This document shows, in pieces, positions 1-64,000 of a DNA stretch of 64,000 nt. Every line of letters begins with the position of its first letter. Position 1 is the first letter of the stretch. Source of the DNA: Halopseudomonas laoshanensis (GTDB lineage: Bacteria > Pseudomonadota > Gammaproteobacteria > Pseudomonadales > Pseudomonadaceae). The notes beneath the pieces were generated by a model. It saw only the letters and a program-made list of their open reading frames with translations, made no database searches and was not told where the DNA came from. Made by a program: the position numbers and the translations under genes. Location of the stretch: positions 310,001 to 374,000 of the forward strand of contig NZ_QOVF01000003.1 of NCBI RefSeq assembly GCF_008365385.1, read 5' to 3'.

Positions 1-260
1 ATCCCGCCGAGCTGCATCAGGGCCAGGGCTTCGAGCACCTGTATTATCTGCTGGAAGCAGCGCTAGCCGGCCTGGGCGTTGCGATCGCGCCGCAGCAACT
101 GGTCGCTGACGACATCGCCGCTGGGCGCTTGTTGGCGCCTTGGGGCTTTGTCGGCACCTCCAATTGCCTGACACTCTGGACCAGTGCTCGCGCGTCGCAA
201 ACCCAATCAGCGCGCCTTGCTGAGTGGTTGCGGGTCAATCTCCAGACTGACGCTGGCTGA
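1..260 (+). CDS. LysR-family transcriptional regulator, C-terminal fragment
   Basis: An open frame (codons from base 3) enters from the left edge and ends at a TGA. The roughly 85 visible residues include a stretch near GFEHLYYLLEAALAGLGVAI and then the APQQLVADDIAAGRL region. This matches the end of the LysR effector-binding domain, where a 'G.GVA..P..L...D...GRL' pattern is typical. The DNA-binding half lies outside the window, so its targets cannot be judged. The next gene is on the opposite strand and converges on it. Confidence 0.8.
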   Translation, partial: PAELHQGQGFEHLYYLLEAALAGLGVAIAPQQLVADDIAAGRLLAPWGFVGTSNCLTLWTSARASQTQSARLAEWLRVNLQTDAG

Positions 261-268
261 GCTGGCAG

Positions 269-1231
<963 letters not shown>

Positions 1232-1341
1232 TCAATCTCGGGACGTTCAGGGCAATGTACTGAATTGCGGCGGCCCTGTCCTCAGTGGCGAATCAGGCTC
1301 ATGCTAGGATTAAGCCCAAAGAATGTTGCCGGAGAATCCGC

Positions 1342-3300
1342 ATGAGCCTGCCTGTCGTAATGCATAGCCCTGATCAGCATGCGCTGTCCCATAGCCGCAT
1401 GGCGCGCTACCGCGATTGGCTGCAGGCGCAAGGCGCCTCGCCCGGAACGGATTATCAAACGCTGCATGCCTGGTCGATAGCGGACATCGAGGCGTTTTGG
1501 CAGAGCATCTGGGACTATACCGGCGTGATCGCTGCCACGCCTGCGGGCAAGGTGCTGGAAAGTCATGCCTTGCCCGGTGCGCGCTGGTTCCCCGAAGCGC
1601 GCTTGAACTTCGCCGAGAATCTGTTGCGTTATGCGTTGCAAGGTGACGCACAAGCGCCAGCCTTGCATGCGCGCTCGGAGACGCGGCCCGATTTCACCCT
1701 CAGCCGTGCCGACCTTTTGAATCAGGTGGCGGCCCTGGCGGCCTGGTTAAGCGAGAGCGGCGTGGTACCCGGCGATCGTGTTGCCGCCGTGGTGGCGAAT
1801 ATCCCCGAGGCGATCGTCGGTATGTTGGCCTGTGCCAGCCTCGGCGCGGTCTGGTCCTCCGCTTCACCGGATTTCGGCACCAGCGGCATTCTTGACCGCT
1901 TCAGCCAGATCGAGCCTCGCGTGCTGATCTGCGTGAACGGTTATGGCTATGGCGGCAAGGTATTCGACCGTCGGCAACAGGCGTTGGAGTTGCGCTCCCA
2001 GCTGCCTTCGGTTGAGCAGTTGCTGATGATCGCCAATGTGCCGGATCTGGCGTTTCCAGAAGGGGTGATCGACTGGTCTGCGGTACAGCAACAGCACGCC
2101 GCTGCCGAACTGCAATTCGCCGCGCTGCCCTTCGATCATCCGCTGTATATACTCTACTCCTCGGGCACCACCGGAGTGCCCAAGTGCATCGTGCACGGCG
2201 CTGGCGGCACGCTGTTACAACACAGCAAGGAGCTGATGCTGCACGGTGATCTGGGGCCGGATGATGTGCTGTTCTACTTCACTACCTGTGGCTGGATGAT
2301 GTGGAACTGGCTGGCCTCGGGACTGGTTACCGGCGCCGAATTGGTGCTGTTCGATGGCAATCCCGGCCATCCTGATCTGGACGCGCTCTGGCAATTGGCC
2401 GAGGATTACCGCGTCACGCATTTCGGTACCAGCGCCAAGTTTCTCGGCGGTTGCCGGAACGCCCATCTGCAACCAGGCCAGCAATTTGATCTAAAGCCCA
2501 TGCGCGTGCTGTTCTCCACCGGATCGCCATTGCTGCCAGAGGATTACGACTGGGTCTATCAGGCGGTCAAGGCCGATCTGCTGCTGGCGTCAATTTCCGG
2601 CGGCACCGACATCGTCTCCTGTTTTGTCGGCGCTGCACCGCTGTTGCCGGTGCGCCGTGGGGTAATTCAATGCCGCATGCTCGGCATGGATGTGCAGGCC
2701 TTCGATGAACAGGGAGCAGCGCTCGTGGGTGAGCGCGGTGAGCTGGTCTGCCTGCAGCCGGCACCCTGCATGCCGCTGGGGTTCTGGAATGATGAAGACG
2801 GCAGCCGCTATCGCGCGGCTTACTTCGAGCGGTTTCCGGGGGTATGGGCGCATGGCGACTATATCGAGTTCGACGCCGAAGGTGGCTGCATCATCCATGG
2901 CCGCAGCGATGCAACCTTGAACCCTGGCGGCGTGCGTATCGGCACGGCGGAAATTTACCGCCAGGTGGAGACCCTGGATGAGATCGCCGACAGCCTGGTG
3001 GTCGGCCAGGATTGGGAAGGGGATGTGCGCGTGCTGCTGCTGGTGGTGATGAATCCACAACAACAGCTCGATGACGCGCTGCGCCAACGCATCCGCCAGC
3101 GCATCCGCGAGCATGCCAGCCCCCGGCATGTACCGGCACGGATCGTCCAGATTGAGCAGGTGCCCTACACGCGCAGCGGCAAAAAAGTTGAGCTGGCGGT
3201 GGCCAAGTTGCTGCGACGCGAGCCGGTCACCAACCGGGAAGCATTGGCCAATCCTGAAGCACTGGATCAGATCGCCGAGCATGCCGAGATCTGGCATTAA
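1342..3300 (+). CDS. Acetoacetyl-CoA synthetase
   Basis: A 652-residue adenylate-forming (ANL) enzyme that activates acetoacetate to acetoacetyl-CoA with ATP, in ketone-body and leucine use. The N-terminal acetyl-CoA-synthetase-type cap (YRDWL, ..W...FW) leads to the P-loop YSSGTTGVPKC near residue 271. The FYFTTCGWMMWNWLASGL segment is typical of acetoacetyl-CoA synthetases, and the catalytic lysine lies in TRSGKK near residue 612. The length matches the family. The start at 1342 is preceded by GGAG at 1331. No partner genes of leucine or hydroxybutyrate degradation lie beside it. Confidence 0.93.
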   Translation: MSLPVVMHSPDQHALSHSRMARYRDWLQAQGASPGTDYQTLHAWSIADIEAFWQSIWDYTGVIAATPAGKVLESHALPGARWFPEARLNFAENLLRYALQGDAQAPALHARSETRPDFTLSRADLLNQVAALAAWLSESGVVPGDRVAAVVANIPEAIVGMLACASLGAVWSSASPDFGTSGILDRFSQIEPRVLICVNGYGYGGKVFDRRQQALELRSQLPSVEQLLMIANVPDLAFPEGVIDWSAVQQQHAAAELQFAALPFDHPLYILYSSGTTGVPKCIVHGAGGTLLQHSKELMLHGDLGPDDVLFYFTTCGWMMWNWLASGLVTGAELVLFDGNPGHPDLDALWQLAEDYRVTHFGTSAKFLGGCRNAHLQPGQQFDLKPMRVLFSTGSPLLPEDYDWVYQAVKADLLLASISGGTDIVSCFVGAAPLLPVRRGVIQCRMLGMDVQAFDEQGAALVGERGELVCLQPAPCMPLGFWNDEDGSRYRAAYFERFPGVWAHGDYIEFDAEGGCIIHGRSDATLNPGGVRIGTAEIYRQVETLDEIADSLVVGQDWEGDVRVLLLVVMNPQQQLDDALRQRIRQRIREHASPRHVPARIVQIEQVPYTRSGKKVELAVAKLLRREPVTNREALANPEALDQIAEHAEIWH

Positions 3301-3347
3301 TCCGTGACCTCTTGCCGCAGGCCCAAGCCGCTGGAGCCGGGCTGTTG

Positions 3348-3368
3348 GATTGATAATGGTTGTGATTT
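3348..3368. promoter_or_regulatory. Candidate Fur box before siderophore importer
   Basis: The bases TGATAATGGTTGTGATTT resemble the Fur consensus GATAATGATAATCATTATC. On the reverse strand it contains AACCATTATCAATC, nearly the same as the sequence before fhuF in this window (AACCATTATCATTC). It lies about 50 bases before the ATPase gene start. Confidence 0.55.
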
Positions 3369-3418
3369 AGTTTACATTCCGCACTCATCCCACTCCTCTC
3401 CTGCTGTCCGGAGCCTGC

Positions 3419-4189
3419 ATGTTTCAACTGGAAGGCGTGACCTTCTCCGTGCCCCAGCGCACCCTGCTCCAGCCGCTTGATCTGACTCTGGATGAAGGCT
3501 GCATGACCGGGCTGATCGGTCACAACGGCTCGGGCAAATCGACTCTGATCAAATTGCTCGCCCGCCAACAGCCACCCACCGCTGGCCGCTTGATGCTTGA
3601 TGGCCGGCCAATGGCCGCCTGGGCCGACCGTGATTTTGCCCGCCAGGTGGCTTACCTGCCGCAGCAGTTGCCGGCCGCGGAAAACCTCAGCGTGCGCGAA
3701 CTGGTTGGCTTCGGGCGTTACCCCTGGCACGGGCTGCTTGGGCGCTTCGGCAAGACCGATCGCCAGCAGGTTGAACGGGCGATGCACCTGACCGACGTCG
3801 GCGGTTTTGCCGGGCGGATGGTCGACAGTCTCTCCGGTGGCGAGCGCCAGCGGGTCTGGTTGGCCATGTTGCTGGCCCAGGAAACCCGCTATCTGTTGCT
3901 CGACGAACCGACCTCGGCACTGGATATTGCTCATCAGGTAGAAGTTCTGGCCCTGGTGCGTGATCTGAGCGAGGAACTGGGGCTGGGCGTCATCGTGGTA
4001 CTGCACGATATCAATATGGCCGCGCGTTACTGCGATCACCTGATTGCCCTGCACTCCGGCCGCCTGCTGATGCAGGGTAGCCCGACCGAGCTGATGACCG
4101 ATCTGCACCTGGAGAGTATCTATGGTGTACCCATGACGGTCATGGCGCATCCCCATCAACCCGTACCCTTTGCGGTGGTCCAGGCCTGA
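3419..4189 (+). CDS. Iron-siderophore ABC transporter, ATP-binding protein (FhuC-like)
   Basis: A 256-residue ATPase that powers siderophore uptake across the inner membrane. Walker A GHNGSGKST is at 34-42, the signature LSGGE at 138-142, Walker B YLLLDE at 158-163 and the switch histidine at 196 (VLHD). The FGRYPWHG segment around 98-105 is typical of the FhuC/FepC branch. It is first in an operon with a binding protein 24 bases downstream and a fused permease. A Fur-like box lies upstream, so iron repression is expected. Naming it fhuC rather than another hydroxamate or citrate importer would go beyond the sequence. Confidence 0.9.
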   Translation: MFQLEGVTFSVPQRTLLQPLDLTLDEGCMTGLIGHNGSGKSTLIKLLARQQPPTAGRLMLDGRPMAAWADRDFARQVAYLPQQLPAAENLSVRELVGFGRYPWHGLLGRFGKTDRQQVERAMHLTDVGGFAGRMVDSLSGGERQRVWLAMLLAQETRYLLLDEPTSALDIAHQVEVLALVRDLSEELGLGVIVVLHDINMAARYCDHLIALHSGRLLMQGSPTELMTDLHLESIYGVPMTVMAHPHQPVPFAVVQA

Positions 4190-4213
4190 AGCCGCCGGTA
4201 TGGATATGCTGAA

Positions 4214-5122
4214 ATGACCCCTCTGCGTAGCTTGCTGCTGGCTTTCTGTCTGACGTTAGCAGCGTCGGGACTGATGGCCGCGCCCGCCTCCGGAACGCTG
4301 GCCGCCGGAGCGCCGGCCGCCGAATCTTCGGCCGCCGAGCGCATTGCGGTGATTGACTGGGGTCTGGCCGAAACCCTGCTGGGCATCGGTGTCACCCCGC
4401 TGGCAGTGGCGGATCTGGATAACTACCGGCGCTGGGTCAGCGAACCCGTGATGCCTGATGCGGTGCATGACCTGGGCCTGCGCACCGAACCTAACCTGGA
4501 ATTGCTCGCGCAGCTCGACCCGGCGCTGATTCTGATCACCCCGCAGTTCGAAGGCCTGCGCGGCAAGCTGGAGCAGATCGCCCCGGTAAAAAGCCTGTCG
4601 ATCTATCGCCCCGAGTCGGATCCCTATGACAACGCGGTGAACGTCACCCGCGAACTGGCCGCGCTGACCGGTCACCAGGCCGAGGCCGAAGCGCTGATTG
4701 CCGAGCTGGACGCGCAGCAGGCCACATTGCGTCAGCGCCTGGAAGACCAGCCGCAGCCGCCGTTGCTGCTGGTCAGTTTTATCGATGATCGACATGTCCG
4801 GGTATCCGGCGGCAGCAGCCTTTTTTCCGCGGTTCTCAAGCGCCTAGGGCTGACCAACGCCTGGGCCGGTACCGACAACTATTGGGGCTATGCCCAGGTC
4901 GGCATCGAACAGCTAGCCACCCAGCCTGACGCGACCCTGATCAAATTACTGCCGATGCCGCTGGATGCAGAGCGCGCGCTGCAGCGTTCCGTACTCTGGC
5001 AGGCGATGCCTTTCGTACGTGCTGGCCGGGTTCATGCGTTTGCGCCGACCTGGCAGTACGGCGGTTTGCTGTCAGCCCAGCGTTTTGCCCGTTTGCTGGA
5101 AGAGGCGCTGCTTGATGAGTGA
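4214..5122 (+). CDS. Siderophore-binding periplasmic protein (FhuD-like)
   Basis: A 302-residue protein with a signal peptide: charged start, then a leucine/alanine core to about residue 23, and an Ala-rich linker to about 45. The mature part has the helical-backbone binding-protein pattern: AVIDWGLAETLLGIGVTPLAVAD, then DLGLRTEPNLELLAQLDPALIL. This is the type III/FhuD-BtuF fold that delivers ferric siderophores to FecCD permeases. I see no clear lipobox. The stop overlaps the permease start by eight bases, implying translational coupling. Confidence 0.88.
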   Translation: MTPLRSLLLAFCLTLAASGLMAAPASGTLAAGAPAAESSAAERIAVIDWGLAETLLGIGVTPLAVADLDNYRRWVSEPVMPDAVHDLGLRTEPNLELLAQLDPALILITPQFEGLRGKLEQIAPVKSLSIYRPESDPYDNAVNVTRELAALTGHQAEAEALIAELDAQQATLRQRLEDQPQPPLLLVSFIDDRHVRVSGGSSLFSAVLKRLGLTNAWAGTDNYWGYAQVGIEQLATQPDATLIKLLPMPLDAERALQRSVLWQAMPFVRAGRVHAFAPTWQYGGLLSAQRFARLLEEALLDE

Positions 5123-7094
5123 AGCCGTGGTGGGGCGCTTTTCAGTCAGCAGAGGCGTGTTGGCATTGCTGGCGCTAGGCTTGCTGCTGGCGTTACTGGA
5201 TCTGCGCCAGGAGCTGGCGCCAGCGCAGTGGTGGCAGGCGCTCTGGATGCCGGATCGGGATAATCTGGACCAGTTGCTGATGCACTACAGCTGGTTGCCT
5301 CGGCTGTTCGTCGCCCTGCTCTGCGGCGCGGCCCTGGGTCTGGCCGGCTTGCTGATGCAGCAAGTGCTGCGCAACCCGCTGGCCTCGCCAACCACGCTGG
5401 GCGTGGCCAACGGCGCCCAGTTGGCGTTGGCGCTGGCTACCTTGTATGCACCCGGACTGTTGGTGATCAGAGAGTGGGTCGCACTGGTCGGTGGCGGGCT
5501 GAGCATGTTGCTGGTTTATGCCCTGGCAAAGCGCCGGGGCATGTCGCCGCTGAGTCTGATCCTGGCCGGCATGGTGCTGAGCCTGTATCTCGGCGCGCTG
5601 AATGTGATGCTGATGATGCTGCAGCCACAGGGGCTGACCTCGCTGTTTATCTGGAGCGCCGGGTCGCTGAGTCAGAACAGCTGGGACAGCGTGCTGTTTC
5701 TGCTCCCGCGCTTGCTGTTGGTCGCTGTGCTGGTGGTCTGGTTGATACGCCCTTTAAGCCTGTTGGAGCTGGAAGAAACCGGCGCGCGCAGCCTGGGTGT
5801 GTCGCTCGATCTTGTGCGCCTGGGTGGGCTGGCGCTGGCGGTTTTCCTCACCGCCTGTGTGGTCAGCGTCGTCGGTCTGATCGGCTTTATCGGTCTGGCG
5901 GCGCCAGCTATCTGCCGGCTGATGGGCGCCAGAACGCTGCGCCAGCGCTTGATCTGGACGCCTTTGCTGGGCGCCGCGCTACTTTGGCTAGCGGACCTGG
6001 GAATTCAGCAACTCAGTGGCCAGCTGGATGACATGCTGCCCACCGGCGCCGTTACCGCGCTGCTCGGCGCGCCGCTGCTGCTGTGGCTGCTGCCGCGCAT
6101 GCGCCTGGGCGGCGGTCGCCCGCAGTTGAACTCGGCGATGGTGCTGTCGGCCCCGGCCCGCCCGCTCAAGCTGCTGTGGATCGGCGGCCTGTTGCTTGCG
6201 CTGATCGCGCTGGCGCTGTGGTTCGGCCGTGGCGCCGAGGGCTGGCAGTGGATACTGGATCCGCAGGTGGTGCAATGGCGCACACCGCGGGTACTGGCGG
6301 CGGCGGGCGCAGGCCTGATGCTGGCGCTGGCCGGCACGCTGCTGCAACGCCTGACCGGTAACCCCTTGGCCAGCCCGGAGATCATGGGTATCAGCGCTGG
6401 CGCAGCCATGGCCCTGATGGCTATGGTCTTTCTCTGGCCGGGCGCACCGCTGGCGGCGCGACTGGTGCTCGGCTGCCTGGGTGCGCTGGTGACCTTGCTG
6501 ATCATAATGGGTTTTGCCCGGCGCCAGAGTTTCTCGCCGGAACGGCTGCTGCTGGTGGGTATTGCCATCAGCTCACTGTTCGATGCGGTGCAGATGCTGG
6601 TGCTGTCGATGAACGATCCGCGTGGGCAGAGCCTGCTCGGCTGGCTGGCCGGTTCGACCTACCATGTGCAGCTGCCAACCAGCATCATGGCGTTGGTTAT
6701 TGCTGCTGTGTTGTTGCTGTTTTGCCTGCCGCTGGGCCGCTGGCTGACCTTGCTGCCGCTGGGTGAAGACACGCCGCGCAGCCTGGGCGTGCCGCTGGCA
6801 CGGGCACGCCTGAGCATCATGCTGCTGGCGGCGCTGCTGACCGCGGCGGCCACGTTGCTGGTGGGCCCGCTGAGCTTTATCGGGCTGATGGCGCCCCACC
6901 TGGCGCGGCTGCTCGGTTTCAATCAGGCGCGCACGCAGCTACTGGCGGCCGGTCTGCTCGGTGCTGGCGTCATGGTGGCTGCGGATTGGCTGGGTCGCAA
7001 TCTGCTGTTCCCCACGCAGTTGCCGGCGGGTCTGCTGGCGGCGCTGATCGGCGGCGCCTATCTGATCTGGGGCCTGAGCCGGCGCCCGCGCTGA
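5115..7094 (+). CDS. Siderophore ABC transporter, fused double permease (FhuB-like)
   Basis: A 659-residue inner-membrane protein with two tandem FecCD domains. Each half carries the repeated family signatures: 'RLFVALLCGAALGLAGLLMQ..RNPLASPTTLG' in the first and 'RVLAAAGAGLMLALAGTLLQRLTGNPLASPEIMG' in the second. GLIGFIGLAAP and GPLSFIGLMAPHLAR follow in their respective halves, near the ATPase-contact helix. The fusion is the FhuB arrangement rather than separate FecC/FecD subunits. The ATG at 5115 inside the end of the binding-protein gene is the natural start. Confidence 0.92.
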   Translation: MSEAVVGRFSVSRGVLALLALGLLLALLDLRQELAPAQWWQALWMPDRDNLDQLLMHYSWLPRLFVALLCGAALGLAGLLMQQVLRNPLASPTTLGVANGAQLALALATLYAPGLLVIREWVALVGGGLSMLLVYALAKRRGMSPLSLILAGMVLSLYLGALNVMLMMLQPQGLTSLFIWSAGSLSQNSWDSVLFLLPRLLLVAVLVVWLIRPLSLLELEETGARSLGVSLDLVRLGGLALAVFLTACVVSVVGLIGFIGLAAPAICRLMGARTLRQRLIWTPLLGAALLWLADLGIQQLSGQLDDMLPTGAVTALLGAPLLLWLLPRMRLGGGRPQLNSAMVLSAPARPLKLLWIGGLLLALIALALWFGRGAEGWQWILDPQVVQWRTPRVLAAAGAGLMLALAGTLLQRLTGNPLASPEIMGISAGAAMALMAMVFLWPGAPLAARLVLGCLGALVTLLIIMGFARRQSFSPERLLLVGIAISSLFDAVQMLVLSMNDPRGQSLLGWLAGSTYHVQLPTSIMALVIAAVLLLFCLPLGRWLTLLPLGEDTPRSLGVPLARARLSIMLLAALLTAAATLLVGPLSFIGLMAPHLARLLGFNQARTQLLAAGLLGAGVMVAADWLGRNLLFPTQLPAGLLAALIGGAYLIWGLSRRPR

Positions 7095-7179
7095 AACAGG
7101 CTGCCACTTATGTCGACTTCCCTGGCCCCGTTCATGGGTCCACAATGGGCGGCATATCAATCCGCCTGGGAGCCAGAAT

Positions 7180-8190
7180 ATGAAAGCTGTTGGATATCAA
7201 CAAGCCGGTGATCTTGATCGCGAAGACGCGCTAGTGGACATCGAATTGCCCCGCCCCGAACCGGGTCCGCGTGATCTGCTGGTCAAGGTCGCTGCCGTCT
7301 CGGTCAATCCGGTAGACGCGAAGATCCGCCGCAACCGCGCGCCACTGACCGGTGCCTATGATGTGCTGGGTTGGGATGCGGTCGGTACCGTTGAGGCTAC
7401 CGGCGCTGAGGTCAGCGCGTTCAAGGCAGGTGACCGGGTTTACTATGCCGGGGCGGTTAATCGGCCCGGCTGCAATGCCGAATACCATCTGGTCGACGAG
7501 CGCATTGTCGGCCGTGCGCCCGCCAGCCTGAGTGATGCGCAGGCGGCTGCTCTGCCGCTGACCGCCATCACCGCCTGGGAGCTGCTGTTTGATCGCCTGG
7601 GCGTCACCGAAGGCGGCGGCGCCGGCCAGACTCTATTGGTGATCGGCGCTGCCGGTGGGGTGGGTTCAATCCTGGTGCAGCTGGCGCGTCAGTTAACCGA
7701 ACTGACAGTGGTGGCGACGGCCTCGCGGCCAGAAAGTGTGCAGTGGATCAGTGACTTGGGCGCGCAGCATGTGATTGACCACAATCAGCCCATGCTGGCG
7801 CAGTTGCAGGCCATAGGCATAGAGCAGGTTGAACTGGTTGCCTCGCTGACCCACACCGCCGAGCATTATGAGCAATATATCGAATGTCTGGCGCCGCAGG
7901 GCAAGCTGGGCCTGATCGATGATTTCGACAGCCTGGACGTTCTCAAGCTCAAACCCAAGTGCCTTTCGCTGCACTGGGAGTTCATGTTTGCCCGCAGCCT
8001 GCATCAGACCCCGGACATGATCGAACAGAGCCGACTGCTGAACCGGGTTGCAGAACTGGTAGACAAGGGCACCTTGAAAACCACCCTGGGTGAGCACTTC
8101 GGCACTATCAATGCGGCCAATCTGCTCAAGGCGCACCGATTGCTGGAAAGCCACAAGGCCCGGGGCAAGCTGGTACTCGAAGGTTTTTAA
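7180..8190 (+). CDS. Zinc-independent quinone-oxidoreductase-like dehydrogenase (MDR superfamily)
   Basis: A 336-residue medium-chain reductase. It has a GroES-like N-terminal domain (SVNPVDAKIR near 41-50, GWDAVG near 64-69) and a Rossmann fold with GAAGGVGS at 156-163. I see none of the structural-zinc cysteines of alcohol dehydrogenases, so it belongs with the NADPH quinone oxidoreductase/enoyl reductase branch often labelled zinc-binding alcohol dehydrogenase. GGGAG lies just before the start. It stands alone, and its substrate cannot be deduced. Confidence 0.87.
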   Translation: MKAVGYQQAGDLDREDALVDIELPRPEPGPRDLLVKVAAVSVNPVDAKIRRNRAPLTGAYDVLGWDAVGTVEATGAEVSAFKAGDRVYYAGAVNRPGCNAEYHLVDERIVGRAPASLSDAQAAALPLTAITAWELLFDRLGVTEGGGAGQTLLVIGAAGGVGSILVQLARQLTELTVVATASRPESVQWISDLGAQHVIDHNQPMLAQLQAIGIEQVELVASLTHTAEHYEQYIECLAPQGKLGLIDDFDSLDVLKLKPKCLSLHWEFMFARSLHQTPDMIEQSRLLNRVAELVDKGTLKTTLGEHFGTINAANLLKAHRLLESHKARGKLVLEGF

Positions 8191-8196
8191 CCTGTT

Positions 8197-8221
8197 GCGG
8201 CAGGCGCCTCGCGCTTGCCGC
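8197..8221 (+). terminator. Terminator-like hairpin after the dehydrogenase gene
   Basis: GCGGCAGGCG and CGCTTGCCGC form a ten-pair stem with one mismatch around a five-base loop, starting seven bases after the stop codon. Only a short T-rich tail (TTCTGTTA) follows. Confidence 0.5.
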
Positions 8222-8289
8222 TTCTGTTATCCGCTGCTAGGGTTAGCTCATCCCTCGGGATGCTCCCTCTTTTCTCTGGAACATGAATC

Positions 8290-8472
8290 ATGAGCTTTGC
8301 ACCGCACTCAGTCGCCTCTGTCATCGCCCTTTCGGGCGCAGCCGCTCGTGGGCTGACATCGGTGCCGGTGCAGAGCTTTGACGTCGCCTGTTGCATGGCG
8401 GCGCCTCCTGTCGCAGCGCCACCGCCGTTGATCGGTGCTGCAGATCTTTCGCCGCCACGGCGCGTGATCTGA
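8290..8472 (+). CDS. Possible leader peptide / small ORF upstream of DMT transporter
   Basis: A 60-codon frame inside the 401-base gap before the transporter. The product is Ala/Pro-rich with an unusual CCMAAPPVAAPPP stretch around residues 34-46. The ribosome site is weak (CTGGA, about ten bases before the ATG). Two stable hairpins fall within it: CGCCC-TTTC-GGGCG at 8325-8338, and an imperfect stem ending exactly on its stop codon, followed by a T-run. I do not recognise the peptide. It could be an attenuation-type leader peptide, or the RNA itself may be the functional element. Confidence 0.3.
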   Translation: MSFAPHSVASVIALSGAAARGLTSVPVQSFDVACCMAAPPVAAPPPLIGAADLSPPRRVI

Positions 8473-8492
8473 AAACACACTCCCTCTTTTTT
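8441..8492 (+). promoter_or_regulatory. Attenuator-like hairpin and T-run in DMT transporter leader
   Basis: CAGATC (8441) pairs with GATCTG (8466-8471) and CGCCG (8450) with CGGCG (8458-8462) around a CCA loop. Six Ts follow at 8487-8492. The T-run is 15 bases after the stem, so it is not a textbook intrinsic terminator. Its overlap with the end of the small ORF suggests translation-dependent folding. Confidence 0.4.
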
Positions 8493-8591
8493 GCGTTTCC
8501 CCTGAAGGCTGGCTGACTTGCTGGCCAGGTAGTCGCCGGTGAATGGGCGGCTGTCGGCATGGGAAGCGCGGTGTTTTGACAGGTGATAAGC

Positions 8592-9473
8592 ATGCTATTG
8601 AACAAATCGACCTGGGTCGCTCTCGGCCCTACCGCACTCTTCGTAATGCTGTGGAGCAGTGGTGCGATCTTCTCTTCCTGGGGGCTGCAGCATGCCTCCG
8701 CCTTTGCTTTTCTATTTCTGCGTTTCGTTATGGCCTGCGTGGTACTGGGCTTGTTGGCAAGTTACCGGCGACGCTGGTTGCCCGCCTTGGGTTCGCGGCG
8801 GCGGGTAGTGATGGTTGGTATTCTGCTGACGGGCGGGTACACCATCTTCTACCTGCTGTCGCTGGACCAGGGCATTACCCCGGGCGTACTGGCGACGGTG
8901 TTGGGCGTGCAACCGATCCTGACGTTGCTGCTGGTAGAGCGCCGAGTGTCCTGGATGCGTATTGCTGGATTGCTGCTGGCGCTGGGTGGGTTAACGCTGG
9001 TAGTGCTGGAAAGCCTGCTGGCCGCGCGCTTCTCGCTACTGGGCATCAGCCTGACTCTGGCCGCGCTGGCGTGTATCACGTTCGGCTCGATATTCCAGAA
9101 AGGCCTGCAGCAGGCACCGATGGATGTGCTGCCGCTGCAATACCTGATCGGCCTGTTGATGTGCCTGCTGTTTGTACCCTTTCAGCCATTCGAGTATGAG
9201 CTGACGGTGGGCTTTATCGTGCCGCTGATCTATATGGGCGTGGTGATTTCGGTGCTGGCGACGCTGTTGCTCTACCGGCTGATTCAAGCGGGCAATCTGG
9301 TCAATGTCACCAGTCTGTTCTACCTGGTACCGGGTGTGACCGCAGGGCTGGATTATCTGTTTCTGGGTAACCGCATGGCGCCGCTGAGTTTGCTAGGCAT
9401 GCTGGCGATTCTGGCTGGTTTGGCGTTGGTGTTCCGGACGCCCGCTGCCAGCGGGCGTCCGGTGGCCGATTAG
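8592..9473 (+). CDS. DMT-superfamily (EamA) transporter
   Basis: A 293-residue integral membrane protein with about ten hydrophobic helices and two EamA repeats. The N-terminal [32 protein letters not shown] pattern is typical of drug/metabolite exporters, and the second repeat follows [21 protein letters not shown]. The ATG at 8592 has AGGTG close upstream. The substrate is unknown; amino acid or metabolite export is common in the family. The long structured leader suggests post-transcriptional control. Its end overlaps the stop of the convergent aldo/keto reductase gene by four bases. Confidence 0.87.
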
Positions 9474-10270
9474 TCCCAGGCCGGCGCGAAGTCCGGATTG
9501 GCGATACGCTCGCCGCGTTCCAGCGCGGCGATGGCCGCCACGTCTTCCTGGCTGAGCTGAATCTTCGCTGCGTCCAGGTTGGTCTGTTGATTGGCGCGCT
9601 TGGTCGAGGATGGAATCACCACGTAACCGGATTGCAGTAACCAGGCCAGGGCCACTTGCGCTGGGGTCACCTGGTGCGCGGTGGCAATCGCCTGCAGCAC
9701 TGGATCCTGCATTACCTTGCCTACTGCCAGCGGCATATAGGCAGTCAGTTGAATGCCCTGCTCACGGGCGAATCCGGCCAGCTTGCGGTAATGCAGGAAG
9801 GGGTGGATTTCGACTTGGTTGGTGGCGATATTCTCGGCGCCAACCAGATCAATCGCCTGGGTCAGATGCTCGATGGTGAAGTTGGATACGCCAATGGCGC
9901 GGGTCAGGCCCTGTTCGCGCGCTTCCAGCAGCATTGGCAGATACTCTTCCATCGGCACCTTGTCCTCCGGCGATGGCCAGTGAATCAAGGTTAGATCGAC
10001 CTGCTTCAAACCCAGTTTTTGCAGGCTTTCCTGCAAGCTCGGAATCAGCTTCTCCGGCTTGAGGTTGGCAATCCAGATCTTGGTGGTGATAAACAGCTCA
10101 TCGCGCGGGATACCGCTGGCGGCGATGGCTTCGCCGACTTCCTTTTCATTGTCATAGATCTGCGCGGTATCGATGTGCCGGTAACCCAGCTCCAAGGCAA
10201 TGGTGACCGCATCGATCACTTCCTGTCCCTTGAGGCGAAAAGTACCAAAACCCAATGGTGGAATCGTCAT
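9470..10270 (-). CDS. Aldo/keto reductase (DkgB-like)
   Basis: A 266-residue NADPH-dependent aldo/keto reductase of the 2,5-diketo-gluconate/methylglyoxal reductase group. The catalytic tetrad is visible: D34, Y39 (AQIYDNE), K64 (TTKIW) and H97 (LIHWP). The cofactor-binding tail [17 protein letters not shown] is present. It follows an MFS exporter on the same strand with a 35-base gap, and the two probably share a transcript. The real substrate is likely a reactive carbonyl, but that is family knowledge, not shown here. Confidence 0.9.
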
Positions 10271-10305
10271 TCTGTGTCTCCGAAATAATGGTCAGTAGTA
10301 ACGTA

Positions 10306-11502
10306 TCAGTACTCAGCCGCAGAGGCCGCTGAGGAATAATCTGTGGGGGCGCGATCCAGTCGACCGCTCCAGAGCGTCAGGCCGACGGCGCCGAGTACCA
10401 CCAGTGCGCCTATCCAGGTGGTATGTATCAGGCCCGGGCCAGCGACAATCAAGCCGCCGAACCAGGCGCCCCCGGCGATGCCCAGATTGAAGGCGGCGAT
10501 ATTCAGCCCGGATGCCACGTCCACCGCCTGCGGCGCATAGCGTTCGGCCTGCTGCACTACATACACCTGCAGGCCCGGCACGTTGCCAAAGGCGACTGCG
10601 CCCCAGAGCAGCACCGTCAGCAGTGCCAACCAGGGCGTACTGGCGGTAAAGGTCAGCGCCATTAGTACCGCCGCCAGACCGAGGAAAATCATCACTAGCG
10701 CTTTGATCGGCCCCAAACGGTCAGCCAGCCGACCGCCGAGAATATTGCCGAAGGCCACCGACACACCATAGACCAACAGCACCAGGCTGACAGTTCCCGC
10801 AGTGAAACCACTTATTTCCTGAAGGATCGGCGCCAGATAGGTGAAGGCGATAAAGGATCCACCGTAACCGACTGCGGTCATCGCGTAGACCAGCAGCAGG
10901 CGTGGCTGGCGCAGCACGCTGAGTTGTTGCAACAGCGATGCGGGAGGGTTGTGCTGGATGCTCCTGAGAACAAACAGCAGGCTGCCGATAAAGGCGATCA
11001 CGCCCAACGCAGAGACGGCGAGAAAGGTTTCGCGCCAGCCAAACTGCTGACCAATGAAGGTGCCCAGCGGCACGCCGGTAACCAGCGCCACGGTCAGGCC
11101 GGTGAACATGATGGCAATCGCGCTGGCGGCCTTCTCGCGGGGCACCAGGCTGGTAGCGATGGTTGAGCCGATCGAGAAGAACACGCCATGGGCCAGGCCG
11201 GTGACCAAGCGCGCAAGAATCAGTGATTCATAACCGGGCGCCTGCCAGGCGAGCAGATTGCCCAGGGTGATAATCACCATCAGCGACAGCAGCAACAGCT
11301 TGCGCGGCACCCGGCCGGTCAACGCGGTCAGCAAGGGCGCACCGATGGCCACACCGAGTGCGTACAGGCTAACCAGCAGGCCGGCCGAGGGCACACTGAC
11401 GCCCAGGTCCAGGGCGATGGTCGGGATCAGGCCAACGATGACGAACTCGGTGGTTCCTATGGCGAAGGCGCTGAGGGTCAGCGCCAGAAGGGCAATGGGC
11501 AT
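10306..11502 (-). CDS. MFS transporter (arabinose-efflux/DHA1 type)
   Basis: A 398-residue, twelve-helix major facilitator. Helix 1 (LTLSAFAIGTTEFVIVGLIPTIALDLGVSVPSAG) and the LLTALTGRVPRKLLLL loop are typical of the AraJ/YdhP-like DHA1 exporters. It is transcribed away from the LysR regulator that starts 99 bases away, with the aldo/keto reductase gene downstream. The pair may form a LysR-controlled detoxification unit. The substrate is not determinable. Confidence 0.88.
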   Translation of the reverse strand: MPIALLALTLSAFAIGTTEFVIVGLIPTIALDLGVSVPSAGLLVSLYALGVAIGAPLLTALTGRVPRKLLLLSLMVIITLGNLLAWQAPGYESLILARLVTGLAHGVFFSIGSTIATSLVPREKAASAIAIMFTGLTVALVTGVPLGTFIGQQFGWRETFLAVSALGVIAFIGSLLFVLRSIQHNPPASLLQQLSVLRQPRLLLVYAMTAVGYGGSFIAFTYLAPILQEISGFTAGTVSLVLLVYGVSVAFGNILGGRLADRLGPIKALVMIFLGLAAVLMALTFTASTPWLALLTVLLWGAVAFGNVPGLQVYVVQQAERYAPQAVDVASGLNIAAFNLGIAGGAWFGGLIVAGPGLIHTTWIGALVVLGAVGLTLWSGRLDRAPTDYSSAASAAEY

Positions 11503-11601
11503 GGCAATCTCTCAATGAGTGGATCAGGTGCGCAGTGTGCCCGCCTTACCTTTGCCGAATAAGGGGGTAGCGGGCATTTCATTTTTGACTAAAATGCATG
11601 A

Positions 11602-12501
11602 ATGAAAACGACACTTGATGAGTTGCAGGCCTTTGTCCGGGTGGTGGACAGTGGCTCGATCAGCGCGGCGGCAGAGCAGGTACAGCAGACCGCCTCCGGC
11701 ATCAGCCGGGCGCTCAGTCGGCTGGAGGACAAACTCGGCACCACGCTGTTGCGGCGCACTACCCGGCGCCTGGAATTGACTGAAGAAGGCGTGGCCTTTC
11801 TCGCCGATGCGCGGCAGATTCTGGATGCGGTGGAAGCGGCGGAGGAGCAGATCGCCCTGCGTCGCCAGCGCCCGGCTGGGCGTTTGCGCGTTAACGCTTC
11901 CACGCCGGTGATGCTGCACATCATCGTGCCGTTGCTCGAGAGTTTTCGCGCGCGCTATCCGGACATCGATCTGGAGCTGGACAGCGACGAGCTGTATATC
12001 GACCTGCTGGAACAGCGTACCGATGTGGCTATTCGTGTCGGCACATTGCGCGACTCCACGCTGCATGCGCGCTCGCTGGGTCATAGCCGACTGCGGATTC
12101 TTGCCAGTCCTGGCTATCTCAAGGCGCATGGCATCCCGCTGCAGGTAGAGGAGCTTGCCGCCCATAGCTTGCTCGGATTTACCGAGCCGGAGAGTCTGAA
12201 CCTCTGGCCGCTGCGCCATGCGTTAGGCGATCGCTTCGCGATTGAGCCAGCGATCAAGGCGTCCAACGGCGAGACCCTGCGGCAACTGGCGCTGGACGGT
12301 CAGGGCATTGCCTGCCTGTCGGATTTCATGACGCTGGCAGATCGTCGGCAGGGCCGTTTGGTGGAGGTGCTTGCCGAGTACGACAATGGCCATCAGCAGC
12401 CAATCCACGCGGTGTATTACCGCAATACGGCCCTGGCCGCCCGCATCACCTGTTTCCTTGATCATGTTCAGGACTGGATGAGCACTGACGCAAACCGTTA
12501 G
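11602..12501 (+). CDS. LysR-family transcriptional regulator
   Basis: A 299-residue regulator with an N-terminal winged helix-turn-helix (residues 1-60: FVRVVDSGSISAAAEQVQQTASGISRALSRLEDKLGTTLLRRTTRRLELTEEG) and a periplasmic-binding-like effector domain from about 90. It resembles the CrgA/DsdC-like branch that controls divergent transporter or reductase genes. It is divergent from the MFS-AKR pair, so control of that pair is the simplest inference. The intergenic region is only 99 bases. Confidence 0.92.
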   Translation: MKTTLDELQAFVRVVDSGSISAAAEQVQQTASGISRALSRLEDKLGTTLLRRTTRRLELTEEGVAFLADARQILDAVEAAEEQIALRRQRPAGRLRVNASTPVMLHIIVPLLESFRARYPDIDLELDSDELYIDLLEQRTDVAIRVGTLRDSTLHARSLGHSRLRILASPGYLKAHGIPLQVEELAAHSLLGFTEPESLNLWPLRHALGDRFAIEPAIKASNGETLRQLALDGQGIACLSDFMTLADRRQGRLVEVLAEYDNGHQQPIHAVYYRNTALAARITCFLDHVQDWMSTDANR

Positions 12502-12536
12502 GCTAACCTTCTATCTGCTTTCATCAGGAGAAACCC

Positions 12537-13574
12537 ATGAGCGCACACCCATTGCTGGGCAGCCAGCTCCCCATCATCCAGGCACCCATGGCCGGGGTTC
12601 AGGACAGCACGCTGGCGCTGGCGGTCTGCCGTGCCGGCGGGTTGGGCTCGATCCCCGCCGCCATGCTTGGGCCCGAGGCACTGGCCGCGGAACTCAAGAC
12701 CATGCACGAGCAGGCCGCGGGGCCATGGAATGTGAATTTTTTCTGCCATACCCCGCCGACAGCGGATGACCAGCGCGAAGCGGCCTGGCGTCAGGCGCTG
12801 GCGCCCTATTACCAGGAACTGGGGTTGGATATCGAGAGCATCCCCAGCGGCGCCGGACGCCGGCCCTTTGACGCCCAGGCACTCGAGCTGCTACGCGAGT
12901 GCAAGCCGCCGGTAGTCAGCTTTCATTTCGGCCTGCCGCAGCCCGAACTGCTGGATGAACTGAAAAGCTGGGGCACCACTGTGCTTTCATCTGCCACCAC
13001 GGTAGGCGAAGCCCTGTGGCTGGAGGCCCATGGTGCGGACGCGGTGATTGCGCAAGGTCTGGAAGCTGGCGGACATCGCGGGATGTTTCTGACCGAAGAC
13101 GTCACCACCCAGGTCAGCACCTTCGCCTTGCTGCCGCAGCTGGTAGAGGCCGTCAGGCTGCCGGTTATCGCCGCTGGCGGCATAGCCGACGCCGCCGGGG
13201 TGCGCGCCGCCAAGGCACTGGGCGCAGTGGCGGTGCAGGTCGGCACGGCCTACCTGCTGTGCCCCGAAGCCAACACCAGCGCCGTACATCGTCAGGCGTT
13301 GCAAAGTGAAGCAGCGCTGCACACGGCGCTAACCAATGTGTTTTCCGGGCGCCCGGCACGCGGCATCGTCAATCGGGTGATACGCGAGTTGGGTCCGATC
13401 AGTGAGCTAGCGCCAGCGTTTCCCTTGGCCGGCACCGCCATCACACCCCTGCGCGGCGCGGCGGAAAAGCGCGGCAGTGGCGATTTCTCACCGCTCTGGG
13501 CCGGGCAGAATGTACGTGGCTGTAAGCCGATATCCGCCACTGAGCTGACCCACTTGCTGATGGGCGCGCACTAG
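12537..13574 (+). CDS. Nitronate monooxygenase family flavoprotein
   Basis: A 345-residue FMN TIM barrel. It has PIIQAPMAGVQDSTLALAVCRAGGLGSIPAAML at the N-terminus, SFHFGLP near 127, QGLEAGGHRG near 174 and AAGGIADA near 217, the last two forming the phosphate-binding region. The family oxidises alkyl nitronates such as propionate-3-nitronate. Members are also often annotated as 2-nitropropane dioxygenase or enoyl-ACP reductase II. The start has a strong AGGAG. It lies 35 bases after the LysR gene on the same strand and may be cotranscribed. Confidence 0.9.
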   Translation: MSAHPLLGSQLPIIQAPMAGVQDSTLALAVCRAGGLGSIPAAMLGPEALAAELKTMHEQAAGPWNVNFFCHTPPTADDQREAAWRQALAPYYQELGLDIESIPSGAGRRPFDAQALELLRECKPPVVSFHFGLPQPELLDELKSWGTTVLSSATTVGEALWLEAHGADAVIAQGLEAGGHRGMFLTEDVTTQVSTFALLPQLVEAVRLPVIAAGGIADAAGVRAAKALGAVAVQVGTAYLLCPEANTSAVHRQALQSEAALHTALTNVFSGRPARGIVNRVIRELGPISELAPAFPLAGTAITPLRGAAEKRGSGDFSPLWAGQNVRGCKPISATELTHLLMGAH

Positions 13575-13578
13575 CGCG

Positions 13579-14340
13579 TCAAGCCGGGTCGATTGGCTGC
13601 GGATCGTAACCCGGCGGTGGTTTGCAGGTGTGAGGGCAGGTACTGCACAGCGTCTTGCCCGGCAGTTTGTAGCGGATGCAGCAATTCAGCCGTTCGCGTT
13701 GCAACTGCGCCTCGCCCCCGCGGGAGACATAACGGATGCTGTCATGCAGTGGATTGCGGAAACTATCCGGGCGGCAACGCTGGCTGATCAACTCCCCGGT
13801 CTGGTCCATCAAGCTCTGGCGTACCGGGTATTTACCCAGCTCACCGAGGATCCATTCCAGATAGTGCCCGGCGCTGCTCCAGAGCACCTTGGGTGAGAGT
13901 TTCACCTGGCTGCTCAGGGCGCGAATCAACGGGTCCAGGTGCCCATCGAGCAGATCGGCGAAGCGTTCAAAGGCGTTTCTGGGCTCGTTCGGCCACGCGC
14001 GACCTGCATCGGGCAATTGGAACGCGGCGGGCAGGCCATCTTCGCCCATGATGATGCGCAGATCCTGGGCGCGCACGGGCAGTTTCCAGTTGGCATTCAG
14101 GCTGGCAATGATCACCGGTGGGATCAGTCGCAGGAAATGGTATTTGATCCAGATAGAGACCAGCGCGCGACGATCAGCATCCCTGTATTGCGGCGCAAAG
14201 CGCATCAGGCAGGCCTCCACGTGCGCTGGCTCCAGGTATTCCTGCATCGACAGCGAGGGTCGCGGATCGTCGCTGAACACCAGAGTGTCACCCAGCGCTA
14301 CGAGAGGGTCTGGAAATAGCGCTGTCAGGGCGGGTTGCAT
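13579..14340 (-). CDS. fhuF: Siderophore-iron reductase FhuF
   Basis: A 253-residue cytoplasmic ferric-siderophore reductase. The decisive feature is the C-terminal iron-sulfur motif C-C-x10-C-x2-C: C220/C221, C232 and C235, as in E. coli FhuF. The preceding region (SRGGEAQLQRERLNCCIRY) is also family-like. It would release iron from siderophores brought in by the importer at 3.4-7.1 kb. A Fur-like box (14424-14442) lies upstream and overlaps the end of the exporter gene, so it probably has its own iron-regulated promoter. Confidence 0.9.
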   Translation of the reverse strand: MQPALTALFPDPLVALGDTLVFSDDPRPSLSMQEYLEPAHVEACLMRFAPQYRDADRRALVSIWIKYHFLRLIPPVIIASLNANWKLPVRAQDLRIIMGEDGLPAAFQLPDAGRAWPNEPRNAFERFADLLDGHLDPLIRALSSQVKLSPKVLWSSAGHYLEWILGELGKYPVRQSLMDQTGELISQRCRPDSFRNPLHDSIRYVSRGGEAQLQRERLNCCIRYKLPGKTLCSTCPHTCKPPPGYDPQPIDPA

Positions 14341-14423
14341 GGCGTCTCCAGGCCGGCCTTGGTAGCCGGCTAAGGGATGCGGCGCCAGAGAATGTGGCAG
14401 GCGCCTGCGAAGGGCGTCAATCT

Positions 14424-14442
14424 AAACCATTATCATTCATAT
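14424..14442. promoter_or_regulatory. Candidate Fur box before fhuF
   Basis: AAACCATTATCATTCATAT matches half of the Fur consensus and shares 13 of 14 bases (AACCATTATCAnTC) with the candidate box before the siderophore importer. It overlaps the stop codon of the exporter gene upstream. Confidence 0.6.
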
Positions 14443-16089
14443 ATTCAAGAGCGCATCGGCGCTGGCGCTGGCGCGTTGCTCGCCAATCAGCTCCAACAGG
14501 CGGCCATTGTCCATCTTCAATACGCGGTCGGCCTGGTCGAAATAATGGTCGTCATGGGTAATCGCGATCACGGTTTTGCCCGCCGCCTTGAACTGCGGCA
14601 GCAGCTCGCGATAGAACAGCCGGCGGAACAGCGGATCCTGATCGGCGGCCCATTCGTCGAGCAGCAGAATGTCGCGTTGCTCAAGCAGGCCCAGCAGCAG
14701 CGCCAGGCGTTTGCGCTGGCCCTGGGATAACTGGATGTCGCTCAAGCGACCATCGACGATGCCGACCTTGTGCTGCAGGTGCAGCTTGCTCAACCAGCTG
14801 TCCACTTCAGCATCGGGCACTTCGTTGCCGTCCTTGCCCAGCAGCCGGCTGAACAAATGAAAGTCACTGAAGACGCTGGCGAACATTTGCCGGTAGGCGC
14901 TGAGTTCCTGTTCGGCCACGGGCCGGTCGTCCAGGCTGATCTGACCGCTGTGCGGGCGATACAAGCCGGTGAGGAGACGGGCCATGGTTGACTTGCCACT
15001 GCCGTTTCCGCCAATCACGAAGATCACTTCGCCACGGCGCACGGTCAAATCCAGCGGGCCAACATCAAAGCCTTCGCCCTCTTCCGCCGGATAGCGGTAC
15101 ACCAGCGATTGCAGCCGCAGCTCCTTCCAGTCGGATTTCAACGGCGCGACTTCGTGGAAGGCTTCGGTATGTGGCGTCAGCGCCAGGGTTTCCAGCTTGT
15201 TCAGCGACACTTGAGCAGTGATCAGATGCGGCAGGGTATTCACCGCCGCGACCATCGGCGTGCGCAGAAACAACATGGTCAGCGCATAGGTAGCGGCCAC
15301 TGCCGGCTCGGCCCAGCCCAGGCCGCCGGCGAGGAAAAACACCAGGCCGATGAGCCCCAGCACCATGATATTCGCCCAGTTGCCGGACAGCCCGTAGAAG
15401 GTATCGGCGCGGATGATCTCGTCACGGTACAGGCGTGCGTTGTCGTCAAATTCTTCCTGGTACAACCGGTTGGCGCGGTGTCGATTGAGCGCCAGTTCCT
15501 TGCGCCCTTCAATCACGTCCTGATAGTTGCCGTACAGGCGATCTTCCGCTTCGCGCATGCGCTGGATATGCCGATGCACGCGGCTGACCAGCAGCCAGCC
15601 AACGACGAAGGTCAGGCCCAGCCAGAGTAACGTGGTGATAAACAGCGGACCGGATAGCCATGCCAGGTAAACAAAGGCGGCCAACGTCAGCGCCATGCCG
15701 TAGAGCATTTCCGGCAGGCCGACAAAAGCCACAGTGATATTGCGGATATCGGTCGACAGGCTGGCCAGAATACGCGCGCCACCGATCTGCTCGATACGCT
15801 CTATGTCGGTATCCAGCACGCGTTTGACCAGCGAGCGACGCATCCGGTAAACGAAGCCGTGACTCAGACGGTGCAAACCGATCTGCGCGCCCGTGGCACA
15901 CAGCAGCAGCGCGCAGAGCAGCCCGGCAAAGCCGAGCAGCGCCTGGCCGAGGTCTTCCGTGCCGGCGATCAGGCGATTGTTGACGTAAGCGATCACCGCG
16001 ACGCTGAGCAGGGCGCTGCCGACGCTCAGCAGCATGATGCCGAGTAGCGGCAAGCGATTATCGCGAAATAACAGGGACAGCAATTTCAT
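14437..16089 (-). CDS. Cyclic-peptide/siderophore export ABC transporter (PvdE/SyrD family)
   Basis: A 550-residue fused exporter with six transmembrane helices (residues about 10-280), then an ATPase. Walker A is GGNGSGKST near 362-370, the signature LSQGQ near 453, and Walker B ILLLDEWAADQDP near 476. The EWAADQDP ending, in place of DEPTS, is characteristic of the cyclic peptide exporter family that includes PvdE (pyoverdine) and SyrD. No non-ribosomal peptide synthetase or maturation gene is in the window, which is unusual for PvdE. The gene sits directly upstream of fhuF, so an iron role is likely. Confidence 0.88.
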   Translation of the reverse strand: MKLLSLLFRDNRLPLLGIMLLSVGSALLSVAVIAYVNNRLIAGTEDLGQALLGFAGLLCALLLCATGAQIGLHRLSHGFVYRMRRSLVKRVLDTDIERIEQIGGARILASLSTDIRNITVAFVGLPEMLYGMALTLAAFVYLAWLSGPLFITTLLWLGLTFVVGWLLVSRVHRHIQRMREAEDRLYGNYQDVIEGRKELALNRHRANRLYQEEFDDNARLYRDEIIRADTFYGLSGNWANIMVLGLIGLVFFLAGGLGWAEPAVAATYALTMLFLRTPMVAAVNTLPHLITAQVSLNKLETLALTPHTEAFHEVAPLKSDWKELRLQSLVYRYPAEEGEGFDVGPLDLTVRRGEVIFVIGGNGSGKSTMARLLTGLYRPHSGQISLDDRPVAEQELSAYRQMFASVFSDFHLFSRLLGKDGNEVPDAEVDSWLSKLHLQHKVGIVDGRLSDIQLSQGQRKRLALLLGLLEQRDILLLDEWAADQDPLFRRLFYRELLPQFKAAGKTVIAITHDDHYFDQADRVLKMDNGRLLELIGEQRASASADALLNI

Positions 16090-16171
16090 CAGGGGGTAAT
16101 CCGGTCAGCAGAATGGGCGCAGCTTAAAACAACCAGATTGAAAGTAAAGGGAACGGCGGCGTTTCGCCGGC

Positions 16172-16552
16172 TCAGGTCTGGCCCTGCAGCCAGATGGCGT
16201 TGACCTGGTCCGCCAGGGTCATGGGGTCAAATGGCTTGATGAGCATGCCCACCACCCCCGGCAGATGCTGGGCATCCTGTTCCTGCGCCCGGGTGGCCGT
16301 AAATACCACCGGCGTGTCAGCCCAGGCGGGCAACTGACGCAGGCGCGCCAGGGTGGCCGGGCCATCCATGCCCGGCATGCTCACGTCGAGCAGAATCAAT
16401 TGCGGCTCGAACGCGTCAAGCTGCGCTAATCCCTCGGCACCCGAACTGCAGCTTCTGAGCGAGAATCCGCCGATGATCTCCAGGGCGATGCGCGCAATCT
16501 CAAGCATGCCCTTTTGGTCGTCGATGTGCAGGATTCTTTCCAGCTCGGTCAC
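16172..16552 (-). CDS. Stand-alone response regulator receiver protein
   Basis: A 126-residue single-domain receiver. It has acidic residues D11/D12, the phosphoacceptor D56 (LILLDVSMPGMDG), T85 and the conserved K106 (IKPFDP). There is no output domain, so it acts by protein contact, as CheY-like or Spo0F-like proteins do. The start is GTG with AAGGCG upstream. It begins 15 bases after the SDR gene and is likely on its transcript. No histidine kinase is nearby. Confidence 0.9.
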   Translation of the reverse strand: MTELERILHIDDQKGMLEIARIALEIIGGFSLRSCSSGAEGLAQLDAFEPQLILLDVSMPGMDGPATLARLRQLPAWADTPVVFTATRAQEQDAQHLPGVVGMLIKPFDPMTLADQVNAIWLQGQT

Positions 16553-16567
16553 TAGGCGGCGCCTTGG

Positions 16568-17341
16568 TCAGAGACCGTTATTTACGTGCCCGCCATCAAC
16601 ATTGATGATGGTACCGGTCATGAATGAACCAGCCTCGCTGGCCAGCAGCAGTAAGGGGCCACTAAGCTCCTCGAGTTGACCCAGGCGGCGCATCGGCACC
16701 TTGTCCTTGATATAGGCCTGGCCTTTTTCCGACTCAAAATAATCGTTGTTCATTTCGGTGCGGAAGTAGCCGGGCGCGATGGCATTGACGCGGATCTTGT
16801 CGCGCGCCAGCTCAATGGCCATCGCCTTGGTCAATTGCACCACTCCAGCCTTGGCCACTGCGTAATGGCTCAAACCCTGACCGACGCGCAGGCCGAGAAT
16901 CGAGGCGATATTGACAATGCTGCCGCCCTGCCCGGATTTGGCCATGGCCACAGCGGCGCGATGCGCCACGCGCCAGGCACCGTCAAGGTTGGTATCGAGC
17001 ATGCTGCGCCAGTTGCCCTCGGTCATCTTCAGAAAGGGCACGCCCTCGCCGATCCCGGCATTGTTGATCAATACATCGACGCTACCGAATTGCGCTTCGG
17101 CTGCGCTGAAGCCGGCATCGATGCTATCGGCATCGGTTACATCCATGGTCACAGCCAGCGCCTCAAAGCCTTGATCCTGCAGGTCCTGAACCAGCCGTGC
17201 CAGACGGTCAGCCCGGCGTGCGGCCACCACCACACGTGCGCCAGCGGCGGCCAGCACGCGGGCAAAATGTTCACCCAGGCCGCTGGAAGCGCCGGTAATC
17301 AGGGCGGTTTTGCCGGTCAGGTCAAAGCGTTGTTCGGTCAT
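16568..17341 (-). CDS. SDR-family oxidoreductase
   Basis: A 257-residue classical short-chain dehydrogenase. It has GASSGLGE near 16-23, NNAGIGEG near 95, a catalytic serine in NIASILG, and YAVAK (Tyr/Lys), with the C-terminal INVDGGHVNN motif of FabG-like proteins. The ATG at 17341 with AAGGA upstream was chosen over an upstream GTG-type extension. Related proteins act on 3-hydroxyacyl or sugar substrates; the exact one is unknown. It is followed by the lone receiver gene. Confidence 0.9.
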   Translation of the reverse strand: MTEQRFDLTGKTALITGASSGLGEHFARVLAAAGARVVVAARRADRLARLVQDLQDQGFEALAVTMDVTDADSIDAGFSAAEAQFGSVDVLINNAGIGEGVPFLKMTEGNWRSMLDTNLDGAWRVAHRAAVAMAKSGQGGSIVNIASILGLRVGQGLSHYAVAKAGVVQLTKAMAIELARDKIRVNAIAPGYFRTEMNNDYFESEKGQAYIKDKVPMRRLGQLEELSGPLLLLASEAGSFMTGTIINVDGGHVNNGL

Positions 17342-17458
17342 TGTCAGGGTCCTTGTAAAAATCGTCAGAGCGGCAGTATCGACCAAGCGCGCCGCGCGCA
17401 CCAGCCCATTGCAACGGGTGATAGGCCGCGATCACGCCTGTTACCCGCAGTCACGTAT

Positions 17459-17923
17459 TCAGCCACCCAGCACGCTCTGCTTGAGCTGTACGCCCTCGCT
17501 GTCGATGACCGTCAGATGCACGGGCAGACATTGGGCGACACTCTGGGAGACGGTGCAGAACTGTTCAAACTGGTCGAGGATCCGCTCCAGCCGTTCAATC
17601 TCTCCCTGAGCATGACCCAGATGGAGGGTGACGTTGACCTTGGCTACCCGCAGGCGATTGTCCGCATTGCGGCCAAGCCCGCCGCTCGCTTCTGTGCGCA
17701 TACCGTCGCTGGGTTGTTTGAATTTATTCAGGGCGAATATCAGGCTGTCGGTCAGGCAGCTTGCCACTGCGCTGATAAGCAGCTCGACCGGACTGGGTCC
17801 TGCTGCGGTGCCGAGTGGCGCGGGCTCGTCGGTCAGGATCGCTGGTGTTTCACTGCCGAATTGAACCTTGAAACGATAAGCCTCTTCCTGCTCCAGACTA
17901 ACGCTAACAATGTCGTCACTCAT
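17459..17923 (-). CDS. OsmC-family protein
   Basis: A 154-residue OsmC/Ohr-fold protein, a class with cysteine-dependent peroxidase activity. It has the family segment GPSPVELLISAVASCLTDSLIFALNKF with its conserved cysteine in the central helix. A second candidate is the FCTVSQSV cysteine. The gene is divergent from a BigR/SqrR-type persulfide sensor, with inverted repeats in between. A role in organic peroxide or reactive sulfur stress follows from that context. Confidence 0.88.
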   Translation of the reverse strand: MSDDIVSVSLEQEEAYRFKVQFGSETPAILTDEPAPLGTAAGPSPVELLISAVASCLTDSLIFALNKFKQPSDGMRTEASGGLGRNADNRLRVAKVNVTLHLGHAQGEIERLERILDQFEQFCTVSQSVAQCLPVHLTVIDSEGVQLKQSVLGG

Positions 17924-17964
17924 AAATGGCTCCTCACTGGTGACTTGAAAAATTGCGGCTTGAA

Positions 17965-18004
17965 TACAATCTATTTTTATATATATTGTAAGTCAATAGA
18001 TTGT
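17965..18004. promoter_or_regulatory. Inverted repeat operator between osmC-like and bigR-like genes
   Basis: ACAATCTATT (17966-17975) and AATAGATTGT (17995-18004) are perfect inverted repeats around an AT-rich centre. The centre holds a further TACAAT/ATTGTA pair (17965-17970 and 17985-17990). It lies 14 bases before the ArsR-type gene and between two divergent starts, as expected for an autoregulatory ArsR-family site. Confidence 0.65.
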
Positions 18005-18017
18005 TATCGAGTGATTC

Positions 18018-18347
18018 ATGCAACCCACTACTGACACCGTTGATCTGCTGCGCCTGCAGCAAGCTGCCGACAAGGCTTTGACTCTGCTCAAGGCGCTGGG
18101 CAATCGCGACCGGCTGATGCTGCTTTGTCATCTGACCGAGGGCGAGCGCAATGTTGGCGAGCTGGAAGCCACCCTTGGCATTGTGCAGCCAACCCTGTCT
18201 CAGCAGCTGGGCGTGCTGCGGCGCGAAGGTATGGTGACAACCCGGCGTGAGGGCAAACAGATTTTTTACCGTATCGCCAGTGAGGAAGCCCTGGCGATTA
18301 TCGAGACGCTGTATCAATTGTTTTGCGCCGAGGAGAGCCAGAAATGA
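18018..18347 (+). CDS. ArsR-family persulfide-sensing repressor (BigR/SqrR-like)
   Basis: A 109-residue winged-helix repressor. C37 (MLLCHL) and C103 (LYQLFCAEE) are 66 residues apart, the spacing of the two redox cysteines in SqrR and BigR, which form a tetrasulfide or disulfide on meeting persulfides. The recognition helix is in VQPTLSQQLGVLRREGMV. No metal-binding ELCVC-type motif is visible. Its stop overlaps the next start (ATGA), so it heads the operon PmpA-like, PmpB-like, SulP. Confidence 0.9.
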   Translation: MQPTTDTVDLLRLQQAADKALTLLKALGNRDRLMLLCHLTEGERNVGELEATLGIVQPTLSQQLGVLRREGMVTTRREGKQIFYRIASEEALAIIETLYQLFCAEESQK

Positions 18348-18778
18348 CGGTCGATTGGGTGAGTTTTACCCCCTGGTCAGCGTTGATCGGCGGGGTCATG
18401 ATTGGTCTGGCTGCTGCCCTGTTGGTGGTATTCAACGGCCGTATCGCCGGTATTAGCGGCATGCTCGGTGGGCTGCTGACGCCGCGCCAGGCCGGCAATG
18501 CGGAACGCTTTTTGTTCGTGCTTGGTCTGCTGCTGGCGCCGCTGATTTACTGGGTTGTGCATAGTCGTCCGACGATGGTGATCGAGGCCGGCCCTGTGGC
18601 GTTGGTGGTGGCCGGTTTGCTGGTGGGTTTCGGCTCGCGGCTGGGGTCGGGCTGCACCAGTGGTCACGGGGTTTGTGGCCTGGCCCGCCTTTCTCTGCGC
18701 GGGTTTGTGGCGACGCTGGCCTTTATGGGTGCGGGCTTTGTCAGCGTGTTCTTACTGCGCCATGTCTGGGGAGGCTGA
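18344..18778 (+). CDS. YeeE/YedE-family sulfur transport protein (PmpA-like)
   Basis: A 144-residue membrane protein with about four helices. The hallmark GSRLGSGCTSGHGVCGLARLS motif (Cys near 107 and 113) marks the YeeE/YedE family, thiosulfate or sulfur-anion channels in which the cysteine relays the substrate. It forms a pair with the next gene, which is usual for BigR-controlled PmpAB. The start at 18344 overlaps the repressor stop by four bases. Confidence 0.88.
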   Translation: MTVDWVSFTPWSALIGGVMIGLAAALLVVFNGRIAGISGMLGGLLTPRQAGNAERFLFVLGLLLAPLIYWVVHSRPTMVIEAGPVALVVAGLLVGFGSRLGSGCTSGHGVCGLARLSLRGFVATLAFMGAGFVSVFLLRHVWGG

Positions 18779-18781
18779 GCG

Positions 18782-19201
18782 ATGCGTAAACTCATAGCGT
18801 TCGCCAGTGGCCTGCTGTTCGGGCTCGGGCTGATTATTGCGGGCATGGCCAACCCGGCCAAGGTGCTCGGGTTTCTCGATCTCTTCGGCGCCTGGGATCC
18901 GTCGCTGGCACTGGTCATGGCCGGCGCAATCGTTGCGGCCTTCCTGCCAATGCAGTGGGCCCAGCGCGCCTCTCGCTCACTCAGCGGCGAACCCATGCAG
19001 TTGCCCGATACCCATCGGCTTGATCGACGTTTGGTGCTTGGCGCACTGATTTTTGGCGCGGGCTGGGGCGTTGCTGGTTTCTGCCCAGGCCCGGCATTGG
19101 TTGCCCTGGGCGCTGGCGTTCCACAAGCGTTGCTCTTCGTTGTGGCGATGCTTGCAGGTATGCTGTTGTTCAAATTCTTTGATAGATGGACCACTGCCTG
19201 A
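18782..19201 (+). CDS. DUF6691/YeeE-family protein (PmpB-like)
   Basis: A 139-residue membrane protein with about four helices. It has the partner-type motifs: GLGLIIAGMANPAKVLGFLDLFGAWDPSLALVMAGA and GWGVAGFCPGPALVALGAG, with a conserved cysteine before PGPA. It starts three bases after the PmpA-like stop and its own stop overlaps the SulP start (TGATG), so the four genes are tightly coupled. Confidence 0.88.
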   Translation: MRKLIAFASGLLFGLGLIIAGMANPAKVLGFLDLFGAWDPSLALVMAGAIVAAFLPMQWAQRASRSLSGEPMQLPDTHRLDRRLVLGALIFGAGWGVAGFCPGPALVALGAGVPQALLFVVAMLAGMLLFKFFDRWTTA

Positions 19202-20946
19202 TGCTGGAAAATCGTCGCCTGCAGCCCCCCGGTGGTACTGGCATTCTTGCGTGGGCCCGACATTATCGCCGCGCGTGGTTAAGTGGTGATTTGACCGCCG
19301 GTTTAGTGGTCAGCGTGATGATCATCCCGCAGAGCATGGCTTATGCGATGCTCGCCGGCCTGCCGGTGCAGATCGGCTTGTATGCCAGCCTGCTACCCTT
19401 GATTGCCTACGCGATATTCGGCAGCAGTATGAATCTGTCGGTGGGCCCGGTCGCGGTTACCGGCCTGATGACGGCGACCCTGCTGGCGCCGATGGCGGCG
19501 ATTGGCAGTGATCAATATCTGCAACTGGCAATCTGGCTGGCGCTGCTCTCGGGCGTCATGCTGTTTGTCTTCGGTCTGTTGCGTCTGGGCTTTCTGGCCA
19601 ACTTTCTCAGCCATCCGGTGATCAGCGGCTTTATCAGCGGGGCAGCGATTCTGATTGTGCTCAGCCAATTGCCGCATCTGCTTGGCGTGCCGCGTCTGCC
19701 GGCTAATCCACTGCAGTTGCTCAATGACTGGCAGATAATCAACAGCGTGGTGCTGGGCTTCGGGCTGATCTGTCTATTGCTCCTGTTGTATGCGCGCAGC
19801 CTGCTCTCCGGCCATTTGAAAAAGCTGGGTTTCAAACCGGAGCTGGCGACGCTGTTGGCGCGGCTGGCACCGATTGTGGTGGTCGGGTTGGCCATGACGG
19901 TCACGGTGCTGGGTCAGTTGGCCGAGCGCGGGGTGCCAGTGGTGGGCAGTCTGCCGCTGGGCCTGCCGTCGCTGTATTGGGTCACGCCGGATCTGGGTAA
20001 TCTGCGCTCGCTGTTGCTACCGGCGGCACTGATCAGTCTGGTCAGCTTTGTCGAGAGTGTCTCTATCGCCCAATCACTGGCCCGGCACAAGCGCCAGAGT
20101 ATCGATGCGAACCAGGAACTGCTTGGGCTGGGCGCTGCGAACTTGGGCTCGGGCCTGACCGGCGGCTTTGCGGTGTGCGGCGGCTTTTCCCGATCTGTAG
20201 TGAATGTCGAAGCAGGCGCCAATACGCCGCTGGCGGGAATTGTGGCGGCAGTGATAATTGGGCTGATTTTGTTAACTATTGCGCCGATTTTCGCTCATCT
20301 TCCGCTGGTGGTGCTGGCAGTTATCATCCTCGTAGCGGTCACACCGCTGATCGATGTGGCCAGCTTGCGACGCGCCTGGCGCTATGACCGTGCCGAAGGG
20401 CTGACGCTGTTCAGCACCGCTGCGGGCGTGCTGTTGCTGGGTATTGAGGGCGGTATCGTGCTGGGTATCTGTCTGTCGATTGCCGCGCAGTTGTGGCGCG
20501 GTAGTCGCCCGCATGTGGCCGTGGTCGGCCGGGTGCCGGGCACGCAGTATTTCCGCAACACCAAGCGCCACCTGGTGGAAACGGCGCCGCATACGCTGGC
20601 ACTGCGCATTGATGAGAACATTTTCTTCGCCAATACCAAGGCCATTGAGTTTTCAATTCAGAAGGCCCTGCGCGACTACCCGGATACCCGCGAGGTTCTG
20701 CTGATTCTCTCGGCGGTCAACCATATCGATGGTACCGGGCTGGATATGTTGAGCGAGTTGACCGAGGGTTTGCTGGAGCGGGATGTGCACGTACATCTGG
20801 CCGAGGTGAAAGGCCCATTGATGGATCGGCTGGACAGTACCGACTGGCTCAAGCTGCAGGTGCGTGAAGTCTTCCCCAGCACGCATATCGCCTTTAATAC
20901 CTTAGGTAGCCTGAAACGCCCCGGCGCCCTGCCCGAGCAAGCTTGA
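19201..20946 (+). CDS. SulP-family anion transporter with STAS domain
   Basis: A 581-residue transporter. The N-terminal membrane domain (about twelve helices) begins with DLTAGLVVSVMIIPQSMAYAMLAGLPVQIGLYASLLP, a SulP signature. A cytoplasmic STAS domain lies from about 445 to the end (ILSAVNHIDGTGLDMLSELTEGL). The family moves sulfate, bicarbonate or other anions. Its place behind a persulfide-type repressor and PmpAB argues for sulfate or sulfite export. I used the ATG at 19201, which overlaps the preceding stop; one 15 bases upstream is possible. Confidence 0.9.
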   Translation: MLENRRLQPPGGTGILAWARHYRRAWLSGDLTAGLVVSVMIIPQSMAYAMLAGLPVQIGLYASLLPLIAYAIFGSSMNLSVGPVAVTGLMTATLLAPMAAIGSDQYLQLAIWLALLSGVMLFVFGLLRLGFLANFLSHPVISGFISGAAILIVLSQLPHLLGVPRLPANPLQLLNDWQIINSVVLGFGLICLLLLLYARSLLSGHLKKLGFKPELATLLARLAPIVVVGLAMTVTVLGQLAERGVPVVGSLPLGLPSLYWVTPDLGNLRSLLLPAALISLVSFVESVSIAQSLARHKRQSIDANQELLGLGAANLGSGLTGGFAVCGGFSRSVVNVEAGANTPLAGIVAAVIIGLILLTIAPIFAHLPLVVLAVIILVAVTPLIDVASLRRAWRYDRAEGLTLFSTAAGVLLLGIEGGIVLGICLSIAAQLWRGSRPHVAVVGRVPGTQYFRNTKRHLVETAPHTLALRIDENIFFANTKAIEFSIQKALRDYPDTREVLLILSAVNHIDGTGLDMLSELTEGLLERDVHVHLAEVKGPLMDRLDSTDWLKLQVREVFPSTHIAFNTLGSLKRPGALPEQA

Positions 20947-20948
20947 GG

Positions 20949-21599
20949 CTAAACCACGGGCGCTATCCACACGCCGCTGGCGGCCCACACGGCCAGCGCC
21001 GTCAGCAGCAGTGCCACAATCAGCGCACGGGTTCTAGCAGGCCGCGCTGGCTCAGCTGCGACGGATACTTCGCGCTGGCCGTGGATCATGCTGCCCAGCA
21101 GCGGCCGGCCGCGGTACTGATACACCAGCACCGCCAGTATATGCAGCCCTAATAGCAGATAGATAAACAGCTCGGTGCTGCGGTGCCAGTCGCTTGCTAG
21201 CCGTCCCAGCCACGCCGGCACTTGCCAGGCCAAGGGGCCGCTGAAAGCGACATCATCACTGCTGATCAAGCCGCTCAGCGCCTGAAAGCCGAGCAGCCCC
21301 AGCAGCGCGAAAACCGAGAGTGCGCCTAGCGGATTGTGACCCAGCCCCGACCAACTGCCCTTCAGGTAAGCGCTGATCCGGCTCGGTGTGGGGAAGAAGC
21401 TGGCGAAGCGCGCATAATGGTTCCCCAGCAGGCCCCACAGCAGGCGGAACACCAGCAAGCCGAACACGCTCAGGCCGAAGCGGCCATGCCAGAGCATCCA
21501 GTCCCCGCCTAGTTGTGCGCTAATCAATGAGCCGCTGATCGCCAGCACCAGCAGCCAGTGAAACAGCCTTGTAGGCAGATCCCAGACAGTAACCCGCAC
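20949..21599 (-). CDS. Cytochrome b561-type membrane protein
   Basis: A 216-residue, four-to-five-helix b-type cytochrome of the prokaryotic b561/Ni-Fe hydrogenase b-subunit group. It has RVTVWDLPTRLFHWLLVLAI (first haem histidine), the GLSVFGLLVFRLLWGLLGNHYARF helix, and HRSTELFIYLLLGLHILAVL with later histidines. The start is GTG with GGAGG upstream. It converges on the SulP gene with a two-base gap. Its role in membrane electron transfer is inferred from the family. Confidence 0.88.
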   Translation of the reverse strand: MRVTVWDLPTRLFHWLLVLAISGSLISAQLGGDWMLWHGRFGLSVFGLLVFRLLWGLLGNHYARFASFFPTPSRISAYLKGSWSGLGHNPLGALSVFALLGLLGFQALSGLISSDDVAFSGPLAWQVPAWLGRLASDWHRSTELFIYLLLGLHILAVLVYQYRGRPLLGSMIHGQREVSVAAEPARPARTRALIVALLLTALAVWAASGVWIAPVV

Positions 21600-21659
21600 A
21601 GCGCACCTCCGCAGAATGAGTGCGCAGGCTAACGCTGGCAGTACGTTGCAGCAAGAACT

Positions 21660-22436
21660 CTAGAGCTGGCGCGCCAACTTGTCGCGGAGCTTCTCTGGAT
21701 GGTTGCCGGCGGCCTTGTCCAGTTCGGCCAGTTCTTCCGGCACATACCAGTGCAGAGTGTCGGCCTGGTAGGCCTGCCACACCACCTTCGCCACTTCCAC
21801 CGCCTCGATCACGCGGAAGGCACCGGTCTCGGCAGCGGCTGCCAATAACGCTTCATCCGGCATGCCGGTGCGGATCAGCCCAGGCAGCACATCGGCGACA
21901 CGAATGTCATGGCGGCGGAATTCGTTGGACAACGCCTCGGTCAGGCCTTTGACCGCATGCTTGGTGGCGGAATACACCGCGATCAGCGGCATGCCCATGG
22001 TCGCAGAGGAGGAAGAGGTAGTGAAGCACAGCGCATTCGGCGTGGCCTTGAGCAGCGGCAGCGCGGTGTAGATGCCGTTCAACACGCCGATGAAGTTCAC
22101 CTGCACGATGCGCATCTGCTCGTCGAAGGGCATCTCATCAAAGAAACCGCGCATCGCGATCCCGGCATTGTTGAAGAGAATATCCATGCGCTCGCCGGTC
22201 GCTTCGCTGAAGGCGTTGACCGCCCGCTCGAAGGCCGCTTTGTCGCTTACGTCCAGTTGCCCGGTCATGCAGTTCTCGGCGCCCAACTCAGCCTGTAACG
22301 CTTCCAGCCCGCTCTGATTCAAGTCAAAGGCCCCGACAAACCAACCCTGCTGTTGAAACAGACGCGCGGTTTCCCGGCCCATACCGGAAGCAGCACCGGT
22401 AATGAAAATCGACTGACGACCTGCGGCTTGTGACAT
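21660..22436 (-). CDS. SDR-family oxidoreductase
   Basis: A 258-residue short-chain dehydrogenase with GAASGMGRE at 15-23, NNAGIAM, TTSSSSATMG (catalytic serine region) and YSATK. AAGGA is seven to eight bases before the ATG. The family resemblance is to the broad alcohol or ketone reductases, and no substrate is evident. It is monocistronic: a divergent chemoreceptor lies on one side and the cytochrome gene 60 bases past its stop. Confidence 0.88.
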   Translation of the reverse strand: MSQAAGRQSIFITGAASGMGRETARLFQQQGWFVGAFDLNQSGLEALQAELGAENCMTGQLDVSDKAAFERAVNAFSEATGERMDILFNNAGIAMRGFFDEMPFDEQMRIVQVNFIGVLNGIYTALPLLKATPNALCFTTSSSSATMGMPLIAVYSATKHAVKGLTEALSNEFRRHDIRVADVLPGLIRTGMPDEALLAAAAETGAFRVIEAVEVAKVVWQAYQADTLHWYVPEELAELDKAAGNHPEKLRDKLARQL

Positions 22437-22644
22437 GCGAGATTTCCTTTTATCTGAACGGCGAGAGTGGGGATTGCCAGCACGTTAGCACTGTCTGGCG
22501 AGTCTGGGAGCCAAGCGCTAGTTAAGCTGATTGGGTGGCAATCATTCTGATTATGAGCAGTAAAGGGCCATTCCAGACGGCCTGTCATGGCAATGTCACA
22601 TCACGGGACTAGCCTGCGTGAGCCTATCCTGTTGTGAGGTGACC

Positions 22645-24258
22645 ATGTTTTCCACCGTTCGTACGCGCATCCTCTGCTTTGCCTTTATTTCCGTGAGCGC
22701 TCTGGCTGCGTTGGCGGTGTTGTCACTGCTGATTATCAACGAGGCGGAAACGGCCTCCAAGCGCCTGATTACTGCCGGCCTGCAGGAGTCCTGGATGCTT
22801 GAGGACCTGGAGCAGGATCACCGGCAATTGCAGGATCTGGCCTACAAGGTCAAGGCGCAGCTGCTGCTCTGGAATGAGATTACCCCGGCGTTCGAAGAGC
22901 TGGCAGTGTCGCTGCCCGAGCATTGGCAGGTGATCGAGCAGAGCCCGCAGCTGGGCGAGTGGGCAGTGACCCATGGCGAGCACTTTCAGGGAGTGCTGGC
23001 GTTGTTGGCCAAGCTGGAGCCCGGGATCCGTGAGCAGAGCTATTACAGCGTCGGCCAGGTGGTGGACTTCTCGCTGTTTCCGGCCCTGGAGCCGATGCTC
23101 GCCGCCATCGAAGAGCGAAAGCGCGCAAGCCGCAGCATGATTCAGCAGGACTCATCGCAGTTGCTGGCCTATCTCAGCGAGCAACAGGCGTTCCTGATTG
23201 TCGGCTCTGCGGTGTTCCTGATCGCCATTATTCTGATGACGCTGTGGCTCAGGCGCACGGTGATCGTCCGGTTGCAGAACATTGAAAGCGATATCAAGCA
23301 GATGGACGCCACCTCGGATCTCAGCCGCACGCCGGTGGTCACCGGCAAGGATGAAGTTGCCGGCGTGGCCCGCGCGCTCAATGGTCTGGTCGGGCGCTTT
23401 GATCAGTTTGTCGGCGATATCCGCCATTCCGCCGCCAGCTTGAATCAACGCTCCGCCACTCTGGACGCCGAAGCGGAGGCAGTGCAAGCCGCCTCCGAAG
23501 CCACCCGTGAGCAGATTGAAGAGGTGAATAACTCGATGGGCGCCATCGCCGGTCAGGCGTCGGAAATCGAGTCGGTCACCGAGCTGTCGGCCGCCAAAAT
23601 ACGCGAAGCGGTGCTGGCCAACGCTCAGGTTCAACAGGGCCTGCAAAGCAGCGAGGCGGCCGCCAATAATGCTGTTGACGTTATCGTGCGGGTCTCCACT
23701 TCCATCCAGGCGCTGGGCGAATCCACCAGCAAGATCGAGCAGGTGATCGGCGTGATTGCCGCCATCGCCGACCAGACCAACCTGCTGGCGCTGAATGCGG
23801 CGATTGAAGCTGCACGTGCCGGCGAACATGGTCGCGGCTTTGCGGTGGTCGCCGATGAGGTAAGAACTTTGTCCCAGCGCACCGCCGACTCCACCCGCAA
23901 TATTCGTCAGTGGGTCATGGATCTGGTCGAAGGGGTCAGCGACGTGGATGCGCTACTGGGCGAAATGCACGCCGCCGGCGCCGACAACCGAACCAATCTC
24001 GACCAACTGAAAACCCACCTCACGCGTCTGGCGGATCAGTTTGTAGAAATGGAAACCAGCAGCCACCAAGTCTCGCACTCCGTCTCATTGCAGCGCGATG
24101 AACTCAACCTGATCAAGCAACGCTCGGCCATGCTCAGAGAAAGCTCGGTGCTGCTGATGGGCAGCGTCAATCAGTCCCGGGAGATCAGCGAATCGCTACG
24201 CCAGGAGTCGCTGTCGATGCGCCAATTGACTGAGCGGTTTCGTTCGGCTGTGATCTAA
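22645..24258 (+). CDS. Methyl-accepting chemotaxis protein
   Basis: A 537-residue chemoreceptor. TM1 spans about 8-30, a periplasmic helical bundle about 31-180, and TM2 about 184-204 ([21 protein letters not shown]). A HAMP domain follows, then the coiled-coil signalling domain. The conserved tip is present around 380-420 ([20 protein letters not shown], then [19 protein letters not shown]). There is no terminal pentapeptide. The ligand domain is of the four-helix type, so the signal is unknown. I chose the ATG preceded by GAGGTGACC. Confidence 0.92.
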
Positions 24259-24295
24259 ACGGGGGGGGCGTCTCTGCCCTTGTACCTGCCAGCTC

Positions 24296-24619
24296 TCAGC
24301 CGAAGTAATCCTGCATCCAGTCAAACAAGGTATCGCTGCTTAGTGCGGTGACATCGATCTGCTTGAAGTCACCGCTGACTTCTTCTTCACGGGTAACGAA
24401 CTGGTAGAGCACAGTGCCCGGCTGCTGATCATGCAGAACCAGAGTGATGCGCCGCTGCGTGCGCAGGCAATCGATGGATATAACGTCGGCAGGTATGCCG
24501 CTATCACGCATCCCCTGGCGTACTTCCACTACCGGGTTGATATGCTCGTGCGCCGCCTGAATCCGGGCATGAGCATCGCTAACCAGATCTGAAAGGGTTT
24601 TCAGCGGGGCTTCTGTCAT
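24296..24619 (-). CDS. Conserved hypothetical protein
   Basis: A 107-residue acidic soluble protein without signal peptide or membrane segment. A helical start (LSDLVSDAHARIQAAHEHIN) is followed by a beta-rich part (ISIDCLRTQRRITLVLHDQQPGTVLYQFVTR) and an amphipathic end (TLFDWMQDYFG). I do not recognise a named family, though it looks like small uncharacterised Pseudomonas proteins. It is transcribed alone; codon use looks like that of its neighbours. Confidence 0.7.
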   Translation of the reverse strand: MTEAPLKTLSDLVSDAHARIQAAHEHINPVVEVRQGMRDSGIPADVISIDCLRTQRRITLVLHDQQPGTVLYQFVTREEEVSGDFKQIDVTALSSDTLFDWMQDYFG

Positions 24620-24774
24620 AGGGGCTGGCCTGCTCCGGTTGCAATAAAGGGTATCGGGTGGCTATCGCAGACAAGCCTGCACAGGCTTTATCTGCGTTCA
24701 GGCCTGGAGAATATCATGCAGCCATGGGTCTTCCGAATCATGCCGCCGCAGTACACGCTATCTAATCGCCTGAC

Positions 24775-25824
24775 TCAGCGCTGGGCAAAACCCGGAATGC
24801 GAAAGCGCTTGCGGTAGGCGCTGGGCGTTAGGCCGGTGATGCGTTTGAACAGGCGGCGGAAGAACGCAGCATCTTCATAGCCAATGCGCCAACTGATCTC
24901 GTCAACTGAACAGCTTGTGCGCTCAAGGCGCCGTTTCGCATCCTCGATGCGCAGCCGTTGCACATAAGCAATCGGCGTCAGGCCGGTAGCGCTGGCGAAA
25001 TGCCGCTTGAAGGTCCGCTCAGCCATCCGTGAACGACGGATCATTTCTTCTACCGGATGCGCCACGGAAAAATGCTCGGCCAACCACTTTTGCGCATCCA
25101 GAATCTCACCATCACCGTGCTCCAGGTTGCCCTCGAACATGATGTAAGGCGTCAGGCCATCCTGGTGCCACTGCAAGGCGAACAGGCGCGCCACGTCCTG
25201 CGCAGTGGCGGCGCCGGCGAAGCGCACAATCAGATACAGCACCAGATCGTGCCAGCTCATGGAAGCGCCAGAGCTCACCAGTTCCTCATGCGCTCCTGAT
25301 ACCACCAGCACCCGCTCAGGGTGAATCGGGATGCCGGGATAGCTCGCGGCGAATGTCTGGGCGTAGCCAAAATGCACGGTCGCATCCTTACCGTCGAACA
25401 GACCGGTTTCGGCCAGCAAAAACATACCGGAGCAAGCTGAGCAGAGTAGCGCTCCGCGGCTATGCATCAACTGCAGCCAGGTAACCAATTTTGGATAGCG
25501 CTTTTGCCGCCAGCCTTCTGCCCGTAGCAGCACGGCGGGAACAATGACAATGTCAGTGGACTGTATTGCGTCGACCGCGCGCTGCACCGTGATCGGCACG
25601 CCGCTGGCCAGCGTCATCGTACCTGCTGCTTCTCCCACTAACTCGATATGAAAGGGTGGCGGCGAGTCCGGGTCGCCCATCCCCATCAGCGTTATCGCGT
25701 TCAACACGTCGTAGATGCCGGCGATGGTCGACATCACCGCATCAGGAAAAGCCACAAGGCTCACATGTTGTGGGGCGCCCGCAGCCAGGTCGTTTCGTTC
25801 ATCAATGGGAGTTGTGTCGTTCAT
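24775..25824 (-). CDS. GlxA-family AraC-type transcriptional regulator
   Basis: A 349-residue regulator with an N-terminal DJ-1/PfpI amidotransferase-like domain (about 15-200). The elbow LCSACSGMFLLAETGLFDG holds the pseudo-catalytic cysteine. Two AraC helix-turn-helix motifs follow (about 245-340, ending RRLFKRITGLTPSAYRKRF). Family members sense small amines or nucleophiles. The ATG at 25824 is favoured by GAGG upstream. It is divergent from the methyltransferase gene across 148 bases and may regulate it. Confidence 0.9.
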   Translation of the reverse strand: MNDTTPIDERNDLAAGAPQHVSLVAFPDAVMSTIAGIYDVLNAITLMGMGDPDSPPPFHIELVGEAAGTMTLASGVPITVQRAVDAIQSTDIVIVPAVLLRAEGWRQKRYPKLVTWLQLMHSRGALLCSACSGMFLLAETGLFDGKDATVHFGYAQTFAASYPGIPIHPERVLVVSGAHEELVSSGASMSWHDLVLYLIVRFAGAATAQDVARLFALQWHQDGLTPYIMFEGNLEHGDGEILDAQKWLAEHFSVAHPVEEMIRRSRMAERTFKRHFASATGLTPIAYVQRLRIEDAKRRLERTSCSVDEISWRIGYEDAAFFRRLFKRITGLTPSAYRKRFRIPGFAQR

Positions 25825-25972
25825 GGCGGTGATCCTCGCCGTTACACACAAGCATCGTGGCATAAATGGACCGTTTTCAGGTCGTTCCAGCTCTTCAGTT
25901 ACCTCGCTAGCGGCAGCGATCATGTGCGGGCAATCCAATCTCCCTGTGAACAAACTCTGAAGGAGCAATACC

Positions 25973-27040
25973 ATGAATATGCCTGTTATCGATGAAAGTA
26001 AACTGGAGGCCTTTGTGATGCGAGCGATGGGTGATCTGGCTGCCGGCTATGGCGGCATCATGATCACCCTGGGCAACAAACTGGGCCTGTACAAAACCCT
26101 GGCCGGTGCCGGCCCGCTCAGCGCAGCGGAGGTGGCCAAGCGCAGCACCTGTGCTGAACGCTATGTGCGCGAATGGCTGAATTCCCAGGCCGCCTCGGGC
26201 TATGTGGATTATCACCCTGCCAGCGACACCTATGAACTGGCACCCGAGCAGGCCATGGTGTTGGCGGATGACGAAAGCCCGGTGTTCTTGCCGCCTGCCT
26301 GGCAGGTGCCCGCGTCCATGTGGTTCGATGAAGAGCTGTCGCTGGAAGCCTTTCGCACTGGCAAGGGCGTGAACTGGGGCGAGCATGATCATCGCCTGCA
26401 ATGCGGCGTAGCAGCGTTCTACCGCAACGGTTATCGCAGCAGCCTGGTGCCTGAGTGGCTGCCGGCGCTCGAAGGCGTGGTGGAGAAGCTCGAAGCAGGC
26501 ATTAACGTGGCGGATGTGGGTTGCGGTCACGGCCATTCCACCGTGTTGATGGCCAAGGCCTTTCCGAACTCGCACTTTTACGGCTATGACGTGCACGCGC
26601 CGTCACTCCAGGAGTCCACGCAAAATGCGATAAAAGCTGGGGTCACTGATCATGTCGAGTTTCAGGTAGCCAAGGCGGTGGACTATCCGGACAAGCAATA
26701 TGGCCTAATCTGCTTTTTTGACTGCTTGCACGATCTCGGCGACCCGCTGGCAGCGGCGCAGTACGCGGCCAAGGTACTGGCCCCGGATGGCGCGGTATTG
26801 CTGGTCGAGCCCTTCGCCAATGATCGGCTGGAGCAGAACATATCGACCGTCGGCCAGCTTTATTACTCCGCTTCCACCTGCATCTGCTGCGCCCATGCAA
26901 TTTCGGAGGGTGGTACCGAGGTGCTCGGTGCGCAGGCCGGAGAGGCACGCTTGGCCGAGGTGTTCTGCAAGGCCGGCTTCAAGCATTTCCGGCGCGCGGC
27001 TGAAACGCCTTTCAATCTGATTCTGGAGGCGCGGCGCTAA
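25973..27040 (+). CDS. Class I SAM-dependent methyltransferase with winged-helix N-terminus
   Basis: A 355-residue protein. Residues about 10-95 form a winged-helix dimerisation domain (LGLYKTLAGAGPLSAAEVAKRSTCAERYVREWLNSQAASGYV), like small-molecule methyltransferases. The SAM fold then begins with VADVGCGHGHSTVLMAKAFPNSHFYGYD near 178. The start has AAGGAG. The acceptor is unknown. It is divergent from a GlxA-type regulator, the likeliest controller. Confidence 0.88.
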   Translation: MNMPVIDESKLEAFVMRAMGDLAAGYGGIMITLGNKLGLYKTLAGAGPLSAAEVAKRSTCAERYVREWLNSQAASGYVDYHPASDTYELAPEQAMVLADDESPVFLPPAWQVPASMWFDEELSLEAFRTGKGVNWGEHDHRLQCGVAAFYRNGYRSSLVPEWLPALEGVVEKLEAGINVADVGCGHGHSTVLMAKAFPNSHFYGYDVHAPSLQESTQNAIKAGVTDHVEFQVAKAVDYPDKQYGLICFFDCLHDLGDPLAAAQYAAKVLAPDGAVLLVEPFANDRLEQNISTVGQLYYSASTCICCAHAISEGGTEVLGAQAGEARLAEVFCKAGFKHFRRAAETPFNLILEARR

Positions 27041-27162
27041 GGTGGGTCCCGTTGGTGCGGCAGTTAATTGCACATGCGTCCCTATGGCCAGGCAGTTGGA
27101 CTTGAAGTTGCGCATTACCTACTCAGGGAGTGTCGCCTGTCTGACTGCCCAGCCCCGCCCGG

Positions 27163-27936
27163 TCAAAAGGCAAACGTGATCCAGCCACTGGACTCCAAGT
27201 ATTTGCCCAGCATAACGACGCACATGATCACCACCAGCAAACGCAGCTTGTTGGGGTCGATCTTGTAGAGAAAGTGCACGCCGGTCCAGGCGCCGATAAA
27301 TTGCCCGACCATCATCACCAGCCCCACCTGCCACACCACGTTGCCGTAGAGGGTAAAGACGATCAGCGATGAAAAGTTGGTGGCGAAATTCAGCGGCTTT
27401 GCGGTGGCCGTGGCGGCAATCAGTTTGGCCCTGCGCAGCATCACATTGGCCAGGGTGAAAAAAGACCCCGTGCCCGGCCCGAACATGCCGTCATAAAAAC
27501 CGATGCCGGGAATCACCGCGTAGGTAAAGGTTTTGCCAGTGACCTTGGTGCCCAGGTTCGCGGCTTTGCCGGGTTTGTACAGGATGAAGTAGACCGCAAT
27601 AAAGGTCAGCACCAGCGGAACGGCCAGGGACAGGTACTGCTGATCTACAAAATGCACCGCTACCGTACCCAGTGCCGAGCCCAGAAAGGCGCCGATCACC
27701 AGCGGGCGAATGTGCCGCAGACGGATCTTGGATTTTCTAAGTAACAGCACAGTGGCTGTGCCAGTGCCCAGGCAACCCTGCAACTTGTTGGTGCCCAGCG
27801 CATTGATCGGCGACATGCCCGAGAGCATCAACGCCGGAATGGTAATTAACCCGCCTCCCCCCGCCAGCGTATCAATGGTTCCCGCTACTACCGCCACAGC
27901 AAACAGCAACCCGATCAGCTCGAATGAGATTTCCAT
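27163..27936 (-). CDS. TSUP (TauE/SafE) family membrane protein
   Basis: A 257-residue membrane protein with about eight helices and the family's two-repeat pattern: GTIDTLAGGGGLITIPALMLSGMSPINALGTNKLQGCLGT in the first half and GFYDGMFGPGTGSFFTLA in the second. Members carry sulfite, sulfoacetate or related organosulfur anions. There are no sulfur genes next to it, so the substrate is open. Confidence 0.87.
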   Translation of the reverse strand: MEISFELIGLLFAVAVVAGTIDTLAGGGGLITIPALMLSGMSPINALGTNKLQGCLGTGTATVLLLRKSKIRLRHIRPLVIGAFLGSALGTVAVHFVDQQYLSLAVPLVLTFIAVYFILYKPGKAANLGTKVTGKTFTYAVIPGIGFYDGMFGPGTGSFFTLANVMLRRAKLIAATATAKPLNFATNFSSLIVFTLYGNVVWQVGLVMMVGQFIGAWTGVHFLYKIDPNKLRLLVVIMCVVMLGKYLESSGWITFAF

Positions 27937-28021
27937 ATACGCTCGATATGCTTTGAACTACTGATGCCCCGGCAAGGTGCTGGATATTCCGCTGCGGATA
28001 CCCAGGGTGGCAAAGGCCTGC

Positions 28022-28618
28022 TTAACTGCGCTTCACCGCGACCACCGAGAAAATATGCCACTGCTTGGTTCTGCCCAGCGCAGTTATACCCTGCTCGTTT
28101 CGCTCATGCAGCTGAATGATGTCAAAGCCCGCAAACAGATCGGTAACCTGCTGCCGGGTCATCGGTGCCGTCGCGGTCCGGTAACCGGTGGCCCAACTAT
28201 CATCCATACCCATAAAGTCACCGGAAAATACACCGCCAGCTGCTAGGCTCGACGCCATCGCCTGCCAGGTAGCGGCAAAGCGCGCCGGATCAGCAAAGAA
28301 CAGACTGGAGTGGGCGATCATCACCCCGCATCGCGGGTAGGCAAAGTCTTCAAACGCCGCCTGGGAAATGCTCACCTGCGCGTCACCGGCAAAACGTTCC
28401 CGGCATAGCGAAACCGAATCGGAGTTCACATCAAAGCCATGCACCTGGTAACCGTGCGCCGAGAGAAAGGCGATATCGCTTCCAGTGCCACAGCCGCAAT
28501 CAACAGCCACTTGCAGGCCCGAAGTATTCAAGTTCACGGCCAGTTCGGTACGAGCAGAGTGAGGGCGGTTCAAGGCCTTCTGGTAATACTGCTGCCAGAC
28601 GTCGGTGTTGTTATCCAT
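28022..28618 (-). CDS. Class I SAM-dependent methyltransferase
   Basis: A 198-residue methyltransferase with motif I VAVDCGCGTGSDIAFLSAHGYQVHGFDVN at about 37-65, ISQAAFEDFAYPRCGVMIAHSSLFF in place of motifs II/III, and a tellurite-resistance TehB-like overall layout. It begins 17 bases after the end of the NAD(P)-binding protein gene on the same strand, so the two are probably cotranscribed. The substrate is unknown. Confidence 0.82.
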   Translation of the reverse strand: MDNNTDVWQQYYQKALNRPHSARTELAVNLNTSGLQVAVDCGCGTGSDIAFLSAHGYQVHGFDVNSDSVSLCRERFAGDAQVSISQAAFEDFAYPRCGVMIAHSSLFFADPARFAATWQAMASSLAAGGVFSGDFMGMDDSWATGYRTATAPMTRQQVTDLFAGFDIIQLHERNEQGITALGRTKQWHIFSVVAVKRS

Positions 28619-28635
28619 GATGCAAAAGCTCTGTT

Positions 28636-29349
28636 CTATGGAGAGATTGTCTCAATCAGCTCCATCATTTCCGGGTAGCTGTATATCGCACTTTTCTTCG
28701 GTGCCTGCAGCGCAGCCGCGACCATAGCCTGTGCGATTTCGGTTGTGCGAATGGAGCGATACTTTGCGGGCATCAATGGGGTGAAAAGGGACAGAGCCGA
28801 TGATAGCAATTGCGGCGTATGCCGCGAGCCAATAATCATCGCCGGCCGGAAAATACTCACCACCGCTGGGCCTTGTTCCAGCACCGCCGCTTCTGCCTCG
28901 CCTTTGACGCGCGCATAACGCGGCAACCCCGGTGCGCCAGAGCCGCTGGTTCTGGCTTTGATATTCGCGCCTATAGCCGACATAAACGCAAAGTGCTGCA
29001 CCTTGCCGGAGGCTTTCAAACCCTGCGCAAAAGCTGCGTTAAGCTCAACATCCACCGCTCGGTGCTGCTCAAGTGATAGCTTTGCCGTACCGGCACCCAC
29101 GCCCAGAACGCTGAAGCCCACCGCGTCATTTTTGCACTCGGTGAGCGCTTCAATAACGGCTTGCTCAAGGTGGGTTGGGGTCATATCGGGTACTAGCCGC
29201 TGCTTCACTTTCGCCTCTGCTAGCACGTCGAGGGGCTGACGGGTGAGGGCGATGATGTGGCTAAAAGCGCTGCAGCGGATTAGCTCGTCGAGGAGCGCCT
29301 GGCCGACTGAGCCGGAGGCGCCGAGAATGATGGTGGTTTTATTGCTCAT
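28636..29349 (-). CDS. NAD(P)-binding atypical SDR protein
   Basis: A 237-residue Rossmann protein (TIILGASGSVGQALLDELI at about 4-22) of the atypical short-chain group related to YbjT and HTATIP2-like proteins. ARVKGEAEAAVLEQGPAVVSIFRPAMIIG stands in the usual YxxxK region, without a clear catalytic Tyr. It may be an oxidoreductase or a sensor. I prefer the ATG at 29349 although its ribosome site is weak; a TTG 45 bases upstream is possible. It lies in line with MaoC and methyltransferase genes. Confidence 0.78.
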   Translation of the reverse strand: MSNKTTIILGASGSVGQALLDELIRCSAFSHIIALTRQPLDVLAEAKVKQRLVPDMTPTHLEQAVIEALTECKNDAVGFSVLGVGAGTAKLSLEQHRAVDVELNAAFAQGLKASGKVQHFAFMSAIGANIKARTSGSGAPGLPRYARVKGEAEAAVLEQGPAVVSIFRPAMIIGSRHTPQLLSSALSLFTPLMPAKYRSIRTTEIAQAMVAAALQAPKKSAIYSYPEMMELIETISP

Positions 29350-29421
29350 GTTGTGGCTTGTGCTCTGATGTTGATCCGGGGAGGAGTCGTTCAACGTCCA
29401 TCATAGGCCACATTCAAAGCG

Positions 29422-29862
29422 TCACGCTCTCACCGCCAAGAGATAATCAACCGTTGCAGACATGACAAGCTCGCCGTTCTGATCCGATGTCTCAAGCTTG
29501 CATTTGACCACGCCGTAGCTCTTGCCCGGCTTTGGTGGTTTCTTCTCCAGCACGGATACTCGCACGCTAAGAGAGTTGGGGAGCGTAACCGGGCGATGCC
29601 ACCGCACGTTCTCCATTCCTGATGCCCCAGTCATGGACGTTTGCATCAGAAAGCCGTCGACAACAATGGACGCGGTGAGCGAGAGCGTATGCAGACCGCT
29701 GGCAATCAGTTGACCGTAGATCGAGTTATCAGCCTGCGTCGGATCGAGTTGGACCGGGAGACGATCAAACTCGTTGCAGAAGCGCAAGGAGTCTTCTTCG
29801 GTCAATGGCCTTGGGCCCAGCGTCAGCATCTCACCCGGGCTGATGTCGTCGAAGTACCTCAT
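29422..29862 (-). CDS. MaoC-family (hotdog) dehydratase
   Basis: A 146-residue single-hotdog protein resembling (R)-enoyl-CoA hydratases. The catalytic-type region YGQLIASGLHTLSLTASIVVDGFL corresponds to the 'D..N..H' motif but with Q and S in the usual places, so activity is uncertain. ENVRWHRPVTLPNSLSVRVSVLEKKPP is family-typical. I used the ATG with GAGG upstream, 48 bases inside a longer frame. It begins a same-strand run with the NAD(P)-binding protein and a methyltransferase. Confidence 0.82.
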   Translation of the reverse strand: MRYFDDISPGEMLTLGPRPLTEEDSLRFCNEFDRLPVQLDPTQADNSIYGQLIASGLHTLSLTASIVVDGFLMQTSMTGASGMENVRWHRPVTLPNSLSVRVSVLEKKPPKPGKSYGVVKCKLETSDQNGELVMSATVDYLLAVRA

Positions 29863-30169
29863 AAATTCCTCACTCTGCCTGATGGCAAGCGACTCACACC
29901 CTGTTTCCATACGGTTCAGAAGAGGTAATATTCATCTGACCCCAACTACCCAGGGTAACGACAAGTCTAAGCGCGAAATAGTGACTCTGAGCTGGCAATC
30001 AGTCAGTGAAGGGAATTAGATCGGTTAGCGAGGTAGCAGGATCAGAAGAATTAAGTTCATCTTAACTGACCCCAATCACCCTCTTTGTTTTTGCCCAAAT
30101 TCCGGTTAGGTTCTGAACACCCTAGTCAGCCGAGTGGTTAGCGGTTGGCTTGATTGACCTCTTGTGGCT
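29863..30169. other. Gene-free stretch with CTGACCCC repeats, left edge of AT-rich island
   Basis: I see no credible gene here. It holds TTCATCTGACCCCAA at 29931-29945 and a second CTGACCCCAA at 30066-30075 with TTCATCTTAA just before it. The base composition drops here from GC-rich to AT-rich. The segment near 30022-30041 (GGTTAGCGAGGTAGCAGGAT) echoes GCGCGAGGTAGGAT near 32096. Confidence 0.6.
29931..29945 (+). repeat. TTCATCTGACCCC repeat copy 1
   Basis: The 13-mer TTCATCTGACCCC followed by AA. The same 13-mer recurs at 31975-31987 and inverted at 31946-31958, bracketing the two-gene cassette. Confidence 0.8.
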
Positions 30170-31144
30170 TTAATATTCGTTAAAATCAGGTTCATATGTA
30201 TAAGACGCTTCTACCTCGTCTCTAGCTTCTTGCAGCTCATCTTCGGTGTACAATCCAAAATATTCGGCAGGAGTGTAAATAGTCTTAGCCGAAAATGTAT
30301 CTCCCAGGTCACAAGCGGATAGCTTGGAAAAACCTGAGATTTTAAGTCCGCATGCAATACACTCAAAGCTTGATGGCAGCATAGATTGCCTTTGAACAAC
30401 CTCATCTTCTTCATCGTTGATTTCTGTAGAAACAGCTCCGACTGGCGCACCATGAAGTAACGCTACGGAAGCACAAGACGGGCACTCTACCCGGTGGCCT
30501 GACTGTCTTGTAGCCCAGGTAGTAGCTTGGAGTACGGCATCTTTTTTATCTGTATCTGGTTTATTTGCCCAAACCTTGGAGTGAGCCGAAATGTCTTGGC
30601 TAACACTTCTTGCGGCATCATCACCCAATGATTGAATTAATGATTCAGCATGTTTAGCATCTTCAACAAAGTCTGACAAATTTTTCCCAATAGATCTAAG
30701 CAAAGTGTCGCACGATTGATAAAAACGGGGCAGCCAACGTGCAGTCCCATTTTGACCGAAGATAACTTCACCCGTGTGGAGCTCTGCGTTACGGTCATCT
30801 GTGTGCTTAGAGCAAAAACCAGCCATTTCTTCTGTGAACTCTGGCAAAAGCTCTGTCAGTCTAGCCAACACTTCTTTTGTTGAAATCGAAATCGGATTGA
30901 ATTTCTTTGCTGTAGGTGCATTACCTAGGGCAAAAGTAATATTTCTCCAATTCTTTGAATCAGCCAATAGTACGGGAGATATGTTTGACAAAGCAGCTCT
31001 TGCCAATAGCTCGAGACTCAATGAAGACCAGAGCCCATATTGCCAGTCATCAGCCACACTTGCTTCCATTTGCTGTACATAAGTTAAGGATTTAGCAAAA
31101 AGAGAGTCGGCTTCCCAAGGGCTATTCGTTATTTTGCTTAGCAT
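30170..31144 (-). CDS. HEPN-like protein with C-terminal zinc ribbon
   Basis: A 324-residue soluble protein I cannot assign to a named family. The all-helical N-terminal half contains ADDWQYGLWSSLSLELLARAAL (30-51) and R118-NAEL-H123, an R-x4-H motif as in HEPN ribonucleases. Four cysteines follow as two pairs (C221/C224 and C262/C265), a probable zinc ribbon, then an acidic tail. The gene is AT-rich compared with its flanks. It begins 10 bases after the TauD-like gene and is probably its operon partner. A HEPN nuclease or toxin role is inferred from the motif and fold pattern only. Confidence 0.75.
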   Translation of the reverse strand: MLSKITNSPWEADSLFAKSLTYVQQMEASVADDWQYGLWSSLSLELLARAALSNISPVLLADSKNWRNITFALGNAPTAKKFNPISISTKEVLARLTELLPEFTEEMAGFCSKHTDDRNAELHTGEVIFGQNGTARWLPRFYQSCDTLLRSIGKNLSDFVEDAKHAESLIQSLGDDAARSVSQDISAHSKVWANKPDTDKKDAVLQATTWATRQSGHRVECPSCASVALLHGAPVGAVSTEINDEEDEVVQRQSMLPSSFECIACGLKISGFSKLSACDLGDTFSAKTIYTPAEYFGLYTEDELQEARDEVEASYTYEPDFNEY

Positions 31145-31154
31145 TTATATTACT

Positions 31155-31811
31155 CTAGTTAAAATAAATTCGTTCAATTTGACGATCAATAAGTTCCAAT
31201 GGAACGCTAGATCGAGCGTGAAAGTTCAGGTGGTTGTTTATAACAAGCGTATCACCAAAGTTAATTAGCTTTAAATCGATAGCCATATTCCAAAAATTGT
31301 AATCCGACATTAAGTTTTTAATCGATTTAGCGTTTTCATTGACAGGCTCTAAAAATAATGAATCCCAACGAATGCAATTCTCGCCCTCATTTGTAAACAG
31401 CAGGGGAAGGAGGACGCTTTGTTTGCCACGAGACTTTGCTACAGCGCGCCTTAAACCTTGATCAAACATTAGGTCCGCAACGAGATTTAGCGGTAAGACT
31501 TTAGTAGACACTTCTTCGTAGCCCGATACACACCTTAACATTAAGTATTTTGGAGGTGTAGACCAATGCGCGAGATCTGTGTGCAATGGGAAAGCATTTA
31601 GCCCGAATTTACCGCTGTATTGGTTATTAGAAGAAAAGCTTATATCTTTTGGGTAAATCACTTGAACATCAGAGATCATCGAATGATTAAAATAACTGGA
31701 AATTTTTACAATTGTTCCAAGCGACGCCGCTAATGATTTGATTGAGCAGTCCGGCTTCCACTTCGGAATGAATACGAACCCGTTTTCTGCTAATTCTTTT
31801 TTTATATCCAT
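31155..31811 (-). CDS. TauD/TfdA-like 2OG-Fe(II) oxygenase
   Basis: A 218-residue protein, short for TauD (about 280). The iron ligands appear as H77-T-D79 within FPLHTDLAHWSTPPKYLMLRCVSG and a distal histidine H198 in NNHLNFHARSS. Arginines R210/R214 near the end could bind 2-oxoglutarate. The N-terminus (ELAENGFVFIPKW) and DTLVINN are also TauD-like. AT-rich codon use suggests transfer. It is immediately upstream of the HEPN-like gene. The substrate is unknown. Confidence 0.78.
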   Translation of the reverse strand: MDIKKELAENGFVFIPKWKPDCSIKSLAASLGTIVKISSYFNHSMISDVQVIYPKDISFSSNNQYSGKFGLNAFPLHTDLAHWSTPPKYLMLRCVSGYEEVSTKVLPLNLVADLMFDQGLRRAVAKSRGKQSVLLPLLFTNEGENCIRWDSLFLEPVNENAKSIKNLMSDYNFWNMAIDLKLINFGDTLVINNHLNFHARSSVPLELIDRQIERIYFN

Positions 31812-32127
31812 ATGCGCTCAAGTAAATTTTTATCCCTGGCATCGCGATTACCAAATTGCTCGCTGAAATGCTCTGTTATGATTTTTCGCGACTGATTAAA
31901 CATGCTCGATTGAATTGTTTTCCGAATACCGTCCCGAATATAATTGGGGTCAGATGAATATTAATGCAAAAAACTTCATCTGACCCCGATTTTGCCGATT
32001 TTGTACATGCCTTCCCTTTATGTTCTGTGGAACGCTCATAGGTTAATTCTCGATAATCCAATGTTCGGTGGCGGGCCTAACGACCGCGTAAAGCGCGCGA
32101 GGTAGGATCGTCGCATTTGACGCGTTT
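31812..32127. other. Gene-free stretch with inverted CTGACCCC repeat
   Basis: I see no convincing gene. It holds a 13-base perfect inverted repeat (31946-31987) and a GC-richer segment around 32070-32115 (GGCGGGCCTAACGACC, then GCGCGAGGTAGGATCG), which looks like a palindromic repeat remnant rather than coding sequence. Confidence 0.6.
31946..31987. repeat. Inverted repeat GGGGTCAGATGAA / TTCATCTGACCCC
   Basis: Two perfect 13-base arms (31946-31958 and 31975-31987) around a 16-base loop. The right arm is identical to the copy at 29931. CTGACCCC-type repeats of this kind are often seen beside REP-associated tyrosine transposases; no such transposase is intact here. Confidence 0.85.
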
Positions 32128-33153
32128 TTATATGCCGCCATCACGTATTACCTTAGCGATAAATGACACGGCTTTGTCATTATAAATACTCGGCATTGCT
32201 TTGGGTAATACTCCAGTTTCATTAAAAGTGTCCTCCTGCTTTTTGCTTCTAAAATTATATGCAGAGTAATCAGCGTTGTTTTTAAGATCAGTTTCAGCTA
32301 TTACTTTCCAAACATCAGATTGCTTTGCAGGTGGATACATTTTCTGGACCTCTGGGATGAGCTCCATGGCTGAAAGTGGGTAGAGTTTTGTTAGATTCTC
32401 TTTTACACGACGAACGACCTCTACTCTATCTATTGGCACAACATCACCTACGAGCTTGAGAGTCGCTGCACCGCCTTTTTCGACGAACTGCCCTTCTTTA
32501 ACAAATTTAAGTTTACTGGCAAGCACCTCATCTAACACAAGAACTCTTGAATCGCCTTTTTCGATTAAAGCTCTTTCTGTATCGAGGATCGCTGCATTTT
32601 GGGGGCCTGCCTGTCCAATTTTTGACATTAAGTCAAGCCACTGTTGATTGTTTTGTTCAATACGTTTATTGATGATATTTTCTAACTCAGCAGATTGTAT
32701 TTTCTGAGTCCTGCCGCCGTACCTATAATATATTTCGCCGTTTTTTATGCTTTGGTCTTTCCCTTCGTCTTTCTTAGCTATTACGGGTTTCGCTGCGGAT
32801 TCATATATTCTAAAAACACCGAGATTTACACCGCCTACTTCCACTAATGCTGCTTCCCATCGTATTTCCGCAGAAAATATTTCCAGTAAATAACCTGTGA
32901 CCTTTTCTGGGTCTAGCTTTTCAAACTGGTCAACTGACTTTTCGGACATGCCAGTTAAGGTTCTAGGTGAGTCTTTGACACCATGAACAAGAAAACCACC
33001 TCTGTTGTTTGAGAATGCGGCGAAATCTCTAAAGTAATCAGCGAGCGCAGCAAGATTAAATTGTTCCTTGAACTCCAGCTCTTGCCCTTCTCTGTGAAAA
33101 AGGGTTGCACCTTTCAGCCTAACCAGTTCTTCGATTTCTTCCTGAATTATCAT
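32128..33153 (-). CDS. Schlafen/AlbA_2 domain ATP-binding-like protein
   Basis: A 341-residue protein. The AlbA_2 (Schlafen core) domain spans about 20-160. It shows E-L-E-F-K-E (25-30), FRDFAAFSNNRGGFLVHGVKDSPR (41-64), and GEIYYRYGGRTQKIQ at its end. The rest (about 170-341) is helical and unassigned. AlbA_2 proteins are often predicted transcriptional or RNA-acting regulators and occur in defence islands; eukaryotic Schlafens cleave tRNA. The AT-rich composition matches the two preceding island genes, but it lies outside the repeat-bracketed cassette and has its own upstream region. Confidence 0.83.
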   Translation of the reverse strand: MIIQEEIEELVRLKGATLFHREGQELEFKEQFNLAALADYFRDFAAFSNNRGGFLVHGVKDSPRTLTGMSEKSVDQFEKLDPEKVTGYLLEIFSAEIRWEAALVEVGGVNLGVFRIYESAAKPVIAKKDEGKDQSIKNGEIYYRYGGRTQKIQSAELENIINKRIEQNNQQWLDLMSKIGQAGPQNAAILDTERALIEKGDSRVLVLDEVLASKLKFVKEGQFVEKGGAATLKLVGDVVPIDRVEVVRRVKENLTKLYPLSAMELIPEVQKMYPPAKQSDVWKVIAETDLKNNADYSAYNFRSKKQEDTFNETGVLPKAMPSIYNDKAVSFIAKVIRDGGI

Positions 33154-33560
33154 ATATTTTTCAGCTTATCTCATGACCTCAAAAGGCATCTGATAATGAT
33201 CAGATCGGGCGCGTACGCGCGTCTTTTAATAAGTGATATAACACCTTTCCTCTAAAGCGGGATATTCTTCAACCTAATCATGCCTTGATCTTTCTTCCCT
33301 GCAAGCGGTTGTACTTTAAACCGCACGCGATCTAACCCCGTTATAGTAAACGCGCAGCACCCCACGACAACCAGCAATGGCTGGTGGCTGTGGATGTTTT
33401 GAGAAATTAGATCGGGCATCCATGCCACCGAGAAGGGGCTGCAATTTGGCAGCTACTGGCATAGTGATACTTTTTTACCGGTGTTGCCAACCTTCTTTTT
33501 GCAGCGTACCGCTAGGGTTGTTGGCGCGTTATAAAGCCGGAGCGCGGTCCCGGCTTTGAC
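33154..33560. other. Gene-free stretch at right edge of AT-rich island
   Basis: I see no convincing gene in these 407 bases. They contain a small hairpin (CCAGC-AAT-GGCTGG, near 33370) and the terminator-like stem at 33533-33557. Composition returns to GC-rich at the end. No tRNA or integrase is visible that would mark an attachment site. Confidence 0.55.
33533..33557 (-). terminator. Terminator-like stem after TSUP gene
   Basis: AAAGCCGG and CCGGCTTT pair perfectly over eight bases around a nine-base loop, just beyond the stop of the leftward TSUP gene. The T-run is only three bases, so efficiency is uncertain. Confidence 0.55.
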
Positions 33561-34307
33561 CTACATATCCACCAGCGCCTTCCCCAACAACAACGTCCCG
33601 GAAATCACCAGCAAGCTATACAGAAACACGCGGAAGCGGTGTTCATTGAGGCGGTGGTGCAGAAACTCGCCAAGCAGTGCGCCGATCACCAGCAGCGGCA
33701 TAAAGCTGACCACCCTTGGCAGACTGGGGATCAGGGTGCCGTCGAGCAGGAAGATCACGCACAGGCAGGTGTTGAGGCTGAACCAGGTGCTGAGCAGGGT
33801 GGCGCGCAGGTGGCTTTTGTTCAGTGGGGTGCCGGCCATGGCGTAGACGAGCAGTGCGCCGCCGGAGGCGAACAGGCCGTGGGTAATGCCGGCGCCGAAG
33901 GTCAGCACGCGGCTGAGCATGGGGGGATGCGGGTGCACGGTATGTTTGTGGTACATGCGCCAGAGTTCACGGGTGGAGAACCAGAGCACCAGTATGCCGA
34001 AGGCGGCCTTGAGCAGTTGGTCGCCGAGCCAGGGACGCATCAGATAACCGGCCAGGGTGCCGGCTAGCATCAATGGAAGGATCAGCTTGAGCAGAGTTGG
34101 CCAGTGAATATGCCGGCGGTTGCGCCAGGCCATATAGCCGCTCATCAGCACATTCAGCGCGATCATCACTGGTATCAGCTGCGATAGGGGCAACAGCAAC
34201 GCACCGAGGGACAGGGCGATGATCAGGCTGCCGAAGCCGGTGATGGCTTCAACCGTGTAGGCCAATAATATAAAGGCGCCGACCCAGATCCAGGGATCGA
34301 CAATCAT
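33561..34307 (-). CDS. TSUP (TauE/SafE) family membrane protein
   Basis: A 248-residue, roughly eight-helix membrane protein with AYTVEAITGFGSLIIALSLGALLLPLSQLIPVMIALNVL and the second repeat GAGITHGLFASGGALLVYAMAG. It probably carries an organic or sulfur anion. It is the last gene of a same-strand run (monooxygenase, BASS transporter, two SDR-type genes, TSUP) and follows the SDR gene by 37 bases. It is only distantly like the TSUP gene at 27 kb. Confidence 0.86.
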   Translation of the reverse strand: MIVDPWIWVGAFILLAYTVEAITGFGSLIIALSLGALLLPLSQLIPVMIALNVLMSGYMAWRNRRHIHWPTLLKLILPLMLAGTLAGYLMRPWLGDQLLKAAFGILVLWFSTRELWRMYHKHTVHPHPPMLSRVLTFGAGITHGLFASGGALLVYAMAGTPLNKSHLRATLLSTWFSLNTCLCVIFLLDGTLIPSLPRVVSFMPLLVIGALLGEFLHHRLNEHRFRVFLYSLLVISGTLLLGKALVDM

Positions 34308-34344
34308 GACGTTTTTCTCATCCGGCCTATGTTATCTCAACTGG

Positions 34345-35157
34345 TTATATCAAATCGCCTGTCTGCGGCGCTTTATCGCAGCTCACCGGCAAAGCGTTTG
34401 CGTATCGGTGCAGGTACAGCGCCGGGGCAATGCGCCACAGCAGCGCGCCGAAGCGTGATACCGGCTCGGGCAGTATCCAGCGTTTGCGCTGCTGCAGGCT
34501 GGTGTCGATCAGCTCGGCCATCCACTGGGCGCTGCGCATGCCGCCGACCATAGAGCGGGGGTGTTTGGCAACGTTGCCATCCTTGCCCAGGGCGTGGTTT
34601 TCGATGGGCGTATCGAGAAAACTGGGGTAGGCCATCAGTATATGAATGCCGTCGGCTTCCAGCTCCAGGCGCAGCACTTCGAAGAATTGCGTGAGTGCCG
34701 CCTTGGCGGCGCAATACGCGGCGCGGCCGGGTACCGGCATCCAGCCGGCCATGGAGCCAATGCAGATGATCTGTCCGGTGGACTCGCGCAGCATCGGCAA
34801 TGCGGCCAGGGTCAACTCCACCGGGCCCTGCCAGTCCACTGCCATGACCTTGCGAAACACCGCAGGATCCGTCTGGTGCGCTGGCGAGCGGTGAGTAATG
34901 CCGGCGTTGTTGACCAACAGATCAAGCTGGCCGAAACGCGCTTGGGTTTCGTCGATCAGAAAGTGAATATCTGCGGCGCGGGTGATATCGCAGGTGACCG
35001 TCAGCACCCGTTCGGGATTATTCAGTTCGGCAGCTCGAGCGTTCAGGCCGCTTTCGTCGATGTCCGCCAGTACCAGGCTATGCCCGGCGGCGAACCAATG
35101 TTGGGCCATGGCCCAACCCAGGCCAGAGGCGGCGCCGGTGATCAAAATTACGCGCAT
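34345..35157 (-). CDS. SDR-family oxidoreductase
   Basis: A 270-residue short-chain dehydrogenase: GAASGLGWA at 8-16, NNAGITHRS, a catalytic Ser in CIGSMAG, and YCAAK. The C-terminal extension (KRWILPEPVSRFGALLWRIAPALYLHRYA) is like membrane-associated SDRs that act on lipophilic alcohols. GGGAG precedes the ATG. It lies in the operon with an FMO-type monooxygenase, so it could oxidise or reduce an alcohol or ketone in the same pathway. Confidence 0.9.
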   Translation of the reverse strand: MRVILITGAASGLGWAMAQHWFAAGHSLVLADIDESGLNARAAELNNPERVLTVTCDITRAADIHFLIDETQARFGQLDLLVNNAGITHRSPAHQTDPAVFRKVMAVDWQGPVELTLAALPMLRESTGQIICIGSMAGWMPVPGRAAYCAAKAALTQFFEVLRLELEADGIHILMAYPSFLDTPIENHALGKDGNVAKHPRSMVGGMRSAQWMAELIDTSLQQRKRWILPEPVSRFGALLWRIAPALYLHRYANALPVSCDKAPQTGDLI

Positions 35158-35214
35158 GGAGGGGCTCCCTTTGGTCGCCAGTTGCAGGTGATCGGAGTGC
35201 GAATGGGTGGTCGA

Positions 35215-36144
35215 TTACTGTCGCAGTCGATTGCACTCGACAAAATATTCAAAGGTTTCCGCAGAGGTTTTGCTCAGCGGGTAGCCGAACTCTTCCTTCA
35301 AACGTCGATTGCTCAGTACTGGCCGGTAGCGCAGAAAGTTGACCTGTGCGGGGCTGGTGGGTTTGCCGCGCCACTGGGCGATTTGCAGGCCGGCTTTGAC
35401 CAGCCACACCGGCAGGGTCAGCAGCGGCTTGTTCAGGCGTTTGGCGATTTCGGCCATGGTCAGGGCGCCGTCGCCGGCCATGTTGTAGATGCCGCTCTTG
35501 TCTTCGCGCAGGCCCATTTCCATCGCGCCGATTACGTCTTCATCCCAGATGAAGACAAAGGGCGAGTCGCTACCCTTGAGCGCGAGAATGCGCGGCGCCA
35601 TAAACAGGTCGGTAATCTGGTTGCGCGTGTCTTTGCCCAGCACCGTGCCGGGGCGGAAGATCAGTTGCTGCAACTCGGGGTGCTGCTGACGGTAGCTGGC
35701 AAGCAGTTCTTCGATCTGCCGTTTGTGATCGGAGTAGGCAAACTCGGGATTGCCGCGAATCGCGTCCTGTTCGTCGATCCATTCGGGGTTGTCAGCGTAA
35801 TAGCCGTAGGCGGCGCCGGAGCTGGTGACGGTGAGGTGTTGCACGCCCGCCTGAATACAGCATTCCAGTACATTGCGCGTGCCGTTGACGTCGATGTCGA
35901 AATCCCGCGCGCGATCCTTCGAGGCCTGGAGAATCGAGGCCAGGTGCACCACTTGGGTGATGCCTTCTTCCTCAAGCACCCTGGCCAGTCCAGGATCGCG
36001 CACATCCAGTACCTGAACGGGGAAGGCCAGATCATCGCGCGCGCGAATGTCGGTGCCGATCACGTGGTAATGGGCGGCCAGCCGGTTGCCCAGTTGATGG
36101 CCGATATAGCCGGCGGCGCCGGTGATCAGAATACGTTTAGTCAT
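35215..36144 (-). CDS. NAD-dependent epimerase/dehydratase family protein
   Basis: A 309-residue extended SDR. It has GAAGYIGHQLG at 8-18, HLASILQASKDRARDFDIDVNGTRNVLECC, a catalytic YSDHK and RPGTVLG. Such proteins act on sugar nucleotides, 3-beta-hydroxysteroids or lactone/acyl substrates. The steroid dehydrogenase/isomerase branch is possible, given the monooxygenase and BASS neighbours. The start overlaps the end of the BASS gene by eight bases. Confidence 0.88.
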   Translation of the reverse strand: MTKRILITGAAGYIGHQLGNRLAAHYHVIGTDIRARDDLAFPVQVLDVRDPGLARVLEEEGITQVVHLASILQASKDRARDFDIDVNGTRNVLECCIQAGVQHLTVTSSGAAYGYYADNPEWIDEQDAIRGNPEFAYSDHKRQIEELLASYRQQHPELQQLIFRPGTVLGKDTRNQITDLFMAPRILALKGSDSPFVFIWDEDVIGAMEMGLREDKSGIYNMAGDGALTMAEIAKRLNKPLLTLPVWLVKAGLQIAQWRGKPTSPAQVNFLRYRPVLSNRRLKEEFGYPLSKTSAETFEYFVECNRLRQ

Positions 36145-37030
36145 GTGCGGTACGCGCCCAGATTTGTGAAAGAGTGAGGCCGGAAACCAGATGCCAGACG
36201 CCCCAGAACGCGGTGATCAGCATCATGCCGCCGGCTTCCGGGAAGAAGGTAAAGAGGATCACCAGACCCAGGCCGGAGTTCTGGATGCCGACTTCCATGG
36301 TCACCGCGCGGCGGTCGGGCACCGGCAGTTTCAGCAGCCACCCCATGCCGTAGCCGAGCGACAGCGCCAGCAGATTGTGGAAGACCACCAGCCAGAAGAA
36401 GCTGTGAAAGCGCTCGATAAACAGGCCAAAGTTGTTGAAAAAGGCGATGCCGACAAAGCCCAGAAATACCAGCAGCGAGGCGATGCGCAGGGGCTTTTCA
36501 CTGCGCTCAACCAGCCCCGGCAACTTGCGGCCGGTGGTCATGCCCAGCACCAGTGGCAGCGCCAGTACCAGTAGCACCAGCAGCAGAATGCCGCCCGGCT
36601 CCAGGGTGATTTGCGTCAGGTATTCGCGGGTGTGCGGATTCAGCCAGCCGTAAAAAGCGAAGTTGAGTGGCGTCAGCAGGGTAGCAGCCAGGCTGGAGAC
36701 GGCAGTCATGCTCACCGAGACAGCGACATTGCCCCGGCCCAGCCAGGTCATGATGTTGGAGAAGCTGCCGCCCGGGCAGGAGGCAACCAGAATCATGCCC
36801 AGGGCCAGTTCGGCATCGATCTTCAGCGCCCAGGTAAACAGGCAGGTGGCCAATGGTAGCAGCAGAAACTGGGCGAACAGGCCGGCCAGCGGTGCGACCG
36901 GCGCCAGCGCGATACGTTTGAAATCCTCCAGCCGCAGGCTGAGTGAAACGCCGAACATCATGCAGGCCATGATGATGTTCAGCAGAATCAGGCTCGCCGG
37001 GTCGAACTGGATCGGCAACGCGCCACTCAT
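36137..37030 (-). CDS. Bile acid:sodium symporter (BASS) family transporter
   Basis: A 297-residue membrane protein with about nine to ten helices. Its core motifs are DAELALGMILVASCPGGSFSNIMTWLGRGNVAVSVSMTAVSSLAATLLTPLNF and AVTMEVGIQNSGLGLVILFTFF, matching the BASS fold with its sodium-site E and N residues. Bacterial members move organic anions. It is translationally coupled to the monooxygenase (4-base overlap) and to the epimerase (8-base overlap). Confidence 0.9.
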   Translation of the reverse strand: MSGALPIQFDPASLILLNIIMACMMFGVSLSLRLEDFKRIALAPVAPLAGLFAQFLLLPLATCLFTWALKIDAELALGMILVASCPGGSFSNIMTWLGRGNVAVSVSMTAVSSLAATLLTPLNFAFYGWLNPHTREYLTQITLEPGGILLLVLLVLALPLVLGMTTGRKLPGLVERSEKPLRIASLLVFLGFVGIAFFNNFGLFIERFHSFFWLVVFHNLLALSLGYGMGWLLKLPVPDRRAVTMEVGIQNSGLGLVILFTFFPEAGGMMLITAFWGVWHLVSGLTLSQIWARTAHD

Positions 37031-38355
37031 GCGTGGGCCGCTTTGGCTGCTGCGGGCTCGGCGGGTGGCGCCTCCAGTTCATCGATATGCGTCTTGAGCG
37101 CCTGCAGGTAGGCGTCCTTGTTGACGTAGTAGGCCATGCGCGCGAGCTTGATGTACTCGTAGCCGCCGTCCAGATTGACCCCTGCCCGCTCCTGCTTGAT
37201 CTGCTTGAAGGCCTTGGCTGCGGCGCTGCCCTGCTGGTGTTCGCGGATATACAGCGCGACCAGTTTGGCCTGCTGGTTGCGCCCTTCCCAACCCAGCCCG
37301 GCGGCTTCAATCATGCCCATCATGAACAGGTTGTCGTACTGCGGATGGAAGACGTTCATGTACAGCTGCGGGGCGTCGTGGCCGGCGGGCCAGTTCAGCT
37401 GCTGGCGGTCGATAAAGGGGTAGTCGAGCAAATACCCTGTGGCCATGAGGATCAGGTCATAGTCGGCGCTTTCACCATCGGTGAAGGTCACGGTATGGCC
37501 ATCGATCTGCTGGATGTCGCGGCGCGGTTTGATATCGCCATGGCCGAGGTGATGCAGTACCAGTGAATTGACCACCGGGTGTGATTCGTACATGCGGTAA
37601 TCGGGATTGGGCAGGCCATAGTCGGAAGGCTTGCCGATGACCATGCGGATCATCGCGGCATCCATGCGTTGCTTGAGCGGGCGCGGCAGTTTCAACTTGC
37701 CGCCGAGGGTGTCGATGGGCCGGCCCTTGAGAAATTTGGGCAGGAAGTAATAGCCGCGGCGCAGACTGATATCCACTGAGGCGGCGTGATGCACGGCATC
37801 CACGGCGATGTCGGCACCGGAGTTGCCGCAGCCGACGATCAGCACGCGTTTGCCCTGGAAGACGGAGGGGCTACGGTACTCGGATGAGTGCATGAGCTTG
37901 CCGGCGAACTCGCCTGGCAGCTTGGGGATATTCGGCGTGTGCAGGGTGCCGTTGGCGATCAGCACGCCATCAAACAGCCGCGATTGCTGCTCGCCATTAC
38001 ATTCACTGACTAGCCGCCAGCCGCTTCCTTCGGGCTCCATGCTGATGACGCGGGTAGCAAATTCGTAGTGGTTCTTGAGGTTGAAGTGCTCGGCGAAGTC
38101 GCGAAAGTATTGGCGCAGTTCGCTATGGTGCGGGTAGAAGGCCACCGAGTCACGCATGGGGAATTCGCTGAATTCGGTCATGCGTTTGGAGGAGATCAGG
38201 TGTGCAGTGTCGTACATGGTGCTGTGCGGGTTATCGATATCCCACAGCCCGCCCACGTCGTTGTGCAGTTCCAATCCGGTAAAGGCGATGCCCTGCTTCT
38301 GCAGATTGCGGGCGGCGGCCAGACCCATCGGGCCAGCTCCAATGACGGCGTACAT
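37027..38355 (-). CDS. Flavin-containing monooxygenase (Baeyer-Villiger/FMO type)
   Basis: A 442-residue FAD/NADPH enzyme. The FAD site is GAGPMGLAAARNL at 6-18 and the NADPH site GCGNSGADIA near 176. The group motif FxGxxxHxxxY reads FAGKLMHSSEY, and it leads directly into the NADPH site. It would insert oxygen into a ketone, amine or sulfide. First gene of a tight operon with a BASS transporter and two SDR-type enzymes, it probably opens an uptake-and-oxidation pathway. AGAGG lies upstream. The substrate is unknown. Confidence 0.9.
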   Translation of the reverse strand: MYAVIGAGPMGLAAARNLQKQGIAFTGLELHNDVGGLWDIDNPHSTMYDTAHLISSKRMTEFSEFPMRDSVAFYPHHSELRQYFRDFAEHFNLKNHYEFATRVISMEPEGSGWRLVSECNGEQQSRLFDGVLIANGTLHTPNIPKLPGEFAGKLMHSSEYRSPSVFQGKRVLIVGCGNSGADIAVDAVHHAASVDISLRRGYYFLPKFLKGRPIDTLGGKLKLPRPLKQRMDAAMIRMVIGKPSDYGLPNPDYRMYESHPVVNSLVLHHLGHGDIKPRRDIQQIDGHTVTFTDGESADYDLILMATGYLLDYPFIDRQQLNWPAGHDAPQLYMNVFHPQYDNLFMMGMIEAAGLGWEGRNQQAKLVALYIREHQQGSAAAKAFKQIKQERAGVNLDGGYEYIKLARMAYYVNKDAYLQALKTHIDELEAPPAEPAAAKAAHA

Positions 38356-38803
38356 GGGTGTTTCCTCTTGTTGTTCTTTTTGTGCTTTCGTTTTTTTATG
38401 TACTAGCTCTGCGTTTGGGAACCTTGATTGAGGCTGCTCCGAGGTCTCCGCGTCATTGCGGATAGCCTGGGGCGGACACGCTACGAGCCATCCATGGGGC
38501 TCTCGGGAAATGCTGATTGCCAGGTTTGCGTGGTGGCGCTATTGCCCACCCGCTGTTCCAGACGCGCTACAAGTACATCCCTGTTCGCTCGGCGATGACC
38601 ATCCCTGGTCATCGACGGTCTGAAACAGCGGGTGGGCAACAGCGCTTGTCTGGCTCCGTGCGAATAAGCATTTCCCTCTTCATGACCCTTGTGCAATCAA
38701 TCAACGTTCCCTGCATCTTTGTGCAAGGTTATGATCCTGAGTCTAGTCGAACGCCTGCGGGCGGTATCGCACCAAACGGGACAAGGGACCAGCAATTCAG
38801 GCC
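38356..38803. promoter_or_regulatory. Intergenic region with divergent promoters and large palindrome
   Basis: These 448 bases separate the monooxygenase operon from the AraC regulator. They carry no credible gene but contain nested inverted repeats at 38535-38646 and a smaller stem GAGCC-ATCCATG-GGGCTC near 38487-38504. Regulator operators are likely but not identified. Confidence 0.5.
38535..38646. repeat. Large nested palindromic repeat
   Basis: Two 29-base arms (38535-38563 and 38618-38646) are inverted complements with two or three mismatches; their core is GCCCACCCGCTGTT. Inside lies CGATGACC-ATCCCT-GGTCATCG (38593-38614). The central ATCC(A/C)(T)G pattern recurs in the smaller stem at 38487-38504, suggesting a mobile palindrome family rather than an operator. 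Confidence 0.8.
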
Positions 38804-39787
38804 ATGACGGATTCTGCCGAACACAGTGTCACCCCGCGCTACGGCCAGGCCATCGTGCAGACCGCCGAGCGTCTGGGTCTGGCCCTGCCCGCCCATCTGA
38901 CCGAACGCTTGCGACACGCCGAGCGGGTACCGTTGAGCTGGCAGGATGAATTGTGGGAGGCGTTTTGTACGGCCAGTGGCGATCCGCTGGCGGGGCTGCG
39001 TCTGGGGTTGGAGATTCAGGTGGGGCATCTGGACAGCGTCGGCATGCTGCTGGTGACCTGCGATACCCTGGGCGAAGCGCTGGAAGAGTTGATCGAGTAC
39101 GCACCGGTGATTGGTGACGGCGGCGAGTTTCAGCTCCATCGGCATTCAGGTCAGGTGTATATCGACTATCAGCCACACATGTCGGTGCGGCAATCTGAGC
39201 GGGTTGAGGCGGTGATGGCGAGCATGTTGAAACTGACGCGCTGGGCCACCGGTGAGCGCTTTCAACCCAGCGGTATCTGGTTTGCGCATGCGCCCTTGGC
39301 GCCGCTGGCTGAGTATGAGCAGTTGCTCGGCTGCCCTGTCCATTTCAATGCGCCCTGCAACCATCTGGGTTTTGCCGCCGCGCAGCTGGAGCTGCCGCAG
39401 ATACAAGCCAACAGTGCCCTGCGTGACCACCTGCGCCGGTTGGCGGATCAGACGCTGACCGAGCTGGGCCAGCACAGCCTGAGCGCTCGGGTGCAGCAAC
39501 TGGTGCGGACGCATCCACGTTGGGGCAAGGAGCGGATCGCCGAACAACTCGAATTGAGCGGCCGCCACCTGAATCGCAAGCTGGCTGAAGAGGGTCTGTC
39601 ATTCAAGAGTTTGCGTGAGAGCGTGCAGCAGCAGATTGCCTGTGATGCCTTGCAGGCGGATAAACGCGTGGCGGAGATTGCTGAGCAGTTGGGGTTTTCC
39701 GATGAGAATGCCTTTGTGCGCGCCTTTCGCCGGTGGCAGGGGCTGACACCGGCGCGCTTCAAGGCGCAGGGTGGCGGACGGGATTGA
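38804..39787 (+). CDS. AraC-family transcriptional regulator
   Basis: A 327-residue regulator. The N-terminal AraC-binding-type (Arabinose_bd/ArgR-like) domain spans about 15-200 (DPLAGLRLGLEIQVGHLDSVGMLLVTCDTLGEAL). A C-terminal double helix-turn-helix lies in 235-325 and ends FSDENAFVRAFRRWQGLTPARFK. It is divergent from the monooxygenase operon and is its likely activator. Its own ribosome site is weak (CAGG). Confidence 0.9.
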   Translation: MTDSAEHSVTPRYGQAIVQTAERLGLALPAHLTERLRHAERVPLSWQDELWEAFCTASGDPLAGLRLGLEIQVGHLDSVGMLLVTCDTLGEALEELIEYAPVIGDGGEFQLHRHSGQVYIDYQPHMSVRQSERVEAVMASMLKLTRWATGERFQPSGIWFAHAPLAPLAEYEQLLGCPVHFNAPCNHLGFAAAQLELPQIQANSALRDHLRRLADQTLTELGQHSLSARVQQLVRTHPRWGKERIAEQLELSGRHLNRKLAEEGLSFKSLRESVQQQIACDALQADKRVAEIAEQLGFSDENAFVRAFRRWQGLTPARFKAQGGGRD

Positions 39788-39805
39788 ACCGCCCGCCTGC
39801 GAGCC

Positions 39806-40282
39806 TTACCAGAAGCCGACGTGCATCTGCGCGGACTCTTCTTCCAGCAAGGGTCCGATCACTTCTACCTGGCGCTGGCCGGCACTGAAGATCACCCGGC
39901 ATGGCAGGTCGAGCGTGGGGTTTTCCGGGTGATTGCCGGTCAGCTCTTTCAAGCGCTTTTCGCTGGCGCCATACACTACTCGACCAATACCTGCCCAGTA
40001 GGCCGCGCCGGCGCACATGGCGCAGGGTTCGGCGGAGGTATACATGGTGCAGCGGGCCAGCAGCTCGGCGGGATAGGTGGTGCTGGCGCGGGTCATCAAC
40101 ACGCGTTCGGCGTGGCCGGTCATGTCCTTGTCGGGCAGAAAGGCGTTGATCTGTTCCATCAGCACCTGGCCCTGATCATCGACCAGGATTGCAGCGAAGG
40201 GGTGGATTCCCTGGCGACCAGCTTCTTCGGCGAGGCGAAAACTCTGGCGCAGAAAGGCAATGTCAGTCTCGGTTGGGTTCAC
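39806..40282 (-). CDS. Nucleoside/nucleobase deaminase (CDA/guanine-deaminase fold)
   Basis: A 158-residue zinc deaminase with H57-A-E59 and P-C87-A-M-C90. The GAAYWAGIGRVVYGASEKRLKELTG region resembles guanine deaminase and tRNA-adenosine-deaminase-like free-base enzymes. The start is GTG with AGGA upstream. It follows the ABC permease gene by 29 bases, so the transporter probably imports the base it deaminates (guanine, cytosine or a modified base). The exact substrate is open. Confidence 0.87.
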   Translation of the reverse strand: MNPTETDIAFLRQSFRLAEEAGRQGIHPFAAILVDDQGQVLMEQINAFLPDKDMTGHAERVLMTRASTTYPAELLARCTMYTSAEPCAMCAGAAYWAGIGRVVYGASEKRLKELTGNHPENPTLDLPCRVIFSAGQRQVEVIGPLLEEESAQMHVGFW

Positions 40283-40311
40283 AACGTGGTCCTGTTATTC
40301 ATGGGTGGTGT

Positions 40312-41073
40312 TTATTTTTTCTTCGGCAGGCTCCAGGCGAAGAAGATTTGCTGGGTCCACTGCACCGACTTGAACAGCAGCAGGCTGACAGCGGCGAGGA
40401 AGAACAGCCCGGCAAAGGCCTGGGGAATCTTGAAGAACGAGGTGGAGAACTGGATGAAGTAGCCTAGGCCCTTCTCTGCCGCGACGAATTCGGCGACCAC
40501 GGCGCCAATAATCGCCAGGGTGATCGCCACTTTCAGCCCGCTGAAAATATGCGGAATGGCGTAAGGGATGCGGATCTGCCAGGTTTCCCGGCGCAGCGGT
40601 GCGTCCAGTGAGCGGCTCAGCTCAATCAGTTCCGGTGGCGTTTCGTTGATGCCGGTGGCGGTAGACACCACCAGCGGGAAGAACGTCAGCAGGCAAGTGA
40701 TCAGCACGCGTGAGGGATCGTCCGAGCCCATCATTACGATGATCAGCGGCGCTACCGCGACCACCGGAGTTGCCTGAACCACTACCAGTAATGGGTACAG
40801 GGTGCGTGACAGCAACTCCGAGCGCATCATGATGATGGCCAGCGGGATGCTGATCACGATCGACAGCGCAAAGCCCATTAGCGCCACACGCAAGGTCGCC
40901 CAGAGGTGATCCAGCCAGCGGATCATCTCCACTTCAAAGAAGGCCGCGCCAATCGCACTGGGTGCGGGCAGCACATAGGCCGGCAGCTCGAATACCCGGC
41001 AAACCACTTCCCAGAGCACAATCAATCCGGCGAAGAACAGCCAGGGTGAGGCATTCATCATCATCTTGCGCAT
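40312..41073 (-). CDS. ABC transporter permease (nucleobase-type, NMT1/SsuC-like)
   Basis: A 253-residue BPD_transp_1 permease with about six helices. The EAA-type loop is LSRSLDAPLRRETWQIRIPYAIPHIFSGLKVAITLAIIGAVVAEFVAAEKGLGYFI. I used the ATG at 41073 with GAGG six bases before it, just after the ATPase stop; an upstream GTG in the overlap is possible. It is third in the order binding protein, ATPase, permease, deaminase. Confidence 0.9.
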   Translation of the reverse strand: MRKMMMNASPWLFFAGLIVLWEVVCRVFELPAYVLPAPSAIGAAFFEVEMIRWLDHLWATLRVALMGFALSIVISIPLAIIMMRSELLSRTLYPLLVVVQATPVVAVAPLIIVMMGSDDPSRVLITCLLTFFPLVVSTATGINETPPELIELSRSLDAPLRRETWQIRIPYAIPHIFSGLKVAITLAIIGAVVAEFVAAEKGLGYFIQFSTSFFKIPQAFAGLFFLAAVSLLLFKSVQWTQQIFFAWSLPKKK

Positions 41074-41080
41074 AGCCACC

Positions 41081-41884
41081 TCAGGCCGCACCCGGTTGGG
41101 CAGCCGCCGCCGGTTCGTAAATGTGTTTTCTGATCCGGTCCGTCAGGGCGCTGAACTCGGGTAGTTTGATTGTGTCAGGTGAGCGCGGTCGTGGCAGGTC
41201 GATGTCGATCAGATCGAGCACGCTGCCAGGGCGTTTGCTCATGACCAGCACCCGGTCCGAGAGCAGCACGGCCTCGGAAATGGAGTGGGTAATGAACAGT
41301 ACCGTCTTGGGCTGCTCATCCCAGATCTTCAGCAGATCGAAGCCGATCTGTTCACGGGTCATGGCATCCAGTGCGGAGAAGGGTTCGTCCATCAACAAGA
41401 TGTCTGGATTGAGCAGCAGCGCGCGAACGATGCCGACCCGCTGTTGCATGCCGCCAGACAATTCATCAGGCATCTTCTCGGCAAAGGCGTCCAGGCCGGC
41501 CATCGCCAACAGTTCGTTGGCGCGCTGCTCGTCGGCACGGCCATAGCGGCCGAACTTGTGTTTGAGCGGGAACAGCACATTTTTGCGCACGTTCAGCCAG
41601 GGCAGCAGGGTCGGCTTCTGGAAGACGATGCCGACGTCGTCGCGCGGCCCGCTGACCGGTTTGCCGAATACGCTGACCTGACCTTCGCTGGGTAACAGCA
41701 GGCCGGAGACCATGCGCAGCAAGGTCGACTTGCCGCAGCCGGATGGCCCGACCACCGCCACGAACTCGTGACGGTGGATCTCCAGATCAATATTACGCAC
41801 GGCCATCTGGCTGTCTGGCGCCGGATCATAGCGGTGTCCGACGCCATCCATCCGAACGAAAGCGCGCTCGGTGGCTTGGCTCAT
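41081..41884 (-). CDS. ABC transporter ATP-binding protein (nucleobase-type)
   Basis: A 267-residue ATPase with Walker A GPSGCGKST at 46-54, Q-loop VFQKPTLLPW, signature LSGGM, Walker B ILLMDEPFSALD and H-loop FITHSISEAV. The tauB/ssuB-like branch is typical of transporters with NMT1-type binding proteins. It begins one base after the binding-protein gene ends, and the permease follows in the same operon. Confidence 0.92.
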   Translation of the reverse strand: MSQATERAFVRMDGVGHRYDPAPDSQMAVRNIDLEIHRHEFVAVVGPSGCGKSTLLRMVSGLLLPSEGQVSVFGKPVSGPRDDVGIVFQKPTLLPWLNVRKNVLFPLKHKFGRYGRADEQRANELLAMAGLDAFAEKMPDELSGGMQQRVGIVRALLLNPDILLMDEPFSALDAMTREQIGFDLLKIWDEQPKTVLFITHSISEAVLLSDRVLVMSKRPGSVLDLIDIDLPRPRSPDTIKLPEFSALTDRIRKHIYEPAAAAQPGAA

Positions 41885-41885
41885 A

Positions 41886-42881
41886 TTACTTCGACTCCGG
41901 CATGAAGCCGCGGTTGATGATGGTTTCCGGGTCCAGCGAGTCGGTGCTCAGGTCATTGGCCTGGGCCACCCATTCCCAGGTGCTGGCAACGCGCTCGGGG
42001 GTCAAGGCACCGACGCCGTCGGCAGCGCTGATCTCGTTGTCGATCAGTACCTTGGTGTCATTGATCTGACCCACGGCAACGGCAGGGTCAACCTCGGGCA
42101 CCATGGTGTGCAGATCTTCGGCGGCCGCTTCAGGATTGGCCATGGTGAACTCCAGCGATTTGGCGTAAGCCTTCATGAAGCGCTTGGCAACATCCGGGCG
42201 TTCCTCAAGGAAGCTGTCGCTGGCGACCACGGCTGAGCTGTACAGCGACAGGCCCGCGTCCGACCAGGGCAGCACGCGAATTTCCTTCCCGGCACTGGCG
42301 GCCTGATCCTGGAACAGCGCCACGTTGGTGACCCAGGCGATGATGGCATCGGTATTGCCGGTGATCAGCATCGGCCCCAGCGCACCGGGGTCGGATTTGG
42401 TCAGGGTCACGGCGTCTTCGGGCATGCCGTTTTCCTTCAGTACCAACGGCAGGAAGGCGTTGGATGAAGTGAAGGGCGAGGTAGCGACTTTCTTGCCCTG
42501 AATATCGGTGATGCTCTTGATGTCGCTGGTCGAGAGCATGAAGAACGCGTGGGGTGCCTGGTTGAAAATGGTGTAGATGGCACTGACCGGGACGTCTTCC
42601 TGGGCCCGTGCAGCCATCAATGCGCCGATGTCGGCACTGCCCAGATCGGCCTGGCCGGTGGCGATCTTGGTGATCGCATCGGTGGAACCGCGACCGCTGG
42701 CGATGCTGACTTCCAGATCCTCATCGGCAAAAAAGCCCTGCTGGATACCAACATAGACCGGTGCCTTGTCCCCGCCCGGCAGCCAGTCGAGCTGATAAGT
42801 TACCTTGTCTGCTGCGGTGGCCAGACCACTGCCTGCGATGGCGAGGGTGATCGCCAGAACCTTGAACGTGTTCTTCAACAT
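41886..42881 (-). CDS. ABC transporter substrate-binding protein (NMT1/THI5-like)
   Basis: A 331-residue periplasmic protein with a signal peptide (cut after about ATAA, residue 24). The mature part starts KVTYQLDWLPGGDKAPVYVGIQQGFFADEDLEVSIASGRGSTDA, the NMT1/THI5-type fold used for pyrimidines, sulfonates and related small organics. It heads the deaminase-linked operon, and an operator-like CTGACCA site lies upstream (42911-42939). A pyrimidine or purine ligand is inferred from context. Confidence 0.9.
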   Translation of the reverse strand: MLKNTFKVLAITLAIAGSGLATAADKVTYQLDWLPGGDKAPVYVGIQQGFFADEDLEVSIASGRGSTDAITKIATGQADLGSADIGALMAARAQEDVPVSAIYTIFNQAPHAFFMLSTSDIKSITDIQGKKVATSPFTSSNAFLPLVLKENGMPEDAVTLTKSDPGALGPMLITGNTDAIIAWVTNVALFQDQAASAGKEIRVLPWSDAGLSLYSSAVVASDSFLEERPDVAKRFMKAYAKSLEFTMANPEAAAEDLHTMVPEVDPAVAVGQINDTKVLIDNEISAADGVGALTPERVASTWEWVAQANDLSTDSLDPETIINRGFMPESK

Positions 42882-43152
42882 TTTTCATTTCTCCGGGATA
42901 GGTGAAGCAGTGGTCAAATATCCTGACCAGTTAGGCAGGTTTTAATTGGATGAGCAAAATGCGGGCCACTTCTGGTGATTGGCGATGTCTTGGTGGGTTC
43001 GCCTGCAAGTCAGGGGCCGGAAGCCCCGGGTCGCGCTCCCACGCCGGTTTCCCGGTATGGCAGCGCCAGGGGATGTGCGCGAAAACGGTGCAGCCTGACG
43101 GTTCTCGCACGGGCGGAGTGCAGGCCGAGTACGCTGGCCTGCTGGCCCGGAC
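42882..43152. promoter_or_regulatory. Promoter region of nucleobase ABC/deaminase operon
   Basis: No gene is evident. The part near 42911-42939 holds TGGTCAAATATCCTGACCA and the overlapping CTGACCAGTTAGGCAGG. The rest is GC-rich spacer up to the end of the leftward DMT gene. Confidence 0.5.
42911..42939. promoter_or_regulatory. RutR-like operator (site a)
   Basis: CTGACCAGTTAGGCAG, preceded by TGGTCA at 42911 (together TGGTCA-n7-TGACCA). It matches the recurring CTGACCA-type operator of this region and is upstream of the binding-protein gene. Confidence 0.6.
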
Positions 43153-44109
43153 TCAGGACGGGGATGATTCGCTTGCAGCTGCGGCGCGGGACCGTACAGC
43201 CTGGCGACGGTCGGCCAAGCCGACCACGAGGATGCCGGCGGCAATCAGCACAAAGCCGACAATATCAGTCTGGCTGGGTTGCTCGCCCAGGAACCAGGCG
43301 GCGGAGAGCAGGCCAACTGCAGGCACCGAAGCGGAGCTGAGCGACAAGCTGACTGCCGGGAGGGATCTGATCGCCGCGACCTGAGCGGCCACGCAAAGCC
43401 CGGAGGCGACAGTGCCGCTGAACAGCAGTGGCCAGAGAAAGGTGGTGTCCCAGATAATCTCACCGGGGTCTTCTACCAACAGCGCGATGGGCGTGAGTAT
43501 CAGTACCGACATCAGCAGTTGCCAGGGAATCAGCGCGAGCACTTCGCCGTGCCAATGATGCCGGCGCACGTGGATCAGGCCGGCGGTCCAGACCAGGGTG
43601 CCGAGCATGATCAGCCCGGCGCCCAATAGCACGTCGGGATTGTCCCAGCCCAGTGACAGGGGATTGAGCACTACCAACAGGCCGGTCATGCCCAGCCCGA
43701 CGCCGATGGCTCGGGGCCGGGTAAAGCGCTCGCCAAGGAACAGCGCTGCTGCCGGCACCACCCAGATCGGCGTGGTATAGGCCAGAATCGCCGCACGACC
43801 CGCAGGCAGGAATTGCAGCCCGAGGGTGACCAGCGAGATAAACGCCATGTTCTGCAGCACGCCGACCGAAAACAGCACCGGCCAGTCGCCCCGCGCTGGC
43901 CAGCGCAATATGCCCATGGCTGCGGCGATCAGGAACATCGTCACCGTGCCGAGTGCCATGCGCAGGCTGGTGAACAGCAGTGGCGGGCTGTTTTCCAGAC
44001 CCAGCTTGAGGATTGGAAAATTAAGCCCCCAGCCCAGTGCGGTGGCCGCCAGCAACAGGTAACCCAGACCCCAGGCGTATTGCGGTGTTGCGGGGCGGCT
44101 GACGCGCAC
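43153..44109 (-). CDS. DMT-superfamily (EamA) transporter
   Basis: A 318-residue transporter with ten helices and two EamA repeats. It begins LLLAATALGWGLNFPILKLGLENSPPLLFTSLRMALGTV and has a C-terminal repeat LFSGTVASGLCVAAQVAAIRSLPAVSLSLSSASVPAVGLLSA. The start is GTG with GGAG upstream, one base after the ABC permease stop. It is therefore the fourth gene of a nucleobase ABC operon and may export a product or analogue. That placement is the only clue to its role. Confidence 0.87.
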   Translation of the reverse strand: MRVSRPATPQYAWGLGYLLLAATALGWGLNFPILKLGLENSPPLLFTSLRMALGTVTMFLIAAAMGILRWPARGDWPVLFSVGVLQNMAFISLVTLGLQFLPAGRAAILAYTTPIWVVPAAALFLGERFTRPRAIGVGLGMTGLLVVLNPLSLGWDNPDVLLGAGLIMLGTLVWTAGLIHVRRHHWHGEVLALIPWQLLMSVLILTPIALLVEDPGEIIWDTTFLWPLLFSGTVASGLCVAAQVAAIRSLPAVSLSLSSASVPAVGLLSAAWFLGEQPSQTDIVGFVLIAAGILVVGLADRRQAVRSRAAAASESSPS

Positions 44110-44110
44110 T

Positions 44111-44914
44111 TTAGTGCTCCACTTTCAGTGCACTTTCATGCCAGTTGCGCAGCGCCCGGTCTGACAGCCAGACCATCAGCGCGAAGAGCGCGATGCCGGT
44201 CAGGGTAATCAGTGCCAGAGCGGCGAACATGCGCGGAATCTGCAGGTTATAGCCCGACTGCAGAATCATGTAGGCCAGACCCGCCTTGGCTCCGCCGGTA
44301 CCGGCGACAAACTCTGCGACCACCGCGCCAATCAACGCCAGACCGCTGCTGATGCGTAGCCCGCCGAAGAAATACGGCAACGCGCCGGGAATACGCAGGC
44401 GAATCAGCTCCTGCCAGCGGCTGCTGCGGTACATGCGGAACATGCTCAGCAGATTCGGATCCACGCTGCGCAAGCCCAGGGTGGTGTTGGAGATGATCGG
44501 GAAGATGGCAATGATCACCGCGCAAACAGTCAGCGCCCAGGTGGTGTCGTCAATCCAGATAATGATCAGCGGCGCGATGGCCACCACGGGCGTGACCTGC
44601 ATCAGCACCGCGTAGGGAAACAGGCTCAGCTCGATCCACTTGCTCTGTACGAACAGCAGCGATGCGGCCACGCCGAGTATCACGGAGATGGCAAAGGCCA
44701 TGAAGGTGACTTTCAGTGTGATCATCAGCGCCGCCAGCAGCGGCCGCCAATCGGTAACCAGCGAATCAAAAATCGCCGAGGGCCCGGGCAGAATGTAGCG
44801 CGGCACCTCCATGGCGACTACTGCCCCTTCCCAGAGCAGTAAAAACAGTACGCCGACGACTAATGGCGCGGCAATCTTGACGAAGTTTTCGTTCTGGATC
44901 AGTGGCGTGCCCAT
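44111..44914 (-). CDS. ABC transporter permease (nucleobase-type)
   Basis: A 267-residue permease with six helices. Its cytoplasmic loop contains EAA-like YRSSRWQELIRLRIPGALPYFFGGLRISSGLALIGAVVAEFVAGTGG. It is a paralogue of the 41-kb permease. GGAGG sits seven to eight bases before the ATG, and the start overlaps the ATPase stop by one base. It would form the channel for the binding protein encoded two genes upstream. Confidence 0.9.
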   Translation of the reverse strand: MGTPLIQNENFVKIAAPLVVGVLFLLLWEGAVVAMEVPRYILPGPSAIFDSLVTDWRPLLAALMITLKVTFMAFAISVILGVAASLLFVQSKWIELSLFPYAVLMQVTPVVAIAPLIIIWIDDTTWALTVCAVIIAIFPIISNTTLGLRSVDPNLLSMFRMYRSSRWQELIRLRIPGALPYFFGGLRISSGLALIGAVVAEFVAGTGGAKAGLAYMILQSGYNLQIPRMFAALALITLTGIALFALMVWLSDRALRNWHESALKVEH

Positions 44915-45792
44915 CAGTGAGCCTCCTGGGGTGCTGACGCACCCATGGCGCTAGCACGTTCGAGTGCCTGCGAGACCTGACGACAATAGCCGGCGAATTC
45001 GGATGACACGCGAAAATCAGCACTGCGCGGGTAGGGTTCGTCGATACGGATATCCTCGACTATGCGCCCGGGCCGTGCGGCCATCACCACCACGCGGCTG
45101 GACAGATATACCGCTTCATAGACGCTGTGGGTGACAAAGACGATGGTCCAGCCGTTCTTCTGCCAGAGCTTGAGTACGTCGTCGTTGAGCTTGTTGCGGG
45201 TCATTTCGTCGAGTGCGCCAAAGGGTTCGTCCATCAGCAGCAGGTTGGGTTCGGTGATCATCGCCCGGGCAATCGAGGCGCGCATTTGCATACCGCCGGA
45301 CAGCTCGCGCGGGAAGGCATTATCGAAGCCGGTCAGGCCGACCATTTCCAGTGCGCGGTCAATGCGGCCTTCGATCTCGGGGCTGTTGTCGCCCTCCAGA
45401 TCCAGCGGCAAGCGCACATTCTTGCGCACGCGGGCCCAGGGCATCAGCGTGGCGTTCTGGAACACGAATGCCAGTTTGCGACCCTTGTCGCCGATCACGT
45501 TGTAGTCATGTTCCCACCAGTTGACGGTACCGCTGGTCACATCGCCGAGCCCGGCCATGATCCGCAGCAAGGTGCTTTTGCCGCAGCCCGAAGGCCCGAG
45601 CAGGCTGACAAATTCGCCCTGGCGTACGGTGAGATCAGCGCCCTTGAGCGCCACGGTGCCGTTGGCGTAGATCTTGTTGACGTCGCTGACCTGCAGCACC
45701 GGACGGCTGGTCTGGGTGGCATCGGCTGGCGTGCCGGGCGCCGGTGCCGGGGACATGGCGGAGTTACCCGGCGTGATGGGTGAAGCATTCAT
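44914..45792 (-). CDS. ABC transporter ATP-binding protein (nucleobase-type)
   Basis: A 292-residue ATPase whose domain starts near residue 30 after a Pro/Ala-rich leader. It shows Walker A GPSGCGKST, VFQNATLMPW, signature LSGGM, Walker B LLLMDEPFGALD and FVTHSVYEAVYL. The ATG at 45792 with AGGAG eight bases upstream was preferred to a longer form. It is paralogous to the 41-kb ATPase. Confidence 0.92.
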   Translation of the reverse strand: MNASPITPGNSAMSPAPAPGTPADATQTSRPVLQVSDVNKIYANGTVALKGADLTVRQGEFVSLLGPSGCGKSTLLRIMAGLGDVTSGTVNWWEHDYNVIGDKGRKLAFVFQNATLMPWARVRKNVRLPLDLEGDNSPEIEGRIDRALEMVGLTGFDNAFPRELSGGMQMRASIARAMITEPNLLLMDEPFGALDEMTRNKLNDDVLKLWQKNGWTIVFVTHSVYEAVYLSSRVVVMAARPGRIVEDIRIDEPYPRSADFRVSSEFAGYCRQVSQALERASAMGASAPQEAH

Positions 45793-45885
45793 GCTGTGGC
45801 TCCTGGGGTGACCTGCTGGCGCAGGGTCACCCACTCGATAGATAGACTCAGGCTGGCTGAAAACAGGGAGGTTTGAGCGTGGCCC

Positions 45886-46926
45886 TTACTTGAGCACCGG
45901 TTCTGCGGGCAGAAAGTCCAGGGTGTAAACGTCCTTGATATCCAGGTCGGCAGATACCAGCTCGGCTTCCAGCATGAAGTCATGCAGGGCCTTCCAGCGC
46001 TCATCGGTCATCACGCCGATACCGCCGGTCTCGGCATCACCGCCGGTGACCAGGCCATGCTCCTTCATCTTGTCGATGCCGTAGGCAATCTGAGCGTCGG
46101 TCATTTGCGGGTTTTCCTGCTTGATCAGCTCGTTACCCGGCGCCGGATCGGCAAAATAGCTGGCCCAGCCTTCCATGCTCGCCTGCACAAAACGGCGGAC
46201 CAGATCGGGGTTTTCCTCGATCATCTTGTCTGTGGTTTCGATGGTAGTGGCATAGGCGGGGTAGCCATGATCAGCCAGCAGGAAGACCGAGGGCTCGATG
46301 CCGCCCTGCTTGATTGCGTAAGGTTCGGAAGACAGGTAACCCTGCTGGACGATCTTCGGATCAGCCATGAACGGCGCCACGCTGAAGGTATAGGGGCGGG
46401 TCACGTCATCGGTAAAACCATATTCGGCCTTCAGCCAGGGCCAGAAGGTAGTGTGGGCGAAGGCGGCCAGATACACCGGCAGGTTCTCTTCCTTGATCTG
46501 TTCGATGGATGTGACGTTGGGGTGCGCGATCAGCGACTGCGGATCACCCTGAAAGGCTGCGGCGACCGTTTGCACCGGCAGACCTTCTTCCCTGGCCTTG
46601 ACGTTGCCGATGGGATAACCCATGGAGAAATCGCGACGCCCGGCCACCAGCAACTGCATGCCGTTAACCTGTGGCCCGCCCATCTGAATGGACACATTCA
46701 GGCCGTGTTTTTCGTAGATACCCGTGGCCTTGGCCTGATAGAAACCGCCATGTTCGGCCTGGGCGTACCAGTTGGTGCCGAATACGATCTTGTCCAGTTC
46801 CTCGGCAGACACGCCGGGCGCCACTGCGACGCCAGTCAGCAGCAGACCTGCCATGAGTGACAGAGCGCTTTTGTTGTTAGCCGCACCTGTTGCGGCAGCA
46901 ACTGCCGGTTTTTTTCCATAACGCAT
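45886..46926 (-). CDS. ABC transporter substrate-binding protein (NMT1/THI5-like)
   Basis: A 346-residue periplasmic protein whose signal peptide ends near ATGVSA. The mature start is FGTNWYAQAEHGGFYQAKATGIYEKHGLNVSIQMGGPQVNGMQLLVAGRRDFSMGYPIGN. It is a close paralogue of the orphan binding protein at 49.7 kb. It heads the operon binding protein, ATPase, permease, DMT. Two strong RutR-like sites are upstream (46955-46970 and 47028-47043). The ligand is unknown but probably a nucleobase-type compound. Confidence 0.9.
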   Translation of the reverse strand: MRYGKKPAVAAATGAANNKSALSLMAGLLLTGVAVAPGVSAEELDKIVFGTNWYAQAEHGGFYQAKATGIYEKHGLNVSIQMGGPQVNGMQLLVAGRRDFSMGYPIGNVKAREEGLPVQTVAAAFQGDPQSLIAHPNVTSIEQIKEENLPVYLAAFAHTTFWPWLKAEYGFTDDVTRPYTFSVAPFMADPKIVQQGYLSSEPYAIKQGGIEPSVFLLADHGYPAYATTIETTDKMIEENPDLVRRFVQASMEGWASYFADPAPGNELIKQENPQMTDAQIAYGIDKMKEHGLVTGGDAETGGIGVMTDERWKALHDFMLEAELVSADLDIKDVYTLDFLPAEPVLK

Positions 46927-46954
46927 TAGACTTACTCCGCATGATTTAAATTAG

Positions 46955-46970
46955 CTGACCAGTTAATCAA
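46955..46970. promoter_or_regulatory. RutR-like operator (site b)
   Basis: CTGACCAGTTAATCAA, 29 bases before the binding-protein start. It is nearly identical to the sites at 51735 and 60920. Confidence 0.72.
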
Positions 46971-47027
46971 TATTTGGAGTAGAGCAAGCACCGTGCCATA
47001 AGGCTGAAAGCGCTTGTTTTCTATTTC

Positions 47028-47043
47028 CTGATCATTTGGTCAG
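47028..47043. promoter_or_regulatory. RutR-like operator (site c)
   Basis: CTGATCATTTGGTCAG, a palindrome with one mismatch. The right half TGGTCAG is the complement of the CTGACCA half-site and matches the E. coli RutR half-site TGGTCAA closely. Confidence 0.7.
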
Positions 47044-47117
47044 TAAATTTATGCACCGGATTGCATCGGTCTTCGGCGTTTTGCACCTCAAGTGAACACA
47101 GTTATAACAGCCAGATG

Positions 47118-47771
47118 CTAGCGGGCGGCCTGTGCAGCCAGTTCAACCGAAGCCGGTTCCGGAATCACCTGCCCGGCGATACGTGCCACCCGGGCACCCA
47201 GCGCGTAGCCGATCGCCAGCTCGTGCGGATCGACTCCCAGGCGGCCGTCGAAGCCGGTGACCACTGAAGCGCCATAGGGCGAACCGCCGCTGCGGGTGTG
47301 GACCAGTTCCGGCACGCTGTGGGGCACGCCGACAATGATCATGCCGTGTTGCATGAAGGGCATCAGCAGCGACATCAGAGTCATTTCATTGCCCGAGTGC
47401 ATGCCGCCGGTAGAGGTGAAAGCGGCGCCAACCTTTCCAATCAGCGCGCCCTGGCGCCACAGCGGGGCGATCTCGTCGATAAAGGCGCGCAGTGGCGTGC
47501 TCATCAGGCCATAACGAGTGGGCGAACCCCAGATGATACCGGTAGCCCATTCCAGATCTTCCGCGCAGGCCTGTGGCAGGTCGCGGAACTCCGTTTGCGC
47601 GGCGATAAAGTCGACCCGTGAGGGGTCGACGCTGAACTCCGGTTCACTCAGTGCCACCCGACAAAGGCGCACTTCGGCACCCTCTTCCCGCGCGCCCTCC
47701 GCAATTTTTTTCGCCAGGGTCAGGGTACTGCCGTAGCGCGAGTCCACGATCACGGTGATGTGTGAGGTCAT
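47118..47771 (-). CDS. NAD(P)H-dependent flavodoxin-like reductase (WrbA-like)
   Basis: A 217-residue flavodoxin-fold protein. The FMN phosphate loop is DSRYGSTLTLAKKIAEGA near 11-27, and GIIWGSPTRYGLMSTPLRAFIDE and STGGMHSGNEMTLMSLLMPFMQHGM are WrbA-type. It would reduce quinones or supply FMNH2/electrons. Its start codon sits at the edge of a palindrome (TTAACTG-CTC-CAGTTAA) that shares CCAGTTAATC with the operator family, so repression by the same regulator is plausible. It is divergent from the oxygenase gene. Confidence 0.87.
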   Translation of the reverse strand: MTSHITVIVDSRYGSTLTLAKKIAEGAREEGAEVRLCRVALSEPEFSVDPSRVDFIAAQTEFRDLPQACAEDLEWATGIIWGSPTRYGLMSTPLRAFIDEIAPLWRQGALIGKVGAAFTSTGGMHSGNEMTLMSLLMPFMQHGMIIVGVPHSVPELVHTRSGGSPYGASVVTGFDGRLGVDPHELAIGYALGARVARIAGQVIPEPASVELAAQAAR

Positions 47772-47791
47772 TAACTGCTCCAGTTAATCCA
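47771..47791. promoter_or_regulatory. Operator-like palindrome (site d) at reductase start
   Basis: TTAACTG-CTC-CAGTTAA (47771-47787) is a perfect 7+3+7 palindrome overlapping the ribosome site of the reductase. It shares CCAGTTAATC with site b. Confidence 0.5.
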
Positions 47792-47856
47792 GATGAATTT
47801 GCCTGTAGAGTGGTTTTGCAACCCGCATGCCATGAACTGGCATATATCGTGAATAA

Positions 47857-47871
47857 CTGACCGTTCGGACA
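47857..47871. promoter_or_regulatory. RutR-like operator (site e)
   Basis: CTGACCGTTCGGACA: TGACCG and CGGACA are inverted halves separated by TT, 25 bases before the oxygenase start. It is a variant of the CTGACCA operator. Confidence 0.6.
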
Positions 47872-47895
47872 TGAATTTATTGGAGGCACAAAATC

Positions 47896-48861
47896 ATGCT
47901 GGTAACTGATGCGCCCTCGGCGCTGCCGGTGATTGATCTGTCAGCGCTGCGCGGCGACGTGCAGGCAGACAAGCTGGAGACCGGTCGGCAGTTGCGCGAT
48001 GCCTGTCTGCATACCGGTTTTTTCTACATTTCCGGGCACGGCATTCCGGACCCGTTGATCGACCTGGTGTTCGCCGAATCGCGGGCGTTTTTCGACCAGC
48101 CGGTGGCGGAAAAGCAGAAGGTTGACAAGGCCAGCTCCGCGGCCAACCGCGGCTATGAAACGCTGGGCGGGCAAACCCTGGAGCCCGGCGCGCCGCCGGA
48201 CCTGAAGGAGGGTTTCTATATTGGCGAGGAATTGCCGGAAGACGATCCTCGGGTGCTGGCCGGCGGCTTCAATCTGGGGCCGAATCAGTGGCCACCCGCG
48301 TTGCCCGGCTTTCGCACGGCGATGGACAGTTACTTCGAGGCCATGCTGGCGCTGAGCGAGCGGATCATGGCGGGTCTCGCCCTGTCGCTGGATCTGCCGG
48401 AGGACTTTTTCGCCGATTTCTGCGAACAGCCCTTGGCTACGCTGCGTCTGCTGCACTACCCGCCGCAGCCAGCCAAACCGCTGCCGGGTGAAAAGGGCTG
48501 CGGCGCGCATACCGATTTCGGCGGGATCACCATCCTGTTGCTGGATGACAAGCCCGGGCTGCAGGTCTGGGATGCGACAGGTGATCGCTGGCTGGATGCA
48601 GCGCCGATTCCCGGCACCTTTGTAGTCAATCTGGGCGACATGATCGCGCGCTGGACCAATGATCGCTATCGCTCGACCCTGCACCGCGTGGTCAATACCT
48701 CGGGTACCGAGCGCTATTCGGTGCCGTTCTTCTACAGTGGTGCGCTGAATCACCAGGTGCGCTGCCTGCCGGCCTGTTTGGCCCCTGGCGAAAGCGCGAA
48801 ATATCCGCCGACCACAGTGGGCGAGCATCTGAAGGAGATGTACCGGAGGACCTATGTCTGA
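47896..48861 (+). CDS. Isopenicillin-N-synthase-family 2OG-Fe(II) oxygenase (paralogue 1)
   Basis: A 321-residue oxygenase. The N-terminal DIOX_N-type region (PVIDLSALRGD, then GFFYISGHGIP) is followed by the jelly roll. The iron ligands are H205, D207 (AHTDFG) and H263 (TLHRV), with R273/S275 (RYS) for 2-oxoglutarate. Fungal thymine 7-hydroxylase belongs to this family, and the nucleobase setting suggests an analogous hydroxylase. GGAGG precedes the ATG. It overlaps the alpha/beta hydrolase gene by eight bases, which suggests sequential steps. Confidence 0.9.
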   Translation: MLVTDAPSALPVIDLSALRGDVQADKLETGRQLRDACLHTGFFYISGHGIPDPLIDLVFAESRAFFDQPVAEKQKVDKASSAANRGYETLGGQTLEPGAPPDLKEGFYIGEELPEDDPRVLAGGFNLGPNQWPPALPGFRTAMDSYFEAMLALSERIMAGLALSLDLPEDFFADFCEQPLATLRLLHYPPQPAKPLPGEKGCGAHTDFGGITILLLDDKPGLQVWDATGDRWLDAAPIPGTFVVNLGDMIARWTNDRYRSTLHRVVNTSGTERYSVPFFYSGALNHQVRCLPACLAPGESAKYPPTTVGEHLKEMYRRTYV

Positions 48862-49618
48862 ACGCAGACCGACGCTGGTATTGATCCACGGGGCCTGGGC
48901 TGGCAGTTGGGTGTGGGCGCAACTGACGCCGTTGCTGCAGGCACAGGGGTATGCGGTGCTGACGCCGGATATGCCGGGCTCGCCCCAGCACCCAGCGGCC
49001 CCAGAAAAGCTCTCGCTGCAGGGCTGCGTTGAGCATGTGCTGGATTGCTGCGCCGAGATCGACGCGCCAATCATGCTGGTCGGGCATTCCGGTGGTGGCG
49101 CCATCGTTACCCAGGTGGCCGAGCTGATGGCGGAGCGGGTGGTTGGGGTGATCTATATTGCCGGCATGATGCTGCCCTCCGGCAGCGGCTTTGCCGAGCT
49201 GGTCGCTGAACTGGTCAAGAGTGAACCGGCCGCTTCCGGCATTGGTCCTTACCTGCAATGGTCCGCTGACCGCAGCGCCTCCTGGGTGCCGGTTGAGGCG
49301 ATACGCGAAATATTTCTACAGGATCTGCCGGATGATCCGGCTCTGGCTGCGGCCGAGCGCTTCTCCTTGCAGCCTGAAGGGACGCGCACGCTGGTGCCGG
49401 TCTGGACGCAGGAGCGTTTCGGGCGCTTGCCGCGATTGTATGTCGAGGCCTTGCAGGATCGCTCGGTGGTCCTGACCGCGCAGCGCCGCATGCAGGCGTT
49501 GGTGCCGGGGGCAGAGGTAGTGAGTTTGGATACCGGCCACGTGCCTCAGGCATCAGCGCCCGATGTACTGGCCGAATTGATAGCGGCGTTCGCCTCGCGG
49601 CATGCCCTGAAAGAATGA
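48854..49618 (+). CDS. Alpha/beta hydrolase (EstC/salicylate-esterase-like)
   Basis: A 254-residue hydrolase. It has LVLIHGAWAGSWVW (oxyanion loop, residues 8-21), the nucleophile elbow GHSGGG (Ser near 78), and a late histidine in LDTGHVPQAS. The tail HVPQ.S.P..LA.LI is like plant-type esterases and hydroxynitrile lyase relatives. It is translationally coupled to oxygenase paralogue 1, so it may cleave that oxygenase's product. Confidence 0.88.
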   Translation: MSERRPTLVLIHGAWAGSWVWAQLTPLLQAQGYAVLTPDMPGSPQHPAAPEKLSLQGCVEHVLDCCAEIDAPIMLVGHSGGGAIVTQVAELMAERVVGVIYIAGMMLPSGSGFAELVAELVKSEPAASGIGPYLQWSADRSASWVPVEAIREIFLQDLPDDPALAAAERFSLQPEGTRTLVPVWTQERFGRLPRLYVEALQDRSVVLTAQRRMQALVPGAEVVSLDTGHVPQASAPDVLAELIAAFASRHALKE

Positions 49619-49620
49619 AA

Positions 49621-49654
49621 ACAACCCACCGCGCTCGACGGCGCGGTGGGTTGT
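49621..49654. terminator. Bidirectional intrinsic terminator
   Basis: ACAACCCACCGCGC (49621-49634) and GCGCGGTGGGTTGT (49641-49654) form a perfect 14-base stem with a six-base loop. It sits between convergent genes, with A-rich and T-containing flanks on both sides. Confidence 0.9.
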
Positions 49655-49668
49655 CGGTTTAACCGCGA

Positions 49669-50658
49669 TTATTCTTCTGTGTAGAGCGCGTCAACAAAGC
49701 GCAGATCGAAGGCTTTTTCCCAGTCCAGATCTTCCGGCAGGGTGCCGGCCTTGACCATGTCCTTGAAGAACAGCTCCCAGCGCTCACGGGTCATGATGCC
49801 GTACTGACCATCGGCGGCGTCACCTGAGAGCAGCATGCCTTCTTCCTGCATCTTGTCCTTGCTGTAAGCCAGCAGATCATCTGCCATCTCCGGGTTGTCC
49901 TCCTTGATCAGCGCGTTGGCCGGTGCCGGATCCTCAAAGTAGGCGGCCCAGCCCTTGGCCGTGGCGGCGACCATGTTCTGTACCAGCTCTGGATTCTCTT
50001 CAATCAGCTTCTGAGTGGTGTCCAGCGTTGCGGAATAGGCATTCCAGCCGTAATCGGCCAGCAGCAGGCTCTGGGCTTCAACGCCTTCCTTGGCAAGGAA
50101 GTAGCCATCGTTGGTGACATAGCCCTGTTGCACCGCCTGTTCGTCGGCGATGAAGGGGCCAAAGCTGTAGTCATAGGCTCGCAGTTGATCATCGGTAAAG
50201 CCGTATTCGGCTTTCAGCCACGGCCAGTAAGCCACGCGGCCGGCGGTTGGAATGCGCAGGCCCTTGCCCTTCAAATCCTCCAACGAGTCGTTGCCCACTC
50301 CGCTATGGGCGACCAGCGATTGTGGATCCTTCTGGAAGAACGCGGCGACGGTAACCAGCGGAATATCCTGCTGGACTGCGTTCAGTGATTGCAGCGCGTA
50401 GCCCATGCTGAAATCACTCTTGCCGCCCATCAGCAACTGCACGTTATTGACCTGCGGACCACCCATGCGGATGGTCACGTCCAGGCCATGTTCTTCGTAG
50501 ATGCCCATGGCCTTGGCGGCATACAGCCCCCCGTGCTCAGCCTGGGCGTACCAGGTGGTGATAACGGTCACGGGGGTCAGTTCGTCGGCACTGGCGGTCA
50601 GGCTGGTAAGGCCCAATCCCAGTGTCAGGGCAAGGGCGAGTCGGCTCTTGTTGTGCAT
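49669..50658 (-). CDS. Orphan ABC substrate-binding protein (NMT1/THI5-like)
   Basis: A 329-residue periplasmic protein with a signal peptide ending near ASA (residue 24). The mature start TTWYAQAEHGGLYAAKAMGIYEEHGLDVTIRMGGPQVNNVQLLMGGKSDFSMGYALQS is nearly the same as the 46-kb binding protein. No ATPase or permease follows: it is the second gene of the operon led by oxygenase paralogue 2. It may therefore dock on the 44-46 kb transporter. The ATG at 50658 has AGGAG nine bases upstream. Confidence 0.9.
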   Translation of the reverse strand: MHNKSRLALALTLGLGLTSLTASADELTPVTVITTWYAQAEHGGLYAAKAMGIYEEHGLDVTIRMGGPQVNNVQLLMGGKSDFSMGYALQSLNAVQQDIPLVTVAAFFQKDPQSLVAHSGVGNDSLEDLKGKGLRIPTAGRVAYWPWLKAEYGFTDDQLRAYDYSFGPFIADEQAVQQGYVTNDGYFLAKEGVEAQSLLLADYGWNAYSATLDTTQKLIEENPELVQNMVAATAKGWAAYFEDPAPANALIKEDNPEMADDLLAYSKDKMQEEGMLLSGDAADGQYGIMTRERWELFFKDMVKAGTLPEDLDWEKAFDLRFVDALYTEE

Positions 50659-50683
50659 GGTTGAAACTCCTGGGTTGATGTTT

Positions 50684-51625
50684 TCAGTAGGTGGCATTCA
50701 GGCGTTGCAGGAGGTGTTCCCCTGCGGAAATTGGTGGGTAGCGCACCGGATTGCTGGCGTCGGTGCAGCTGTCGATACATTCGATATTGGCGTTCTTGTT
50801 CGGGTGACAGAAAAACGCGATCGAGTAGCGGTGGCGGTGCATCGCGGCCTTGGGCACGTTGACCCGATGCGGGGTTGAGCAGAACACATGGTTGGTCCAG
50901 CGGTGCATCAGGTCGCCGGTGTTGATCACCACCGTGCCCGGAATCGGTGTGGCCTGGACCCATTCACCCTGGCGAGTGCAGACTTCCAGCCCGCCGGCGT
51001 CGTCTTGGAACAGCAAAGTGATGCTGCCGTAATCGGTATGCGCACCGGCGCGACTCTCCCCCTGCTCGGCGATAAAGCCCTCTGGCAGTGGCGGGTAGTG
51101 CAGCAGCCGCAGGGTGTGATGGTGCAGGTCATGCGCGTTAACGAAAAAATTGTCCGGTTGGTCAAGTGCGACCGCGAAGGCCTCCAGAATGCGGTCTGCA
51201 GTGGTGATGCAATCCGACAGGAAAGTCTCGACGTGCTCACGGAATTCGGGCTGATCCGCAGGCCAGAGATTACGCGCCGCGCTGGCGTCGCGATCTTCCG
51301 GAGCGGCGTTGAAGGCCTCTTTCAGGTCACCCGGTTTGCTCGGATCCAGGCGCTCGCGGCGCACACCGACATAGCCTCTGTTGCTCTGCGCATTTTGCCA
51401 GGCCACCGATTGCTTGATCTCATCAGGCAAGGCAAAGAAATCCTTTGAGGCCTGAAAAGCCTCGCTGACACTGGCTTGCGGCATACCGCAATTGGCCAGG
51501 TAGAAGAACCCCCACTGGCTGCTGGCTTCGCGCATCTGCGCAGCAACCTGTTGTCTGGCAGTCGGGTCGCCCTGGATAAAAGGGCCAAAGTCGATAATCG
51601 GAATGGATAGTGCTTGTTCGCTCAT
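50684..51625 (-). CDS. Isopenicillin-N-synthase-family 2OG-Fe(II) oxygenase (paralogue 2)
   Basis: A 313-residue oxygenase. The iron ligands are H196, D198 (AHTDYGS) and H253 (TPHRV), with R266/S268 (RYS) for 2-oxoglutarate. N-terminal IPIIDFGPF and WGFFYLANCGMP are family-typical. It is followed by the orphan binding protein on the same transcript. The operator CTGACCAGATAATCAG lies upstream. The three paralogues share the fold but differ in the 80-140 region, so they probably have different substrates. Confidence 0.9.
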   Translation of the reverse strand: MSEQALSIPIIDFGPFIQGDPTARQQVAAQMREASSQWGFFYLANCGMPQASVSEAFQASKDFFALPDEIKQSVAWQNAQSNRGYVGVRRERLDPSKPGDLKEAFNAAPEDRDASAARNLWPADQPEFREHVETFLSDCITTADRILEAFAVALDQPDNFFVNAHDLHHHTLRLLHYPPLPEGFIAEQGESRAGAHTDYGSITLLFQDDAGGLEVCTRQGEWVQATPIPGTVVINTGDLMHRWTNHVFCSTPHRVNVPKAAMHRHRYSIAFFCHPNKNANIECIDSCTDASNPVRYPPISAGEHLLQRLNATY

Positions 51626-51734
51626 AGGTGTATCTCCGGGATGCTGTAATGGGCCATGTGCCCTCGCGAATATCGCTGCGAAAACGGTCCCTGGTTTAGC
51701 CCCGGTTGTGCTACAAAAGCGGGTGGCTCATAAC

Positions 51735-51750
51735 CTGACCAGATAATCAG
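51735..51750. promoter_or_regulatory. RutR-like operator (site f)
   Basis: CTGACCAGATAATCAG, between divergent oxygenase paralogue 2 and the 8-oxoguanine-deaminase-like gene. It is one of the clearest matches to the recurring motif. Confidence 0.75.
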
Positions 51751-51776
51751 GAATTTAAAAGCAAGGGGTGTGCCAT

Positions 51777-51807
51777 GCCCGGAAAGAGGCTTTATACGGG
51801 CTTTTTT
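51777..51807 (+). terminator. Terminator-like stem in amidohydrolase leader
   Basis: GCCCG (51777-51781) and CGGGC (51797-51801) close a stem with an inner AAAG/CTTT pair, and TTTTTT follows directly at 51802-51807. On the plus strand this could end a short transcript or act as an attenuator about 200 bases before the start codon. Confidence 0.55.
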
Positions 51808-52005
51808 GCGTCATTCAGAGGCGCACCTGCACTGACCTGGACCGCTAATCCGTCAGGGGCACCAAATAATGGCTGTTTCCGCTGGCCGCAGGCCGGCCTC
51901 GGTCTTGCATTCGCACTGGCGCGGAGCCGAGTCCTGCAAGGTTAGGAGCCTCCGTTACTGAACACTTCGTTATTGAATACGTTGAATTGGCCAAGGAAAT
52001 TGAAT

Positions 52006-53373
52006 ATGAGCAAGACCCTGTTACTCAAAAATGCCCACCTGATCGCAACCATGGATGATCAGCAGCGGGAGATTGCCGAAGGGTCGATACTGATCCGCGG
52101 CAACCGTATCGAGGCAGTGGGCCCGGTCGCTCAAATGCCCGATACGGCTGACCAGGTGATCGATATGAGCGGTCATATTCTGCTGCCAGGCCTGATCAAT
52201 ACGCATCACCACATGTTCCAGTCACTGACCCGCGCGCTCCCGGCCGCGCAGGATGCCGAGCTATTTGACTGGCTGACCGCACTGTTTCCGGTCTGGCAGA
52301 ACATCACTCCGGCGATGCAGCGCGCCGCTACGCGCACGGCCATGGCCGAACTGATGCTGTCTGGCTGCACCACGGCGGCAGACCATGCCTACCTGTACGT
52401 CAACGGTACGCGCCTGGATGACAGCGTTCAGGCAGCCCAGGAGATGGGCATGCGTTTTCATGCGGCGCGTGGCGCGATGAGCCTGGGTCAGAGCCAAGGC
52501 GGGCTGCCGCCGGACGCACTGGTTGAACAGGATGAGCAGGCGATTCTGCGCGAGATGCAGCGGGTGGTCGAAGAACTGCATGACGCCAGCCCGGATGCGA
52601 TGATTCGCGTGGCGCTGGCGCCCTGCTCGCCCTTTACCGTGACCACCGACTTGATGCGCGAAGCGGCGAGTCTGGCGCGCTCATACGGCGTGGGCCTGCA
52701 TACGCACACCGCCGAGAACAGCAAGGATCTGGCGTTCAGCAAGGAGCGCTACGGCATGACGCCGACCGAGTACACCGAGTCGGTGGGTTGGGTCGGCCCG
52801 GATGTGTGGCATGCCCACTGCGTACATCTGGATGAACCGGGCATCGCGCTGTTCGCGCGCACCGGTACCGGGGTCGCCCACTGCCCCTGCTCGAATATGC
52901 GCCTGGCCTCGGGCATAGCGCCGATCCGCAAGATGCGCGACGCCGGGGTCAAGGTCGGGCTGGGTGTGGACGGCAGCGCTTCGAATGACAGTAATCACCT
53001 GCTGGATGAAGCGCGCCTGGCGATGCTGTCGGCGCGGGTAAGAGATCAGAATCCGGGTGCCATGACCGCGCGCGAAGCGTTATATATTGCCACCCGTGGC
53101 GGCGCCGAGGTGCTCGGGCGGGATGATGTGATTGGCCGCATCGCACCGGGTTATTGCGCCGATATCATCGCTTTTCGTACCGATGACATCAGCATGGCCG
53201 GTGCCCAGAGTGATCCGTTGGCAGCGCTGGTGTTCTGCACGCCGCCACGGGTAGCGCACAGTTTTATCAACGGGCGGCAGGTGATCGAAGACGGGCAGCT
53301 ATTGACCCGCGAAGTGCCCTTGATTATCGAGGAGCATAATCGCCTGGCCATGGAGTTGTTGCAGGGGCGCTAG
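52006..53373 (+). CDS. Amidohydrolase, probable 8-oxoguanine deaminase
   Basis: A 455-residue amidohydrolase-fold deaminase of the AtzA/TrzN group. The metal ligands are H67 and H69 (NTHHHMFQ), a later HTHTAENSKD histidine, HAHCVHLD and D in VDGSASNDS. It resembles the Pseudomonas PA0142 group, an established 8-oxoguanine deaminase that yields urate. The ATG at 52006 is preceded by AAGGAAA. The RutR-like site f and a structured leader lie upstream. Hydrolysis of another aminopurine or triazine cannot be excluded. Confidence 0.87.
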   Translation: MSKTLLLKNAHLIATMDDQQREIAEGSILIRGNRIEAVGPVAQMPDTADQVIDMSGHILLPGLINTHHHMFQSLTRALPAAQDAELFDWLTALFPVWQNITPAMQRAATRTAMAELMLSGCTTAADHAYLYVNGTRLDDSVQAAQEMGMRFHAARGAMSLGQSQGGLPPDALVEQDEQAILREMQRVVEELHDASPDAMIRVALAPCSPFTVTTDLMREAASLARSYGVGLHTHTAENSKDLAFSKERYGMTPTEYTESVGWVGPDVWHAHCVHLDEPGIALFARTGTGVAHCPCSNMRLASGIAPIRKMRDAGVKVGLGVDGSASNDSNHLLDEARLAMLSARVRDQNPGAMTAREALYIATRGGAEVLGRDDVIGRIAPGYCADIIAFRTDDISMAGAQSDPLAALVFCTPPRVAHSFINGRQVIEDGQLLTREVPLIIEEHNRLAMELLQGR

Positions 53374-53386
53374 GTCTCGCAGCCCG

Positions 53387-53418
53387 CAGCCCGCAGCGCC
53401 TTGCGGTGCTGCGGGCTG
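53387..53418. terminator. Stem-loop between convergent genes
   Basis: CAGCCCGCAGC (53387-53397) and GCTGCGGGCTG (53408-53418) form a perfect 11-base stem with a ten-base loop between convergent genes. No T-run follows, so termination is plausible but unproven. Confidence 0.5.
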
Positions 53419-53422
53419 GAAT

Positions 53423-54373
53423 CTATTGCTCGCGGGTGCGGTGTTCGTAAGTCGCGTTGAGGCGATAAGCCAGGTAGTCGGAACAACTGATCGGCGCGTA
53501 TTTGGGCTGCTGGTCCGGCAGGATATCGCGTGGATCGACAATCGACTCGGGATTCACCTCGAGAAAAAACGCCATGGAGTAACGTTCCTGTTCCGGTGGC
53601 CGCACGCGGTGGGGCGTGGAGACGTAGGTATCGTTGCTCCAGCGCATCAGGCAGTCGCCGATATTACACACGAAGGCACCCGGCACGTGGGGCGCCTCAA
53701 TCCATTGTCCCTGGCGGTTGGCCACTTGCAGCCCGGCCACCTGATCGGTCGCCAGCAGGGTGACATTGCCGTAGTCGGTATGCGCGCCGGCGCCGCCGTC
53801 CTCGCGTTGCGAATGGCCGGCACTGGCCGGGTAGCGCAACATGCGCAGGGTGGCGATGGGCATGCTCAGGTGCGCATCAAAGTAGTCTTCGGCCAGTCCC
53901 AGATCAATGCTGAAGCCGCGATGGATCAGCCGGCCGAGGTCCAGGCAGGCGTCCAAATAGGCGAGCATCTCTTCCCGCCAGCGTGGCACCTCGGGCCAGA
54001 AGTTCACGCCCCGGAACGGCTTGCCGGCGAGCACGTCCGGGTGATCGGCCGCAAAGTCGGTGCCGATATTGAAGGCTTCCTTCATGTCGGCGCCGGATGC
54101 GGGGTTGAGCTTTTCATCGGCCATGGCCACGTAGCCGCGGTTATGCGGTGACAGCTTGATCGACAGGCGTTGTTTGTCGGCCAACGGCAGCGCGAAAAAG
54201 CGCTTGGCATTATTGAAGCTGTGTTTTATCAGCTCGGGATCAATACCGTGATCGATGACATAGAAAAAGCCCACTTCACGGCAGGCGACGCCCAATTGAT
54301 GGGCTACCAGCGCGCGCTCCTCGGGATTCTGACTGCGCAGGCCGGCGACGGAAATGATGGGTAGGGTCTTCAT
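53423..54373 (-). CDS. Isopenicillin-N-synthase-family 2OG-Fe(II) oxygenase (paralogue 3)
   Basis: A 316-residue oxygenase with H198, D200 (AHTDYGN) and H255 (TPHRV) as iron ligands and R264/S266 (RYS). The N-terminal LPIISVAGLR and VGFFYVIDHGID are family signatures. Its nearest upstream gene, 15 bases away on the same strand, is an amidohydrolase, so the two enzymes may act in succession. GAGGAG precedes the ATG. Confidence 0.9.
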   Translation of the reverse strand: MKTLPIISVAGLRSQNPEERALVAHQLGVACREVGFFYVIDHGIDPELIKHSFNNAKRFFALPLADKQRLSIKLSPHNRGYVAMADEKLNPASGADMKEAFNIGTDFAADHPDVLAGKPFRGVNFWPEVPRWREEMLAYLDACLDLGRLIHRGFSIDLGLAEDYFDAHLSMPIATLRMLRYPASAGHSQREDGGAGAHTDYGNVTLLATDQVAGLQVANRQGQWIEAPHVPGAFVCNIGDCLMRWSNDTYVSTPHRVRPPEQERYSMAFFLEVNPESIVDPRDILPDQQPKYAPISCSDYLAYRLNATYEHRTREQ

Positions 54374-54388
54374 GCTGAACTCCTCTGC

Positions 54389-55735
54389 CTAGAGCATGCG
54401 GGTACGTAAGTGGGCGATATCGCGGCATTGCTGAAACAGCCGCAGACCTTGCGCCTGTGCCTGGCTCAGCACTTCGGCTTCATTGACTTGGGTAGCGTGG
54501 CCATCGGCGATCAGTTGCCGGCCATCGACCCAGACACTGGCGACGTTCTGGCTGCCCGCGGCAAATACCAGATTCCACAACACATTGCCGCCCTGGGGAG
54601 TGATTTCGGCCGGGGTCATGTTTGGTGTCTTCAGATCAAGCAACAGCAGGTCGGCGCGCTTGCCTACTTCCAGCGAGCCGATGTCGCGCTCCAGACCCAA
54701 TGCGCGGGCGCCGTTGATGGTCGCCATGCGCAGCATCTGCTCGGCCGGCAGCACGGTGGCGTCCAGGCGGGTGGCTTTCTGAATCAACGAGGAAAATTTC
54801 ATCTCCTCGAAAAGGCTCAGGCTGTTGTTGCACACCGGGCCGTCGGTACCCAGGCCGACAGTCAGCCCGGCCGCGAGCATCTCAGGTACCCGTGCCACGC
54901 CGCTGGCCAGTTTGGCGTTGCTGATCGGGCAGTGGGCAATGGCTGTGCCGGCGTCGGCCAGACGTTTGATTTCCTCATCATTCAACCAGACGCAATGGGC
55001 CAGCAGGGTACGCTCACCGAGAATTCCGTAGTGGTCCAGTTGCGCGATCGAGCGGCGGCCAAAATGCTCCTCGACAGCCTGGTCTTCCTCACGCTGCTCG
55101 CAGGCATGGGTATGGATGCCGACGCCGTAATCGCGCTGGCACTGCAAGGCTTCGGCGTAGGCATCGGCGGTGCAATAGAACAGGTGCTCAAGGCCCATCC
55201 ATACCTGAATGCGGCCGTTCTGGCTGCCGTGGTGGCTGTGAATCAGCGCGCGATTCTCCGCGCGGGTAGCGAAGAAGTCCTTTCCCGGCGCATCGGCCAC
55301 ATAGGGCGCGAGATTCACCCGCAGGCCGATCTCGCCGGCGGCGTCGGCGCAGCGGTGCATGAAGCGATACATATCCATGACGCAGGTGGTGCCGCTTTTC
55401 AGCGCTTCCAGATAACACAGCCGTGCGGAGTGGTAGGCGTATTCTTCGGTAAGCGCGCGGTGTTCAAGCTGGTAGTACGGCAGCCAGTCCATCAGCTGCA
55501 TGTTTTCGGTGACGCCACGCATCAGGCTCGTATGCGAGTGGCAGTCAATCAGGCCGGGCAGCAACGCGTGCCCCTCGGCGTCAATAATCGGGTAACCGTC
55601 CGGTACGGTTATGTCACTTGCCTCGCCCAATGCACGGATACGCCCATCTTCGACGATCAGGATGCCATTGGCGATGACCCGGTTGTGCGGATCCACGGTA
55701 AAAAGTGCGGCATTGCGAATGGCGAAGCGGTTCAA
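54389..55735 (-). CDS. Amidohydrolase (TrzA/AtzA-like nucleobase deaminase)
   Basis: A 448-residue cyclic amidohydrolase. It shows H66 and H68 (DCHSHTSLMRG), IHTHACEQREED, LAHCVWLND and a GTDGPVCNNS aspartate. The family covers S-adenosylhomocysteine/methylthioadenosine deaminases, guanine deaminase-like and triazine hydrolases. It starts at TTG with AGAGGT upstream. It is transcribed with oxygenase paralogue 3. Its substrate is likely an amino-substituted base; the exact one cannot be read. Confidence 0.87.
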   Translation of the reverse strand: MNRFAIRNAALFTVDPHNRVIANGILIVEDGRIRALGEASDITVPDGYPIIDAEGHALLPGLIDCHSHTSLMRGVTENMQLMDWLPYYQLEHRALTEEYAYHSARLCYLEALKSGTTCVMDMYRFMHRCADAAGEIGLRVNLAPYVADAPGKDFFATRAENRALIHSHHGSQNGRIQVWMGLEHLFYCTADAYAEALQCQRDYGVGIHTHACEQREEDQAVEEHFGRRSIAQLDHYGILGERTLLAHCVWLNDEEIKRLADAGTAIAHCPISNAKLASGVARVPEMLAAGLTVGLGTDGPVCNNSLSLFEEMKFSSLIQKATRLDATVLPAEQMLRMATINGARALGLERDIGSLEVGKRADLLLLDLKTPNMTPAEITPQGGNVLWNLVFAAGSQNVASVWVDGRQLIADGHATQVNEAEVLSQAQAQGLRLFQQCRDIAHLRTRML

Positions 55736-55796
55736 CGGTTTTACCTCTGGGCCATGACTTCGCCGAAGAGTGCGAGTCTGTCGCGGCTCAGCGGTT

Positions 55797-55806
55797 GGAT
55801 AATCAG
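55797..55806. promoter_or_regulatory. Partial RutR-like half-site
   Basis: GGATAATCAG matches the right half of site f (AGATAATCAG), but the left half is GCGGTT rather than CTGACC. It lies 62 bases before the TTG of the amidohydrolase. It is a weak candidate. Confidence 0.3.
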
Positions 55807-55816
55807 GCGCGTGTTG

Positions 55817-56503
55817 TCATGTGGGAACGTCCAGACCGCAACCACGCAGAATCACCCCGGTAAGAAACTCGGCCGCATGATCGAAGTCCTGCTTTTCATA
55901 TTCGGCCTTGTTCTCCACCATCAGAATCTGCACCTGGAAGTCGGCGTAATGCTGAGTCGATGACCAGATCAGGAAGATCAACTGCACCGGATCCACCTGG
56001 GCCATGCGCCCCTCGTCTATCCATTGCTGGATAACCATGGCTCGGCCCCTGACCCAGTCACGCATGGTGCCGCGCAAATGGTCCATCAGAAAGGGCGCGC
56101 CCTGGATGATTTCCATGGCGAACAGCCGCGAAGCCAGCGGGTGAGTGCGGGACAGCTCGACCTTGGTGCGGATGAATGCCGTCAGTGCCTTGGCCGGATC
56201 GTCCTCCGGTGAGACTGAGGTAAACACCGCATTCCAGCGCGACAGGATGTCGTCAAACATGGCGCCGTAGATTTCCTTCTTGTTGCTGAAGTAATACAGC
56301 ACGTTGGATTTCGGCAGCTCTGCGCGCTCGGCAATATCCTGGATCGTGGCACCGCGAAAACCGTGCTGGGCGAATTCCTGCTCCGCCGCAGCCAGAATGA
56401 TTTCGCGATTACGCTCGCGAATACGTCCGGGTCGGTAGGTCTTGGATCGGGTCTTGGTGGTCATGCCGTTGTCGTCACTTCTACGCGGTAGGGAGTTCGA
56501 CAT
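55817..56503 (-). CDS. RutR-like TetR-family regulator
   Basis: A 228-residue TetR regulator. The helix-turn-helix lies around 33-77 (HGFRGATIQDIAERAELPKSNVLYYFSNKKEIYGAM). The C-terminal domain carries the RutR-like stretch ASRLFAMEIIQGAPFLMD, then LIFLIWSSTQHYADFQVQI, which parallels E. coli RutR, the uracil/thymine-responsive regulator of pyrimidine and purine genes. It is last in the transporter-porin run. Operators like CTGACCAnnTAATCAG across the region are its likely targets. I kept the first ATG because AGGGAG precedes it. Confidence 0.9.
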   Translation of the reverse strand: MSNSLPRRSDDNGMTTKTRSKTYRPGRIRERNREIILAAAEQEFAQHGFRGATIQDIAERAELPKSNVLYYFSNKKEIYGAMFDDILSRWNAVFTSVSPEDDPAKALTAFIRTKVELSRTHPLASRLFAMEIIQGAPFLMDHLRGTMRDWVRGRAMVIQQWIDEGRMAQVDPVQLIFLIWSSTQHYADFQVQILMVENKAEYEKQDFDHAAEFLTGVILRGCGLDVPT

Positions 56504-56524
56504 TAGCCGAACTCCCTGACTTGA

Positions 56525-57277
56525 TCAAAAGTGAAATTTAACCAGGGCACTGACAGCGCTTTCGGTATCCATCACGTCTTCATCCAGACCGTACTTGTTG
56601 TTCCAGTACGAGTACTCGATACCCGCATAAAGAACGCTCGGGCTGCCGAAGTAGTTACCGATATCCAGCTTCAATTGCGGGTTGAAGTGGAAGTCGGACT
56701 CGTGGTCATCGGCGGCGGAAGACCAGTCGATATAACCGTCGAACAGAATGCGGGTAGGACCGAATTCCATGGGTGCGCCCCAGACTACGGTCAACTGGTA
56801 GTCATTATCGGTTTCGCTGTTGTTGACGTGGTAAACGCGGGTGCCAAAGAACTGCAGGCCGGGGATGTTCCAGTCCAGACCCATACCCAGCATCAGGTTG
56901 TTGACGTCGGTACCGCCGCCCATTTCGTACTGGCCGGACAGGGTGACGTCCTTGATCAGGCCGTCGCTCAGGTCGTTGCCGGTCAGCCAGCCGAGGCTGA
57001 TGTTCGGCGCGAATTCGCCGTACAGGTCGTCGGAGTCGGCATCTTTACCGTGGCCCTGGTTACGGTCGACGAAGAAGAAGGTGCTGCCCCAGTTGTGCCC
57101 AGTAGCATTTTCGAAAGTGAAGTAGGTATCGGTACGCTTCTGCGGGCCGAAAGCCTCGTAGTCATCGCTGTAGAGCACAGAGATACTCGAATCAGAGAAG
57201 AATTTCTCGGCGTGAGCTGCGGGAGCGAAAGAGGCTGCGATGCAGACTGCCATAAGGGTTTTGCGCAATGTCGTCAT
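56525..57277 (-). CDS. Tsx-like nucleoside-specific outer-membrane channel
   Basis: A 250-residue outer-membrane protein with a signal peptide (MTTLRKTLMAVCIAASFAPAAHA). The mature chain alternates aromatic and polar residues as beta-strands and ends in ALVKFHF, a C-terminal aromatic as in barrels. The segments DSSISVLYSDDYEAFGPQKRTDTYFTFENATGHNWGSTFFFVD match Tsx-type channels. It would admit nucleosides to the periplasm. It lies between the nucleoside ABC permease and the regulator. Confidence 0.88.
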   Translation of the reverse strand: MTTLRKTLMAVCIAASFAPAAHAEKFFSDSSISVLYSDDYEAFGPQKRTDTYFTFENATGHNWGSTFFFVDRNQGHGKDADSDDLYGEFAPNISLGWLTGNDLSDGLIKDVTLSGQYEMGGGTDVNNLMLGMGLDWNIPGLQFFGTRVYHVNNSETDNDYQLTVVWGAPMEFGPTRILFDGYIDWSSAADDHESDFHFNPQLKLDIGNYFGSPSVLYAGIEYSYWNNKYGLDEDVMDTESAVSALVKFHF

Positions 57278-57328
57278 GGTCGTTTCCTAGATGTGATTTA
57301 GTTTTGGTTTGGCATATGGGTGTTCAAG

Positions 57329-58255
57329 TCACTTGCTCGGCCTATAAGGTTGGCCGATTGATAAAGGGGTATTCAGTTGCGTCCGCGTGGGATTCCACGA
57401 CAGCAGCACCAGCACGACGATGGTGACCAGGTAAGGCAGCATCGCCAGCAGCTCGGTCGAGCTGCGCCAGCCGAGCCCCTGGAGGACCAGATGCAGAATG
57501 CTCGCGGCGCCGAACAGATAGGCGCCAAGCAGCACCCGTTCCGGCTTCCAGGTCGCGAAGACCACCAGCGCCAGCGCAATCCAGCCACGCCCCGAGGTCA
57601 TGTTTTCGGTCCACATCGGGGTGTAGGCCAGCGACAGATAGGCGCCAGCGAGACCGGCCATGCCGCCGCCAAAGGCCACCGCCAGGTAACGCACCGCCAG
57701 CACCCGCATGCCATTGGCATTGGCCGCCTCTGGGGATTCACCCACGGCTCGCACGATCAGCCCTCCCCGGCTGTAGCGCAGGAATACGAACACCAGCACG
57801 AACAGCAGCAGCGACAGGTAGACCAGCAGGTCCTGGCGGAACAGCACGGTGCCGAGCACGGGAATCTCGGACAGGTAGGGAATGGCAATTTTGGGGAAGC
57901 CCGAGATCGAACTACCGACGTGGCCGCTGCCAATAAAGGCGCTCAAACCGGTTCCGAAGATGGTCAGCGCCAGACCGGCCGCGTATTGATTGGCGGCCAG
58001 GGTGACGGCCATCAGTGCGAACAGCATCGACATCAGAATGCCGGCAGCGATCGCAGCGAGAACCCCGACTGCCAGGCTGCCGCTGGTCACGGCGGCGATA
58101 AAACCCATGACCGCGCCCATCAGCATCATGCCTTCCTGGCCCAGGTTGAGGACCCCAGAGCGCTCGCAGACCAGTTCACCCAGCGCCACCAGCAGTAGCG
58201 GTGTGCCGGCGATAACGGTAGCGGCGAGTATATTGGTGATCAGCAGCGTATCCAT
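57329..58255 (-). CDS. Nucleoside ABC transporter permease (YufQ/NupQ-like)
   Basis: A 308-residue permease of the BPD_transp_2 (sugar/nucleoside) type with nine to ten helices: TPLLLVALGELVCERSGVLNLGQEGMMLMGAV (18-49) and RAVGESPEAANANGMRVLAVRYLAVAFGGGMAGLAGAYLS. These are characteristic of BmpA-linked nucleoside importers. AGGAGG lies before the ATG at 58255. It follows the other permease by one base. Confidence 0.9.
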   Translation of the reverse strand: MDTLLITNILAATVIAGTPLLLVALGELVCERSGVLNLGQEGMMLMGAVMGFIAAVTSGSLAVGVLAAIAAGILMSMLFALMAVTLAANQYAAGLALTIFGTGLSAFIGSGHVGSSISGFPKIAIPYLSEIPVLGTVLFRQDLLVYLSLLLFVLVFVFLRYSRGGLIVRAVGESPEAANANGMRVLAVRYLAVAFGGGMAGLAGAYLSLAYTPMWTENMTSGRGWIALALVVFATWKPERVLLGAYLFGAASILHLVLQGLGWRSSTELLAMLPYLVTIVVLVLLSWNPTRTQLNTPLSIGQPYRPSK

Positions 58256-58256
58256 A

Positions 58257-59345
58257 TCAGGCCTCCTGCCCGGTTGTAGCAGCAGCCAGCGGTCGGCGCA
58301 GCCGCAGGCGATAATGGATAAAGGCGTCACAGGTCAGCAGATAGAACAGCAGCAGCCCTTGAAACAGCCCGGTAATCGCCTTGGGCAGGTTCATCGCGAT
58401 CTGCAGCATCTCGCCGCCCATGAACGTCAGCGCCAGCAGCGCACTGGCCAGCACAATGCCCAGTGCCTGCATACGGCCGAGGAACACCACGATGATCGCG
58501 GTGTAGCCGTAGCCGGGAGACACCTGAGGCACCAACTGGCCAATCGGCCCACTGACCTCGGAGGCGCCGGCCAGACCGGCCATCGCGCCGGCCAGCAGAA
58601 ACGCCAGCCAGGTCAGCCGCCGCGCGCCGAACCCGGCAAAGGCAGCAGCGCGGGTGTCCTGACCCAGCACCTTGAGTTGAAAGCCGACGAAGGTACGGGT
58701 AAAAAGCACGCCCACCACCACGGCGGCCAGCAGCGCGAACAACAGGCCGATATGCAGGCGCGTGTCGGGGATCAGTTTGGGCAACAGGGCGGCGGCGGCG
58801 AACATTTCCGATTGCGGAAAGCCGAAGCCCATCGGGTCCTTGAGCGGGCCGTGCACTGTGTAGAGCAGCAGGTTCAGCGCAATGTAGTTGAGCATGATGG
58901 TGGTGAGAATTTCATTGCAGTGAAAATGCGTTTTCAGCACCGCGGCGATCCAGGCCCAGAGTGCTCCGGCGATTGCCCCGGCCAGCAGCACGGCGGGCAA
59001 TACCCAGAAGCCGCCGTGTTCGGTCAGTTGCAGGGCCACCACCGAGGCCCAGAGTGCGCCCATGAGAAAGTGGCCCTCGGCACCGATATTCCACAGCTTT
59101 GCGCGGTAGCAGATGGTCAGGCCTGCGGCGCAGAGCAATAGTGGCGCCATTTTCAGACCCAGTTCGGCCCAGCCATGGGCATCGCTCAGGGGGATCAGAA
59201 AGAAAAACGTCAGGCCTTCAATGGGATCTTTGCCCAGCGCCATAAACAGACCCAACGCGGTTATCACGGTCAGCACCAGGGCCAGCAGTGGTGAGGCCCA
59301 CTGCATCAGCCGCGAATCGGTGGCTCGGCGTTCAAGCGACAGCAT
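58257..59345 (-). CDS. Nucleoside ABC transporter permease (YufP/NupP-like)
   Basis: A 362-residue permease. Its EAA-like segment is GFQLKVLGQDTRAAAFAGFGARRLTWLAFLLAGAMAGLAGASEV, and LWNIGAEGHFLMGALWASVVAL is typical of the YufP group. It overlaps the ATPase stop by 14 bases and precedes the second permease. The start at 59345 has AAGGGG upstream. Together with the neighbouring genes it would make a heterodimeric channel for purine and pyrimidine nucleosides. Confidence 0.9.
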   Translation of the reverse strand: MLSLERRATDSRLMQWASPLLALVLTVITALGLFMALGKDPIEGLTFFFLIPLSDAHGWAELGLKMAPLLLCAAGLTICYRAKLWNIGAEGHFLMGALWASVVALQLTEHGGFWVLPAVLLAGAIAGALWAWIAAVLKTHFHCNEILTTIMLNYIALNLLLYTVHGPLKDPMGFGFPQSEMFAAAALLPKLIPDTRLHIGLLFALLAAVVVGVLFTRTFVGFQLKVLGQDTRAAAFAGFGARRLTWLAFLLAGAMAGLAGASEVSGPIGQLVPQVSPGYGYTAIIVVFLGRMQALGIVLASALLALTFMGGEMLQIAMNLPKAITGLFQGLLLFYLLTCDAFIHYRLRLRRPLAAATTGQEA

Positions 59346-60882
59346 GGGTGGGCCCCTTGTCCTGGGCTGCGCCCGTTGGGAAGTCACCGGCCATCCACTG
59401 GCCGAGTTGTTCGATACTCAATTCCGCAGTGGGCACCAGCGGCGACAGGCGGCCGCTGCAGATCGCACCCATGCGGTTGCACAGTTGGTAGAGCTCATCG
59501 AGGTCTTCAGAGATCAACAGGACGGCGGCGCCTTGGTCACGCAGCGCTACGAGCGCCTCGTGGATCGCCACGGCCGAGCCGACATCCACACCCCAGGTCG
59601 GATGCGAGGCGACCAACAGGCGTGGCTCCTGCAAGGCTTCGCGGCCGATGATGAATTTCTGCAGGTTACCCCCGGACAGGCTGGCCGCCGGGCTGTCGAT
59701 ACCGCTGCAGCGCACCCCGAACTGCTCGCGTATGCGCGTGGCGAACTCGCGGATCTTGCCGCCCTTGAGCAAGCCGCGTTTGACCAGCCCGCGGTCGTAG
59801 GCGGTCAGCAGGGTATTCTCGGTCAGCGACATTGCCGGCACGGCGCCACGCCCCAGACGCTCCTCGGGCACCACGGCGACACCCAGGCGGCGGCGCTGGG
59901 CCGCACCACGGCGGCCAATCGGCATGCCGCCGAGCTGCAGGCTGTCGGCGGCGACCAGCACTTCGCCGGAGAGCGCGCGCAGCAACTCGTCCTGACCGTT
60001 GCCGGCCACCCCGGCGATGCCGACGATTTCGCCGGCGCGCAGCTGCATGTTGATGTTGCCCAGGCTGGTGCCAAAGGGGTCGCGGCTGGCGTAGCTGAGA
60101 TCCTTCAGCGTCAGCAGCGTTTCACCCGGTTCGGCCGGAGCAACCTGGGTAGACAGCGGCGTATCGTTGCCCACCATCATTCGCGCTATGTCATCGGTGG
60201 ATACGTCGGCGGGCCGGCACTCACCGGTAACCCGGCCCTGGCGCAAGACCGTGGCGCGGTGGCACAGATCGCGCACTTCCTGCAGTTTATGGCTGATAAA
60301 CAGAATGCTGCAGCCTTCGCTGGACAGCTGCCGCAGCGTACGGAACAGCACCTCGACTTCCTGCGGTGTAAGCACGGAAGTGGGTTCATCAAGAATCAGC
60401 AGCGAGCTTTCCTGAATCAGGCAGCGGACGATCTCTACCCGCTGGCGCTCGCCAATGGACAGGGTGTTGACGTAGCGACGAGGGTCGAGAGTCATGCCGT
60501 AATGGGCAGAGACTTCGCGAATGCGCGTGTCCAGACGGCCGCGGTTGCGCGCTTCGGCGGCGGGCAGGCTAAGCGCAATGTTCTCGGCTACAGTCAGGGT
60601 GTCGAATAGCGAAAAATGCTGGAATACCATGCCGATGCCCAGCTCACGCGCATGCGCCGGACCCTGCAATACCAGCGGCTGACCATTCCAGGTGAGAGAG
60701 CCCTCGTCCGGCTGGATGACACCATAGATGATCTTCATCAAGGTGCTCTTACCGGCGCCGTTTTCACCCAGCAACGCATGGATCTCGCCGGCGCTGACGG
60801 TCAGCTGGACACCGTCATTCGCCCGGCAGCCGGGGTATTGCTTGACGATGTTCTGCAGTTTCAGGCGTTCAGCCGCTAGCAT
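59332..60882 (-). CDS. Nucleoside ABC transporter ATP-binding protein, double cassette
   Basis: A 516-residue ATPase with two cassettes. In the first, Walker A is GENGAGKST near 39-47, then LSIGERQ and LLILDEPTSVL. In the second, Walker A is degenerate (GVAGNGQDELL), with LSGGN and LLVASHPTWGVD. This layout is as in sugar/nucleoside (YufO/NupO) importers. It heads the operon ATPase, two permeases, Tsx, TetR. No BmpA binding-protein gene is present. Operators at 60920 and 60996 lie upstream. Confidence 0.9.
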   Translation of the reverse strand: MLAAERLKLQNIVKQYPGCRANDGVQLTVSAGEIHALLGENGAGKSTLMKIIYGVIQPDEGSLTWNGQPLVLQGPAHARELGIGMVFQHFSLFDTLTVAENIALSLPAAEARNRGRLDTRIREVSAHYGMTLDPRRYVNTLSIGERQRVEIVRCLIQESSLLILDEPTSVLTPQEVEVLFRTLRQLSSEGCSILFISHKLQEVRDLCHRATVLRQGRVTGECRPADVSTDDIARMMVGNDTPLSTQVAPAEPGETLLTLKDLSYASRDPFGTSLGNINMQLRAGEIVGIAGVAGNGQDELLRALSGEVLVAADSLQLGGMPIGRRGAAQRRRLGVAVVPEERLGRGAVPAMSLTENTLLTAYDRGLVKRGLLKGGKIREFATRIREQFGVRCSGIDSPAASLSGGNLQKFIIGREALQEPRLLVASHPTWGVDVGSAVAIHEALVALRDQGAAVLLISEDLDELYQLCNRMGAICSGRLSPLVPTAELSIEQLGQWMAGDFPTGAAQDKGPTHAVA

Positions 60883-60919
60883 TGCGATCCCCGGCGTGTA
60901 ATAACGTAGGTGTAATAAA

Positions 60920-60935
60920 CTGACCAAATAATCAA
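60920..60935. promoter_or_regulatory. RutR-like operator (site g)
   Basis: CTGACCAAATAATCAA, 38 bases before the nucleoside ATPase start. It matches sites b and f closely. Confidence 0.73.
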
Positions 60936-60995
60936 CATTTACTCCATGAGCAATTTGCTTGCCACATAAGCTGAAACGTTAAATATTTTTTAAAT

Positions 60996-61010
60996 GGACT
61001 AAGTGGTCAG
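60996..61010. promoter_or_regulatory. RutR-like operator (site h)
   Basis: GGACTAAGTGGTCAG, read on the other strand as CTGACCACTTAGTCC. It is in the divergent region before xdhA, so both operons could be controlled together. Confidence 0.6.
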
Positions 61011-61120
61011 CTTTTTGCAGTTGTTTGCATTCACTACCTCGAACCCCGCGCCAGCGCTTGCTGGGCTGAATTGGCCAACGCCGGGGAATACGGTTAACAG
61101 TAGAGAGCGCGGAGAACACT

Positions 61121-62590
61121 GTGATTGAGTTTCATCTGAACGGTCAGCCCCAGACGCTGGAAAGTGCTGACCCAAACCTGAGCATTCTCGAATGGCTGCG
61201 CACCAAAATGCGGCTCACCGGCACCAAGGAAGGTTGTGCGTCTGGCGATTGTGGCGCTTGTACCGTCATGCTGGGTACGCCATCGGAACAGGATGGCTTG
61301 AGCTATCAGAGCGTTAACAGCTGTATAGCCCTGATCGGCAGCCTGCACGGCAAGCATCTGGTGACTATTGACGCATTGCAGAGCGAGCCGGCGCATCCGG
61401 TGCAGACGGCCATGGTCGAGTGTCATGGTTCGCAATGCGGCTTCTGTACGCCAGGCATCATTATGTCGCTGGTAGCGCTGCATCATGAGGCAGCCAAGCA
61501 ACCGGCATGTGATCGCCATCGGGTGCTGGAAGCGCTGTCGGGCAATCTGTGTCGCTGCACCGGTTACCGGCCGATCATGGATGCGGCGACGCGATCCATC
61601 GTCAACGGCGTGCAGGAATGGGATGGCGGCGGCTTGCTGAAGGCGGCCGTTCCCTCAGTCAAGGACACCCCCGCAGCCAGCCTGCGAGATGCCCAGGGCA
61701 AACGCTTCGACGCCCCGGTGACCCTGGAGCAGTTGCGTGACCTGCTGGCCGGGTCGCCTGATGCGCGGCTGGTGGCTGGTAGTACCGATCTGGCTCTGGA
61801 AATTACCCAGCAGCTGAAAACGCTGCCGCATCTGGTCTCCACCGAGCAGGTGCCGGAGCTGCAGCGCATCGACACCACAGATGAAGGTTTGTGTATTGGC
61901 GCCGCCGTCAGCTATCGCCGCGCCGGTAGTGTGCTGAACGACCGCTGGCCTGCCTTCGGCCCGATGCTGGAGCGCCTTGGCTCGCTGCAGATTCGCAATC
62001 GCGGCACCCTGGGCGGCAATATTGGCAACGCCTCTCCGATCGCCGACATGCCACCGCCGCTGATCGCGCTGGGCGCGCAGATTCAGCTCGACAGCGTTGA
62101 AGGGACGCGCTGGTTGGCGTTGGAGGACTTCTTCCTGGATTACCGCAAGACCGCTCTGCGCGCAGGTGAATTCATTCGTACGGTGCGGGTGCCGGAGCCG
62201 CGGTCAGACGCATCGACAGCAGTCGAGCGGCTGTTTATCTATAAGGTCTCCAAGCGCTTGGATGATGACATTTCTGCGGTGCTGGGCGCCTTCTGGTTCC
62301 AGTTTGACGGCGAGCAGATCATCGATTGCCGTCTGGCCTATGGCGGCATGGCGGCCACTCCCAAGCGTGCGCGTGTAGCGGAAGCCGCTTTGCGCGGTGC
62401 GTCCTTTGACGATGTCAGTATTTCCCATGCCATTGCTGCGCTGGCCAGCGATTTTTCCCCGATGTCGGACGTGCGTGCCTCGGCCGCGTACCGCGCGCAG
62501 GTAGCCGGCAATCTGCTGCGCCGCGCGTTGCTGGAATACAGTGCCGGCGCTGACAGCGATGACAAACTGATGGTGACCGATTATGCGTAA
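61121..62590 (+). CDS. xdhA: Xanthine dehydrogenase small subunit
   Basis: A 489-residue iron-sulfur/FAD subunit. The N-terminal 2Fe-2S ligands are C39, C44, C47 and C68. The second cluster has C106, C109 (QCGFCTPG), C144 and C146 (LCRCTGY). The FAD domain follows (LVAGSTDLALEITQQ, RNRGTLGGNIGNASPIADMPP) with the CO-dehydrogenase-type C-terminus. It oxidises hypoxanthine and xanthine to urate together with XdhB. The start is GTG with GGAG upstream. It overlaps xdhB by eight bases. Confidence 0.95.
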   Translation: MIEFHLNGQPQTLESADPNLSILEWLRTKMRLTGTKEGCASGDCGACTVMLGTPSEQDGLSYQSVNSCIALIGSLHGKHLVTIDALQSEPAHPVQTAMVECHGSQCGFCTPGIIMSLVALHHEAAKQPACDRHRVLEALSGNLCRCTGYRPIMDAATRSIVNGVQEWDGGGLLKAAVPSVKDTPAASLRDAQGKRFDAPVTLEQLRDLLAGSPDARLVAGSTDLALEITQQLKTLPHLVSTEQVPELQRIDTTDEGLCIGAAVSYRRAGSVLNDRWPAFGPMLERLGSLQIRNRGTLGGNIGNASPIADMPPPLIALGAQIQLDSVEGTRWLALEDFFLDYRKTALRAGEFIRTVRVPEPRSDASTAVERLFIYKVSKRLDDDISAVLGAFWFQFDGEQIIDCRLAYGGMAATPKRARVAEAALRGASFDDVSISHAIAALASDFSPMSDVRASAAYRAQVAGNLLRRALLEYSAGADSDDKLMVTDYA

Positions 62591-64000
62591 GCTTCCCGAA
62601 GCCCTGACCAATCACCCCGGGCAGCCCGTCGGGCTAGCCGGACATAACGCCCACCACGACAGTGCCTGGAAGCACGTACGCGGTCAGGCGCGCTATATCG
62701 ATGACCTGCCGGAGCCGGAAGGCCTGCTGCATGCAGCTGTCGGGCACAGTGAGCAGGCGCATGCGCGGGTGCTGAACATGGACCTGAGCGCGGTACGCAG
62801 CTACCCCGGTGTCATCGCCGTGGTCACCGTTGCCGATGTACCCGGGCATACGGATATCGGACCGGTATTTCCGGGTGACCCGGTGCTGGCGGGCGAGATT
62901 GTTGAGCATATCGGTCAGCCAATCTTCGCCGTCGCTGCCATCAGTCACGATGCCGCGCGCAAGGCCGCGCGTCTGGCCAAGGTCGAGTACCAACCGCTGC
63001 CACCGGTGCTGACCACCGCCGAAGCGCTGGAAAAGGCCTTCTATGTGCGGCCCAGCCATACCCAGCAGCGCGGCGAGCCGGACCAGGCGCTGGCCGATGC
63101 ACCGCATCGTTTGCGTGGGCAACTCAACGTTGGCGGGCAGGAGCATTTTTATCTGGAAGGTCAGGCCTGTCTGGTCGAGCCGACCGAGGATGGCGGCATG
63201 TTCGTGCACACCTCCAGTCAGCATCCCTCTGAAGTGCAGAAACTGGTGGCCGAAGTGCTCGGCGTGCCGATCCATGAAGTCCAGGCGGAAGTACGACGCA
63301 TGGGCGGCGGCTTTGGTGGCAAGGAAACCCAGGCTGCGGCACTGGCCTGTGTCGCCGCCCTGCTCGCTCATGTGACTGGCAAGCCGGTGAAATACCGGTT
63401 GTCACGCGCGGATGACATGGTGCAGACCGGCAAACGCCATGACTTTTTCAATACCTATGATGTCGGCTTTGATCAGGACGGTATGCTGCACGGCGCGGAC
63501 TTGATGGTCGCCGGGCGCTGCGGATTTTCACCGGATCTGTCTGATGCAATTGTCGACCGCGCGATGTTCCATGCCGACAACGCCTATTTTCTCAATCAGG
63601 CGCGGGTAACCGGCCACCGCTGCAAAACCCATACGGTGTCCAATACGGCCTTCCGTGGTTTTGGCGGCCCGCAGGGCATGATGATTATCGAGCAGGCCAT
63701 GGACGATATCGCCCGTTACCTGCAACTTGATCCGCTGACGGTGCGCAAGCGCAATCTCTACCGTGAAGGGCGCGATACTACCCATTACGGCCAGACCATC
63801 GAGCAGCATCTGTTGCCGCGGCTGGTCGATGAGCTGGAAGCCAGCTCCGACTACCAGGCGCGACGTCAGCAGATCACCGCGTTCAACCGCAAGAGCCCGA
63901 TACTCAAGCGCGGCCTGGCGCTGACGCCGATCAAGTTTGGTATCTCCTTTACCGCCAAACACCTGAACCAGGCTGGCGCTTTGGTGTTGATCTACACCGA
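62583..64000 (+). CDS. xdhB: Xanthine dehydrogenase large subunit, 5' part
   Basis: About 472 residues of the molybdopterin subunit are in the window; the gene continues beyond the right edge. Visible landmarks are GGQEHFYLEGQ near 183-194, MGGGFGGKE near 241 and AFRGFGGPQGM near 355, all typical of XdhB-type molybdenum hydroxylases. The N-terminal KHVRGQARYIDDLPEPEGLLHAAVG matches the family. The ATG at 62583 overlaps the end of xdhA. XdhC may follow outside the window. Confidence 0.94.
   Translation, partial: MRKLPEALTNHPGQPVGLAGHNAHHDSAWKHVRGQARYIDDLPEPEGLLHAAVGHSEQAHARVLNMDLSAVRSYPGVIAVVTVADVPGHTDIGPVFPGDPVLAGEIVEHIGQPIFAVAAISHDAARKAARLAKVEYQPLPPVLTTAEALEKAFYVRPSHTQQRGEPDQALADAPHRLRGQLNVGGQEHFYLEGQACLVEPTEDGGMFVHTSSQHPSEVQKLVAEVLGVPIHEVQAEVRRMGGGFGGKETQAAALACVAALLAHVTGKPVKYRLSRADDMVQTGKRHDFFNTYDVGFDQDGMLHGADLMVAGRCGFSPDLSDAIVDRAMFHADNAYFLNQARVTGHRCKTHTVSNTAFRGFGGPQGMMIIEQAMDDIARYLQLDPLTVRKRNLYREGRDTTHYGQTIEQHLLPRLVDELEASSDYQARRQQITAFNRKSPILKRGLALTPIKFGISFTAKHLNQAGALVLIYT

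Follow-up and report, generated by a model that had tools for sequence, protein, structure and literature searches.

The pairing of a TauD-like 2OG-Fe(II) oxygenase gene with a gene for a HEPN/zinc-ribbon protein in Halopseudomonas laoshanensis is a real and widespread unit, and the two protein families co-diverge. The pair may constitute a mobile two-enzyme conflict module, anti-phage or toxin-antitoxin-like, in which the oxygenase controls a HEPN RNase. This proposal could as easily prove wrong as right, for the RNase activity, the defence function and the control step are inferred. Its observed support consists of constant pairing, conserved catalytic residues, both folds (as predicted), co-divergence, mobility and frequent defence-gene neighbours.

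In the window, that is the whole stretch of 64,000 nucleotides that was analysed, ORF reading places both genes on the minus strand (31811-30170) with a spacing of 10 bases. Their GC contents are 0.44 and 0.39 against about 0.60 in the surroundings, so that the sequence-only reading, which had described two AT-rich genes 10 bases apart, held on this point. The low-GC stretch extends beyond 33 kb and includes a third gene, of the Schlafen/AlbA_2 type, which is a neighbour in the AT-rich island and lies outside the conserved pair; among the annotated neighbours tabulated for the plasmid loci, none is called a Schlafen/AlbA protein. The features are as follows.

29926..29948, plus strand: REP-like repeat forming the downstream arm of the 23-nt inverted repeat that encloses the pair
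30066..30081, plus strand: degenerate copy of the repeat (88% over 16 nt)
30170..31144, minus strand: HEPN/four-cysteine zinc-ribbon protein, 324 aa, downstream gene of the pair (ORF, motif conservation and predicted fold)
31155..31811, minus strand: TauD/clavaminate-synthase-like 2OG-Fe(II) oxygenase of 218 aa, product of the pair's upstream gene (ORF, Pfam TauD, conserved residues and predicted fold)
31941..31991, no strand assigned: palindromic doublet made up of the upstream arm of that inverted repeat and its mirror copy
32128..33153, minus strand: Schlafen/AlbA_2-domain protein (Pfam SLFN_AlbA_2, 1.9e-15; PADLOC PDC-S50, 1.6e-7)

A 33-aa frame overlapping the oxygenase start was considered as an upstream third gene of the pair and dropped, the upstream sequences of nine loci having no common features when compared by eye. 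A sulfite-exporter TauE-family gene is located at 33561-34307, 1.7 kb upstream of the oxygenase start.

Every one of the 31 other loci identified via the HEPN protein, one of them probably a duplicate, has the same oxygenase subfamily directly upstream and on the same strand; the 31 comprise 26 loci read in all frames and five viral-contig entries. Reading in all frames recovered what the ORF picker misses, namely the HEPN frame in L026 and the oxygenase in both L023 and L086. In the reverse direction, a search of 398 genomes showed that the HEPN gene adjoins seven of eight oxygenase matches, the own genome included, and in the eighth (G455) the contig end is reached before a HEPN gene could appear. 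Two further oxygenase-first loci were opened and both were paired. Ten of the 18 loci from L011 to L028 have a 4-base overlap between the two reading frames, four have an overlap of 7-8 bases and the other four a gap of 2-13 bases. The HEPN and oxygenase distance matrices correlate with r 0.86, a value reached by none of 5000 permutations; L020, L027 and L066 were left out of this test, as each is split, truncated or interrupted by the end of a contig. Synonymous sites are saturated, and pN is 0.08-0.11 for the HEPN protein and 0.23 for the oxygenase.

The downstream protein carries a HEPN domain in its N-terminal part (about residues 7-158) and a four-cysteine zinc ribbon at residues 221-265. 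An R-x4-6-H sequence defines the HEPN ribonuclease motif, and the window protein fits it. R118, N119 and H123 (R118-N119-x3-H123; R118-NAEL-H123 in the window) are present in 26 of 26 HEPN loci, and C221, C224, C262 and C265 are all kept in 25 of the 26. The AlphaFold2 model (pLDDT 76, pTM 0.53) was matched best by VIA-align to the HEPN protein AF0298 (Z 13.3, 2.7 A over 122), with the sacsin HEPN (Z 11.1) and HepT (Z 10.3, 2.8 A over 110 residues) also matched and Csm6, HepS (Z 6.8) and AbiV (Z 5.9) lower. HEPN or MntA-HpeT appears in the title of 11 of the first 24 rows, the rest being Csm6, HepS, MtlR and uncharacterised proteins. Foldseek alone returned no match at E <= 0.001 for this model and placed the sacsin HEPN in its third row (probability 0.89), and a sequence-only PDB search yielded nothing credible. 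On the predicted four-helix fold and the R-x4-6-H motif the protein is assigned to the HEPN superfamily, and RNase activity is inferred. The zinc-ribbon part gave no convincing VIA-align match, though that comparison barely tests it. No Pfam or PADLOC family covers the protein, Pfam DUF4145 matches none of 24 HEPN-family members, and no separate ligand-binding domain was recognised in the protein. DUF7129, Elf1 and DinG were rejected as its identity since they are weak matches, below the cut-off in the window's protein; DUF7129 is matched in 10 of the 24 members, at best with 8.9e-4.

The upstream protein is matched by Pfam TauD with 1.6e-6 (28.6 bits, cut-off 27). Its H77 is kept in 25 of 26 loci, the remaining row being truncated at a contig end; D stands at position 79 in 22 loci and E in three; H198 and R214 are invariant (26/26), and R210 is found in 25 of 26, as are R148 and D150 each. 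In enzymes of this type the aligned residues serve as iron ligands and as the arginine that binds 2OG, and those of the window protein align with clavaminate synthase. They are retained in nearly all loci while the rest of the sequence drifts to about 31% mean identity. The AlphaFold2 model (pLDDT 73.5, pTM 0.72; active-site loop 62-78 of low confidence) gave 242 Foldseek matches in the PDB with E <= 0.001, and its fold matches 2OG oxygenases. In structural alignment the 50 rows listed have Z 11.6-12.7, with 178-201 residues aligned. Relatives by fold or sequence include AsnO (Z 12.6, 3.9 A over 198), OrfP/VioC, clavaminate synthase (sequence match 5.3e-9) and CarC. The HxD/E...H triad, the C-terminal 2OG arginine and the predicted double-stranded beta-helix fold thus place the protein in the TauD/2OG-Fe(II) superfamily. 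Its nearest solved relatives by sequence mostly act on amino acids or similar small molecules, and the base-modifying defence system that had been suggested as an alternative is unsupported, these relatives being mostly amino-acid-type hydroxylases. No defence family of PADLOC 2023 matches the oxygenase or the HEPN protein at E up to 1. As to the other claims of the earlier reading, R118-x4-H123, the four-cysteine ribbon and H77/D79/H198 were confirmed at the positions claimed and are conserved in the loci compared, the HEPN fold (VIA-align on the AlphaFold2 model) and the TauD-like fold that it expected are both predicted, and the co-occurrence that it expected was found, with defence genes near several loci.

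The pair is patchily distributed and mobile. Among 36 other genomes of the genus, only one (G003) carries a homologue, as a single cassette (L065) between integron attC-type sites at 7875-7941 and 9549-9643, with more such sites in the array; their end motifs allowed these sites to be identified by eye. None of the shuffles folded as well as the 9549 site (z -4.0), and the signal for the 7875 site was weak (z -2.2). G003 also has an integron integrase above the cut-off, situated on a different contig at its edge, and together with the attC-type sites this copy meets the criteria of an integron gene cassette. In the window, the attC candidate at 32050-32128 folds no better than shuffles, and no integron integrase above the cut-off was found in the own genome. 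Plasmids are a further home: of the 40 plasmid records that match the HEPN protein, 32 were typed conjugative. Twelve of the 40 were opened (one of four from P. aeruginosa), and by organism the other 28 largely repeat these; unopened records such as H9, H35 and H39 have an oxygenase match immediately upstream of the HEPN match. The organism count of the oxygenase search of plasmids includes two Streptomyces records. No match was found in 50,697 phage records, nor among 62 candidates of a first viral-contig scan; a wider HEPN profile found five viral-contig entries and the oxygenase profile one more. At the window's own site, the relatives G026 and G030 have flanks 79-92% identical and carry other DNA inside, which marks the site as variable and does not fit a clean insertion. 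An intact empty site, which had been anticipated alongside patchy presence, was not found among the relatives checked; the patchiness itself held. The TauE flank is matched in 34 of 37 genomes of the genus, a few by short stretches only.

Known defence genes lie near the pair in a number of loci. For instance, GajA and GajB (Gabija) occur in L017 and L025, HamB (Hachiman-type helicase) in L014 and L015, Ppl in L116 and partly in L026, MkoC (Mokosh-type) in L016 and AbiH in L021, and VapBC-type neighbours are seen in several plasmid loci. When 20 neighbour proteins chosen by hand were compared with PADLOC, eight had no match at 1e-10; these eight include both genes beside HamB in L014 and L015, which had been guessed to be HamA, and the gene annotated AbiV in L021. 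The PADLOC excess near the pair (160 models versus 32) counts redundant models, many from the two Gabija loci; two of 139 control ORFs were dropped for a size limit. In L012, L013, L087 and the window, the pair stands among ordinary or mixed genes, as the ORFs were read. Transporter genes occur within some kb in L020 and L023, and the annotated neighbour tables show no single metabolic gene type that repeatedly accompanies the pair.

The 13-mer TTCATCTGACCCC, reported by the sequence-only reading at 29931 and as an inverted pair at 31946 and 31975, is exact at 29931(+), 31946(-) and 31975(+). Six matches with up to 2 mismatches were counted, a number reached in none of 100 shuffles. This claim held, and the repeat is longer than had been stated and is a genome-wide palindrome: arms of 23 nt (29926-29948 and 31941-31963, 96% complementary) enclose the gene pair, and a hairpin forms between 31942-31958 and 31975-31991 (DNA fold z -7.3). 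Ten exact copies of the 13-mer exist genome-wide, three of them at this locus, and contig C13 carries another inverted pair with the identical 29-base offset. Among 116 fetched loci, exact copies were confined to stretches of the own genome and one congener stretch without the pair (L054); none was found in the other paired loci. The repeats were rejected for now as transposon ends, given the ten-copy palindrome, the doublet on C13 and their absence from other paired loci. Mobilisation by a RAYT was likewise rejected, as no RAYT transposase (Y1_Tnp, PF01797) is matched in the genome at E <= 0.001.

In the proposed mechanism, the downstream protein would be a HEPN endoribonuclease with an RNxELH active site, whose C-terminal zinc ribbon probably binds its RNA or trigger, and the oxygenase would be its dedicated enzymatic partner. 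The oxygenase would most likely hydroxylate the HEPN protein itself and keep it inactive, and infection, by disturbing the oxygenase or its cofactors, would release the HEPN protein. Such control would be analogous to that of the MntA antitoxin, which disarms HepT by nucleotide transfer. The earlier reading, which suggested a toxin or RNA-cutting effector under oxygenase control, is supported in that none of its three refuting outcomes was observed; the mode of interaction of the two proteins is still inference. Nothing in the data shows the oxygenase acting on the HEPN protein; RNase activity, defence function and both the direction and the chemistry of the control step are inferred without experiment, and it is possible that the zinc-ribbon protein is activated rather than inhibited. 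A bolder reading, against which we would lean slightly, is that a 2-oxoglutarate/Fe(II)/O2-dependent hydroxylase directly controls the HEPN effector as the first such immune module. Infection would then be sensed via the oxygenase or via its cofactors, with protein hydroxylation serving as the safety catch. HEPN RNases are common among the immune effectors of bacteria, and how they are triggered is set by their partners. If the proposal is true, a dedicated oxygenase partner would make hydroxylation part of bacterial immunity, and with it the status of oxygen, iron and 2OG; no description of such chemistry in HEPN systems was found in the literature searched. Being small and mobile, with copies on plasmids, in an integron-type cassette and close to further defence genes, the pair is directly testable.

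Other readings should be considered. The oxygenase may instead make a hydroxylated small molecule, such as a hydroxy-amino acid or a nucleotide derivative, to be sensed by the HEPN/zinc-ribbon protein, in which case the pair would consist of a signal synthase and its effector, or may modify tRNA or another RNA that the HEPN protein cuts or spares. This remains possible, as the closest solved relatives include free-amino-acid hydroxylases, R148 and D150 are conserved as if one substrate were common to the family, and signal-gated HEPN effectors are known, among them Csm6, a structural neighbour of the HEPN model, and DS-11, which combines CBS and HEPN domains (PMC13092281). However, the HEPN protein has no recognised separate ligand-binding domain, and R148 and D150 could equally be structural.

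It is unlikely that the pair is a plain toxin-antitoxin or plasmid-stabilising module with the oxygenase as a binding antitoxin and catalysis secondary. The upstream position of the oxygenase, the overlapping reading frames, the many plasmid homes and the VapBC-type neighbours speak for it, but a pure binder needs neither the iron nor the 2OG residues, which persist despite the low mean identity. Least of all do we favour a metabolic or stress operon, in which taurine-dioxygenase-like nutrient scavenging and an unrelated RNA-binding protein travel on mobile DNA by chance. TauD-family enzymes are mostly catabolic or biosynthetic, and the upstream TauE-family gene and the transporters in L020 and L023 would fit. 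Nevertheless, the TauE flank is general in the genus whereas the pair is rare there, no one type of metabolic neighbour recurs in the annotated tables, and the HEPN catalytic residues are invariant.

No description of the oxygenase-HEPN module was found in the literature searched, and one HEPN survey (PMC3710099) nowhere uses the words oxygenase, 2OG or hydroxylase in its main text. That survey describes a DUF4145-like HEPN family with a HEPN domain, an occasional zinc ribbon and restriction neighbours; the module resembles it in joining a HEPN domain to a zinc ribbon and differs in lacking any Pfam DUF4145 match in the 24 members. AbiV, HepS/Tha-type and DS-11 systems are likewise HEPN effectors against phage, AbiV and HepS being among the fold matches, but no oxygenase partner was found for them in the literature searched. 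The oxygenase resembles the clavaminate synthase, AsnO, VioC-OrfP and KDO1 hydroxylases in sequence, fold and aligned iron ligands and 2OG arginine, whereas it is only about 220 aa long and tied to a HEPN gene. HEPN/MNT (HepT/MntA) is likewise a set of two adjoining genes for a HEPN RNase and an enzyme partner, with HepT among the best fold matches. There, the enzyme partner covalently modifies the HEPN toxin (PMC7641770), and it is only by analogy with this system that covalent modification of the HEPN protein by the oxygenase is put forward. The partner here, however, is a TauD-like 2OG-Fe(II) oxygenase rather than a minimal nucleotidyltransferase, and the HEPN protein, which bears a zinc ribbon, is more than twice the length of the HepT chains matched.

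The oxygenase and HEPN/zinc-ribbon genes lie within a low-GC, AT-rich island of the window:

31811-31155, minus strand: TauD-type 2OG-Fe(II) oxygenase gene (218 aa), upstream member of the pair
31144-30170, minus strand: HEPN/zinc-ribbon protein gene (324 aa), beginning 10 bases past the oxygenase gene
32128-33153: Schlafen/AlbA_2 gene, inside the same island

The GC content of the pair is 0.44-0.39 vs about 0.60 in the surroundings, and the low-GC stretch extends beyond 33 kb, covering the Schlafen/AlbA_2 gene. The sequence-only reading had claimed a two-gene arrangement with a 10-base gap in AT-rich DNA, which open reading frames (ORFs) and GC content confirmed. Separately, the Schlafen/AlbA_2 protein weakly matches the PADLOC candidate PDC-S50. 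A 33-aa frame overlaps the oxygenase start (31804-31902, minus strand); comparison by eye of nine loci found no common upstream sequence, and the frame is probably a chance one.

Conservation of the pairing was assessed from 31 loci found with the HEPN protein, coming from 6 public genomes, 12 opened of 40 plasmid records, 1 congener, 1 of 369 class-sample genomes, 6 of 398 phylum-sample genomes and 5 viral-contig entries, the window's own genome excluded. In all 31, an oxygenase of the same subfamily was encoded immediately upstream on the same strand, so the co-occurrence of the pair is upheld. L067 and L016 have identical scores and probably represent one genome, leaving about 30 distinct loci; the oxygenase was present but unannotated in L024 and L028, and truncated by the contig end in L066. 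Searching with the oxygenase, 8 of 398 genomes matched at 1e-10, seven of which (the window's genome included) were the HEPN genomes of the phylum sample. In the eighth, G455, about 108 bases of contig remain beyond the stop codon and an ORF starts there, which we take to be of IS3 type; thus its HEPN gene has either been lost or gone unseen. Searching with the oxygenase also led to one viral contig and one P. aeruginosa plasmid in which a HEPN gene adjoins it, with the motifs RRNEEVH and RRNAELH. Among the 18 loci L011-L028, overlapping frames of the pair occur in 14, and in 10 of these the overlap is 4 bases.

No Pfam family exceeded its cut-off for the HEPN/zinc-ribbon protein. Its structural model (pLDDT 76) contains a helical domain at about residues 7-158, whose top structural matches are HEPN proteins: AF0298 (Z 13.3, 2.7 A, 122 residues), sacsin (11.1), HepT (10.3), Csm6 (7.4), HepS (6.8) and AbiV (5.9). 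HEPN or MntA-HpeT is named in 11 of the first 24 titles; the comparison tool itself warns that chance scores near 13 are possible for helical bundles. Foldseek alone gave no significant row for this model, its third row being sacsin HEPN (probability 0.89). Since the structural rows are consistent and accompanied by an invariant RNxELH motif, we regard the predicted HEPN identity as secure, and the HEPN fold suggested from sequence alone is upheld. The C-terminal part is beta-rich and carries four conserved cysteines. The oxygenase barely exceeded the Pfam TauD cut-off (28.6 bits vs 27). A seven-member profile matched clavaminate synthase (5.3e-9) and, more weakly, proteins including lysine and arginine hydroxylases. 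Its model, of moderate confidence (pLDDT 73.5) and weak at residues 62-78, matches the 2OG oxygenase fold; HxD, the distal H and one arginine align with the iron- and 2OG-binding residues of clavaminate synthase.

Across 26 loci, R118, N119 and H123 of the HEPN protein are invariant, and only a truncated gene lacks the full set of four cysteines, which the other 25 loci retain. In the oxygenase, H198 and R214 are likewise invariant, H77 occurs in 25 (the remaining row is cut off), and residue 79 is aspartate in 22 loci and glutamate in 3. The proposed R118/H123, four-cysteine and H77/D79/H198 motifs thus held, with D or E at position 79, and from these catalytic residues both enzymes are inferred to be active. 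Compared with the nearest two relatives, both genes are saturated at synonymous sites, and nonsynonymous divergence is 0.08-0.11 (HEPN) and 0.23 (oxygenase), indicating strong purifying selection on both. The oxygenase evolves faster: of 253 locus pairs, 192 show the HEPN protein to be better conserved. Over 23 loci, the distances for one protein correlate with those for the other (r 0.86, 0/5000 permutations), uncorrected for shared ancestry. In a Rhizobium plasmid (L020, 7396-9107), the HEPN gene is broken into two ORFs and the oxygenase frame is open.

Presence or absence in related strains proved patchy: a homologue, 45% identical, occurs in 1 of 36 congeners and in none of 21 other relatives in that search. 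In two relatives (G026 and G030) the flanks of the window's site match at 79-92% with other genes between. At this variable chromosomal site (29411-33288), L059 bears different small genes between the same flanks, and L060 what we take to be a tyrosine-recombinase and transposase-like set. In the congener bearing the pair (G003), it sits alone between two attC-type sites within an array of such sites, and an integron integrase is encoded on a different contig. These sites were identified by eye, and one of the flanking two folds weakly; if they are attC, a single cassette contains the two genes and nothing more, which argues that both suffice. The array (L065, 7875-15149) comprises several unrelated cassettes besides the pair, and also encodes a protein with weak AriA/Old matches. 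A conjugative type was assigned to 32 of the 40 plasmid records.

The bracketing 13-mer lies at 29931, 31946 and 31975 as claimed, and is a portion of a longer inverted repeat (arms 29926-29948 and 31941-31963) with a strong hairpin at 31941-31991. Exact copies number 10 in the window's genome and include another doublet of identical spacing (contig C13, 157525-157566), and no exact copy was found in the other paired loci. Therefore, the repeat is treated as a REP-like palindrome dispersed through the genome, and its position on either side of the pair is no proof of a mobile unit. No RAYT transposase was found on searching this genome. REP-like doublets of TTCATCTGACCCC occur at C13 157525-157566 and window 31941-31991.

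Near the pair, PADLOC identified GajA and GajB of Gabija (L017, L025), a HamB-type helicase (L014, L015), Ppl (L116, 8.5e-142; partial in L026), MkoC (L016), AbiH (L021) and PDC-S68 (L088). According to record annotation, a TrlF ATPase lies beside the pair in three loci:

L023, 4202-9445: pair and TrlF/Ppl ATPase
L026, 4166-9310: pair and TrlF/Ppl ATPase
L116, 6968-11652: pair and TrlF/Ppl ATPase

L023 and L026 also encode a GIY-YIG nuclease-family protein downstream, on the opposite side of the pair, and their oxygenases have HxE in place of HxD. These TrlF/Ppl-associated loci could represent a larger four-gene subtype. In L088 (10330-14127), a 1265-aa helicase (PDC-S68) stops right at the oxygenase gene start in an operon-like manner.

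PADLOC models numbered 160 for 130 neighbour ORFs (14 loci) vs 32 for 137 control ORFs drawn from the same plasmids and genomes; redundant models are counted, and Gabija inflates the figure. Counting against a defence reading, PADLOC matched nothing in 8 of 20 neighbours picked by hand, and several loci sit among ordinary genes. The best explanation of the pair is that a HEPN ribonuclease has its own dedicated enzyme as partner, the RNase activity being inferred. The oxygenase gene lies upstream in tight coupling, its product is catalytically intact, and it was not seen in any intact locus that lacked the HEPN gene; on these grounds its most probable role would be to control the HEPN protein by hydroxylating it, a proposal by analogy that falls a little short of even odds. 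The main rival, that a signal or an RNA target is hydroxylated instead, is given less weight; neither has been shown.

The open-access literature searched contained no description of a HEPN-oxygenase pair, a supplementary-table entry not being excluded, and no report of TrlF in phage defence. HEPN and oxygenase-type words occur together only in the references of PMC7159879 and in unrelated places in PMC10696648 and PMC12342005; 'oxygenase' and 'hydroxylase' are absent from the HEPN survey (PMC3710099), and DefensePredictor (PMC13092281), Tn7 cargo (PMC8649781) and BREX (PMC12839542) papers mention HEPN and not oxygenase. The precedent for the preferred reading, control by hydroxylation of the HEPN protein, is the HEPN/MNT toxin-antitoxin MntA/HepT, in which MntA acts on the HEPN toxin by adenylyl transfer (PMC7641770), whereas the oxygenase of the present pair is proposed to act by hydroxylation.

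Follow-up and report, generated by a model that had tools for sequence, protein, structure and literature searches.

Introduction

Isopenicillin-N-synthase (IPNS)-like dioxygenases have been listed among the genes associated with the xanthine riboswitch, along with NMT1/THI5 proteins, tsx and 8-oxoguanine-type deaminases; purine substrates were predicted for these genes, and the dioxygenases had no established function as of 2020 (PMC7373994). We found none in the literature searched. In a second system, caffeine N-demethylation by NdmABCDE of Pseudomonas putida CBB5, methylated purines are processed ahead of xanthine by Rieske oxygenases; as far as the accessible text of that literature goes, one genome paper makes no mention of IPNS-type oxygenases and a review no reference to 2-oxoglutarate (2OG). 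Two solved structures are relevant to the enzymes considered here: fungal thymine-7-hydroxylase (T7H; Neurospora crassa, 5c3p), which serves as a model of TET chemistry, and PaIPNS of P. aeruginosa (6jyv), a protein without known function (PMC12329707).

Little is known of the ways in which bacteria exploit modified purines released by RNA and DNA turnover. In the window (the whole 64,000-nucleotide stretch analysed here) and just beyond it, four IPNS-type paralogues, OXY1 to OXY4, lie in one purine cluster. The association of such dioxygenases with NMT1 transporters and purine deaminases is already known (PMC7373994), so that the earlier suggestion of a new pathway is weakened; new here are the presence of all four paralogues together, a widespread T7H-like clade, the pocket pattern and a sigma-54 link.

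Three intact oxygenases with conserved partner genes

The three paralogues originally predicted in the window were borne out by their reading frames, domains and active-site residues. All matched PF14226 (DIOX_N) and PF03171 (2OG-FeII_Oxy) at 83-117 bits against cut-offs of 23-27, retained the H-x-D...H iron site and the 2OG-binding R-x-S (R286/S288 in Neurospora T7H), and had GC3 values (0.71-0.77) similar to those of neighbouring genes; as judged by domain content and these active-site residues, they are members of the IPNS-type 2OG-Fe(II) oxygenases. These Pfam families are shared with plant and IPNS enzymes, and OXY1 grouped loosely in the tree with fungal TraH, TropC and SpoC, as might be expected if the set consisted of hormone-, flavonoid- or beta-lactam-type oxidases carried along by chance. 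We regard this as very improbable: IPNS proper is not the closest characterised relative of OXY1-3 (63-92 bits, versus 190-238 for the best matches), and both the pairing with purine genes and a sigma-54 site are conserved. The top PDB match of OXY1 and OXY3, 9ovh, was dropped as a functional lead, being an ancestral reconstruction and not a natural enzyme (PMC12329707); the closest natural solved relative of OXY3 was PaIPNS.

Each oxygenase has a different partner, as had been proposed (Table 1); the pairs are kept across the genus and mostly also in Marinobacter. The partner of OXY2 is indeed a binding protein, SBPB2, but it need not be the orphan that it was taken for, because it is 51% identical to the binding protein at 45886-46926, which comes with its own permease and ATPase. 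The amidohydrolase paired with OXY3 reached no NCBIfam equivalog cut-off, and its nearest PDB entry was an MTA/SAH deaminase (227 bits); the gene divergent from OXY2 passed the 8-oxoguanine deaminase cut-off (686 versus 532 bits).

Table 1. Features of the window, in order of position; sigma-54 sites are predicted.
Feature	Position	Strand	Remark
NMT1-type ABC transporter (SBPA, ATPase, permease) and CMP/guanine-deaminase-type protein	39806..42881	-	
Sigma-54 site at SBPA transporter operon	42953-42968	-	1 mismatch
NMT1-type ABC transporter (SBPB1, ATPase, permease)	44111..46926	-	
Sigma-54 site before 44111..46926 transporter	46983-46998	-	exact match
WrbA-type NAD(P)H:quinone oxidoreductase	47118..47771	-	NF002999, 155.5 bits (cut-off 141)
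Sigma-54 site near WrbA-type gene	47817-47832	-	1 mismatch
OXY1, IPNS-type 2OG-Fe(II) oxygenase	47896..48861	+	321 aa; pocket NYRHDF..F
Alpha/beta hydrolase (Abhydrolase_6), OXY1 partner	48854..49618	+	8-bp overlap with OXY1
NMT1/THI5-type ABC binding protein SBPB2, OXY2 partner	49669..50697	-	14-bp overlap with OXY2
OXY2, T7H-like 2OG-Fe(II) oxygenase	50684..51625	-	313 aa; pocket NNRHDY..F
Sigma-54 (-24/-12) promoter of OXY2 operon, TGGCAC-N5-TTGCT	51760..51775	-	exact match
Possible GG-N10-GC sigma-54-like site toward 8-oxoguanine deaminase	51895..51908	+	alignment of divergent intergenic region
8-oxoguanine deaminase, divergent from OXY2	51973..53373	+	NF006055 equivalog
OXY3, IPNS-type 2OG-Fe(II) oxygenase	53423..54373	-	316 aa; pocket NNRHDY..F
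Amidohydrolase (deaminase type), OXY3 partner	54389..55735	-	PF01979; OXY3 starts 15 bp after
TetR regulator, RutR-type (YcdC) C-terminal domain	55817..56503	-	PF08362, 176 bits
Tsx-type nucleoside porin	56525..57277	-	PF03502
BMP-type nucleoside/purine ABC transporter (two permeases, ATPase)	57329..60927	-	sequence and gene order
Sigma-54 site at BMP-type transporter	60949-60964	-	1 mismatch
Xanthine dehydrogenase XdhA and start of XdhB	61121..63998	+	

A fourth paralogue and the purine context

OXY4 (C10:379246-380334, or 69246-70334 in window coordinates) lies 5.2 kb past the window end and is adjoined by a PRK12393 deaminase, here and at loci L032 and L033. OXY1-4 are the only PF03171 genes of the genome; since all four lie in a stretch of about 22 kb in a genome of 4.1 Mb, chance clustering is negligible. 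The binding protein of the BMP-type transporter is encoded just beyond the window edge, and XdhB is followed there by XdhC, UraD, HIU hydrolase, guanine deaminase and urate oxidase (PuuD).

Among 37 genomes of the genus, OXY1 was present in 17, OXY3 in 18, OXY2 in 13 and PuuD in 17. The oxygenases were almost confined to genomes with urate oxidase (Fisher p 2e-8, 1e-9 and 6e-5, with kinship of the genomes ignored), and OXY2 occurred only where urate oxidase was present, a single MAG excepted. This near-perfect co-occurrence, together with the xanthine riboswitch described below, argues against other N-heterocycles (pterins, flavins, plant cytokinins, triazine-like xenobiotics) as substrates that merely share purine transporters and deaminases; we hold that reading improbable, even with a TRZ/ATZ-type amidohydrolase beside OXY3, a cytosine-deaminase-type protein and creatininase with the OXY3 relatives of Sulfitobacter and Paroceanicella, and an amidase near cyanobacterial OXY2. 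The cyanobacterial OXY2 orthologues mostly had no purine genes alongside.

In other bacteria, OXY2 of Alkalilimnicola and a relative of OXY1 on pKF715A (Pseudomonas) are encoded in gene clusters together with Rieske oxygenases that match the methylxanthine demethylase NdmA best in the PDB, and the pKF715A relative stands beside proteins arranged like NdmC-NdmD-NdmE; no Rieske oxygenase was recognised in the window. Oxidation of nucleobases before hydrolysis, the core of the original prediction, appears well supported by this context, that is, by the purine cluster, the co-occurrence with urate oxidase and the NdmA-like neighbours of relatives.

OXY2 resembles thymine-7-hydroxylase

Neurospora T7H was the best PDB match of OXY2 (41% identical; 224 bits, versus 164 for the next family), and an AlphaFold model of OXY2 built with 49 sequences (pLDDT 90.9) likewise had T7H as its best match by fold (VIA Z 38.5 versus 35.3). 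The iron-binding, 2OG-binding and base-stacking residues are kept, Arg190, Tyr217, Phe292 and Asn87 being conserved, whereas E122 is replaced by Asn and N294 by His; an N294A mutation in T7H had no effect (PMC4787775). In the tree T7H joined the OXY2 clade, though not firmly, on a long branch (support 98/62); a topology with T7H in the OXY3 clade could be rejected (p-AU 0.002). By sequence, predicted fold and pocket, OXY2 is thus the nearest bacterial relative of T7H found here; the parallel with T7H first drawn for all the paralogues stands for OXY2 and, more loosely, for OXY4, but not for OXY1 or OXY3.

All four OXY enzymes keep the Asn that in T7H bonds O2 of the base; at that position, solved relatives with a non-nucleobase or unassigned role have W, W, F, F, R and A, and PaIPNS, unlike OXY3, has Trp there. 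The pocket Asn is absent from some purine-cluster relatives (L101, L102, L109 and L111_2), and HxnY shows that a pocket like that of T7H does not by itself imply a nucleobase substrate (PMC9304392).

These similarities, with a RutR-type regulator nearby, raise the alternative that OXY2 is a bacterial T7H, a pyrimidine enzyme converting thymine to 5-carboxyuracil. We consider this rather unlikely. Apart from the E122 and N294 replacements and the tree support, which is not firm, the neighbours of OXY2 are purine and not pyrimidine genes: the gene paired with it encodes an 8-oxoguanine deaminase, and in the genus it is tied to urate oxidase. No uracil-degrading pathway was recognised; because RutA is absent from this genome and no dihydropyrimidinase exceeded the cut-off, thymine is unlikely as a general substrate, and the proposal of thymine or 5-methylcytosine as substrate found no Rut or dihydropyrimidinase route in the genome. 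PF04909 matches gave no clear iso-orotate decarboxylase candidate, a result that is not decisive.

Xanthine riboswitches and sigma-54 sites

The xanthine riboswitch (NMT1 motif, RF03054) was found upstream of OXY4 and upstream of its deaminase; this riboswitch, which shuts off OXY4, senses xanthine and urate (PMC7373994). Of 17 riboswitch loci drawn from across the phylum, 12 carried an OXY4 orthologue, and RF03054 itself was uncommon in a class sample (2/321). The cluster shares with the described regulon its IPNS-like dioxygenases, NMT1/THI5 and tauA-type binding proteins, tsx, PRK12393 deaminases and a TadA-like deaminase. It differs in its four oxygenase paralogues, and in that no riboswitch precedes OXY1-3 or the transporter genes of the window (Rfam scans of the window gave no RF03054 upstream of OXY1, OXY2 or OXY3, and nothing relevant); OXY2 and the transporters have sigma-54-type sites instead. 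Elsewhere, homologues of the 44111..46926 operon sit downstream of xanthine riboswitches, and homologues of the 39806..42881 operon are located at such riboswitches in other genomes (loci L103, L108 and L110).

When up to two mismatches were allowed, the window had no more sigma-54-like matches than expected by chance (43 versus 52 expected), so weight is given only to sites that are exact or have one mismatch, to where they lie and to how well they are conserved. Two matches were exact, and 5/6 of the exact and one-mismatch sites fell in promoter windows (p 1e-4, for windows chosen after the sites were seen). The OXY2 site (TGGCAC-N5-TTGCW) was present in all 16 Halopseudomonas and Marinobacter loci compared, in 15 without mismatch, pointing to nitrogen control of the OXY2 operon as read from its predicted promoter. 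A one-mismatch match to the site facing the 8-oxoguanine deaminase gene was found in Marinobacter (L126).

Predicted role of the cluster

On balance, we favour the cluster as a probable nitrogen-scavenging set for purines, in which the oxygenases would oxidise modified purines ahead of their partner enzymes. Purines would be imported by the NMT1-type and BMP-type transporters and Tsx; the OXY enzymes, whose substrates we infer to be purines in all four cases, would each oxidise modification-bearing purines at a different position or on a different base; the enzyme encoded alongside (a deaminase, of 8-oxoguanine type or another, or else the alpha/beta hydrolase) would act next, and xanthine dehydrogenase and urate oxidase would then degrade the ring.

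As to the chemistry, our leading but tentative guess is oxidative N-demethylation releasing formaldehyde; among the genes scanned around the cluster, none for handling formaldehyde was recognised. The next option would be hydroxylation at ring C8, with one or more of the oxygenases turning guanine into 8-oxoguanine (or xanthine into urate), after which the adjacent deaminase would yield urate and bypass xanthine dehydrogenase. Fungal XanA carries out C8 chemistry on xanthine with Fe(II) and 2OG, but belongs to a different 2OG family. In almost every Halopseudomonas and Marinobacter locus read, OXY2 lies beside 8-oxoguanine deaminase, and OXY4, with its xanthine- and urate-sensing riboswitch, beside the PRK12393 deaminase, as C8 hydroxylation would predict. 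It is nevertheless unlikely: T7H, the closest characterised relative, oxidises a methyl group, and the bypass is unneeded because xanthine dehydrogenase is encoded in the same cluster.

Extending the nitrogen-scavenging reading, it is conceivable, if speculative, that the locus encodes a multi-enzyme 'purine unmodification' route, with a series of IPNS-fold 2OG oxygenases that, each with its own deaminase or hydrolase and under sigma-54 and riboswitch control, oxidise or strip different modified purines as a nitrogen source, and that the OXY2 clade, shared with cyanobacteria, is a new nucleobase oxygenase family. That T7H-like clade would offer a bacterial counterpart of the TET model enzyme, and since the four paralogues have constant partners and distinct regulatory signals, their substrates can be tested directly. 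The host is a marine Pseudomonas-type bacterium of a culturable genus.

Four oxygenase paralogues within a purine cluster

The three oxygenase reading frames of the original prediction (OXY1-OXY3) are genuine, intact and coding; each contains DIOX_N and 2OG-FeII_Oxy domains, and the iron triad and R-x-S motif of the complete site that had been claimed were found in all three. Only four PF03171 proteins are encoded in the whole genome, all within one ~22 kb stretch, and their pairwise identity of 32-38% marks them as old paralogues, with no recent local duplication. The nucleobase setting was likewise borne out, the region from ~39.8 to 76 kb being a purine cluster by gene content.

Oxygenases, purine-cluster members and other features (window coordinates)
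Feature	Position (strand)	Remarks
OXY1	47896 (+)	
OXY2	50684 (-)	
OXY3	53423 (-)	
OXY4	69246-70334	just beyond the window; fourth PF03171 protein
CMP/guanine-deaminase-type protein		cluster
NMT1-type ABC transporters (two), additional binding protein		cluster; ABC parts named by reading sequence
WrbA		cluster
8-oxoguanine deaminase		cluster; NF006055, 686 bits (cut-off 532)
Further amidohydrolase		cluster
RutR-type TetR; Tsx		cluster
BMP-type ABC transporter		cluster; named by reading sequence
XdhABC, UraD, HIU hydrolase, urate oxidase PuuD		cluster; named by reading sequences, no family call
Guanine deaminase; PRK12393 deaminase		cluster
PxpABC		cluster; named by reading sequences, no family call
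Sigma-54 site, OXY2	51760-51775 (-)	exact
Sigma-54 site, upstream of NMT1 transporter	46983	exact
Schlafen AlbA_2-type protein	32128-33153 (-)	
Flavin monooxygenase-like gene, then bile-acid-symporter-type transporter and epimerase	36137-38355 (-)	

Phylogeny and substrate pocket

The top PDB match of OXY2 was Neurospora thymine-7-hydroxylase (T7H; 224 bits versus 164 for the next family), and its AlphaFold model (pLDDT 90.9) agreed, ranking T7H first in fold comparison (VIA Z 38.5, rmsd 2.5, 306 aligned; next 35.3). T7H grouped with the OXY2 clade in the tree, with support that is not firm (98/62); OXY4 lay near this grouping, OXY3 formed a separate clade, and OXY1 was closer to the P. aeruginosa protein PaIPNS and the fungal TraH/TropC/SpoC group.

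T7H contacts its base through Phe292, Tyr217 and Asn87, plus waters on Glu122 and Asn294 (PMC4787775). The position of Asn87 is asparagine in all four paralogues and in every OXY2-type (19/19), OXY4-type (11/11) and close OXY1 (13/13) sequence, and W, F, R or A in solved relatives outside these groups; the residue is not universal, being Met, Leu or His in some purine-cluster relatives. At position 122, OXY2 and OXY3 share Asn, OXY4 has Gln and OXY1 has Tyr, a pattern that would be compatible with distinct polar substrates, without naming them. HxnY, another T7H-like enzyme, has a putative role in nicotinate breakdown (PMC9304392), which cautions against inferring a substrate from the pocket. 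Thymine oxidation by OXY2 is possible, but the genome lacks RutA and none of its proteins scored above cut-off as a dihydropyrimidinase, so that, as far as these two enzymes are concerned, the resulting uracil would have no recognised breakdown.

Riboswitch and sigma-54 control

Exactly two xanthine riboswitches were detected in the genome at the default threshold, upstream of OXY4 (43.9 bits) and its divergent PRK12393 deaminase (55.8 bits; cut-off 36); OXY1, OXY2 and OXY3 have none. A phylum-wide sample of 17 riboswitch loci gave 12 with an OXY4 orthologue (54-62% identical) and three with an OXY1-like gene (45%), others holding homologues of the window's two NMT1 transporters and deaminases. 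According to its published description, this riboswitch has xanthine and urate as ligands and acts as an off switch; IPNS-like dioxygenases, NMT1/THI5 proteins, tauA, tsx and PRK12393 are among the genes listed with it, and the authors predicted purine substrates (PMC7373994). As a gene association, the "new pathway" of the original prediction had thus already been published; added here are the four-paralogue set, an OXY2 clade that extends to cyanobacteria, and a conserved sigma-54 site.

That site, upstream of OXY2, is one of only two exact matches within the 64 kb. Comparison of 16 loci from Halopseudomonas and Marinobacter showed it in every one, free of mismatches in 15; two more distant loci, in which OXY2 sits inside an operon, gave no such site. 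One-mismatch sites lie upstream of the binding-protein gene SBPA, WrbA and the BMP operon. Where sigma-54 governs uptake and catabolic genes, the signal is often nitrogen limitation, and the predicted site suggests that the OXY2 operon may be controlled in this way.

Conserved partners and relatives elsewhere

In related stretches, OXY1 and the alpha/beta hydrolase occurred together wherever both were readable, OXY2 kept its binding protein and divergent 8-oxoguanine deaminase, and the amidohydrolase accompanied OXY3 nearly always. The neighbours of OXY2 are mostly unchanged in Marinobacter; in Alkalilimnicola and Alloalcanivorax the gene comes after a deaminase that most resembles the PRK12393 enzyme. 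Of 37 genus genomes, 17 have PuuD, 17 OXY1, 18 OXY3 and 13 OXY2; the xanthine riboswitch is present in 16, and oxygenases occurred without PuuD in a single genome (assembly 92% complete). Association with PuuD gave Fisher p values of 2e-8 (OXY1), 6e-5 (OXY2) and 1e-9 (OXY3), which are descriptive, since relatedness was uncorrected.

The Alkalilimnicola OXY2 operon includes a Rieske oxygenase with the methylxanthine N1-demethylase NdmA as best PDB match (133 bits; SxtDIOX 129). On the Pseudomonas plasmid pKF715A, an OXY1 relative (56%) lies amid a GST-like protein, a Rieske-reductase fusion and a short oxygenase subunit, an order matching the NdmE-NdmD-NdmC arrangement of PMC4408171; an NdmA-like Rieske protein (155 bits) and HpxO urate hydroxylase share these surroundings. 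Acinetobacter and Moraxella plasmids pair OXY1-like and OXY3-like genes with OmpK and an NCS2 permease, Acinetobacter adding HpxO and urease. Together these plasmid relatives support purines as substrates and hint at methylated ones. On these Acinetobacter and Moraxella plasmids (L112, L117 and further ones), many typed mobile, the genes form a purine-use island, which in Acinetobacter additionally carries Rieske oxygenases.

A candidate purine pathway

The best reading is a funnel in which purines would be imported, a modified purine oxidised by its matching oxygenase, and the product deaminated or hydrolysed by the partner enzyme before passing to xanthine dehydrogenase and then urate oxidase. 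N-demethylation is common 2OG-oxygenase chemistry on N-methylated bases, and the Ndm-like neighbours hint at it here; the presence of 8-oxoguanine deaminases would be in keeping with C8 hydroxylation.

Further relatives

Cyanobacteria share the OXY2 clade (orthologues ~47-55% identical). In that phylum (loci L142-L188) the gene is widespread and the pocket unchanged; an FAD-dependent oxidoreductase often lies downstream of it, with an AtzE-like amidase on the upstream side; purine genes are mostly absent, and a BMP-type transporter adjoins OXY2 in two Rhizonema loci. In Sulfitobacter and Paroceanicella (L114, L115), the operon that holds the OXY3 relative also encodes a cytosine-deaminase-type protein (PRK07583 in L115), an FAD oxidase, two NAD(P)H oxidoreductases and a creatininase, making up a putative heterocycle pathway. 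In other genera of the family (L039, L041), an OXY3-like oxygenase (43%, pocket His-Asp) adjoins a BMP binding protein, with an 8-oxoguanine-deaminase-like gene nearby in L039; this arrangement presumably resembles the P. aeruginosa PA0142-PA0148 region.
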